This document shows positions 1-31,538 of a stretch of DNA of 31,538 nt, in pieces; positions within the stretch are counted from its first letter, which is position 1; each line of letters opens with the position of its first letter. Source of the DNA: a virus. The notes under the pieces are model-generated. The model saw only the letters and a program-made list of their open reading frames with translations. It was not told where the DNA came from and did no database searches. The stretch is taken from positions 1 to 31,538 of the IMG/VR virus record IMGVR_UViG_3300017598_000361; one strand, 5' to 3'. The position numbers were made by a program, and so were the translations under genes.

Positions 1-621
1 CAATTCGTCGTAAGTGGTGTTCAGTGGCCGATGCGAAGGCCAAGGTACAGATTCTCCGAAGTGGTCAACATCACTTGGTCTAATATAATGACTGAGGTTG
101 GCTTACAGACCGATTCCCGTCCTGTCGTAGAGTATAACGCAGTTGAGCCCTCAGACTTTCAATTCGCTCAGATTCTCAAGAAGATCAACGATGTGAATTG
201 GAATAAGTCTCTAGTGACCGGCCATGGTTGGCAACGCAAGACGTCAACGGGAGTATTTAAGTCCAAGCTGTATCATGTGGTTCATGCCGAAGTGGCCTGG
301 GACCAGGAGCTAGAGCAGGGGCTTGGAGATGTGGATTTCAAGATATTAGATCCTTATGGATGTTTCTGGGACCCCACTGCTGACAGTATTCACGAATGCC
401 GATGGTTTGTGTACAGCGAGCCCTGTCCTACCGCTCAACTCAAGAAAGAACACCCCAAGCATGCGGATAAGATTAAGCCTGACCTAACCATGATGGACAA
501 GGGTTCTATTGACGGGATTGATGACACGAATATTGACCTCTTTTGGGCGACTACTGTCTTGGCTGCGTTTACGGGTACTATCTCTGCCATGCTCTCTTCA
601 ACTCCTGTACCGCCGATTTAA
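1..621 (+). CDS. Portal protein fragment (both ends missing), probably on a chimeric segment
   Basis: The reading frame is open from base 1, so the N-terminus lies outside the window. Residues resemble the P22-type portal family of podoviruses: a run on specific residues is SRPVVEYNAVEPSDF, followed by motifs such as FKILDPYGCFWDPTAD and CRWFVYSE, typical of portals where a conformational DP-x-x-x-W/F-DP segment is conserved. Portal forms the dodecameric DNA gate at the capsid vertex. It is the only plus-strand gene in the window. Recognisable portal sequence ends near base 550; the last 25 or so residues look random and overlap the 3' end of the opposite-strand zinc-ribbon gene. P22-like portals are usually 600-750 residues, so most of the gene is missing. 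Portal is normally encoded just downstream of terL on the same strand. I infer an inversion chimera; the family call is moderately sure. Confidence 0.6.
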   Translation, partial: QFVVSGVQWPMRRPRYRFSEVVNITWSNIMTEVGLQTDSRPVVEYNAVEPSDFQFAQILKKINDVNWNKSLVTGHGWQRKTSTGVFKSKLYHVVHAEVAWDQELEQGLGDVDFKILDPYGCFWDPTADSIHECRWFVYSEPCPTAQLKKEHPKHADKIKPDLTMMDKGSIDGIDDTNIDLFWATTVLAAFTGTISAMLSSTPVPPI

Positions 622-931
622 TGTCTACCTTCTGAGTCGGTTTCTCCATCCGGGTGGTGTCGTTTCCAATCTCATGGATCTCTTTGCCTGTCTCGCCTTC
701 AATTCGTCTAATCTCTTCCTTCTGCTCATGGCTGGTGGTCATCACTCTTCCGAAAGCAGGCTGATACCCTGGTCGGAAGGTTCCTGTGGTCATCGCTCCC
801 TTAAACGAGAGGATCTTAATCATGTTGGCTTTGCAGTGTGGGCAGGGTTCGTCCATTGAGGAGCGAGAGAGAGGCTTTGCTATGTCGTAGTGGTGGGAGG
901 GGTCATACTTACACTGGTATTCATATATCAA
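578..931 (-). CDS. FmdB-like small zinc-ribbon protein
   Basis: The start IYEYQC and the later CPHC pair, followed by the MIKILSFKG segment, match the FmdB-type zinc-ribbon family often found near phage terminase genes. The first metal-binding half is degenerate: only one Cys (in YQCKYD) plus His residues (PSHHYD) instead of CxxC. The C-terminal half is charged and probably helical. I chose the TTG at 931 because it overlaps the terL stop (TTGA) and gives the family's usual N-terminus; an in-frame TTG at 943 would add four residues. Its role in packaging is unknown. The stop codon lies at most about 30 bases from the suspected chimeric joint, so the C-terminus could be artificial. Confidence 0.65.
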   Translation of the reverse strand: MIYEYQCKYDPSHHYDIAKPLSRSSMDEPCPHCKANMIKILSFKGAMTTGTFRPGYQPAFGRVMTTSHEQKEEIRRIEGETGKEIHEIGNDTTRMEKPTQKVDIKSAVQELKRAWQR

Positions 932-2283
932 TATGCTGCCCAATCGTCTGGTTTTTCATCGTCGTCAGGTGTCCAATGGTCCACCCGGTGCGCATGCCTC
1001 AAAGGTAGTTTGGGCGACTCTACACTATCTGTCAAGAGTTGTAATGTAATGCAACCTACTGTCACAAACCTTTCTGCACTCATTAAGTCCTCTCCTATAT
1101 CTCTCGGCTTCTCATCGGCTGTGATCTCCCCATCTGGAGTGGTCTTGCGAACATACGATATATACTCATCCTCTAGATCGTCTGCCTGGTCGATTCCTTT
1201 AAATATTTGATACTGCTTGGTTAAGATCAATTGATGTAATGCGTCGTTCCCTGCTTTGACCAATCTGTACTCAGTGTTCCCATCAAAGTAAGTCCTAGCT
1301 CCTATGCCTCGTTGGTTCAATGAGAGCGTTAAGTCTGGTCTGTCATGTCCCACAAACCATTCCTTGACCTTAAACTGTTTGGTCTTTGACTCAATGAGTT
1401 GCAGCTTCTCATCCACACTCATGCCTGACTTCCGAAAGATTGACACAGTGTAGCACTTGTTATCGCCTGGGAATGCTCTGATCGTTAGAGCGAATGGATG
1501 ACCAGTGCCATCGTCTATGCCTCCGTAGTACTTAGTGCCTGGTGGCATGATGAATGGATCACAGAAGTTTCCTGGTCCAAAGCCTGGAAAGATCAAATGC
1601 TCTGGCTTGGCTGGTTCTCCTAAGAACTTACGAGCGAACTCTGACCTGCTTAGAAGCCGCTTCTGTCTCATCAACTCCTCATCAGGAAAGGAAGGATTCT
1701 CAGCACTGTTGAAATAGACCAGGCCAGTGTCGGGTAGTTCCCCTCTCATGTAGGGCTTCCAGATCATCTTATATAACCAATTGAGTGTGTACCAGGTAGT
1801 ACACAGGATGAGCTTACCCTGTAATCTAGCTACTCTGGCTTGGACATTGATGAAGAATTGACGATTACACTTTCCGGCTTCGTCTATGGCGGCACCAGCA
1901 CAGTCTGGTATACCCTCCACGCTGTCCGGATCTGTACTCGTCCGGAACCACACTTTCCTCCCATCCGTCAACGAAAAGCATCCCTCCTTGGCGTTGTAGT
2001 TCCCTAGCATCAAACTGAAAAACTTCTTGAAGGTCGGCAATGTAGATTGCTCTAGGATCTTGTATGTAGGGGCACCAATCAGCCAGTTCGTCCCTTTCCT
2101 CTCGTCTTCTTTCAACAGGTGACGCATGGCGAGAACCAGAAAGATAGTCTTCCCACCTTGAATCCCGCTGATTAGCACGACTATTCGGATCTTGAGGTCT
2201 TTTAGGTATTTCCAAGCTACCTGCTGAAACTTGTGGAGCTTGAAGTTCCATTTCTTCTTAGAGGTCGAATTCTTCGATGCCAT
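928..2283 (-). CDS. terL: Terminase large subunit (packaging ATPase and nuclease)
   Basis: This 451-residue protein is the DNA-packaging motor. The N-terminal ATPase domain carries a Walker A (SGIQGGKT, residues 39-46), a Walker B with catalytic acid (GAAIDEAGK, D134-E135) and a coupling-motif-like LCTTWYT at 160-166. The C-terminal RNase-H-like nuclease has candidate metal-binding acids in GGIDDGTGH (D257/D258), GHDRPDL (D314) and PRDIGEDL (D395/D399). Length is normal for the family. The start overlaps the terS stop by 26 bases, and the end overlaps the zinc-ribbon gene. It would dock on the portal and cut and translocate concatemeric DNA. The family call is very sure; headful versus site-specific packaging cannot be told from the sequence. 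Confidence 0.95.
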   Translation of the reverse strand: MASKNSTSKKKWNFKLHKFQQVAWKYLKDLKIRIVVLISGIQGGKTIFLVLAMRHLLKEDERKGTNWLIGAPTYKILEQSTLPTFKKFFSLMLGNYNAKEGCFSLTDGRKVWFRTSTDPDSVEGIPDCAGAAIDEAGKCNRQFFINVQARVARLQGKLILCTTWYTLNWLYKMIWKPYMRGELPDTGLVYFNSAENPSFPDEELMRQKRLLSRSEFARKFLGEPAKPEHLIFPGFGPGNFCDPFIMPPGTKYYGGIDDGTGHPFALTIRAFPGDNKCYTVSIFRKSGMSVDEKLQLIESKTKQFKVKEWFVGHDRPDLTLSLNQRGIGARTYFDGNTEYRLVKAGNDALHQLILTKQYQIFKGIDQADDLEDEYISYVRKTTPDGEITADEKPRDIGEDLMSAERFVTVGCITLQLLTDSVESPKLPLRHAHRVDHWTPDDDEKPDDWAAY

Positions 2284-2737
2284 CGCCTGTATTCACAAAC
2301 AGAGTCCCCTCAGACTCTATCTTGTGTTCTATCCTGTCTCTCCACTTGTCTGGCTGTCGATTCTTTAGCCAAAAGATCGCAGAAGCTGCGTCTGGTGGGT
2401 AATGCTTGATTGTGTCCACTTTAGTCACCACCCCTTTATCTACATGGATCTTCTCTTCAGGATGACTATATCCTGACGCTCTGTGGTAGAGAGAAGCCTC
2501 AACTGCTTGATCTGCAAGCGCTTTTGCGTCTTTTAGGGACCAAAAAAACTCTCTATCGCCTTTTTTCCAATTCAGAATCGTTTGTGGGGTTACGCCAAGC
2601 ATTTCGGCTATTTGCTTGTCGGTCTTACCCTCTCCAGCCATCTCAATAATTTTTTTGGCTACAACTTCATCGAAGATGCTAGGTCTACCTACTTTTCTCT
2701 TAAGAGGCTTACCTGCTTTTCCGTTTCCCTTTTTCAT
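2258..2737 (-). CDS. terS: Terminase small subunit
   Basis: At 159 residues, this is the DNA-recognition partner of TerL. A basic N-terminus (KPLKRKVGRPS) precedes a helix-turn-helix at about residues 39-60 (KQIAEMLGVTPQTILNWKKG). The C-terminal part has the family signature YPPDAASAIFWLKNRQPDKW, common to many small terminases that begin with a resolvase-like HTH. It starts in a TAATG junction with the upstream membrane-protein gene and runs 26 bases into terL, so the two are translationally coupled. The call is secure; the packaging site was not identified. Confidence 0.92.
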   Translation of the reverse strand: MKKGNGKAGKPLKRKVGRPSIFDEVVAKKIIEMAGEGKTDKQIAEMLGVTPQTILNWKKGDREFFWSLKDAKALADQAVEASLYHRASGYSHPEEKIHVDKGVVTKVDTIKHYPPDAASAIFWLKNRQPDKWRDRIEHKIESEGTLFVNTGDGIEEFDL

Positions 2738-3021
2738 TAGGTTGAGGTGATTCCCTTCATTCTCGCCTTATTTTTTATGAGTTCTCGATGCTGTGCGTCG
2801 GCCTCTTGTAAGAAAGTTTTGGCCAGCTTGGTCTCTTCTTGTTCTTCTTCCCAAATAGTCTCATCTGATCTGCTGTAGATAAAGGGTTTTCCTTTAGGTG
2901 GGAATGTGGGCGGCGAGGGCTGTGGTTGAGATGTTCTGCGCGAACGCATGTATCTAGTCAGAGATATTGAACCAGCCCCCACCATAATTCCTGCGAGAAA
3001 GATTATGATTGCTTCAACCAT
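2737..3021 (-). CDS. Small membrane-anchored protein upstream of terS
   Basis: This 94-residue protein has one N-terminal transmembrane segment (about residues 4-22, AIIIFLAGIMVGAGSISL), then a basic RYMRSRR stretch, a Pro-rich linker (PQPSPPTFPPKGKP) and an acidic/charged helix rich in E, Q and K. The topology fits a single-pass protein with its tail in the cytoplasm. It overlaps the GNAT gene by 19 bases and meets terS in a TAATG junction. I do not recognise a family. Because it sits between the sugar operon and terminase, it could belong to either. Confidence 0.6.
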   Translation of the reverse strand: MVEAIIIFLAGIMVGAGSISLTRYMRSRRTSQPQPSPPTFPPKGKPFIYSRSDETIWEEEQEETKLAKTFLQEADAQHRELIKNKARMKGITST

Positions 3022-3503
3022 TGATCCCTTGTCATTGATACCATAAAGCTATCAATCCTTCTACCTTCCTTGTAATAACGATTCCTTAGCTTTCCCTCTA
3101 TTTCAAAACCTACCTTCTCTGCTACTCTTCGACCTGCTGCGTTAAACTCAAAGATTTCTCCCCATATTGTCTCGATGCCGAGATCCATGAAGCCGTGAGT
3201 TATTAAGAGTTTGAGGGCTTCTGTACCATAGCCCTTTTTCCAATAATTTGGATCTATCAGTAATGAATACTCTGCTGTGGCATGAGGTAGCCCTGTGATT
3301 GACGTTAGCCCACATTGTCCTCTAATTTGTCCATGGATTTCAATCCCCAACATGTATGTGGTCTGATCTTGCCGCTGCCTGTCCATCCATTCTTCTTGGC
3401 TTTCCTTTGAGATCAACCTGTGCTGTCTGCATGTCCTCATGATTCCGGGGAGGTTTCTCCACTCTCTAGCTACTGGTGGAAGCTCTGGGACTAGTTTAAT
3501 CAT
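3003..3503 (-). CDS. GNAT N-acetyltransferase of the RimJ/RimL (Acetyltransf_3) type
   Basis: This is a 166-residue acetyl-CoA-dependent acyltransferase. The acetyl-CoA pyrophosphate-binding loop is at YWKKGYGTEAL (about residues 88-97), and the C-terminal strand-helix pattern FNAAGRRVAEKVGFEIEGKLRNR is typical of RimJ/RimL-like and sugar-amine acetyltransferases such as PseH. I chose the ATG at 3503 because it forms an ATGA overlap with the formyltransferase stop; the frame is open further upstream, but only inside that gene. In this operon the likely substrate is an amino group on a UDP-amino sugar. Protein or small-molecule acetylation cannot be excluded. Confidence 0.85.
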   Translation of the reverse strand: MIKLVPELPPVAREWRNLPGIMRTCRQHRLISKESQEEWMDRQRQDQTTYMLGIEIHGQIRGQCGLTSITGLPHATAEYSLLIDPNYWKKGYGTEALKLLITHGFMDLGIETIWGEIFEFNAAGRRVAEKVGFEIEGKLRNRYYKEGRRIDSFMVSMTRDQWLKQS

Positions 3504-4048
3504 CTCAACCTCTCCAATGTTTCCTTGATGTCTGCATCCCAATCTATTTCTTCTGGGAGGTCTTTGACTTTGTGCTCTGTGCCTAAATACCAAGAACGAC
3601 CTATCAGATAATCTCCAACCAGAATCTCATTTATGTTTTCCAAAAATAACTCCTCAATCTCTGACCTAAGCCTATGATATGCCTGAGTAAATGTCTTCTC
3701 TCCGTAGAAATTCACATACCGTTGAAACAGTATCGGACCTGTGTCTACTCCCTCATCTATCTCATGAATAGTCACCCCCGATGGTGTACGATCATAGAAC
3801 GCCCAGAAAGAAGGATGAGCCCCTCTGTTGTAAGGTAAGTATGCAATATGTAAGTTGATTATGGGTCTTTTGGCTGTGGCTATGACATGCTTGCTTATAA
3901 TATGTCGGTATCCGTAGCTGATAATAAGATCCCATTTGGATAGGTCTTTTCTCTCACTACTAGCCCAATCAACACTCCACCCCTTCTCTCGGACATCCCC
4001 AATCAAACGAGTCTCACCCTCTCCGTAGCCTAAGAATAATGCTTTCAC
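3500..4048 (-). CDS. Formyltransferase (N10-formyl-THF dependent, sugar-amine type)
   Basis: At 182 residues it is just the Formyl_trans_N catalytic domain, without the C-terminal domain of methionyl-tRNA formyltransferase. The catalytic triad is visible: N65 and H67 in INLHIAYLPYNRGAHP and D102 in EIDEGVDTGPI, with spacing as in the family (N-x-H, then Asp 35 residues later). Such short forms act on amino sugars, including 4-amino-dideoxy sugars and, in some bacteria, pseudaminic acid precursors. The GTG start follows a GGAGGAAG Shine-Dalgarno. The gene is coupled to the GNAT gene, so the operon offers two alternative acyl groups (acetyl and formyl) for an amino sugar. The exact acceptor is inferred. 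Confidence 0.88.
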   Translation of the reverse strand: MKALFLGYGEGETRLIGDVREKGWSVDWASSERKDLSKWDLIISYGYRHIISKHVIATAKRPIINLHIAYLPYNRGAHPSFWAFYDRTPSGVTIHEIDEGVDTGPILFQRYVNFYGEKTFTQAYHRLRSEIEELFLENINEILVGDYLIGRSWYLGTEHKVKDLPEEIDWDADIKETLERLR

Positions 4049-4082
4049 TCTTCCTCCATTTCGGGTATTTCATTCCTGCCCC

Positions 4083-4325
4083 CTACAATCTGCACCCAGT
4101 ACGTGGTCTGTGGTGCTCATAACATGCGTAAGATGTAAACTTCCCGCTTGCCTCAAACTCTTTCTTACACCTAGAGATGAGGCTTTTATGCTTTTTATAG
4201 TTCTTTTCTTTTTCCTGGTGAAGCCCATAAAAACATGGAGCCATAAAAAGGAAACAAACAAGCATCGCTATTGCGCCATAGAAGCTTTGCTTTTTGGTGT
4301 ACGGCCCCATATCCATATCAGCCAT
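4083..4325 (-). CDS. Small single-pass membrane protein, unknown
   Basis: This 80-residue protein has a hydrophobic segment at about residues 15-34 (GAIAMLVCFLFMAPCFYGL) followed by a Lys/Glu-rich, Cys-containing tail (EKEKNYKKHKSLISRC). The start ATG lies three bases after the stop of the upstream gene. Another frame is open over part of the same stretch (4070-4261) but has no better start context. No family is recognised. It is followed by a 34-base spacer before the formyltransferase GTG, one of the few small gaps in the operon. Confidence 0.5.
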   Translation of the reverse strand: MADMDMGPYTKKQSFYGAIAMLVCFLFMAPCFYGLHQEKEKNYKKHKSLISRCKKEFEASGKFTSYACYEHHRPRTGCRL

Positions 4326-4328
4326 TAG

Positions 4329-4589
4329 TCATTCTTGGTCCTTTATCTTGTCCTGTATCTTCTGACATGCTGAGTTCCAAAGCAGGATGTTTCTTGAGCC
4401 CTGTTTATCTAGCTTAGCTTCCTTTAATTCTCCAAACGCTATCTTCGCATCCTTACTGATCTGGTGGCGTAATGCTTCTTCTATCGCATCAGCTAGAGCC
4501 ACATACATCTCACAGCCCTTTGACCATCCATAGCCTGTATTTGAGCCAGCAATTCTTTCTGCTATTTCTCTAACGCTTGAAGGTTTCAA
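4329..4589 (-). CDS. Small hypothetical protein, helical
   Basis: The 86-residue product is predicted soluble and largely helical, with an acidic/basic mix and one GYGWSKGCEMY stretch. It starts inside the end of the aminotransferase gene (20-base overlap) and ends just before the small membrane protein. I do not recognise it. The overlaps at both sides and the lack of a longer competing frame support it as a real gene. No function is proposed. Confidence 0.55.
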   Translation of the reverse strand: MKPSSVREIAERIAGSNTGYGWSKGCEMYVALADAIEEALRHQISKDAKIAFGELKEAKLDKQGSRNILLWNSACQKIQDKIKDQE

Positions 4590-5757
4590 CGGGCACCTCC
4601 CCCTCTAACTTACACTCTCCCCTTTTGATCCTGCCCACTACATCACTCACCAAGTTTAGTATCACTTCATCTAAGTTCTCTTCCATGTGAGCTATTGAAT
4701 AGAAATATGCTTTACCCATTAATATTCCAGCCTTACACAGTTCCTGAGAGAGTAACGCCCCAGCTTCGCTGGACATAGGATACATCCCCCTTGTGCCATA
4801 TCCTTCGATCTGTACATCTACTTCCTTGAAGAGTTTGTTTAGATTGTCTTGGAACTTGTTGGAATAATAGAAATATTCCTTCATGTCTGTTTTTCTTAGC
4901 TCGGTTAGTGTGGCCTTGGCTGCGGCTAGTGATACCGCTTCTCCTGAAAAGGTGGAGCTGACGAAGTACTCCCCACAGTCCATAATCTCCTTCTTCCCTC
5001 CGACCACTGACAGAGGGAATCCACTCGCCAGCCCCTTGCCCAAAACAGTCAGCTCGGGCTTAAGGTCCCACATCCGGGACACCGACCATTTTGGGACTCT
5101 TCCAAATGTTATAACTTCATCGAAAATAACCGGCTTCTTTGCCTGACAGTCCTGCCTAAGACCCTTTCTCTGGCTGTCGCTCATGTCTAATCCAACAGGC
5201 TCACAAATAAACGTGCCATTCTTTGTGCAAAAAGATGGGACATAGCTTTGTATACAATGGTCCCAGTCACCCTCTGTAGGAACGCCCAGAGCTGGGGCAG
5301 TAAGACTTGTAAACATATCGTGCCAACCATGATAGCCCTCAGACCATACCGAATCATCTTCGGCATATGCCCTAGCCACTCTTACGGAGGCTGCCGTGGC
5401 CTCACTGCCTGTCTTAAGAAATCTTAATTTCTCAATCGCTGGCACCATCTCGCATATCTGCTCGGCTACTTCAATTACTAACGGATGTTCTAGAGATAGG
5501 GTTATCGCTTCGTTGGCTTGCTTATGAACAGCTTCCAAAACCCGAGGATGACCATACCCCAAAGGAACAACTCCAAGACCACCAATGAAATCAATATATT
5601 TTGTTCCATCCTCATCCCAGACATAGGGTCCTCGACCTCGCATAAGGTACTTTGGGAAGTTTTCTGGAAATTGGGTGGGTCTTTTGCTGTTAGTCCCACC
5701 GTATCCCTGTGCTAATACTCTACTTGCCCTGGAGCTTATCGTATTCTTCTCGGACAT
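4570..5757 (-). CDS. Class III PLP aminotransferase, glutamate-1-semialdehyde-aminomutase-like
   Basis: At 395 residues it is near family length. PLP-site features are visible: GSEATAASVRVAR (about 117-129) binding the phosphate, GYHGWHD (141-147) stacking on the ring, D213 in VIFDEVITFGR contacting the pyridine nitrogen, and K241 in VLGKGLASGFPLSVVGG as the Schiff-base lysine. HemL-like members are also common in surface-polysaccharide loci, where they probably aminate sugars rather than make tetrapyrroles. The start has a GAAGGA Shine-Dalgarno and overlaps the cytidylyltransferase stop by 38 bases. Known pseudaminate and legionaminate pathways use DegT-type aminotransferases (PseC, LegC), so this fold is unusual here. 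The role on a UDP-keto sugar or an octulosonate-like acid is inferred. Confidence 0.9.
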   Translation of the reverse strand: MSEKNTISSRASRVLAQGYGGTNSKRPTQFPENFPKYLMRGRGPYVWDEDGTKYIDFIGGLGVVPLGYGHPRVLEAVHKQANEAITLSLEHPLVIEVAEQICEMVPAIEKLRFLKTGSEATAASVRVARAYAEDDSVWSEGYHGWHDMFTSLTAPALGVPTEGDWDHCIQSYVPSFCTKNGTFICEPVGLDMSDSQRKGLRQDCQAKKPVIFDEVITFGRVPKWSVSRMWDLKPELTVLGKGLASGFPLSVVGGKKEIMDCGEYFVSSTFSGEAVSLAAAKATLTELRKTDMKEYFYYSNKFQDNLNKLFKEVDVQIEGYGTRGMYPMSSEAGALLSQELCKAGILMGKAYFYSIAHMEENLDEVILNLVSDVVGRIKRGECKLEGEVPVETFKR

Positions 5758-6382
5758 TTTTTAAATCCTTCTCAGTGTCTACTGACAGCTTTCTGAAGAT
5801 TAGATTCGATCTGTTGAATATGGGCTTGAAGTTTAGGCCAGCAGCTACGAAGTTCTTCCTTATGAAGTCGTTCTCATCCAGATGCTTGAATGGGTGCTCA
5901 CGATCTTCTTCTTGTTCACGATCCACCCAGTCCATGCCCTTACTCGACGCCCCCTGAACATCCCAGCCTTCAGGATAGCTGCGGGTTTCCATGATGTTTG
6001 AAACGTAATCTACATTCGGTTGGTCTAGCACTTTGATGCACTCGGCTATCATCTCTACGGGAATGAGTGGACAGTCGCCTGTAACTCTTATTACTGCATC
6101 CGCCTCATAGTTCTCCATTGCGGTTAGATATCTATCTACCAAATCAGTCTCATGGCCCTTGAAATGCTCAATCCCATTTTCTGCACAGAATACATATGTA
6201 GTTACATCCGTGCCCGGAACAAGCGCCGACACCACCACATCTAACGACCGACTCTTGCCCTTCAGTAAACACGCCTTGTCATAAATCATCTTGAGCATAG
6301 GAGTTCCATCTATTTCCATAAAGATTTTCCCAGGTAATCTAGTCGAACCACTACGAGCTTGAATTCCTATAAGGACTCTCAA
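5720..6382 (-). CDS. Cytidylyltransferase, SpsF/NeuA-like (CMP-sugar synthetase)
   Basis: This 220-residue nucleotidyltransferase starts with the nucleotide-binding signature IQARSGSTRLPGK (residues 7-19) and has RVTGDCPLIP (99-108) with the metal-binding D103. The C-terminal LSVDTEKDLKNVR is characteristic of SpsF-like enzymes (spore-coat polysaccharide type) and related CMP-nonulosonate synthetases. It would activate the NeuB-type product with CTP. It overlaps the DNA methyltransferase by four bases (ATGA). Fold and chemistry are secure; which acid sugar is activated is inferred from the operon. Confidence 0.88.
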   Translation of the reverse strand: MRVLIGIQARSGSTRLPGKIFMEIDGTPMLKMIYDKACLLKGKSRSLDVVVSALVPGTDVTTYVFCAENGIEHFKGHETDLVDRYLTAMENYEADAVIRVTGDCPLIPVEMIAECIKVLDQPNVDYVSNIMETRSYPEGWDVQGASSKGMDWVDREQEEDREHPFKHLDENDFIRKNFVAAGLNFKPIFNRSNLIFRKLSVDTEKDLKNVREEYDKLQGK

Positions 6383-7110
6383 AACAATACCTCCTGAGCC
6401 ATACGCTTTGCGGCAATTTCACAGTATTTTTCTTCGATCTCTATGCCGATTGCTTTGCGGCCTAAGTCTTTGGCGGCTCGGAGGGTGATCCCACTGCCCA
6501 TAAATGGGTCAAGAACGCCGCGGTCTCTTACACAACCCTTAATAATTGGCTGCACCAATTTTACTGGAAACGGGCAGGGGTGTGGGGTTTCATCTCTCGA
6601 CGGCGGAATGTTCCAAACAGACATCATCGAGTTAACGCTGTGGTCCCAGTGTGCTGGTTTCCCGTAGCATAACCAATACTCATGGGATGGAGAAAACCTC
6701 CCACAATTTAACGCCATACTCCCCCCACGATTCCAAACAACCTCGCAAAACAAATCCTTTCCACCATAAATTGTTATAGGATGAACCCCAAACCCCCTTC
6801 TGTATCGTGTTTTGTGGTTTATCCACACACACGACGAAATCCCACGGAAAACACGCAAACAGTCTTTCTGCCATAACTGATATGCGCCCTCTTCCATTGA
6901 ATCTTCATAACCCCCCTGCTTATTCATCCACTCATTTTGTCCAGATTTTCTATCTGCATGTAAACCACTCGGTTTAGCTTTTGGATTGAGCGTATTATAC
7001 GGAGGAGATGTTATAACCGCATCAACCCTTGGAATCGCCCCAAGAGCAATAAACTCCCGACAATCCCCATGGTAGATAGTTACCGACCCGTCTTGATAAT
7101 ACGGCTTCAC
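6379..7110 (-). CDS. DNA methyltransferase, beta-type N4-cytosine or N6-adenine
   Basis: The 243-residue enzyme has catalytic motif IV early (TSPPYN, residues 34-39) and the SAM-binding motif I late (DPFMGSG, 201-207, followed by GIEIEEKYCEIAAKRM). This beta-class order is shared by many phage and type II methyltransferases. SPPY is typical of N4-cytosine enzymes but is also seen in N6-adenine ones. No restriction enzyme is adjacent, so it is an orphan, probably masking phage DNA from host restriction. It starts with GTG in a 4-base overlap with the oxidoreductase stop, so it is co-translated with the sugar genes. The target sequence is unknown. Confidence 0.92.
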   Translation of the reverse strand: MKPYYQDGSVTIYHGDCREFIALGAIPRVDAVITSPPYNTLNPKAKPSGLHADRKSGQNEWMNKQGGYEDSMEEGAYQLWQKDCLRVFRGISSCVWINHKTRYRRGFGVHPITIYGGKDLFCEVVWNRGGSMALNCGRFSPSHEYWLCYGKPAHWDHSVNSMMSVWNIPPSRDETPHPCPFPVKLVQPIIKGCVRDRGVLDPFMGSGITLRAAKDLGRKAIGIEIEEKYCEIAAKRMAQEVLF

Positions 7111-7760
7111 TCAACTCCTATGTGCGCGTAAGTATGAACAAAATCTATCTCTTCCATGTGTACATCATGGAGCTTTCTCACCACTGCCCTGGTCATCTCT
7201 ACCCCATCATCTAAACTCCACAGCCTATCACTCTTGTTGTTTAGAAAGTCCTCTACCATTTGAATGTAGGACTTCTCCAACATCCAGTAGGTGATGCCCA
7301 TATTATTCAAGGTCAGATGAAACACCGGAGAATCAAACCTTAGCTCGGCTTCTGGATCTAGATAAATGAGCTGGCACATATCCCACCACCAGTCATCCTT
7401 GCCATGGTTGTAGTAGTTGTATGAAATCCTTGGCTTTTTCATGCCCAGGTAATGAACAAGAGTATTGTAATTACCAACCACATACCCCTTCGCCCCCTTG
7501 AAGGCGTTAAGGCTTAGCGTCCTGCAATCGTCTATGTCTTTACATAAGGGCTTCTCACATAGAAAGGGCGTTCCTTCTCGGATTAGTTCTTTGCAATGCA
7601 GCATGTGAAACGCTGTCGGAGTGGCTACGATGGCATGGGTATAGTCTTCCGGCCTCTTATCCCCTACGTCTACACCTACATGGTCAACTTCTAGGTACTT
7701 CAAAATGGCCATATACCTACGGCCCATTGAACCCTTAGAGCCTATGACTAGGACTTTCAT
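7107..7760 (-). CDS. Gfo/Idh/MocA-type NAD(P)-dependent oxidoreductase, short form
   Basis: The N-terminal Rossmann fold has GSKGSMGRRY (residues 7-16) and the family's EKPL motif (69-72), with K70 as the usual catalytic or substrate lysine. At 217 residues it is far below the usual 320-350, so the C-terminal beta-sheet domain is reduced; a HLTLNN segment and a helical end remain. Such proteins oxidise or reduce sugar hydroxyls. Its position between the NeuB-like synthase and the cytidylyltransferase suggests it acts on the nonulosonate or a precursor. It overlaps both neighbours by four bases. The substrate is not known. Confidence 0.85.
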   Translation of the reverse strand: MKVLVIGSKGSMGRRYMAILKYLEVDHVGVDVGDKRPEDYTHAIVATPTAFHMLHCKELIREGTPFLCEKPLCKDIDDCRTLSLNAFKGAKGYVVGNYNTLVHYLGMKKPRISYNYYNHGKDDWWWDMCQLIYLDPEAELRFDSPVFHLTLNNMGITYWMLEKSYIQMVEDFLNNKSDRLWSLDDGVEMTRAVVRKLHDVHMEEIDFVHTYAHIGVE

Positions 7761-8446
7761 CCTTGCGCCCTTATGCCGTCCACCATTTTCTTAAACTCCG
7801 GGGGCGTTAAAGCAAACTTGCCATCTGGGGTCTGTAAACTCTCGGTATATTCAAGGGTTAGGTGCTTCTCGATGATCTTGGCACCATATCCTACTGCATT
7901 AAGCGGAGTTGTAACATCTAGACTATGATCTGATAAACCATCAAACGCTGGAAACAACCCACGAAAATTCATTTCTGCAATTACTGGATAGGCCACCTTG
8001 CCCTGCTCTGTATAGACAAACAGCCTTTTCAAATTATCATGAGGCTCATAGTCGTTTCCCATTACATCTGTTGACACAATGACTTGCTTGCCCAGATTTA
8101 AAAATCCGTTGATGTTGTCTCGCTTGTTTCTCATGCTGTAGCCAAACTTCACAAATGGAACATCCAGCTTGGCCACTATACTCATGGCCTCTTGATCGTA
8201 CACACTCGCTGCTACCTTAATTGGCCTGGCTCCTTCCTTACGCTTTCGGTCTTTGCCGTACAGGTGCAAAGTCCTGAACCAATCATAGGGCAGATACTGA
8301 TTCCCTCCCTTAGCCATCTCTTTAGGAAATAGCTGAAACTTAATAACATCTGCGCCTGCTTCGGCTGCTCGGTCTACCAATTCAAAAGCGTTCTTGCGTC
8401 GGCCACAATGCGTTGATCCTGGGTCTGCTACTATAAGGACTGACAT
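7757..8446 (-). CDS. NeuB-type nonulosonic acid synthase, barrel domain only
   Basis: At 229 residues it aligns by eye to the TIM-barrel of NeuB/PseI/LegI, which condense PEP with a 6-carbon amino sugar. Conserved points are VADPGSTHCG (for the usual IAEIGxNHxG, with Asp8 replacing Glu), K36 in IKFQLF, the metal-ligand histidines H174 (GLSDHSLD) and H195 (IIEKHLTLEY), and the TPDGKFALTPPEF segment. The family is normally about 340-350 residues with a C-terminal SAF (antifreeze-like) domain that completes the partner's active site; that domain is absent, and no SAF fragment was found nearby. It overlaps the dehydratase by 16 bases and the oxidoreductase by four. The call is strong for the fold; activity without SAF is uncertain. 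Confidence 0.85.
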   Translation of the reverse strand: MSVLIVADPGSTHCGRRKNAFELVDRAAEAGADVIKFQLFPKEMAKGGNQYLPYDWFRTLHLYGKDRKRKEGARPIKVAASVYDQEAMSIVAKLDVPFVKFGYSMRNKRDNINGFLNLGKQVIVSTDVMGNDYEPHDNLKRLFVYTEQGKVAYPVIAEMNFRGLFPAFDGLSDHSLDVTTPLNAVGYGAKIIEKHLTLEYTESLQTPDGKFALTPPEFKKMVDGIRAQG

Positions 8447-9375
8447 AATTCTCTAAGCTCCTTCTGTGTAAAGCGTTCCGCCGTGTCTGAGGTATAGCCC
8501 CACTCCTCTAAGGCAATGTCATTGCCCCTTCGCTTGCATGGAAATAGCTCAATATGCGAAGGCCATCGAATATAGTATTCGGGATACTCGGTACACAAAC
8601 TCGCCTCTTGTTGCGTTATGAGCGTTTCGTGCATCTTTTCCCCTGGTCGTAATCCAATGACCTCCGCACTTCCACCGACCACTACATCAAACAACTCCCC
8701 GATGGTGGTTGACTTCATCTTCGGGATGAAGGTTTCACCTCCCTTGCAGTTATCAAGAGCATCTAACACCAATCGAGCAGCCCCTACCTGGCTTATGAAA
8801 AACCTTGTCATGGTTGGATCTGTTACCAACCTTCCCCCATTATTCCACTTACTTATAGCTGATCCGTTTGATCCAAACACATTCCCGTAACGTAATGCGG
8901 CAAACTTCGTTTCCCAACTTCCGACATTAGCCTGAACCCATAACCTCTCAGCACATGCCTTTGTGTTGCCATAGAAGTTCAATGGAGCCACTGCCTTGTC
9001 CGTGCTGGTCAAGATGGCTTTCTCTACTCCATTGAATTGACAGGCTTTTGCTACGTTCTGAGTGCCTATGATATTGGTTAAGACTCCCTCAAATGGATCA
9101 TATTCTAGCTTGTCTACTCCTTTGATGGCGGCTAAGTGGAAGACATACCTACAATCCTTGGTAGCCTCTAACATCCTCTCCTTGTCTCGTACATTGCCCA
9201 ACATGAAGTCAACAGGCTTGCCCCTGAGTCGTTGAGCCATCTTCACTTGATTAGGCTCATTGCAACTCAAGATACGGATGCGGGAGATTCCGTACCTCTT
9301 GCGACGGGATAATAACAAGGGGACAAGCTGCTGACCGAGGGTTCCTGTTCCTCCTGTCACTAAAACGGGTTTCAC
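8431..9375 (-). CDS. UDP-GlcNAc 4,6-dehydratase, PseB/CapD-like SDR
   Basis: This 314-residue extended SDR binds NAD(P) through TGGTGTLG (residues 7-14). The active-site set matches PseB: D126 and K127 in STDKAVAPLNFYGNTK, Y135 eight residues after the Lys, and K139 of the YxxxK. HLAAIKGVDKLEYDPFEGV is also close to PseB-type sequences. PseB removes water from UDP-GlcNAc and inverts C5 to give a 4-keto-6-deoxy sugar, the first step to pseudaminic acid. The GTG start forms a GTGA overlap with the small membrane-protein gene upstream. It is the first enzyme gene of the operon in transcription order. Retaining relatives (LegB, FlaA1-like) are the main alternative. Confidence 0.9.
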   Translation of the reverse strand: MKPVLVTGGTGTLGQQLVPLLLSRRKRYGISRIRILSCNEPNQVKMAQRLRGKPVDFMLGNVRDKERMLEATKDCRYVFHLAAIKGVDKLEYDPFEGVLTNIIGTQNVAKACQFNGVEKAILTSTDKAVAPLNFYGNTKACAERLWVQANVGSWETKFAALRYGNVFGSNGSAISKWNNGGRLVTDPTMTRFFISQVGAARLVLDALDNCKGGETFIPKMKSTTIGELFDVVVGGSAEVIGLRPGEKMHETLITQQEASLCTEYPEYYIRWPSHIELFPCKRRGNDIALEEWGYTSDTAERFTQKELRELCQSL

Positions 9376-9551
9376 TTCTCACCACCCCATATCAATACAT
9401 CGTTTCTAGATAAGAACTTGTGTTGCTCCGCTAGCCCTGTGCGGAGATTGTTGAGAGAGGTAGACGTTTTCTTTAGTAAGGATCTGGCTCTTAAGAATAG
9501 TATGAGAGTGATTGCGTTTGAAATGACTAGAGCGAGAAGAGCCCAGATCAC
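9372..9551 (-). CDS. 59-residue single-pass membrane protein
   Basis: A GTG start overlaps the ribbon-helix-helix stop (GTGA), and its own TGA overlaps the dehydratase GTG (GTGA). A GAGGAAG Shine-Dalgarno precedes the start. The product begins MIWALLALVISNAITLILFL, a clear transmembrane helix with almost no N-terminal tail, followed by a basic stretch (RARSLLKK) and a hydrophilic C-terminus ending IWGGEK. No family is recognised. The two coupled junctions argue strongly that the frame is translated. Confidence 0.65.
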   Translation of the reverse strand: MIWALLALVISNAITLILFLRARSLLKKTSTSLNNLRTGLAEQHKFLSRNDVLIWGGEK

Positions 9552-9700
9552 CGATACTTCCTCAACACGTGCGCTATACCCTCTCTTACATACGCTGCAA
9601 TAGGTACGCGCGTCTTCTTGGAGAGCTTTTTCAAAGAAGCGTATTGCTCCTTGGTTACATACGAAACGAACTGAATTAGGTTTCCGACTATCTTCGCCAT
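9548..9700 (-). CDS. Ribbon-helix-helix DNA-binding protein (CopG/Arc-like), 50 residues
   Basis: The product begins MAKIVGNLIQFVSYVTKEQY and continues ASLKKLSKKTRVPIAAYVRE. This matches the ribbon-helix-helix pattern: a beta strand (IQFVSYVT), helix 1 (KEQYASLKKLSKKT), a VP turn, and helix 2 (IAAYVREGIAHVLRKY). RHH proteins dimerise and insert the paired strand into the major groove. It is the first gene before the sugar operon and is GTGA-coupled to the next one, so it is a candidate regulator of that operon or of its own promoter. The operator was not found. Confidence 0.75.
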   Translation of the reverse strand: MAKIVGNLIQFVSYVTKEQYASLKKLSKKTRVPIAAYVREGIAHVLRKYR

Positions 9701-9709
9701 TGATCCCCC

Positions 9710-10003
9710 TTACTTACCACATTTCCCAAAATGGTCAATGAAATCCTTCCGCCACATACACACGATGGAACCCCGCATCCCTCGCTCCTTTACGACGAGG
9801 AGGGGGGTTTTGTCAGGATAATAGCCAGCTGCTTGAGACAGCCCTTCTCCAATGAGTTTAGGTATGGTCTTTCTATATTTGATTTCGATTGAGAAGATAG
9901 GATGCTCAGTAGTGTCCCCAGCGTTTTTACCCATGCGAGCGTTTCGTTCAACGCCAAACGCTTTGGCTTCTTCTCTTTCGTTTCGCTTCCACGCCTTATC
10001 CAT
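9710..10003 (-). CDS. Small PD-(D/E)XK nuclease-like protein
   Basis: This 97-residue protein carries a compact restriction-endonuclease-like core: D30 in KNAGDTTEHPIF, then E40-I-K42 in FSIEIKYRK, followed by the amphipathic SQAAGYYPDKTPLLVVKE segment and a final strand. The spacing fits the PD-(D/E)XK signature of Holliday-junction resolvase or VRR-Nuc-like proteins in phages. It overlaps the HNH gene stop-to-start by eight bases and sits in the DNA-metabolism block. A resolvase or end-processing role is inferred. Confidence 0.7.
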   Translation of the reverse strand: MDKAWKRNEREEAKAFGVERNARMGKNAGDTTEHPIFSIEIKYRKTIPKLIGEGLSQAAGYYPDKTPLLVVKERGMRGSIVCMWRKDFIDHFGKCGK

Positions 10004-10370
10004 TTTCCGCCTCTCTCCTTGCTTTCTCTCTTCTCCATCTGATTCCTGTGCTCCTAGCTATTCCATGAAGGTTCACCTTGTACTTGTCCTGAAATATCTG
10101 GATGGTTGTGTCCTCGAATTCCCTGTGATGCTTTCGACACTTTGACACTACGTTGCCTATGTCCTTGCACTTCTGACCCTTACCGCCCATGCCTCTTGCC
10201 TTGATATGTGACGGGTCATTTCTCCATTCGCCTATCTGTATGATCCAATTCCCTGTCGTACACCCTGGGATACAGCATCTAAGTGTCTGGACAAAATCAA
10301 GAAAGTCTCTCGATTTCTCGCCCCCTATATGTGAGCCCTGACCTAGCAGTACTCCATCTTCGCTCTGCAT
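9996..10370 (-). CDS. HNH (His-Me finger) endonuclease-like protein
   Basis: The 124-residue product has a CCIPGC zinc pair, then NDPSHIKARGMGGKGQK, then CRKHHREFED, the order found in HNH nucleases and in the recombination-associated HNH proteins of lambdoid phages. The candidate catalytic His lies in DPSHIKARG, and the Cys pair with the CRKHH histidines would hold the structural zinc. The ATG at 10370 is the only usual start codon before the motif, giving a 74-base overlap with the upstream gene and a weak Shine-Dalgarno. It lies beside a PD-(D/E)XK protein, an SSB-like protein and a RecB-like nuclease. Confidence 0.75.
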   Translation of the reverse strand: MQSEDGVLLGQGSHIGGEKSRDFLDFVQTLRCCIPGCTTGNWIIQIGEWRNDPSHIKARGMGGKGQKCKDIGNVVSKCRKHHREFEDTTIQIFQDKYKVNLHGIARSTGIRWRREKARREAENG

Positions 10371-10647
10371 TTTGATACGCTATCCTTGCCTTGTTGCTCT
10401 CATTGTACTTCTGCACATGCTCTCTTATAAAGTCCTGATACACCTTCGACCCCTTTGCTCTGGAAGTCAGCTCTGCGTCTGAGGCTTCGGGCTTTAGTGC
10501 TCTTATCTTCGCCTTCTCTGCTTCCACAAAAGCACTCTTTACTGTGTCAAACTCTTCCTTCTGCATACAGGCTTCCATGTACTTAGACGCCGCCTTGCCT
10601 GCGATATTGTCCCAATAGTCTAGATCATCCGGTGTATACTCTTTCAC
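10297..10647 (-). CDS. Hypothetical helical protein in the recombination block
   Basis: This 116-residue protein has a GTG start that overlaps the upstream stop by 23 bases. It is rich in charged residues and predicted helical, with an Ala-rich segment (KSAFVEAEKAKIRALKPEAS) and a basic end (AERRWSTARSGLTYRGREIE). No motif is recognised. Its place between the SSB-like and HNH genes suggests a recombination or replication accessory, but nothing in the sequence shows this. Confidence 0.55.
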   Translation of the reverse strand: MKEYTPDDLDYWDNIAGKAASKYMEACMQKEEFDTVKSAFVEAEKAKIRALKPEASDAELTSRAKGSKVYQDFIREHVQKYNESNKARIAYQNAERRWSTARSGLTYRGREIERLS

Positions 10648-10897
10648 CTTTTAACCTACCTTCCACTCCTGCCACTTTTGGCTTGAGTTCGTTTAGAATT
10701 AGCTTGGCATGTTTGCCGCCGTCCCACTCACCCTTTGCGTATGCCTTCAAACACTTCTTCAGAGCCTGCATATCTTCCAACATCTCCATGGTGGGTTGAA
10801 TGGCCTTAGTGAAATACTTCTTCTCTGTCCGGCGTCTGCCTGTTCTGCGGTCCTTGCCTGACCGTTGATTGATTAATTGGTTAGAAGGGGATTCCAT
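10625..10897 (-). CDS. Small basic hypothetical protein
   Basis: The ATG at 10897 has a good AGGAGA Shine-Dalgarno and starts within the last codons of the SSB-like gene, giving a 90-residue protein; a longer open frame upstream lacks such support. The N-terminal part is very basic (RSGKDRRTGRRRTEKKYF), suggesting nucleic-acid binding, followed by a helical MLEDMQALKKCLKAY region. I do not recognise a family. Confidence 0.55.
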   Translation of the reverse strand: MESPSNQLINQRSGKDRRTGRRRTEKKYFTKAIQPTMEMLEDMQALKKCLKAYAKGEWDGGKHAKLILNELKPKVAGVEGRLKGERVYTG

Positions 10898-11390
10898 CGT
10901 CGTCTTCTCCTGGTTTATCTTCGTCTGTGTGGGGAGGAACATCGTGCAGCTCGCCCATCTGCGGGTCACTTATATCGCCAGTGTGGCCTTTTTGAGACAC
11001 CACCGAAAACTTCGCTTTCTCCGCGTCAGTTATCTTTCTCTGTGGAAGAATATGATACCTGGTGTCTGTGCTGGCCCCCTTTCGCTTGATCTTATAAACA
11101 TAGTCCATGCCATATTCGTCTTTCATTTCCTTCAAAGTCAGTGCTGTAAAGAACCCAAAAGACCAAGTCTTAGTTTCGTAATGATCTCCCTCTTTAACTA
11201 CACAAGGAATGTCAAACGTTATCTTGCTACCCTCCACCCTCGTCTTGTATCTAGTGGGGTCTTTATAGATCGAATAATATGCAGGACTAGGCTCCCCAAC
11301 AAACATACATACAATCTCATCCCCATCTTTTAAGCGCAGATAATTACCACCTGCATTTTCTTTCATCTTTCCAATATCTTCCCAGCTCAT
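10881..11390 (-). CDS. Single-stranded DNA-binding-like protein with acidic C-terminal tip
   Basis: This 169-residue protein ends in a long acidic tail with the tip EDDDGIPF, the hallmark by which SSB proteins recruit partners. The body has alternating strands (IVCMFVGEPSPAYYSIYKD, ITFDIPCVVK, TKTWSFGFF) consistent with an OB-fold of the phage type, not clearly homologous to bacterial SSB. It starts in a TAATG junction with the RecB-like nuclease gene, so the two are coupled. It probably coats single strands made by that nuclease. Confidence 0.7.
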   Translation of the reverse strand: MSWEDIGKMKENAGGNYLRLKDGDEIVCMFVGEPSPAYYSIYKDPTRYKTRVEGSKITFDIPCVVKEGDHYETKTWSFGFFTALTLKEMKDEYGMDYVYKIKRKGASTDTRYHILPQRKITDAEKAKFSVVSQKGHTGDISDPQMGELHDVPPHTDEDKPGEDDDGIPF

Positions 11391-12127
11391 TATTTCGCCT
11401 TTCTAATTACGTTAAACTTTGGTTGCTCTATTCCTAAAAACACTTTCAAAGGGTTCTGCACCAACCATGGCACACTCCACCCTTCTTTTCTCAAGTCTGT
11501 GAAATTCAACATCTTCCATACATGAAGCCCCGAAAGTAATGCCTCAAAGCAACTGTCGTTATGAACCACTGTATAGGGTCTGGCCTCTCCTCCCTCAGCG
11601 TCAGCATATACCACTGTGGTCTTAAGCCCTGACTCTCCTGACATCTCTTCCCAACATCTCTTATAACCTTCAGTTTTCCATAGGTCTAACTCATTGTAAT
11701 TCTTAGAAGTCTTCCAATCTATGACATGTCTAGAGCCGTCTTTCATGGCCACAATTCGGTCCAGCGTTCCACCAAATCCATACTTCTCCGAGAACACAAA
11801 CAACTCAGCATCCCCTTCAGTCTCTACATGCTCGGTCACATACCTGTCTAACGATTGGACACTTGGCTTGATCTCCTCATCAATGACCCCATATGTATGG
11901 TTCTTGGCTTTTCGCTCCATGGCATCATGCACCCTGGTTCCTTTATTCCTCGCAGCTCCTCCGACCTTTTCCTGCTTGGCCCATGAGGTCCTTCTCATCC
12001 AATTCAAAAGTCCCTGTTTCTTGATGAACTCCGTAAATAGGGACATGGATGGGCCAGTTCTGCCATTGTAGGTGTACAACCTATTCCCAGTTGCCTGGTC
12101 GGTTTCCCTTCTGACTACATCTGACAC
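11390..12127 (-). CDS. RecB/Cas4-like PD-(D/E)XK nuclease
   Basis: The 245-residue protein shows the RecB-family nuclease pattern: H67 in GTRVHDAMERK, E114 in VFSEKYGFGGTLD, D123, D137 and K139 in HVIDWKTSK, and a late W-x4-Y in LDLWKTEGYKRCW. No Cas4-type iron-sulphur cysteine cluster is visible. In phages such proteins act as exonucleases for recombination or packaging-end processing. The GTG start (GGGGTAAGG just upstream) overlaps the upstream gene by 13 bases. The operon with an SSB-like and an HNH protein suggests a recombination module. Confidence 0.85.
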   Translation of the reverse strand: MSDVVRRETDQATGNRLYTYNGRTGPSMSLFTEFIKKQGLLNWMRRTSWAKQEKVGGAARNKGTRVHDAMERKAKNHTYGVIDEEIKPSVQSLDRYVTEHVETEGDAELFVFSEKYGFGGTLDRIVAMKDGSRHVIDWKTSKNYNELDLWKTEGYKRCWEEMSGESGLKTTVVYADAEGGEARPYTVVHNDSCFEALLSGLHVWKMLNFTDLRKEGWSVPWLVQNPLKVFLGIEQPKFNVIRKAK

Positions 12128-12666
12128 GCCTTACCCCAATCTTTCTTCGCCTTTATAAACATAGTCTTCGCCCTTTCTTCTCCATAAAACTCTAATACAA
12201 AACACTTAATTCTTCCATAAAGCTCTGGATTCATTGACTTAATGATACTACTGCTAACACAGAAACCTCTCATCCATCTCTCTGGATTCTCTTGTATTCG
12301 TAGACAAGTTTGGTCGAATACTTCTTCGTTGCTCATAGTCCTCCCCTGTTGTGGTAGATCAAACGGACTAGGCGGTATGACTTCTGGCTTCTTCGCAAAC
12401 CATTTATGCGGTGCGTCGATAAACCATTCATAAGAATGAAATGATTTAGACTCTGATTCAAAATAGGCGTTAAAGGCGTCTAGAATGCCCGAGATTGCAT
12501 CCTCTCTCCCAAGGTTACTATCTGCATACTCTAAAAGCCTTACGGTCATTGTGGCGTGTTTGGTATTCCATAGATGGCGAATACCATAACGCTCTTTATA
12601 CCTTTTCTGAAAAGAATGTCGAACAGATTCGACCCTAGAATCACTCAATTTCTTATCTTTTGGAAT
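12115..12666 (-). CDS. Hypothetical protein, first gene of the DNA-metabolism block, possible AUU start
   Basis: The body (about 177-183 residues) is helical with aromatic-rich segments (SFHSYEWFIDAPHKWFAKKP) vaguely like replication accessory proteins; I do not recognise it firmly. Start choice is unusual: the first conventional start is TTG at 12648 with no Shine-Dalgarno at the right distance, while an ATT at 12666 lies six bases after a clear AGGAG (12673-12677) and would give MPKDKKLSDSRVES. A TAG lies two codons upstream of that ATT, so the frame cannot start earlier. The C-terminus overlaps the nuclease gene by 13 bases. Confidence 0.55.
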   Translation of the reverse strand: MPKDKKLSDSRVESVRHSFQKRYKERYGIRHLWNTKHATMTVRLLEYADSNLGREDAISGILDAFNAYFESESKSFHSYEWFIDAPHKWFAKKPEVIPPSPFDLPQQGRTMSNEEVFDQTCLRIQENPERWMRGFCVSSSIIKSMNPELYGRIKCFVLEFYGEERAKTMFIKAKKDWGKACQM

Positions 12667-12807
12667 AGCCTACTCCTTTAGGTGACAACGCTACCTATCT
12701 CAAACCTTTAGCCTTTTTCTCTAAAAAAAAAATCTCTTGACTCCCTATTTCTCTGTGGTTTACCTACAATGCTTTCCATCGGAACACCTATTTCAATGCT
12801 ACTACTA
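12667..12807 (-). other. Short intergenic leader of the DNA-metabolism block
   Basis: This is one of the few spacers in an otherwise packed genome. On the minus strand it has a purine-rich tract, an AGGAG just before the next gene, and a 23-codon frame (12708-12779, MESIVGKPQRNRES...) with only a weak ribosome site and a run of T (F-F-F codons). That peptide could be a leader or noise. No clear promoter or terminator was found. Confidence 0.35.
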
Positions 12808-12972
12808 TCAACTATCTTCTCTTTTTTTTCTTTTCTTTCTTTTTTTAAAAGTGGGTAGTTCGTTCGAGGAACGAGAACGGACGCTACGAGGTGAAGCGTT
12901 AGCGTAACCGAAGTAGCAAGCTACAATAGTTGTCTTTTTGTTGAGAACTGACTTTATTCTTAGGTGATTCAT
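12808..12972 (-). CDS. 54-residue very basic peptide
   Basis: The ATG at 12972 follows a strong AGGGGGAG ribosome site two bases away from the start. The product begins MNHLRIKSVLNKKTTIVACY, continues with a Ser/Arg-rich part (SPRSVRSRSSNEL) and ends in a Lys/Arg cluster (FKKRKKRKKREDS). A basic tail like this would bind nucleic acid or membranes. The same DNA holds three small inverted repeats (12861-12873, 12881-12905, 12913-12924), so the region could instead act as structured RNA. The gene call rests on start context only. Confidence 0.4.
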   Translation of the reverse strand: MNHLRIKSVLNKKTTIVACYFGYANASPRSVRSRSSNELPTFKKRKKRKKREDS

Positions 12973-12980
12973 TTCTCCCC

Positions 12981-13289
12981 CTAATCCATTTTACAGTGAT
13001 TCTTGGAGTGTCCATCGTCCCCACATTGTTCACACGGCCCATCCCCCCGTATCTTCTTGAGGGATCCGTCGATTGACCCAGCGAAATGCCGAGCTTGGCA
13101 ACACTCGTCATCATCGGTGTCTATATGCTGAGACTCACAAGCAACTTCTTGATAAAGATAGTCTCTACAGGTAGCCAACATACAAACCGCCACCTTCAGT
13201 TTCTCGCGGAGATCGGTGAGTTCTTTTTTCTTTACATCTTCCCACTCGCAATAGTGAAAAACATTTGGCCCACACACTGGACAATCCAT
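12981..13289 (-). CDS. Cys/His-rich small protein, probable zinc binder
   Basis: The ATG at 13289 follows GGAGG and comes right after the upstream stop, giving 102 residues; the longer open frame upstream lies inside the next gene. It has an N-terminal MDCPVCGPNVFHYC, a helical charged middle, and a C-terminal CEQCGDDGHSKNHC similar in spacing to CCHC zinc knuckles. Two metal sites are likely. Function is unknown; this type of protein is frequent in phage accessory regions. Confidence 0.6.
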   Translation of the reverse strand: MDCPVCGPNVFHYCEWEDVKKKELTDLREKLKVAVCMLATCRDYLYQEVACESQHIDTDDDECCQARHFAGSIDGSLKKIRGDGPCEQCGDDGHSKNHCKMD

Positions 13290-13291
13290 CC

Positions 13292-13918
13292 TCACACCTC
13301 CAGGGTTTTTAGGAGTTCTCTGGCCATGTTTTCGTAAAGCAGATCGTCTGGTGAGTTTGTCTTGGCCATCTTCCTCAACCCTTCGGCCAGGTCGTCTATG
13401 ACGGTGAGGAGATAACGAACGTCTGCACATAAACACGGATGTGGGTTCGGTGGGTTATTCTTTAGTGCGTTGTTTTTTTCTAGGATCTCTTTCAGGCGGT
13501 CCATTCTTGTTTCTCCAGAAAACTCAGCTAAAACATCTTCCAACTTACTTTTAGGAATCCACTTCTTTAAAAATTCTAGTGCATCTTTGTAACGATTTTC
13601 CCACATTTTCGCTTGCCCAAGATACTTTGCAGCTTCTCTTGCCCGCATATCCTCTAAATGCATCATGTGGTCTTGCATCATTCTCGGAGTAACTTGGTCC
13701 GGCTCGCACTCCAGAACAATAGCCGCAAACTCCCGCAGTGTTTCATGGTCGTTTCTAATTTTGTTATACTTCTCCCTAAACAATGTTACGGCTGGGGCTG
13801 GTGCTATCTCCGGCAGTACATCCACAGGACCAGAAATTGGGGATAGATAGTTCCTTTCTTCTAACCACTCGAAGAAACATCTTCCAAGGGCTTCCCTCTC
13901 TTTCAGGCGGTTGGTCAT
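13292..13918 (-). CDS. Hypothetical helical protein
   Basis: The 208-residue product is mostly helical and highly charged, with a Pro/Ala spacer near residue 40 (EIAPAPAVTL), a DLAEGLRKMAK helix near the end, and a PHPCLCAD cysteine pair. I recognise no family. It overlaps the next gene upstream by four bases and is followed directly by the Cys/His-rich gene. It belongs to a run of accessory genes with no assigned roles. Confidence 0.6.
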   Translation of the reverse strand: MTNRLKEREALGRCFFEWLEERNYLSPISGPVDVLPEIAPAPAVTLFREKYNKIRNDHETLREFAAIVLECEPDQVTPRMMQDHMMHLEDMRAREAAKYLGQAKMWENRYKDALEFLKKWIPKSKLEDVLAEFSGETRMDRLKEILEKNNALKNNPPNPHPCLCADVRYLLTVIDDLAEGLRKMAKTNSPDDLLYENMARELLKTLEV

Positions 13919-14121
13919 GGCCTCACCTTCTTAATGAACACCTCAACGCGGCACTCTTTTAATACCGGGCAGCAATTTTCTAACTCCAAATCTCCCTCTT
14001 CAACAATTAGCCCATGTATAGTACAAAATGTAACCTCCTCACCCTGTATGCGTTCGTCCAAAGACATCCTCGCACCACAAAGTTTCTGAAAAATATAATC
14101 AACCTTTTCTTCCATTGTCAT
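13915..14121 (-). CDS. Small Cys-containing hypothetical protein
   Basis: This is a 68-residue acidic protein with Cys and His residues spread over the sequence (FCTIHGLI, ELENCCPVLKEC), so a metal site is possible. It starts in an ATGA overlap with the upstream gene and ends in the start of the next. No family is recognised. Confidence 0.5.
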   Translation of the reverse strand: MTMEEKVDYIFQKLCGARMSLDERIQGEEVTFCTIHGLIVEEGDLELENCCPVLKECRVEVFIKKVRP

Positions 14122-14657
14122 TTGACTACCTCCTCTGGCTTGATGGCGCGGATCGCATCAAAACATATTTTTAAAGCCTCTCTACCCGGTGGGACTAGAG
14201 ATATTGCAGACGCCTCCAGTGACCTTAGCTCTTGAAACATTTCTTTCTGCATAGCCTTAGCCCCCTCCAGGCGGGCTTTCCTTAGTTCATCCATGCCATC
14301 TCCTGTAGCAACATGTTCTCCACACTTGATGCACTTGCCCCACTTGGCGGCTTCTTTCGCATAAAACTTCAACGCCTCCACCGCCTTAGAGTAGTTCTCG
14401 ATTAACTCTGGGAGGAGGTTTCGGGATTCGGCCATAAGCTTAGCGTCATCTTCTGCCGTTCCCCTACCCTCGTATTCCCATGTCCCGACTCGGTCTGTCT
14501 GAACAATCCAGTCAACTTTTTTCCTGTCACACCCAGCATAGAACCAACCTATTTCCCAATTCTCTCCAAACTGACCAGGGGTTGCTGGCTTCCATGGGCT
14601 TACGGTAGCTTTCTTCTCCAGCTCTTTCAGTCTCTCTAGTTTCTCTTTAAAAGTCAT
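14118..14657 (-). CDS. Ea22-like phage accessory protein
   Basis: This 179-residue protein contains TAEDDAKLMAESRNLLPELI and a following helix (YSKAVEALKFYAK), matching the pattern of lambda Ea22/Ead-like proteins, in which an 'xDAxFIAxARxxLPxLI' segment recurs. A CIKCGEHVATGDG pair near residue 110 may bind zinc. The function of Ea22-like proteins is poorly known. It starts in an ATGA overlap with the lipoprotein gene. Confidence 0.6.
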   Translation of the reverse strand: MTFKEKLERLKELEKKATVSPWKPATPGQFGENWEIGWFYAGCDRKKVDWIVQTDRVGTWEYEGRGTAEDDAKLMAESRNLLPELIENYSKAVEALKFYAKEAAKWGKCIKCGEHVATGDGMDELRKARLEGAKAMQKEMFQELRSLEASAISLVPPGREALKICFDAIRAIKPEEVVK

Positions 14658-16417
14658 TTCTCCACCAGGTACCCGTTGACTAGCCAGCCTGTAGACATCT
14701 CCTCAATCTGTAACGCACCAAGACTAATCACTGTGATGTATTTATTGCTTCCTGAGAGAACGATTCTTTGAGGATTGTCTGTTTGAGTCTGAGCTAAATC
14801 AGAGGCTCCCGTCTTGTCCGGGATCTCCTCCGTGGTGATTGTCCCCATGAGAGGGATAATCTTGATACCAGGAAATCCAACACCTTCTCCAAGAGTCTCG
14901 ACATGCTCTGGTAAATGAAATCGAACTGTGGCTGTATCAGTGCCAGCAATCCGGTCAATAACAACAAAGGTAGAAGGACGGAGGTGCACAAACTCACGAG
15001 TAACAGTGCCCGTATGAGCCGGGTAAGAACCCGATAAATCCAGGTTAAATATCGCATTGCTTCCATTCTCCTTATAGCTTGTGATTGTGCATTCATGCTC
15101 CGTAAACCTAGACGGGAAACCACACCTCTCTCCCGGTAGGCAAATGATGTTTGCGTTAAGGGGATCACTCGACGATCCAGCCGGATATCCAACATTGTAC
15201 CGTCCTCCGTTTTCTACGACATAGTGGGAACCCTTCCAAATTCGTATCGACCCGCAATTGTTCGTGTGATGATCTCCAACCCAATGATTGCTAAAAATAG
15301 CCGCCCAGGTTGCGTCCTTGGTCCAACTCGACCTTGTGATTCCTATGGTCTGCCCGTTATAGGAAAGACTCTCTTGGGGGATTTCAGGCATCTCTGGGTC
15401 ATATCGAATAAACAAAGTCGCAAGATAATAGGAACTCACCCATCTACCAGGCAGGAATATATTATTGAAGAAATGCTGAAAGCTAGGATTGGCATAAGCC
15501 ATACTGCTAGCCATGTGTCTTCCACTGGAATACTTCGCCGCTCCTGGTTCATACGCTGCTAAGAACTCATCCCCACTCGGCAACACAGAGTTCACCCAGT
15601 AGTTGGGAAGGTCCTCAGTATAAGGAAGTCTCGATTCTCCAAAGGCTGTTAGCAACGCCTCCTGTATGTCCTGGAACATTTGATGCGTTCTGACAAATCC
15701 ATAATGAGAACCTCCATAAGGAACTCCGAATAGCCTACTTCCTACGTCTTTTACTCTGTCCCATATAATACGGTTCTTTTCATATAGAGGTTTATTGTCT
15801 TCATAGGTGGCAATGCTGTAGACGAACTCTCCCGCCAACTTCGTGTGAATCAGGTTATGAGTATCTCGGCACCAATACTCAGGTGCATGATGGTTGCATT
15901 TATGAGTGTGAAGATGAGGGAGAAGTTTATTTTCTACCCACTCTCGGAACCTCTTTCTTTCCAGTTCAGTAAGCTCCGAATACAACCAATCATACACCGC
16001 ACTAAGCCTAACCAATACAATACTTCCATAATCTGTACGGTCAGAACTTAGAGTATATCCGTTGATGTGCCAGAGAAGCGACTCCTTGGCACATGCTAAC
16101 CAATCAGCCTTTCCAGTAGCCAGCCACCCAGCCGACATATTGAGAGCCTGATAAGATGAATTGCAATCGTTTACATATCTCTTGTTTGCCGCTTCTAATT
16201 TCTCCCAAATGGGATTTGAATCAATGGCCTTGGCCTGTAGCTTCGCCACATCCACCCAGATTCTAGGATGATCTTTGATATTCGCAAACGGAGTAGGAGA
16301 AGGAGTAGGTTCTGCCGTTGGCGTAGGTGTCGGAGTAGGATCTATAGGACCAGGAGGCACATGAGGACACCCCAATAGAAACAAACTAAAAACCAAGGTT
16401 GTTATAATAGCTCTCAT
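14654..16417 (-). CDS. Lipoprotein with heparinase II/III-like polysaccharide-lyase fold
   Basis: This 587-residue protein starts with a lipoprotein signal peptide (MRAIITTLVFSLFLLGC; lipobox LLGC, Cys17), then a Pro/Thr-rich linker (about 20-44). An alpha/alpha-barrel-like region follows (about 50-335), with WCRDTHNLIHTKLAGEF and GGSHYGFVRTHQMFQD. The C-terminal beta-sandwich (about 350-587) contains NHWVGDHHTNNCGSIRIWKG (377-396), which matches the His-containing signature of heparinase II/III and alginate lyases. Such enzymes cut uronate-containing glycans by beta-elimination. As a host-exported, lipid-anchored protein in the early operon it is not a virion depolymerase. The ATG has an AGGAG site 11 bases upstream and lies inside the preceding gene. 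Lyase activity is inferred. Confidence 0.8.
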   Translation of the reverse strand: MRAIITTLVFSLFLLGCPHVPPGPIDPTPTPTPTAEPTPSPTPFANIKDHPRIWVDVAKLQAKAIDSNPIWEKLEAANKRYVNDCNSSYQALNMSAGWLATGKADWLACAKESLLWHINGYTLSSDRTDYGSIVLVRLSAVYDWLYSELTELERKRFREWVENKLLPHLHTHKCNHHAPEYWCRDTHNLIHTKLAGEFVYSIATYEDNKPLYEKNRIIWDRVKDVGSRLFGVPYGGSHYGFVRTHQMFQDIQEALLTAFGESRLPYTEDLPNYWVNSVLPSGDEFLAAYEPGAAKYSSGRHMASSMAYANPSFQHFFNNIFLPGRWVSSYYLATLFIRYDPEMPEIPQESLSYNGQTIGITRSSWTKDATWAAIFSNHWVGDHHTNNCGSIRIWKGSHYVVENGGRYNVGYPAGSSSDPLNANIICLPGERCGFPSRFTEHECTITSYKENGSNAIFNLDLSGSYPAHTGTVTREFVHLRPSTFVVIDRIAGTDTATVRFHLPEHVETLGEGVGFPGIKIIPLMGTITTEEIPDKTGASDLAQTQTDNPQRIVLSGSNKYITVISLGALQIEEMSTGWLVNGYLVEK

Positions 16418-16778
16418 CTTTCATCTCCTCTTTAATAACTCGCTTCACGCCTCTTACCTTTTTGGTCTGGAACAACCCATCCAACTGAGGATAGTGAACC
16501 ATGGCCACTCGGGCATACATAGATATAAATGAATTGGATATTTTGAAATCATCTCCGGGATATTGTATTGCCTGATCCCATCGAATACGCTCCATGACTC
16601 CCTTGGCTCCGTATCGACTTCGGCCAGATCCAGCCATCTGTAAAGCATACTTACAAAACGCTCGGTATATCTCTGGGCGTTCCCTATGATATTCCCTGAA
16701 CAGGATTACAGAGTCCTGGGGATATTCAAATAAAGCCGTGCCTACAATGTCATTCCCAAATAGATCACCCTGTGTCAT
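16386..16778 (-). CDS. Conserved phage hypothetical protein
   Basis: The 130-residue product contains RSRYGAKGVMERIRWDQAI, followed by DDFKISNSFISMYARVAM and PQLDGLFQTKKVRG. This resembles a small protein widespread in phages and prophages (pattern 'ysaRtifeqiRW...FKinNn..p.yaR.fm..yPe..gfFe.r'), whose function is unknown to me. The stop lies 32 bases inside the lipoprotein gene. Confidence 0.65.
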   Translation of the reverse strand: MTQGDLFGNDIVGTALFEYPQDSVILFREYHRERPEIYRAFCKYALQMAGSGRSRYGAKGVMERIRWDQAIQYPGDDFKISNSFISMYARVAMVHYPQLDGLFQTKKVRGVKRVIKEEMKDESYYNNLGF

Positions 16779-16800
16779 CGGTTTCGCCTCCCGATTTTAT

Positions 16801-17046
16801 CTACTTACGTTTAACTCTTTTTTTCGGCTTCTCGATTTTTCTAATAGCCTTGACAATCTCCGTCTTTTTAACCTTCTTTACGACAGGCTTTTCTACGGGC
16901 TTGTCTGGGAGTGTGGCTACTCCCTTTTTGATAATCTCTAGAAACTCTGGCCAATACTCCCAGCCATAGGTCTTGAACCGCTCAGGATAATTCAGCCGCT
17001 CATTCTCCAACTGCTCAATTCTAAATAACGCGTCTTGTTTATACAT
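16801..17046 (-). CDS. Small protein with very basic C-terminal tail
   Basis: The 81-residue protein has an N-terminal helical part (QDALFRIEQLENERLNYPER) with several Trp/Tyr residues, then a Pro/Val/Lys-rich tail (DKPVEKPVVKKVKKTEIV, KPKKRVKRK). The tail resembles histone-H1-like or nucleic-acid-binding linkers. The ATG follows a GGGAGA site located at the end of the cysteine-rich gene, one base after its stop. No family is recognised. Confidence 0.55.
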   Translation of the reverse strand: MYKQDALFRIEQLENERLNYPERFKTYGWEYWPEFLEIIKKGVATLPDKPVEKPVVKKVKKTEIVKAIRKIEKPKKRVKRK

Positions 17047-17047
17047 A

Positions 17048-17227
17048 CTAATCTCCCATTAAAATACTTACACAATATCCATACTTTGTGCCCGTGCGAA
17101 TACAAGCACATCCCTCTCCGCATATGTCTGCATCTAGACATCGAAACGTTGGACAGTAATTACACTTTGCCTCTGTAACAGAAAGAGCCATTACCAAAGA
17201 CACCAATAATAATATGATCCATTTCAT
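17048..17227 (-). CDS. Secreted cysteine-rich peptide with knottin-like spacing
   Basis: This 59-residue product has a classic Sec signal peptide (MKWIILLLVSLVMALSVTEA, cleavage expected after A20) and a mature part of about 39 residues with seven cysteines (C22, C25, C30, C36, C40, C42, C52). From C25 the spacing is CX4CX5CX3CXCX9C, which is the inhibitor-cystine-knot layout of squash-type trypsin inhibitors (CX6CX5CX3CXCX5C), including an acidic DAD before the third Cys and GYC at the end. C22 is unpaired in that scheme. The ATG overlaps the upstream stop (ATGA), and the TAG lies one base before the next start. Export to the periplasm is inferred; the target is unknown. Confidence 0.6.
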   Translation of the reverse strand: MKWIILLLVSLVMALSVTEAKCNYCPTFRCLDADICGEGCACIRTGTKYGYCVSILMGD

Positions 17228-17301
17228 AGCGTAAATGCCGCCACAATTAAAAGGCCAATCATTCCAAAGAATAGCACTGCATGTAAAAGCTCTTGGGTCA
17301 A
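17224..17301 (-). CDS. 25-residue hydrophobic membrane peptide
   Basis: A TTG start overlaps the upstream stop (TTGA) after AGAGGAGAGGG, and the TGA overlaps the knottin-like gene ATG (ATGA). The product, MTQELLHAVLFFGMIGLLIV plus AAFTL, is almost entirely one membrane helix. It may be a real micropeptide or only a translational bridge to the next gene. The couplings on both sides are the sole evidence. Confidence 0.4.
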   Translation of the reverse strand: MTQELLHAVLFFGMIGLLIVAAFTL

Positions 17302-17489
17302 TGTACCCTCTCCTCTGGCTTCAAAGGACAAGCCTTTTCAATTTCAATTAAAAGGTTTTTCACTTCTGCCCGGATTCCCCAAATCGCATCTTTCATATCT
17401 CTATTTATATCGAGAGAATCTTGGACTGCATTTTCCAGTTCAAGTAAAGCGTTTTCCACTCGGGCCATTTGATTCTCGACGTAGTTCAT
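17298..17489 (-). CDS. Small coiled-coil protein
   Basis: The 63-residue product (66 if the GTG at 17498 is used) is a nearly continuous amphipathic helix with heptad-like Leu/Val/Ile spacing (VENALLELENAVQDSLDI, IRAEVKNLLIEIEKA). I prefer the ATG at 17489 because it forms an ATGA overlap with the upstream stop. No membrane segment and no recognised family. Confidence 0.5.
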   Translation of the reverse strand: MNYVENQMARVENALLELENAVQDSLDINRDMKDAIWGIRAEVKNLLIEIEKACPLKPEERVH

Positions 17490-17734
17490 GACTCCCACCG
17501 TAGTTCGTCTAGTTTTACATCTGCCTCATTATATTCTTGGTCTAGAAGCCATTCGTCTCTGAGATCGTCATAGGCTTCGACAAGTTCTGAAGCAAGCCAT
17601 TCTTTTTTGCCTCGTCGTTTTTCCCATTTGCGTTTGAGGTTGTCGATGTAGAGAGTGTTTTGGTGCTTGTCCCATTCTCTCAAGGCAAAAAACATTTCTC
17701 CGTAACCCAAGTCTTTAGAACTCCTCATCTTCAT
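17486..17734 (-). CDS. Small charged hypothetical protein
   Basis: This 82-residue protein is rich in Trp, Lys and Glu (NLKRKWEKRRGKKEWLASEL) and predicted helical. The second ATG (17728) has a better-placed GCGGAG ribosome site than the first. It overlaps both neighbours. No function can be assigned. Confidence 0.5.
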   Translation of the reverse strand: MKMRSSKDLGYGEMFFALREWDKHQNTLYIDNLKRKWEKRRGKKEWLASELVEAYDDLRDEWLLDQEYNEADVKLDELRWES

Positions 17735-18017
17735 ACTCCGCTTTTGTTCGGTTGCAGATTTCGCAAGGCTTACTGTGTGTGTGCCACTCGTCTGGGTGGT
17801 CCACCATTTTGAAAGTATATTTTTCGGTTTCCGTTAATCGTTCTTTTGGATCAAATCGCGGATCATGTGTTCTTAAGCAATCGTCACACATGCGCCTTCT
17901 AATAATTGAGTTGCTTTTGTGCCACTGATAAACACGGCGCGGAAGTAATGTTGGGTCAATTAAAATTTCTTCCCCGGTCATCGGGTCTAAGTCTATAATA
18001 AGTTTTTGATTATTCAT
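17715..18017 (-). CDS. Two-CxxC zinc-binding hypothetical protein, first gene after the promoter
   Basis: The ATG at 18017 follows AAAGGGG at good spacing and gives 100 residues; the frame is open to 18041 but without a ribosome site. Two pairs, MCDDCLRTHD and PCEICNRTKAEY, lie about 40 residues apart with His residues between them (DHPDEWHTHSK), so a zinc-finger-like fold is likely. It is the first gene of the leftward accessory/early operon. Function unknown. Confidence 0.55.
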   Translation of the reverse strand: MNNQKLIIDLDPMTGEEILIDPTLLPRRVYQWHKSNSIIRRRMCDDCLRTHDPRFDPKERLTETEKYTFKMVDHPDEWHTHSKPCEICNRTKAEYEDEEF

Positions 18018-18039
18018 CTCAGCCCCTTTCATGCCTACC

Positions 18040-18068
18040 ATTCAATACCACATATCAAGACCTGTCAA
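18040..18068 (-). promoter_or_regulatory. Probable sigma-70 promoter for the leftward accessory/early operon
   Basis: On the minus strand TTGACA (complement of 18063-18068) is followed after 17 bases by TTGAAT (18040-18045), a perfect -35 and a 4-of-6 -10. A second TTGACA lies 25 bases upstream (18088-18093). It sits in the only gap between the structural/lysis genes and the accessory operon, which supports the assignment. Transcription would begin near 18033, just before the first ribosome site. Confidence 0.55.
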
Positions 18069-18096
18069 ACATTTTAGGAATTTTATTTGTCAATGA

Positions 18097-18852
18097 TTAT
18101 AGATATTTAGAGGGGTCTTCAATCCAGCCGTAATGCAGGAGGTCGTTTGTGTTGATCACATTTGACACTCTTATATAAAGGGTAGAATCAGTAATGCCAA
18201 TAACCCCAAAGTCGGTGTTGGCGCTTCCAACCACTTCTTGATAAGCCCACATACTTTCCGGGGTTGTGCCTCCAAGGGAGGCCGCAGCAGAAGACACCGC
18301 CGCCCAGGCGGTAACGTTGTTTCCGCTACATGAAACCCCAACGTCGGCAAACTCTGCCGTAGCTGGGAACGGGTCAAGAACCGCCGCTACAAAAGTGGCG
18401 CTTTGCGTTTGGTGCGCGGCAGACAACGCCGTAACAGCCCTGTAGTGGCCTCTATTGTAATTAAAAGTAAACAGAAGAGAAGTAGACGTAGTAGCAACGG
18501 CCCCAATATAGGTCCACTCCTTAAACTCCTGTAGCCCCGTGCTAGGGGGATTTGGGTCCATCGTTAACGCTACAGCATCATTAGAGATAACCCCGTATAA
18601 ATAATAGATCGTGCTTGCGGCCACGCTTAACCCCGTCCTCAGTCCACCTGCCCCACCAGTGGAAAACCTACACCGCAGATTAGAAGTCACCGTAAATAGT
18701 CTACTACCTATAATGAAGTAAGCTGGTGCATTACTCGATGCGGATACTTGTACGGTCTGAACATCATAGTATTGAAACCCAGGCTTGATATACCGCCCGA
18801 CGAATCGTAGACCATTTACGTCTACTACATATCCCTTTTGACGGGTACTCAT
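18097..18852 (-). CDS. Probable tail-fibre or virion surface protein
   Basis: The 251-residue product is Ser/Thr/Ala/Val-rich with regular beta-strand patterns. The segment STIYYLYGVISNDAVALTMD, followed by a PNPPSTG turn and WTYIGAVATTSTSLLFTFNY, resembles a shaft domain repeatedly seen in phage fibres and capsid decorations. No signal peptide or enzymatic motif is visible. It overlaps the o-spanin stop by four bases. It could be a receptor-binding accessory to the tailspike; the evidence is compositional. Confidence 0.5.
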   Translation of the reverse strand: MSTRQKGYVVDVNGLRFVGRYIKPGFQYYDVQTVQVSASSNAPAYFIIGSRLFTVTSNLRCRFSTGGAGGLRTGLSVAASTIYYLYGVISNDAVALTMDPNPPSTGLQEFKEWTYIGAVATTSTSLLFTFNYNRGHYRAVTALSAAHQTQSATFVAAVLDPFPATAEFADVGVSCSGNNVTAWAAVSSAAASLGGTTPESMWAYQEVVGSANTDFGVIGITDSTLYIRVSNVINTNDLLHYGWIEDPSKYL

Positions 18853-19109
18853 AAAGAATCCAGTAATATAATCAATGACTTACGGGCTGCTTCACATTCG
18901 GCTTGATTTTTAATCATTCTGGCTGCGTCTTGAATAGTCACCCCGAGAAGGGCAGCATCGCACTCCTGCTGAAACCCCTCGATAGGCGCTCGATAATTAG
19001 GATTCCTCAGATTCTCAGGAACACTAACCTTTGGGAGCGTTGATGATGCGCAAGTAAAGCTCGTTGAGAGTATCCACATCACCAGCATCAATTTGTTCAA
19101 TGATTTCAC
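18849..19109 (-). CDS. Outer-membrane spanin (Rz1-like lipoprotein)
   Basis: The 86-residue product starts inside the i-spanin gene in another frame. A perfect AGGAGG six bases upstream selects the GTG at 19109, giving MKSLNKLMLVMWILSTSFTC with a basic n-region, hydrophobic core and Cys20. The residue before the Cys is Thr, not the usual Gly/Ala/Ser, so lipidation is less certain. After the Cys comes ASSTLPKVSVPENLR, reminiscent of the T7 gp18.7 spanin (CAS...LP..VSV). With the i-spanin it would fuse inner and outer membranes at lysis. Confidence 0.7.
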   Translation of the reverse strand: MKSLNKLMLVMWILSTSFTCASSTLPKVSVPENLRNPNYRAPIEGFQQECDAALLGVTIQDAARMIKNQAECEAARKSLIILLDSL

Positions 19110-19284
19110 GCTTTTCCTCCTGGGCATTGGTTACCTTGGCCAAAGCGATTATCACCCGTTTTTGGGCGTTTGAGAGCGTCTGAGCGGCCTTTAAATCTCG
19201 GGTCACTCTTCCATGCTTTACCCCGAAAAAAAGGGCAATCCCGGCAGCCCCGGCGAATAGAGCCACCAGGATTACGGAAGTCAT
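19024..19284 (-). CDS. Inner-membrane spanin (Rz-like)
   Basis: This 86-residue protein has an N-terminal membrane helix (VILVALFAGAAGIALFFGV, residues 4-22), then a periplasmic helical region (DLKAAQTLSNAQKRVIIALA, NAQEEKREIIEQI) suited to coiled-coil formation. The o-spanin gene begins in the +1-type overlapping frame near its end, the classic Rz/Rz1 arrangement. It directly follows the holin-like gene. Shorter than lambda Rz (153) but similar to T7-type spanins. Confidence 0.75.
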   Translation of the reverse strand: MTSVILVALFAGAAGIALFFGVKHGRVTRDLKAAQTLSNAQKRVIIALAKVTNAQEEKREIIEQIDAGDVDTLNELYLRIINAPKG

Positions 19285-19458
19285 TTACTTCTTAGCTTCC
19301 TTGCCCAGGTCGGCCAAGCCTTGACCAACGATGAACGCCATAGCTAGCTGAACAATCTGCTCAACAGATCCTTCCAGTGCTGGCACATAGTGAGCAACCA
19401 CTGCCACAATTACCGCCCCCACAGCTACCATGAATTTCTTAGATTTGAATATTCCCAT
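19285..19458 (-). CDS. Holin-like small membrane protein
   Basis: The ATG at 19458 has AAGGAG six bases upstream. The 57-residue product begins MGIFKSKKFMVAVGAVIVAV and continues with a second hydrophobic region (SVEQIVQLAMAFIVGQG) before a charged end (LADLGKEAKK). Two candidate membrane segments and the position between endolysin and spanins fit a holin of class II type. The GQGLADLGKEAKK end recurs in small phage proteins annotated in lysis regions. Activity is inferred from context. Confidence 0.65.
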   Translation of the reverse strand: MGIFKSKKFMVAVGAVIVAVVAHYVPALEGSVEQIVQLAMAFIVGQGLADLGKEAKK

Positions 19459-19471
19459 TTCCCTCTCCTTG

Positions 19472-19807
19472 TTATTTTACCTGCAGGTGGAAATGTGGAG
19501 CCGTTCCATGTGTTAAAATCGGAACCGTCAACACCTTCAACCTGTTCATATCGTAGGGATATAAAATGTTAATTGCCCTACGAATTCGTTCAGATCCATC
19601 CATACCGCCAATTTCTAAAATGGCTATGTCTACGCCTCGGTAGTACCTATGCACAGATCCTTCCTGTTCTCTGAATATACTTGTTATTACAATGTCATCC
19701 CCATAAAGATCCTCGGCCAAATACTCAAGCGTTCTCACGATTCTCTTGAGCTTCTTGTTCAGCTTGGCGTATTGCCGCTGCTTGTCCGGGTCTTTGAATA
19801 GAATCAT
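19472..19807 (-). CDS. Endolysin, M15-type peptidoglycan peptidase
   Basis: The 111-residue protein carries the zinc-peptidase pattern of the D-Ala-D-Ala carboxypeptidase/VanY group: SVHRYYRGVDIAI (H53 and D60 as ligands) and APHFHLQV near the end (H107 ligand, H105). It is shorter than most M15 enzymes and has no signal peptide, so it would need the adjacent holin to reach the cell wall. Genes in order are endolysin, holin-like, i-spanin, o-spanin, a compact lysis cassette. No cell-wall-binding domain is present. Confidence 0.8.
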   Translation of the reverse strand: MILFKDPDKQRQYAKLNKKLKRIVRTLEYLAEDLYGDDIVITSIFREQEGSVHRYYRGVDIAILEIGGMDGSERIRRAINILYPYDMNRLKVLTVPILTHGTAPHFHLQVK

Positions 19808-20107
19808 TTAGCGGTTCCTTCTGTACGTTCTCTCAATGCTTTTAACTCGGCTACAGACTGTATCAAGTCTTTCTGCTCGACGCTCAGCTTTGATGAGATG
19901 TCCTCTAAATTCTTCGTAGAGGTTCTTGATGGAACGGGAATTGATGTCATCGACGGTTTTGCTTCGAGCGATCTCCGATTCAAGGTCATGCTTAACAATA
20001 TAATAGTTAGCGACAGCGCCCCCAATAAGGATAAGAAGGGCCACCAGCTTTGCCGCATCACGAATTGCGTATGTCCTGGTGTCATTGTGTTCTTCAGATT
20101 TTGCCAC
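19808..20107 (-). CDS. Small single-pass membrane protein of the lysis region
   Basis: A GTG start with GGGAG eight bases upstream gives 99 residues: a hydrophilic N-terminus, a membrane helix (LVALLILIGGAVANYYIV, about 21-38), then a charged helical tail (ARSKTVDDINSRSIKNLYEE). The TAA ends just before the endolysin ATG. A different frame (19804-20130) is also open over the whole stretch and encodes another single-pass protein. I favour this one because its codons look more natural (many G-starting codons). It might be an antiholin or holin partner; this is inference from position. Confidence 0.55.
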   Translation of the reverse strand: MAKSEEHNDTRTYAIRDAAKLVALLILIGGAVANYYIVKHDLESEIARSKTVDDINSRSIKNLYEEFRGHLIKAERRAERLDTVCSRVKSIERTYRRNR

Positions 20108-20111
20108 ATCA

Positions 20112-20411
20112 CTAACTCCCGTCTAGCCACACTTCGTCTTCTGGTTCACTTACGTTAAAGATAAAATCTCTTATTCGCGTCCATAGTGTGATCTTCTCAG
20201 GGGTAGGTATATCCCCTATTCTTTTTCCATCCTTCATGAATACCGTCTGACCTGGATGACCCTCTTTTTCAATATTCGTAATGACTTGGTAAATCGTAGG
20301 CTTTCCGTTTCTAAAGGTGCCCACTCTCAAATCCCCACGATAGATGGCCCGGTCTACATGGTGACGGTCCTTATAGACTCCAGCCTTTATGAGTCGGTCA
20401 CAAATGGTCAT
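20112..20411 (-). CDS. Small hypothetical protein, possibly DNA-binding
   Basis: This 99-residue protein has an N-terminal ICDRLIKAGVYKDRHHVDRA and a YRGDLRVGTFRNGKPTIYQV segment that could form a small winged or ribbon-type fold, then a tail with a short hydrophobic stretch (ITLWTRIRDFIFNV) and an acidic end. It overlaps the upstream gene by four bases. No family is recognised. Confidence 0.5.
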   Translation of the reverse strand: MTICDRLIKAGVYKDRHHVDRAIYRGDLRVGTFRNGKPTIYQVITNIEKEGHPGQTVFMKDGKRIGDIPTPEKITLWTRIRDFIFNVSEPEDEVWLDGS

Positions 20412-20938
20412 TTAATGTAATCCCACAATCTTTTCCAGACAGTGTAAGAGTAGTCAAGGTCTTGACCAACGTAACTCATAGTATCCAGACCAAGAGCGTC
20501 CCAATCATTCTCTGTAAAATCCTTTATCTCCAACCCAATAATCGCCTTACGATGCTGCACGGTGTTTGCCGTTCCGCTGGTTACAAACTCCACCTTCAGG
20601 TCTTTTAGCTTTGCTCTCCTTGCAACCCACATCGCCTTGGCATTTGTTAGGAAGTTCTCAATGTTTGTTCGCTGAGCCCCCGTGATTTCGTTAAACTGTA
20701 CCGTGTCCCAAGTCCAAAATAGAAAGTCACTCTTAGGGATGTCTTGCTCTGAGAAGGCTACCGAGTATGCGTCTGGACATTGCGTAGCCAAGGCGTTAAG
20801 TTCTGCCGCCGATAAATTGTCCGTGCTTGTTGAGGGGTCAGAAATGTTATTGACTCCATTGGTCTTAGACCAAATCCTTCCCGCAAGACTAAGCCCAGCA
20901 AAGTTTGTACCTGGATTAAATACTAGATATGTAAACAT
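20408..20938 (-). CDS. Hypothetical protein downstream of the tailspike
   Basis: The 176-residue product begins MFTYLVFNPGTNFAGLSLAG and has Trp-rich parts (SDFLFWTWDTVQFNEI, YTVWKRLWDYIK). It starts in a TAATG junction with the tailspike stop, so it is translated with it. It may be a spike chaperone or a virion accessory, but the sequence shows no known motif. Confidence 0.5.
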   Translation of the reverse strand: MFTYLVFNPGTNFAGLSLAGRIWSKTNGVNNISDPSTSTDNLSAAELNALATQCPDAYSVAFSEQDIPKSDFLFWTWDTVQFNEITGAQRTNIENFLTNAKAMWVARRAKLKDLKVEFVTSGTANTVQHRKAIIGLEIKDFTENDWDALGLDTMSYVGQDLDYSYTVWKRLWDYIK

Positions 20939-23900
20939 TAGTACTCCACGTTGTTAGCATGAACATTCCCAGCCCCCGCCCCGGTGGTTAAATCCGTAAG
21001 GGCTCCGTCGGTTGCATTGCCTGTAACGATACAGTCTTGCTGACTTGTTTCTGTGAATGTGGCTGTGCCGTCTACGTTGTTATCAGAAAAGATTGTTCGG
21101 TCGTTTACATCGCCAGCACCTGCCCCAATTGTTACATTGCCGTCTATAAAATTACCCGTGATAACATTGTCTGTGCCGTCTTGCTCTATGGTCAACCCAC
21201 CCAAATTATTTCCAGATATTACATTTTCGCTTGCTGGATTGGCTGCATCACTATTCAGGGTCATTAGCCCGGTACATTGGTTTCCTGTTATGGTATTTCC
21301 AATGGTTTGGGTTATGCCAAGGTCGTTGATTTTAATAAGTACAAACATCCCGTTTCCGCTAATGTTAGAGTCTGTACACCCACGACTTATTGACAGGTCC
21401 GCGTACCTTCTGCCCATATTCCCGGTAATATTTGATCGAATAATACCCTCTATATTGATGTCTCCTGGCCCACATGAATTATTTGTAAAGGCTAGGTTGT
21501 CATTTATCCTACCAGCCGGGATGTCTATAAATACTGACGAAGCGCCGTTCGGCCCACCAAATACATTCCCGTCGTACACACAATTAACCGTAGAGGATTC
21601 TTGGCTCAACCCCCTAGCGCCCCCACCACCAGATCCAATGTCTTCTATTTGTGGAAAAACGTTGTCTTTAAGCACGCATCCCCACATACTTGGGGTAACC
21701 CCGGTAGCCTCAAAACCTATCGCCACATTTGATGGCCCAAAATGAGAGTCGTAAATCTGAACGTCTTTCAACAGTCTAGATCCAACCCATTTAATTAGAT
21801 AAAGGGCGTTTTCAAAGTAACAGTCACGAACATGACAAGCAAAAGCCCAGTCTTCAAACTCTACATGTACGGGGTGGGTTAGCGTGTCAATGGCCGAGAA
21901 TTTACAATTAAGAATATCAATATGAATACACTCGTTTATTGTTATTGTGGATTCTAATAAATACACCCTATCGAAAGTAATATCATGACAATAATCAACA
22001 TCTACCTCTATGGACCCAGTAGACGTATTTGTAATGTCCATTAGCGTTATCCCGGAATTTTTAACAGGAACCTTCATAGGGCCAGCAGTAGATGTTGCTG
22101 CGCTGCTCGCATCAAACGCTCCAAAGAACTCCACAACCCCAGTCCCGGCAACACCATCTTCCTTGGCCATCTGATAGTGACCCTCTCTTGGTGATGTGGT
22201 TTCGTCCTTAACAATGATCCATTCCCCTTGTAAGAAATTGGCTGCATCTGCAGCCACATCCGTAACAAGTTGATCATTCCCCCAGCTGGGTGCGGCGATT
22301 CCATAGTAGGTTGGAGCGGTGCCTTGAAAGTCAATGGTGTAGGCGTTACCCGTGTTGTTTCGTATGCCCGTCCCAGTGCCTTGCCCCTCAAGGATGACGT
22401 TGCTTTTCATGGTGATTGAGGCGTCCATATCTAGCAGGGCGTCAAAGATAACCTTGCCACCACCCGCAGTGTTCAGTGTCGTAATAGCCGCATTGATCTC
22501 TGTGCTTCCTCCAGTAGCTAGGCGGATCTCTCTGTCTTGGATGCTGTAATGCCCCTTTTGTTCTACGTGGTTTCCGGTGCCCGTTAGATAGGTCAGTGTC
22601 CCCGTAATAACATTCCCGACAATCTCACAGTCGTCCTGGTCTGACTCTGTGAAGACAAGGTTTCCTGTAATAGAGTTTCCGGTTATAACGTTTCGGTCGT
22701 TTACATCTCCAGCGCCGTTTCCAATTCTAAAGGTTCCATTTATGGTATTTCCCGAAATAGTATTGTCATATCCATCTTCATCTATGTAGAAATTAACGGC
22801 ATAGTTCCCGGAAATAATGTTGTCGTAAGCTGGTCTGGCAGCGTCACTCCCAAACCCTAAATTCGTTTCACACACATTCCCAGTAACCGTGTTTGAGTAA
22901 CATGCCGTTACGTTATTCTCTGTTATATAGATACTACCAACCTGGTTCCCAGTTACACTTGTTGTGCTACAGCCAGAGGTCAAATATATGCTCGTTGTAT
23001 TGCTCCCCTGGTTATCAGCTATCACACCCCGCCTACAGGTTACCGCATAAATGCCCGACTCTTTTACGTTATTCCCGACAATGCTAATATTGTCATTGTA
23101 CCGACTTGTCGCCTTAATCGAATAAATAGAGATAGCATTTTCTGTAAAGAATTGGTTGTTGTTGATCTGTAGGTGCCTTGTCCCGCAATTCCACACAAAG
23201 TCTTCCGAGTTCCCACCACCTGACGCCGGGTTCTCGTTGGCCAAGAACATATTGCCTTCAATCAGACAATTGAATATGTGGCCATTGGCCGTTGAAGACG
23301 GACGCAAGTCTACGGAATTTTTGGCAGACAGGAATCTATTGTTTGAAATTGTGGTTCGCTTTAAGCAAGTGGCTCCGGTCCAATCAATGGAAGTTAGCGT
23401 GGCCTCGAAATTGCATCCATCAACCTTTAATTCGTTTACCCAGTTTTGGATGTCAATATGTCTAGCGTGTGCCAGGGTGTCATCGCATGTAAATACACAG
23501 TCGCGAATATCAATAAACCCAACCTCATTTAGCGAAATAACACTTTCTAAGAAATAAACTTTCTCAAACGCTATGTGGTGCGCGTGATCTATGTCCACTT
23601 CGATGCTCCCGGCACCCGTATTCTGAACATCCATCAACATCATTCCGGCATATTCCATGTCTGTCGGCATAGGTGCGGCTGTCGATGCAGCATTGTAAAC
23701 ATAATCAATCTGCCCATAAATTTCTACGACACCCGTACCTGCAACACCGTCTTCTTTGGCCTTAGCAAACATGCCGAGGTTCGGAGTTGAGGTTGTGTCT
23801 TTGACAAGGACATATTGTCCCTGAGAGAAGTTGGCAGCATCTCCGGCAGCATCCGTAACAAATTGGTCAAGGCCGAGTGTTGGTCCGGCTATAGCGTAAT

Positions 23901-24219
23901 CGGTTAAAGCAGTGCCCTGAAAGTCAATCGTGTACGCGTTACCGGATGAGTTGACTAATCCCGTGCCCTTGCCATACCCCATGAGAATGACGTTAGACTT
24001 CATGGTGATATTTCCATCCATGACCATCAAGCCGTCTAATCTAACCAATCCACCACCGGCTGCGTTTACAGTTGTTATAGCCGCGTTTATGTCTGCGCTT
24101 CCGCTTCCGCTTGCGACTACTGTTTCTCTATCTGCCAAGGCACCACCTCCGCCTATCATTAACCGTCTGAGTGTTAACCACCCATAGTCTAACTTCTGTT
24201 TTCTGAATAGTTGTCTCAT
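20938..24219 (-). CDS. Giant tailspike with duplicated right-handed beta-helix
   Basis: The 1093-residue protein is dominated by short repeated turns of the type NxITGN, NxVxGN and NTISGN, the hallmark of parallel beta-helix (pectate-lyase-like) spikes that bind and often cleave host glycans. It consists of two tandem copies of about 530 residues (about 30-560 and 563-1093), each starting with DREx2...INAAITTxNxAGGG and each with AYTIDFQGTA and AKEDGVAGTGVVE. The N-terminus (MRQLFRKQKLDYGWLTLRRL) is short, so attachment may be through another fibre. No clear catalytic triad can be assigned by eye. Genes for a metalloprotease-like protein and a tail fibre lie just upstream. Confidence 0.85.
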   Translation of the reverse strand: MRQLFRKQKLDYGWLTLRRLMIGGGGALADRETVVASGSGSADINAAITTVNAAGGGLVRLDGLMVMDGNITMKSNVILMGYGKGTGLVNSSGNAYTIDFQGTALTDYAIAGPTLGLDQFVTDAAGDAANFSQGQYVLVKDTTSTPNLGMFAKAKEDGVAGTGVVEIYGQIDYVYNAASTAAPMPTDMEYAGMMLMDVQNTGAGSIEVDIDHAHHIAFEKVYFLESVISLNEVGFIDIRDCVFTCDDTLAHARHIDIQNWVNELKVDGCNFEATLTSIDWTGATCLKRTTISNNRFLSAKNSVDLRPSSTANGHIFNCLIEGNMFLANENPASGGGNSEDFVWNCGTRHLQINNNQFFTENAISIYSIKATSRYNDNISIVGNNVKESGIYAVTCRRGVIADNQGSNTTSIYLTSGCSTTSVTGNQVGSIYITENNVTACYSNTVTGNVCETNLGFGSDAARPAYDNIISGNYAVNFYIDEDGYDNTISGNTINGTFRIGNGAGDVNDRNVITGNSITGNLVFTESDQDDCEIVGNVITGTLTYLTGTGNHVEQKGHYSIQDREIRLATGGSTEINAAITTLNTAGGGKVIFDALLDMDASITMKSNVILEGQGTGTGIRNNTGNAYTIDFQGTAPTYYGIAAPSWGNDQLVTDVAADAANFLQGEWIIVKDETTSPREGHYQMAKEDGVAGTGVVEFFGAFDASSAATSTAGPMKVPVKNSGITLMDITNTSTGSIEVDVDYCHDITFDRVYLLESTITINECIHIDILNCKFSAIDTLTHPVHVEFEDWAFACHVRDCYFENALYLIKWVGSRLLKDVQIYDSHFGPSNVAIGFEATGVTPSMWGCVLKDNVFPQIEDIGSGGGGARGLSQESSTVNCVYDGNVFGGPNGASSVFIDIPAGRINDNLAFTNNSCGPGDINIEGIIRSNITGNMGRRYADLSISRGCTDSNISGNGMFVLIKINDLGITQTIGNTITGNQCTGLMTLNSDAANPASENVISGNNLGGLTIEQDGTDNVITGNFIDGNVTIGAGAGDVNDRTIFSDNNVDGTATFTETSQQDCIVTGNATDGALTDLTTGAGAGNVHANNVEY
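20944..24135 (-). repeat. Tandem internal duplication of the tailspike gene, period about 1.6 kb
   Basis: Copy 1 lies at about 22545-24135 and copy 2 at about 20944-22540. Matching landmarks lie about 1600 bases apart, for example the AKEDGVAGTGVVE-coding segments near 23735 and 22135, and the GNAYTIDFQGTA segments near 23935 and 22335. The copies have diverged substantially at protein level, most in the central and receptor-facing turns, so the duplication is not recent. Confidence 0.8.
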
Positions 24220-24549
24220 TCAAATTAACCACCCATACCTATACGAACGCAGAATTTTTCTAGTTTGTTCATCTGAATACCAAGAGCCTTCTACAAAAGC
24301 CTCATACTCCCACTTGTATCTAAAAGGATTCCAGAACAACGGTAACAGGAACACATAACAAAAGATCCACACAGGCAATAGAGCCCAACCCCATCGATGT
24401 TGCTGCGCAGAATGCACTTCTTCATGTCGTATGGTTTCATACGGACAATCTTCTCTTGGCCCGTAAATGGTGTTCCAAATCGTAGTCCAATTGTTATGGG
24501 CAAAGGGAAAGGTTAACCACCAAATCCATGATTTCCTCTTTACCTTCAT
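24220..24549 (-). CDS. Membrane protein with HExxH metalloprotease-like motif
   Basis: This 109-residue protein contains IRHEEVHSAQQHRWGW (H42-E-x-x-H46), then a membrane-embedded segment (LLPVWIFCYVFLLPLFW) and WNPFRYKWEYEAFVEG with E81 or E83 as a plausible third ligand, the layout of gluzincin-type metallopeptidases in miniature. Similar small HE-x-x-H proteins occur in many phages, mostly unnamed. The gene lies between tail-fibre accessory and tailspike genes. Protease activity is not shown. Confidence 0.6.
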   Translation of the reverse strand: MKVKRKSWIWWLTFPFAHNNWTTIWNTIYGPREDCPYETIRHEEVHSAQQHRWGWALLPVWIFCYVFLLPLFWNPFRYKWEYEAFVEGSWYSDEQTRKILRSYRYGWLI

Positions 24550-24968
24550 TTGTTTTTGCCAATCTCCTTCATTAGCTTGCCTCTTTCAATCTCTTTTCTC
24601 TTAATATCATTGATGTCGGAATCACTAATGGTGGCCTTCTTTTGAATATTCTCAATCTCTTTGGCCTTCTCAGAAATTTCTTTCTGTATGTTTCTTACGG
24701 TAGCATCAATGACAACCTTTCCATTTTTGATTCTCCACTGTTCTCTAGTAGATACACCATCACCATCTTTAACGTCTGGCAGCTTGTTAGGTTCAAAATC
24801 ATAGTACGTGGGATCTATTCCATTAGCCGCCTTGTGTTTTTCCCACGCTCTAGCTACAAACTCTTCATCTGTCTCTTCTGGGTTGCACCATTTATTCCTC
24901 TGCGATTTCGGAGGAAACCATAGAGAATACACAGAACCGTCTGCTTGCTCATACACTCTTATCTTCAT
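24546..24968 (-). CDS. Hypothetical protein, possible fibre accessory
   Basis: The 140-residue product starts with KIRVYEQADGSVYSLWFPPK, has a TREQWRIKNGKVVIDATVR segment that recurs in phage tail-fibre-associated proteins, and ends in a coiled-coil (NIQKEISEKAKEIENIQKK). It is ATGA-coupled to the tail-fibre gene above it. A chaperone or assembly role for the fibre is a guess from position and motif. Confidence 0.5.
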   Translation of the reverse strand: MKIRVYEQADGSVYSLWFPPKSQRNKWCNPEETDEEFVARAWEKHKAANGIDPTYYDFEPNKLPDVKDGDGVSTREQWRIKNGKVVIDATVRNIQKEISEKAKEIENIQKKATISDSDINDIKRKEIERGKLMKEIGKNK

Positions 24969-26092
24969 ACGGATACCCCTACTGCGTGAACATGGATTGT
25001 TTCTTGTGATACTGCCGCACCATCTGGATATGTTTCAGTTGTGACGTTGCCTACATTGTTGCCAACAATGGTAGTCATTCGTCCAGTACCAGCGGCTCCC
25101 TCTGGTGTAACGGTTACACATGGAGCAGCAGCAAAATTTGTATCCCATGTAACTACACACTGAACACCGGTCCCTGTACCCACAGAAGCAACATTGTAAC
25201 TATCTACAGCGGCGTTTCCATCGCCATACATCCACCCTTGGATTAGATTCTTTACAGCGGTTGACCTAATCCCTGTAAACCCACCAATGTCTAGTTGCGT
25301 CCCAGCGGCATTTCCCTTGATGTATTCAGCGGACCCAGCGTCGAAATAAATAGCTCCTGAATCTGTTGCGGTATTATCCAAATAAATAGCCTTAAATGCT
25401 TTGGCTGCGGCTCCCAATGTAATCCCGGCGGATGCTCCCTCAAGGGTTGTAAATCCGCCAATGTCGAGTATGGTCCCGGCTGCATTTGCCTTTAAGTATT
25501 CCGCACTTCCGCCATCAAAATAAATAGCACCACCATCGGTTGCCGTATTGTCTACATATAAAGCTCTCCAGGTGTTTGTGGTGTCTCCAATGTCTTTAGA
25601 CGCAGCAGCGGAAGGGTCAATATCTCCTGAAGAAATACTAGCAGCCGCTAAAACGGCATCTACATCAACCGTAGTAAACCCATCAATATCTAACTGTGTC
25701 CCATCGGAAGTAGCTTTGATAAATTCAGAACTGCCAGCGTCAAAGTATATAGCTCCACCATCTGTAGCCGCATTGTCTAAATACAACGCTTGCCATGCTT
25801 GAGAGGTAGAGCCTATGTCATTAGCCGCTGAAGTCTTAGGATCTAGATCACTGGCAAATCTTCCATTTACTGTAATGTCATCACCTGTTGCATTTCCTAA
25901 TGTAATCGCTCCATTTAATATCGTTGCCCCTGCTATTGTAAGCGCTCCTAGCGATGTAATTGATAGAGCCGATATGTCCCATGTGCTAGCGCCACCGAGC
26001 CCTGCAAGCACTGCTGAAAAATTTGAATTAAAATCCGCAGCTAGCGCGGTATTCCCTGCTACTGCTGTTTTTGGTACACTTGGACTTGCCAT
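24965..26092 (-). CDS. Tail fibre with repeated shaft motifs
   Basis: At 375 residues, the N-terminal 80 residues are Ala/Ser-rich (a PSVPKTAVAGNTALAADFNS start typical of fibre attachment regions). Residues about 92-274 hold three copies of a module with ALYLDNxATDGGAIYFDAGS and a following KxxxxGTxLDIxGFT, common in phage fibres and neck whiskers. The C-terminal 100 residues (GTGTGVQCVVTWDTNF, APCVTVTPEGAAG) look like a beta-rich knob. No peptidase signature. It lies between ejection proteins and the tailspike set. Confidence 0.75.
   Translation of the reverse strand: MASPSVPKTAVAGNTALAADFNSNFSAVLAGLGGASTWDISALSITSLGALTIAGATILNGAITLGNATGDDITVNGRFASDLDPKTSAANDIGSTSQAWQALYLDNAATDGGAIYFDAGSSEFIKATSDGTQLDIDGFTTVDVDAVLAAASISSGDIDPSAAASKDIGDTTNTWRALYVDNTATDGGAIYFDGGSAEYLKANAAGTILDIGGFTTLEGASAGITLGAAAKAFKAIYLDNTATDSGAIYFDAGSAEYIKGNAAGTQLDIGGFTGIRSTAVKNLIQGWMYGDGNAAVDSYNVASVGTGTGVQCVVTWDTNFAAAPCVTVTPEGAAGTGRMTTIVGNNVGNVTTETYPDGAAVSQETIHVHAVGVSV
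25271..25819 (-). repeat. Three imperfect shaft repeats in the tail-fibre gene
   Basis: Each unit of about 49 codons encodes a version of the W/FxALYxDNxATDxGAIYF core and the following LDIxGFT. Units begin near codons 92, 167 and 226, with a 75-residue then a 59-residue spacing because of a spacer between units 1 and 2. The DNA copies are visibly similar, for example the AAATAAATAGC stretches. Confidence 0.7.
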
Positions 26093-27820
26093 TTATTTCT
26101 CCCCTGCTACCTGAGCCGCAAAATCCCTCGGCGGAGTTATCCATTGTGATAACTCAACCATGGCAGGAATTGGCCCTATCATATTTCTTATAGCTTCTGC
26201 CCCGTCTACTCCAAAAGTGCCTACAATATCCACCATGTCTGAGGCTAGTAACCTGGCTTCCTTGCTTAGTTCTTTGGCTTTCTTGGCTGCTTTCAACACC
26301 TTCAAAGGATCTGCAAATCTAATCCCAATTTGTCTACCACCGAATCCTCCAACTACTGACCCACCAGCAGCACCCACAATAGGACTAATCCCAACCAGAG
26401 GAGCTACTTTTGCTCCTACTGCCGCACCGGCAGCAGCCCCGCCAGTGGTCCACCTAGCTACAATTCTATTAACCCGATCAGCTATTGGGTCTGTGATCTC
26501 CAGTTTTACAGCCTGAACACCCTGGGCTGCTTTTATATTGGCTAATTCGTTCAGGAACTTAGCCGAGTTACCAATGCGCTTCGGGTCAATCTTCTCGGCC
26601 AGATCCAAGGCGTTTACCAAATCATCCCTGATAAAAGTTTTATTCTTTCCAAATAGATTATTTACAAAAGATTCTTTGCTATTGGAGCTGGAAAACTTCC
26701 TAACAACACCTTCTGCCTTGTCTTTGAATTGACTAAACAAATCATCCGCCCTAGCCCATTCTTCATTTCCTGCTCGTAACTTCTCCTTCAGGCTTCTTCT
26801 GAGATTCTTTAAAGCGTTGACTCCCTCTCTGGTAATGTTTCCACTCGCCTGGTTTTTGAATGTTCCCATATCATCAATTTTATCAACGATTTTCATCAAG
26901 TCGCTTGGCGAGATATTATTTACGCTTTCCTTAGAAGAGAGAAGTTTCTGTAATAGATTAATATCCGCCTGCCCCTTTGATGGAAGTAGGCTTATTCCTC
27001 TTGCCTGAGTAGCTTCTTTGACTTTTAGAAATTCTCCCAATGCATCAGATACATCTATAATTTCATCTGTGTTTTGTAATGCTTCTCCACGAAATGCCTG
27101 CACGCTTTTCCCAAGTTCTTTTTCAATTCTTGCTAATTCATCCCCAATTGAAATTGTCAGGTCATCCACAGACAGTTTGCCACCCTTAACAAGCTCCAAA
27201 ACCCGCTCTGGCCTTTCTACAATAGCATCTAATATTGGCCCCTCTCCTTGAGCCAATAGTTTTCTAGCAAGCTTCTTGGTCTGGTTCGCGCTTCTCTTTG
27301 CTAGGAACTTAGTCAAAAGCCCACTGCCAAACTTTGGTAATTGTGTAGCTAGTTTGGCAACACTCCCAGCAATGGCTCCATACTCTGCCCCCTGCTCAAC
27401 CCCAGGTGCCCTCTGTCGCAATTCTTTGGTTAGTCCATATCGCTGCTGTACCAAATCACCAAAGCTAGTAAATTTGGGCTGCTTTTCATCGTCTACAAAT
27501 AACCTAGCCGCAGCCTCTCCTACTCTTGTGGGAATAAACACTCCAGCAGCTTCAATGTTCTCCAAAGCTCCAGGCGCAATATCTGTAACAGACCTTTCAA
27601 CGCCTCTAAGCGCGGCGGCTCCATGAGCAGGTATATCTTTAGCTACCCTTGACGCAAAATCAAGAGGATCTACACTTTTAGGAAGAAAACTAAGCATGCG
27701 ACTTTCCGCCGCTACAATTTTCTTTGCCTCTTTAACCTCTACAGAAGAATCAATAGCATTCATTTCTTCGTCTGAAATGAATTTTGGCTGTGGAGTTGGT
27801 AATGGCGTTGGTCCAGGCAT
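26093..27820 (-). CDS. Large internal virion (ejection) protein
   Basis: The 575-residue product (ATG at 27820, TAATG with the upstream stop, GAGGTG site) is helical and Ala/Lys/Glu-rich. It has two Gly/Ala-rich segments that could insert in membranes: EYGAIAGSVAKLATQLPKFG and GGAAAGAAVGAKVAPLVGIS followed by GAAGGSVVGGFGG. This pattern is typical of podovirus ejection proteins (like P22 gp16/gp20) that form a conduit across the envelope. The position between nozzle and fibre genes agrees. No lytic-transglycosylase motif is visible. Confidence 0.6.
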   Translation of the reverse strand: MPGPTPLPTPQPKFISDEEMNAIDSSVEVKEAKKIVAAESRMLSFLPKSVDPLDFASRVAKDIPAHGAAALRGVERSVTDIAPGALENIEAAGVFIPTRVGEAAARLFVDDEKQPKFTSFGDLVQQRYGLTKELRQRAPGVEQGAEYGAIAGSVAKLATQLPKFGSGLLTKFLAKRSANQTKKLARKLLAQGEGPILDAIVERPERVLELVKGGKLSVDDLTISIGDELARIEKELGKSVQAFRGEALQNTDEIIDVSDALGEFLKVKEATQARGISLLPSKGQADINLLQKLLSSKESVNNISPSDLMKIVDKIDDMGTFKNQASGNITREGVNALKNLRRSLKEKLRAGNEEWARADDLFSQFKDKAEGVVRKFSSSNSKESFVNNLFGKNKTFIRDDLVNALDLAEKIDPKRIGNSAKFLNELANIKAAQGVQAVKLEITDPIADRVNRIVARWTTGGAAAGAAVGAKVAPLVGISPIVGAAGGSVVGGFGGRQIGIRFADPLKVLKAAKKAKELSKEARLLASDMVDIVGTFGVDGAEAIRNMIGPIPAMVELSQWITPPRDFAAQVAGEK

Positions 27821-28734
27821 TATTGCACCTCTTTCCATCCGCCTTCTACTTTTTCATAAGCAACACCATCTACAAATTTAATCTCTGGCGGCAAGCTAAG
27901 GCCAGTTATATCAAACCCTTGTGCCTCCAGTGCTTTCAAATCACTCGATTGCTTATCTCTTAAAATCCTATTGACTACATTCAGCTTTTGGTCTGCAACT
28001 TCAATTTTATTCCTAAGATTCGGAAACATCTTGCGATATTTCTCTTCATCCTCTTTTCTAAGAACTCCACCCTCCATAAACCTACCAAATTGCTGCGAAG
28101 CCGCCCTAATCTCTGAGTCCATCACCTGCGCCTTAACATCATAAACATTCTGCTCGCCGATAAATCCTTTAATTGGCCCAAATAAATCTCTGTTCTCTTG
28201 CATTTTCCCTGACAAGTTCACTAGCGTTGTAGGAATAACATTTCCCTCGTTGACCTTTAAAACAGCATTAGCGCCCAGCTCTTTTCCCTTAGTCTTTTTA
28301 TTCGCAGCTTCTGCTGCTTTTCTATCAAGCTCGTTTTGTTTAAGGTCAATTTCTCTGTCTTTCTGGTCCAGTTTTCTTTCATCATGAGGAGAAATCATAA
28401 ACTGACGACTTCTAGCTTCCCCGATTGTTCTTGGAACAAGAACGGAGGCTAAATCATATTTGTCTTTAATTTCTGTTCTCTCCTCAATTGTTAACGGAGT
28501 TGCTTCAAGTTTTGCTTTTTCAATTTGCGTTTCCAACAACCTCTTCTCAAGTGGGAACTTTTCAGCAGCTCTGGATTCTCCGGCTTTCGCTGTTTCTCTC
28601 TTCTGCAAAAACTCAGGAATTGCCAAGCCCAACCCTAAAACATTCTTCGCCAGCCCTACTCCGGCAGCTACCTGCTCTAATACGGAAGGTCCTCGCTGCC
28701 TTTGTTTTGCTGGATTAATTCCTATCAGTCCCAT
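27820..28734 (-). CDS. Coiled-coil internal virion protein
   Basis: The 304-residue protein has a Gly/Ala-rich N-terminal hydrophobic patch (EQVAAGVGLAKNVLGLGLAI), a long charged coiled-coil (KLDQKDREIDLKQNELDRKA), and a compact C-terminal end (FVDGVAYEKVEGGWKEVQ) that repeats a short 'VxYEKVxGGWK' pattern seen in phage internal proteins. It overlaps both neighbours at start and stop. Role as an ejection or scaffold-like factor is inferred. Confidence 0.55.
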   Translation of the reverse strand: MGLIGINPAKQRQRGPSVLEQVAAGVGLAKNVLGLGLAIPEFLQKRETAKAGESRAAEKFPLEKRLLETQIEKAKLEATPLTIEERTEIKDKYDLASVLVPRTIGEARSRQFMISPHDERKLDQKDREIDLKQNELDRKAAEAANKKTKGKELGANAVLKVNEGNVIPTTLVNLSGKMQENRDLFGPIKGFIGEQNVYDVKAQVMDSEIRAASQQFGRFMEGGVLRKEDEEKYRKMFPNLRNKIEVADQKLNVVNRILRDKQSSDLKALEAQGFDITGLSLPPEIKFVDGVAYEKVEGGWKEVQ

Positions 28735-29012
28735 TATCTAATCCTCCCTAGAATAGAATGCTTAGAAGCTAGATTAGACACCTTCGGACCAAAGCCGAGC
28801 CCTTGAGCTTGCTGAAACCTCGCCAAAGGATTGGCAGAAGTAAGACCCGCGCTTGCGTCGGCTGTAAATGTAGAAGGTACACCCCCAGCAATCTTCCCAA
28901 TACTCCCAGCCGCACTAGCCAACCCCGAGAATATATCTACAAACTTTGCAAAGTTCTCTAACTTACCAGGCTTGCGCTTTCTCTCATTCACTGAAACCTG
29001 AGACATTCCCAT
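28734..29012 (-). CDS. Small Gly/Ala-rich virion-block protein
   Basis: This 92-residue protein has a basic N-terminus (NERKRKPGKLENF), a hydrophobic middle (FVDIFSGLASAAGSIGKIAG) and a Ser/Ala/Gly end. The pattern matches the two neighbouring proteins, which suggests a set of related internal virion components. No family recognised. Confidence 0.45.
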   Translation of the reverse strand: MGMSQVSVNERKRKPGKLENFAKFVDIFSGLASAAGSIGKIAGGVPSTFTADASAGLTSANPLARFQQAQGLGFGPKVSNLASKHSILGRIR

Positions 29013-29419
29013 TAGCCTATCCCCCTCAAATGAGCGATAGCAGGGTCTAGGAAATCAAACGCTACTTGATCCCGCTGTGCCTTTGGTAATCCATCGGCAG
29101 CTTTCCGGGCGTCTAATAACTGAGCTAATTGCACTTGAGGATCTACTTTAGCTGTCTCTAACAGAGGAACTCGCTTTCCACCGCTGACTTTACCGCCTTT
29201 GATTCCTTCTCCAACGATACCGCCCACCGTCCCCCCGAGAGCAGAACCACCGCCCGCTGCGCTGAGAGCTGGCAGTATTGCTGCCGCTCCAGCGCCCCCT
29301 GTCAGCGCACCGGCTACTCCCCCACCAATTCCTCCGACTACTTTGCCCAAAAGACTTCCAAAGAAGCCCCCACCTTGCTTTACCTTTTCTCTTGTTTGTA
29401 CCGCGCTAAGCCCCATCAC
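29012..29419 (-). CDS. Gly/Ala-rich hydrophobic virion-block protein
   Basis: The 135-residue protein has a very Gly-rich helical-hairpin-like segment (GSLLGKVVGGIGGGVAGALT and GGSALGGTVGGIVGEGI) with glycine-zipper spacing (GxxxG), followed by a hydrophilic end (LLDARKAADGLPKAQRDQVA). Glycine zippers mediate membrane insertion in some phage ejection proteins. It is ATGA-coupled to the next gene. Function inferred. Confidence 0.5.
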   Translation of the reverse strand: MMGLSAVQTREKVKQGGGFFGSLLGKVVGGIGGGVAGALTGGAGAAAILPALSAAGGGSALGGTVGGIVGEGIKGGKVSGGKRVPLLETAKVDPQVQLAQLLDARKAADGLPKAQRDQVAFDFLDPAIAHLRGIG

Positions 29420-30081
29420 ACATTCCTCTGGGGATTCTGTGGACCCCCTGGGCCATACCTATCCACTGGATCTCTTGCCGTGTGCGGTTGACCAAAATCA
29501 AACCCTAGAGGCTCTAGCATAGCCATCCAATCGTTTTTAGACCCGATACCCATATCCTTTAACGCAGTTGCTGCATTGATGATGTTTGTTTTCTGGTTCT
29601 CTGTAAATTCCATCTTCTGGAATGACATCTGATCTGCAAAACTGTCCTTTTGGAATTGCAGGGTAGATGCAAACTGACTCGCTTGCTGTGATCTTGCCAA
29701 TGCAGATTCGCTGGCCATAAACTCTCTCTGTTTTCCAGCCTCACCGGATGCAAACTCCTGAGAGCCTACCCTTTCAGCCCTTTGGAATCTCTTTGCAGCC
29801 TCTTCACCCAATAGAGCCTGTTTGGCTCCCGCCTCTTGAGCACTCAGTCCAGCTCCGATTTCTCCAAACTTAGCCCCTACTTCTCTCAACGATCTTTGGC
29901 GGGCTTTCTCAATGCCTCCACCCGTCTGACCACTCAACGCCTGTAAACGCTCAAACCCTCTTCTCGACTGTCTTCCGGTTTCTCTCTTGGCTCCGCCTAA
30001 CCGTCTGCGAGTCTGTGCGAATTGCTCAGTTAGCAGCTTTTCCCTTCTCTGTGTTTCTTTACCAATGTCATCCACTGCCAT
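29416..30081 (-). CDS. Alpha-helical internal virion protein
   Basis: The 221-residue product is almost all helix, with Arg/Gln/Glu/Ala-rich heptads (QFAQTRRRLGGAKRETGRQS, GEEAAKRFQRAERVGSQEF) and a Pro-rich end (GPGGPQNPQRNV). It lies directly downstream of the tail nozzle, where podoviruses keep gp7/gp14-type internal proteins. No enzyme motif is present. Confidence 0.5.
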   Translation of the reverse strand: MAVDDIGKETQRREKLLTEQFAQTRRRLGGAKRETGRQSRRGFERLQALSGQTGGGIEKARQRSLREVGAKFGEIGAGLSAQEAGAKQALLGEEAAKRFQRAERVGSQEFASGEAGKQREFMASESALARSQQASQFASTLQFQKDSFADQMSFQKMEFTENQKTNIINAATALKDMGIGSKNDWMAMLEPLGFDFGQPHTARDPVDRYGPGGPQNPQRNV

Positions 30082-30090
30082 AACTTCTCC

Positions 30091-31538
30091 TTATCCTACA
30101 GCCCCGCGCTGTCTGCGCATATTCATGAGCATTTTCAAACTATACACTTTGAAATATTTGCCCGCTGCGGCTTTGTTATCAAACTTTAACTGAACTCTTC
30201 GCCCTAACAATGAACCAAATGAATGCTGAGTTTCCGTTCTCCCAGCATCACCCCCCCATGATCCTTCATCCCAATTGAAATTATCCCATGTGTCCCCTGG
30301 GGCATCTAACGACACATCCAACGTACCGTCTATGCTTGTGGCTGAGTTCTTTCTCCAGCTTACCCGCATAGGTCCATTCCCGGTAATCTCATACCAAATA
30401 TTAAATTTTCTAAAGTCCTTAATCCATGACTCTATTGATTGTTCTCCACCTACCTCTTTACTCCAGTAATAACTGTCAATTCCAGACCCGTCTGCCTCTG
30501 TATATGTCCCATCATTTAACTGAATCACCTGGCCATCTTCTAACGACGAAGCTCCGTATAACTCTGCGTTGTACACCGTGAAATCGTTGTAGCCCATCTT
30601 CCCCGTCCATATAGACCAAGAACCAGGCTGACCATCACTCCCAAGTCGATTAATATCAAACCAGAAAATGGCGTCATTGGTTGTGCTTGAAGATGTTTGA
30701 GGCACTGCAATATGTATCCGTTGCTTATACACAAACATCGCTACCTTGTTTTTGTAGGTATTTGACAATGCTAATATATCCTGTTCAATCTTCTCTGAGA
30801 TTGATTTGGTTCTCAGGATTCGGTTAGATGTCTCTAGTACATCAATACCTGACAGTAGGAACATCCCAGCAATTCGACCGTTTCTTTGCCCTAAGAAGAA
30901 AATCCCGTTATCCACTACAGCCAATGCTCTCGGTCCTACAATCCCCACATTTGCCGGAGCCTTGATATATGTGAAAGTCGTATCATCTGAAGCATCTGGA
31001 ATATCTACCAAGAAGATGGAATTCTCTTTGAATATGCTCACCAAGCTATCCTGAACACTCACGGCTTTAATCGCTGACCCGTCACCTTTGTCTAGATTCT
31101 CAAAGTTCAACGCTTTAGACACATAAGGATTTGTAAACTCTGTATAATTAATCACCGAATCGTTTGCGTCGTTTGGATACCATAGACGCTCACGATGCAA
31201 TGCAATGGCCTTATAAGGTGCCGGTGCAGTAGCATCCGCAGGAGGCTCTCCACCTTCTTCTCCTACACCTAAAGTATCTGTAAAACTTGTGGTTGTGTTG
31301 TCCGCTAATTCTTGGACGTATAACCATGGCCCTGCTGCGGCTGTCGATCTGTACACATTTCTCTTGTTCACTCCTACTAGATTAGAACCCAGCGTAATGC
31401 CCTCAACCTCAACCTGCGCTGATCCAACTAATGTAACACCAAGGGAGGCTGATCCAACTTCTCCTTCAACCGCATGTGAGTTAATAAAAGAGACAGCGTA
31501 GTAATATGTGTCAGCAGCAATATCACCTGCGCCATCTG
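30091..31538 (-). CDS. Tail nozzle / DNA-stabilisation protein (5'-truncated), beta-propeller-like
   Basis: The frame is open beyond the window edge, so the N-terminus is missing; 482 residues are visible. Upstream of the internal GTG at 31369-31371 the frame continues with a TYYYAVSF and VEGEVGSASLG stretch like a fibronectin-type III domain. The body has propeller-like strands (SLVSIFKENSIFLVDI, ALAVVDNGIFFLGQRNGRIA, FVYKQRIHIAVPQT, SSTTNDAIFWFDINR, GSWSIWTGKM). These fit the nozzle family of podoviruses (P22 gp10, T7 gp12 type) that closes the tail tube. It is the most upstream gene of the block. The family call is moderate because no long identity is claimed. Confidence 0.65.
   Translation of the reverse strand, partial: DGAGDIAADTYYYAVSFINSHAVEGEVGSASLGVTLVGSAQVEVEGITLGSNLVGVNKRNVYRSTAAAGPWLYVQELADNTTTSFTDTLGVGEEGGEPPADATAPAPYKAIALHRERLWYPNDANDSVINYTEFTNPYVSKALNFENLDKGDGSAIKAVSVQDSLVSIFKENSIFLVDIPDASDDTTFTYIKAPANVGIVGPRALAVVDNGIFFLGQRNGRIAGMFLLSGIDVLETSNRILRTKSISEKIEQDILALSNTYKNKVAMFVYKQRIHIAVPQTSSSTTNDAIFWFDINRLGSDGQPGSWSIWTGKMGYNDFTVYNAELYGASSLEDGQVIQLNDGTYTEADGSGIDSYYWSKEVGGEQSIESWIKDFRKFNIWYEITGNGPMRVSWRKNSATSIDGTLDVSLDAPGDTWDNFNWDEGSWGGDAGRTETQHSFGSLLGRRVQLKFDNKAAAGKYFKVYSLKMLMNMRRQRGAVG

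Follow-up and report, generated by a model that had tools for sequence, protein, structure and literature searches.

The locus described here raises the question of what a phage makes with a run of sugar enzymes encoded directly beside its terminase genes, and to what that product is attached. Nonulosonic acids (NulOs) are the class of sugars that comprises sialic, pseudaminic and legionaminic acid, and sialic-acid-like sugars are known from bacterial flagella, capsules and spores. To our knowledge, phages were known previously only to edit the NulO of their hosts (EpaA/EpaB). The window, i.e., the whole 31,538-nucleotide stretch of IMG/VR record IMGVR_UViG_3300017598_000361, is reasonably likely to be part of a tailed phage whose uncultured lineage synthesizes CMP-NulO itself and decorates its virion proteins by means of a Maf-type enzyme.

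Gene Content of the Operon

Seven sugar enzymes were predicted in the initial annotation, and all seven were found on the minus strand between positions 3003 and 9375, with coordinates and families as claimed. In order of transcription, the operon encodes a PseB-like inverting UDP-GlcNAc 4,6-dehydratase of the short-chain dehydrogenase/reductase (SDR) type (8431–9375; 314 aa, GTG start), a NeuB-family synthase (7757–8446; 229 aa), a short Gfo/Idh oxidoreductase (7107–7760; 217 aa), an SpsF-type cytidylyltransferase (5720–6382; 220 aa, TTG start), a class III aminotransferase of the glutamate-semialdehyde type (4570–5757; 395 aa), a sugar-type formyltransferase with a shortened N-terminus (3500–4048; 182 aa) and a PseH-like GNAT acetyltransferase (3003–3503; 166 aa). 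The GNAT gene most likely starts at 3503 rather than at a TTG codon at 3593.

Three further genes of the operon had been overlooked. Two small open reading frames (4329–4589, 86 aa; 4083–4325, 80 aa), which lie on the minus strand between the aminotransferase and formyltransferase genes, had no match in Pfam, NCBIfam or PHROG searches, and no function was assigned to them. The third, between the Gfo/Idh and SpsF genes, encodes an N6/N4 DNA methyltransferase (6379–7110, minus strand; 243 aa; PF01555, 4.3e-29; phrog_67), which is probably outside the sugar pathway. PADLOC matched this protein to type II methyltransferase models and returned no defence match for the sugar enzymes; a defence role for the latter was dropped. 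The description of the genes as overlapping applies to the methyltransferase gene, which overlaps each neighbor by 4 bp, but not to every gene, as a 34-bp gap lies ahead of the formyltransferase gene.

The surrounding genes, also on the minus strand, are those of a phage. Directly downstream of the operon are the terminase small subunit (2258–2737; phrog_309, 7.7e-47) and the terminase large subunit, TerL (928–2283; phrog_2, 2.1e-25), which was the bait for recruitment of the lineage. A tail-fibre-like gene (24965–26092; lineage family TAILFIB) and, at the contig end, a virion gene (30091–31536; phrog_511, 5e-11) lie farther along the window.

Enzyme Families and Conserved Residues

The Pfam matches of all seven enzymes exceeded the curated cut-offs. 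The SDR matched Polysacc_synt_2 (PF02719; 2.8e-70, 237.2 bits vs. a cut-off of 20.2), and its Rossmann motif GGTGTLG was accompanied by TDKA (125–128) and YGNTK (135–139), which contain the D126/K127/Y135 pattern noted at first reading; its top PDB profile match was 2gn4. The NeuB-family synthase (PF03102; 3.1e-25, 89.5 bits vs. 22.1) retained the residues for phosphoenolpyruvate (PEP) and metal binding (K36, Q38, K100, S125, H174, H195, and D208), with the motifs SDH (172–174) and EKH (193–195) intact, and matched the profiles of SpsE (1vli) and PseI (8h2c). The C-terminal SAF domain is absent in the window's clade, where the alignment stops at the barrel; as judged by eye, most terminase-linked NeuB homologs have a SAF-like tail.

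The Gfo/Idh gene product is about 100 aa below the usual length and matched GFO_IDH_MocA (PF01408; 3.7e-7, 31.3 bits vs. 24), with an EKP motif at residue 69. Its structural model (pLDDT 93) gave a Z score of 19.5 to GnnA (7bvj), equal with GenD2 and KanD2, and the alignment spanned residues 1–205, placing the protein, with its Rossmann and C-terminal domains, in the Gfo/Idh/MocA family. The cytidylyltransferase matched CTP_transf_3 (PF02348; 3e-15, 57.1 bits vs. 22.6), and its nucleotide-binding motif QARSGSTRLPGK and GDCPL were intact. The aminotransferase matched Aminotran_3 (PF00202; 1.8e-37, 129.5 bits vs. 30.5), with the motifs FDE (212) and GKG (240) and Lys241 as the PLP lysine, which bears out its assignment to class III rather than to the DegT type. 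Enzymes for both acetyl and formyl donors are encoded, as had been proposed. The GNAT matched Acetyltransf_3 (PF13302; 5.4e-20). The formyltransferase matched Formyl_trans_N (PF00551; 1.4e-18; motifs NLH at 65 and VDTG at 101), and its top NCBIfam match was dTDP-4-amino-4,6-dideoxyglucose formyltransferase, with a score below the cut-off. This enzyme is nearly unique to the window phage, and the HMM search found one other viral locus (L063).

Relative to the NCBIfam equivalog models of PseB, PseI and PseH, three of the proteins fell short of the cut-offs, an observation that counts against the preferred reading. The SDR scored 263.8 bits against the PseB model TIGR03589 (cut-off 407.75), the synthase 96.4 and 81.6 bits against the NeuB or PseI models TIGR03569 (399.65) and TIGR03586 (340.25), and the GNAT 55 bits against the PseH model TIGR03585 (93.1), which places them outside these equivalogs.

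Conservation of the Pathway in the Phage Lineage

Single-protein scans with NeuB and the SDR recovered no viral relatives; these were recovered with alignment-based scans, and 40 related viral records were then searched whole. NeuB was detected in 35 of the 40. In the usual order, NeuB is just 5' of TerL and the remaining cassette comes after the tail-fibre gene. Among records recruited by TerL alone, NeuB was at most four genes upstream of TerL in 43 of 61. The pathway genes and a Maf-like gene co-diverged with TerL (r 0.50–0.76, p 0.001), the pathway genes also co-diverged with the capsid, and the pathway was retained over deep divergence (mean identity 33–42 percent). Beyond what the initial annotation had described, the pathway is near-core in a whole phage lineage and its NeuB gene normally adjoins the terminase. 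With the queries used, the lineage NeuB and Maf-like proteins were unmatched in 50,697 GenBank phage records.

It is scarcely credible that the contig derives from a bacterial capsule or flagellar locus, or is chimeric, and that the operon is not phage-borne. Similar gene clusters do occur in bacteria (L137 and L170), and an inversion affects the initial 0.5 kb of the contig, but the operon abuts both terminase genes and recurs in syntenic phage records, and bacterial contamination was rejected on the grounds of this synteny. The odd end of the contig was searched for an inverted repeat, and none was found.

A Maf-Type Gene beside the Capsid Gene

Mapping of 29 whole lineage records placed a Maf-type gene (lineage gene f5) beside the major capsid gene in every one, where it directly follows the gene for the major head protein (phrog_9953) and f11. 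Its PF01973 domain scored above the cut-off in 28 of 34 records, and the gene was present in 38 of the 41 records recruited by TerL alone that had sufficient downstream sequence. The structural model of the gene product (pLDDT 93.8) had as its top structure the Maf flagellin glycosyltransferase 5mu5 (Z 22.1 over 243 residues), so that both domain and fold place it among Maf proteins. Compared with 5mu5, the phage protein is a core of about 340 aa without the outer domains, and its gene adjoins a head gene, not a flagellin gene. The known donors of Maf enzymes are CMP-NulOs, and Maf moves NulO onto serine and threonine residues of flagellin (PMC11339370).

Two observations on this gene count against the preferred reading: it is absent from the window, and PF01973 is shared with MptE pyrophosphokinases (Z 14.5 to the Maf-like model). 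The window record had no PF01973 match, and its contig, which stops at the portal at one end and at a tail gene at the other, does not contain the portal-to-tail interval. The Maf-like gene of relatives is located between the portal gene and the homolog of the virion gene at 30091–31536, and a counterpart is expected in the missing segment of the window phage.

Two uses of the sugar had been suggested at the outset, on the host surface or on the virion, and the lineage's Maf-type gene beside the capsid gene favours the second. That CMP-NulO alters the host capsule, LPS or flagellin, for example in superinfection block or receptor masking, with the Maf-like enzyme modifying a host protein such as flagellin, is unlikely. 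Maf enzymes normally target flagellin, and there is precedent for phage NulO enzymes acting on the host capsule: EpaA and EpaB, encoded by two genes of Acinetobacter prophages, edit the capsular pseudaminic acid of the host (PMC12053666). However, the Maf-like gene of the lineage is within the head module, directly 3' of the major head protein gene, NeuB is located at the terminase, and searches of the 34 lineage records for an enzyme to build a surface glycan yielded neither a GT2 family nor a GT4 above the cut-off. The set is also near-core and co-diverges with the capsid, in contrast to the patchy spread expected of host-surface cargo. The EpaA/EpaB pair resembles the phage set in combining a cytidylyltransferase-like enzyme with an oxidoreductase, but it comprises neither a whole pathway nor a Maf, and it is not part of a lineage core.

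The proximity of pathway genes to packaging and tail genes, together with the flagellin-type transferase beside the capsid gene, suggests that members of this lineage probably attach sialic-acid-like sugars to their own virions. Capsids of mycobacteriophages such as Che8 bear glycans, and phage transferases are suspected there (Freeman 2023, as cited in PMC11256854); the transferases in that case are others, and a NulO pathway is not described there. A literature search of incomplete coverage found neither NulO on a phage virion nor a phage Maf.

Proposed Pathway

The CMP-NulO product proposed initially is consistent with the enzyme set, and its synthesis would probably take place late in infection. 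The PseB-like SDR would dehydrate UDP-GlcNAc to a 4-keto-6-deoxy sugar, on which the class III aminotransferase and its Gfo/Idh redox partner may install an amine. The aminated sugar would be acylated by the GNAT and, in the window phage, also by the formyltransferase; NeuB would condense the freed sugar with PEP and SpsF would activate the product with CTP. By analogy with Maf on flagellin, the Maf-type protein O-glycosyltransferase may then transfer NulO in the cytoplasm to serine and threonine residues of virion proteins.

This set shares with the pseudaminic acid pathway (PseB, C, H, G, I, and F) a PseB-like dehydratase, a PseH-like GNAT, a NeuB-family synthase and a CMP-transferase, although the phage proteins score under the equivalog cut-offs. 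The phage lineage differs in adding the class III aminotransferase and Gfo/Idh and in having SpsF in place of PseF. DegT (PF01041) was detected in none of the 40 related records and in all 14 control genomes. PseG (TIGR03590), whose absence had been predicted, and the NeuC/LegG-type epimerase (Epimerase_2, PF02350) were likewise found in none of the 40, although a gene may go undetected in an incompletely sequenced record. The sps pathway for legionaminic acid in Bacillus subtilis needs SpsC (DegT-type) and SpsG (PseG-like). That spore-coat system, which is not of phage origin, shares the SpsE-type NeuB, the SpsF-type cytidylyltransferase and UDP-linked precursors with the lineage, and SpsF is required for legionaminic acid on its spores (PMC7439481).

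The aminotransferase and Gfo/Idh may act on the ulosonic acid, at a later carbon such as C8, rather than as PseC, with the 4-amine missing or host-made, and we give this reading a little less than an even chance. Bacterial loci with the aminotransferase and a PseB-like SDR carried DegT in seven of eight cases, which argues that the class III enzyme is not PseC there. The aminotransferase occurs as a fusion with SpsF in 18 other open reading frames, and in Bacteroidota and Ignavibacteria it is accompanied by SpsF and NeuB but by neither PseB nor DegT. Class III enzymes aminate carbons of aminoglycoside sugars, and a GenB-type C-6' aminotransferase (7lld) was among the profile matches. Gfo/Idh and aldo/keto reductase genes were mutually exclusive across the 63 viral loci that carry one of them (p 1.2e-5, with relatedness ignored), consistent with interchangeable redox partners. 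The 8-amino-Kdo pathway (KdnB/KdnA) oxidizes, aminates and CMP-activates an ulosonic acid, but with other oxidoreductase and aminotransferase families and with Kdo rather than NulO. On the other side, the window lineage is without DegT yet keeps the PseB-like SDR and the PseH-like GNAT, the pattern of a PseC replacement.

A UDP-sugar hydrolase was not found in any of the 40 records, and the step is therefore missing or host-supplied, a further point against the preferred reading. A 439-aa protein with the working label UDPHYD had no match in Pfam or PDB searches. It is quite improbable that the phage merely adds to or modifies NulO synthesis by its host, with the DegT and hydrolase steps supplied by host enzymes. 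The lack of the hydrolase is consistent with such dependence, and the prophage EpaA and EpaB rely on host Pse genes. In that case, however, NeuB, SpsF and the SDR would be redundant, yet all were kept across deep divergence.

Implications for the Phage Lineage

The chances appear evenly balanced that the lineage coats its own head or tail proteins with self-made NulO by a route in which the class III aminotransferase and Gfo/Idh replace DegT and no known UDP-sugar hydrolase takes part, possibly yielding an undescribed NulO. If so, a whole phage lineage would encode a NulO synthase next to the terminase and, adjoining the capsid gene, a NulO transferase, and that arrangement would make the sugar a part of virion building or protection. 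A route to NulO that employs a class III aminotransferase but no known UDP-sugar hydrolase would also be a direct target for the discovery of new enzymes and sugars.

Composition of the sugar operon

Read downward from 9375 on the minus strand, the operon opens with a PseB-like dehydratase (SDR, 8431-9375), followed by NeuB (7757-8446), a short Gfo/Idh oxidoreductase (GFO, 7107-7760), a DNA N6/N4 methyltransferase (6379-7110) embedded among the sugar genes with 4-bp overlaps, SpsF (5720-6382), a class III aminotransferase (4570-5757), two small ORFs of unknown function (4329-4589 and 4083-4325), a formyltransferase (3500-4048) and, lastly, GNAT (3003-3503). The terminase genes TerS and then TerL come after GNAT in the same reading direction. 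In relatives such as locus L049, the methyltransferase gene adjoins TerS and TerL, whereas it lies inside the operon in the window. The seven sugar-enzyme families proposed in the initial annotation were borne out, with all seven proteins above Pfam cut-offs and signature residues intact. Because none of the enzymes reached the NCBIfam equivalog cut-offs for PseB, NeuB, PseI or PseH, they are best regarded, on sequence grounds, as relatives rather than certified members of these groups.

The window is the entire virus record (31,538 bases, linear ends). Positions 12-531 (plus strand) encode portal residues 61-231; portal and TerL share a strand in all relatives, and this segment is probably an inverted, chimeric contig end. 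Two minus-strand proteins had no Pfam match: a 1093-aa tailspike-like protein (20938-24219) with an apparent internal duplication (ADRETVVASGSGSADINAAITT... and DREIRLATGGSTEINAAITT...) and a 587-aa protein (14654-16417), bearing a lipoprotein-like signal and a linker rich in Pro and Thr, which by eye resembles a polysaccharide lyase.

Predicted pathway

Together, the SDR, GNAT, NeuB and SpsF outline a predicted pathway of Pse/Leg type. A genetic precedent for SpsF comes from legionaminic acid in B. subtilis (PMC7439481). Searches of 40 whole viral records detected no DegT (PF01041), PseG (TIGR03590) or NeuC/LegG-type Epimerase_2 (PF02350), and the controls were recovered. The class III aminotransferase, the sole aminotransferase of the pathway, could stand in for PseC. 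It is quite possible, if short of probable, that it serves a later step such as C8, which would be compatible with the main claim: in bacteria with a PseB-like SDR it is accompanied by DegT in seven of eight cases, 18 ORFs fuse it to SpsF, and its companions in Bacteroidota/Ignavibacteria are SpsF, NeuB, an SDR, a HAD phosphatase and a split transketolase, with PseB and DegT absent. None of these phages is known to encode a UDP-sugar hydrolase, and UDP removal may fall to a host enzyme or to a protein yet to be recognized. The Gfo/Idh model was closest to GnnA, GenD2 and KanD2 (Z 18.6-19.5, many others tied), sugar dehydrogenases that partner aminotransferases. Aldo/keto reductase (AKR) genes take its place in another phage group, and the two co-occurred in 0 of 63 mutually related loci, uncorrected for phylogeny.

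The bacterial gene set closest to that of the window was in Brocadiaceae (L137, 3434-12706): SDR, DegT, radical SAM, full-length Gfo/Idh, SpsF, class III aminotransferase, TIM barrel, GNAT and NeuB. A Bacteroidota/Ignavibacteria locus (L104, 5252-12520), of a type recurring in many of L103-L173, encodes Glyphos_transf, SpsF, split transketolase, class III aminotransferase, SDR, HAD phosphatase and NeuB, a putative acidic-sugar pathway. Large phage contigs such as L060, L063 and L050 carry SpsF-class III aminotransferase fusions (655-740 aa) adjoining SDR and DegT.

Distribution in the phage lineage

The aminotransferase profile recovered about 80 viral loci and the Gfo/Idh profile 20; the most frequent order was SDR-GFO-SpsF-aminotransferase-GNAT, often immediately 3' of a tail-fibre gene. 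At first sight many loci lacked NeuB, an impression overturned by the whole-record search (present in 35 of 40). It lies immediately upstream of TerL in most records; in the window and L049 it sits within the cassette instead, in a short, SAF-less form also common to L084 and L205. One open frame (L208, 2-1549, plus strand) joins NeuB to an N-terminal stretch resembling f10 (phrog_1645), a virion structural protein family that in several relatives adjoins NeuB or TerL. L026 (6640-13348) exemplifies a second phage arrangement, NeuB-SDR-AKR-aminotransferase-GNAT-x265-x439-SpsF, which also occurs in L023, L024, L033, L036, L038, L039, L042 and L045.

Contigs were also recruited by TerL alone so as not to select for sugar genes; the profile, built from NulO (nonulosonic acid)-carrying phages, introduces a mild bias, and counts over viral records rest on fragmentary records. 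Of the 61 loci whose sequence extended far enough upstream, 43 had NeuB at most four genes upstream of TerL. Twenty of the records recruited by TerL were 31 kb or longer; 16 of them had NeuB and 18 the class III aminotransferase, with one weak match to the latter and one record without it; eight of the 20 were new relative to the sugar-gene searches, and six of these gave strong and one weak aminotransferase matches. The sugar-gene set is thus near-core in this lineage. Whole-record maps (30 records plus the window) had the common order NeuB, TerL, f19, portal, f6, major head protein, f11, f5, f18, f17, f15 ... tail fibre, f20 (a small ORF), SDR-GFO-SpsF-aminotransferase-GNAT, nearly all on one strand. 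Between pathway proteins and TerL, pairwise distances were correlated (r 0.50-0.76; permutation p 0.001, the loci being mutually related and phylogeny uncorrected) at mean identities of 33-42 percent, which indicates long shared descent rather than recent cargo.

A Maf-like gene in the head module

Gene f5 (about 340 aa), located after the genes for the major head protein and f11, belongs to PF01973 (MptE-like/Maf_flag10, 3e-20). It was present in 38 of 41 TerL-recruited loci that extend 6.5 kb downstream and in 29 of 31 mapped records, the exceptions being G024, another phage type, and the window, a contig without the interval where the gene is expected. The structure closest to its AlphaFold model (pLDDT 93.8) was the Maf glycosyltransferase 5mu5 (Z 22.1, 243 residues, 3.1 A), also ranked first by the sequence profile against PDB, followed by MptE (Z 14.5) and sialyltransferases (Z 8-10). 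In 34 records, GT2 had no match and GT4 none over the cut-off. No PF01973 gene was found in L026 and L033, and the 439-aa protein of their arrangement, which had no Pfam or PDB match, may be a candidate transferase there.

Maf enzymes transfer NulOs from CMP-NulO onto Ser/Thr of flagellin (PMC11339370). The acceptors of f5 are likely its neighbours, the head protein, f11 or the tail fibre; their Ser+Thr contents (17, 20 and 24 percent, compared with 10-12 percent in portal, TerL and aminotransferase) are suggestive only.

ALTERNATIVES A sugar made to change the host surface has a precedent in EpaA/EpaB, NulO-editing enzymes of Acinetobacter prophages (PMC12053666). Those genes, however, are patchy prophage cargo, whereas the lineage here has a near-core set with a transferase inside the head module. 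Mycobacteriophages offer a known case of phages that glycosylate their virions (Freeman 2023, as cited in PMC11256854), with no NulO pathway described there. Glycosylation of the virion by NulO is the use that we somewhat favor for these phages.
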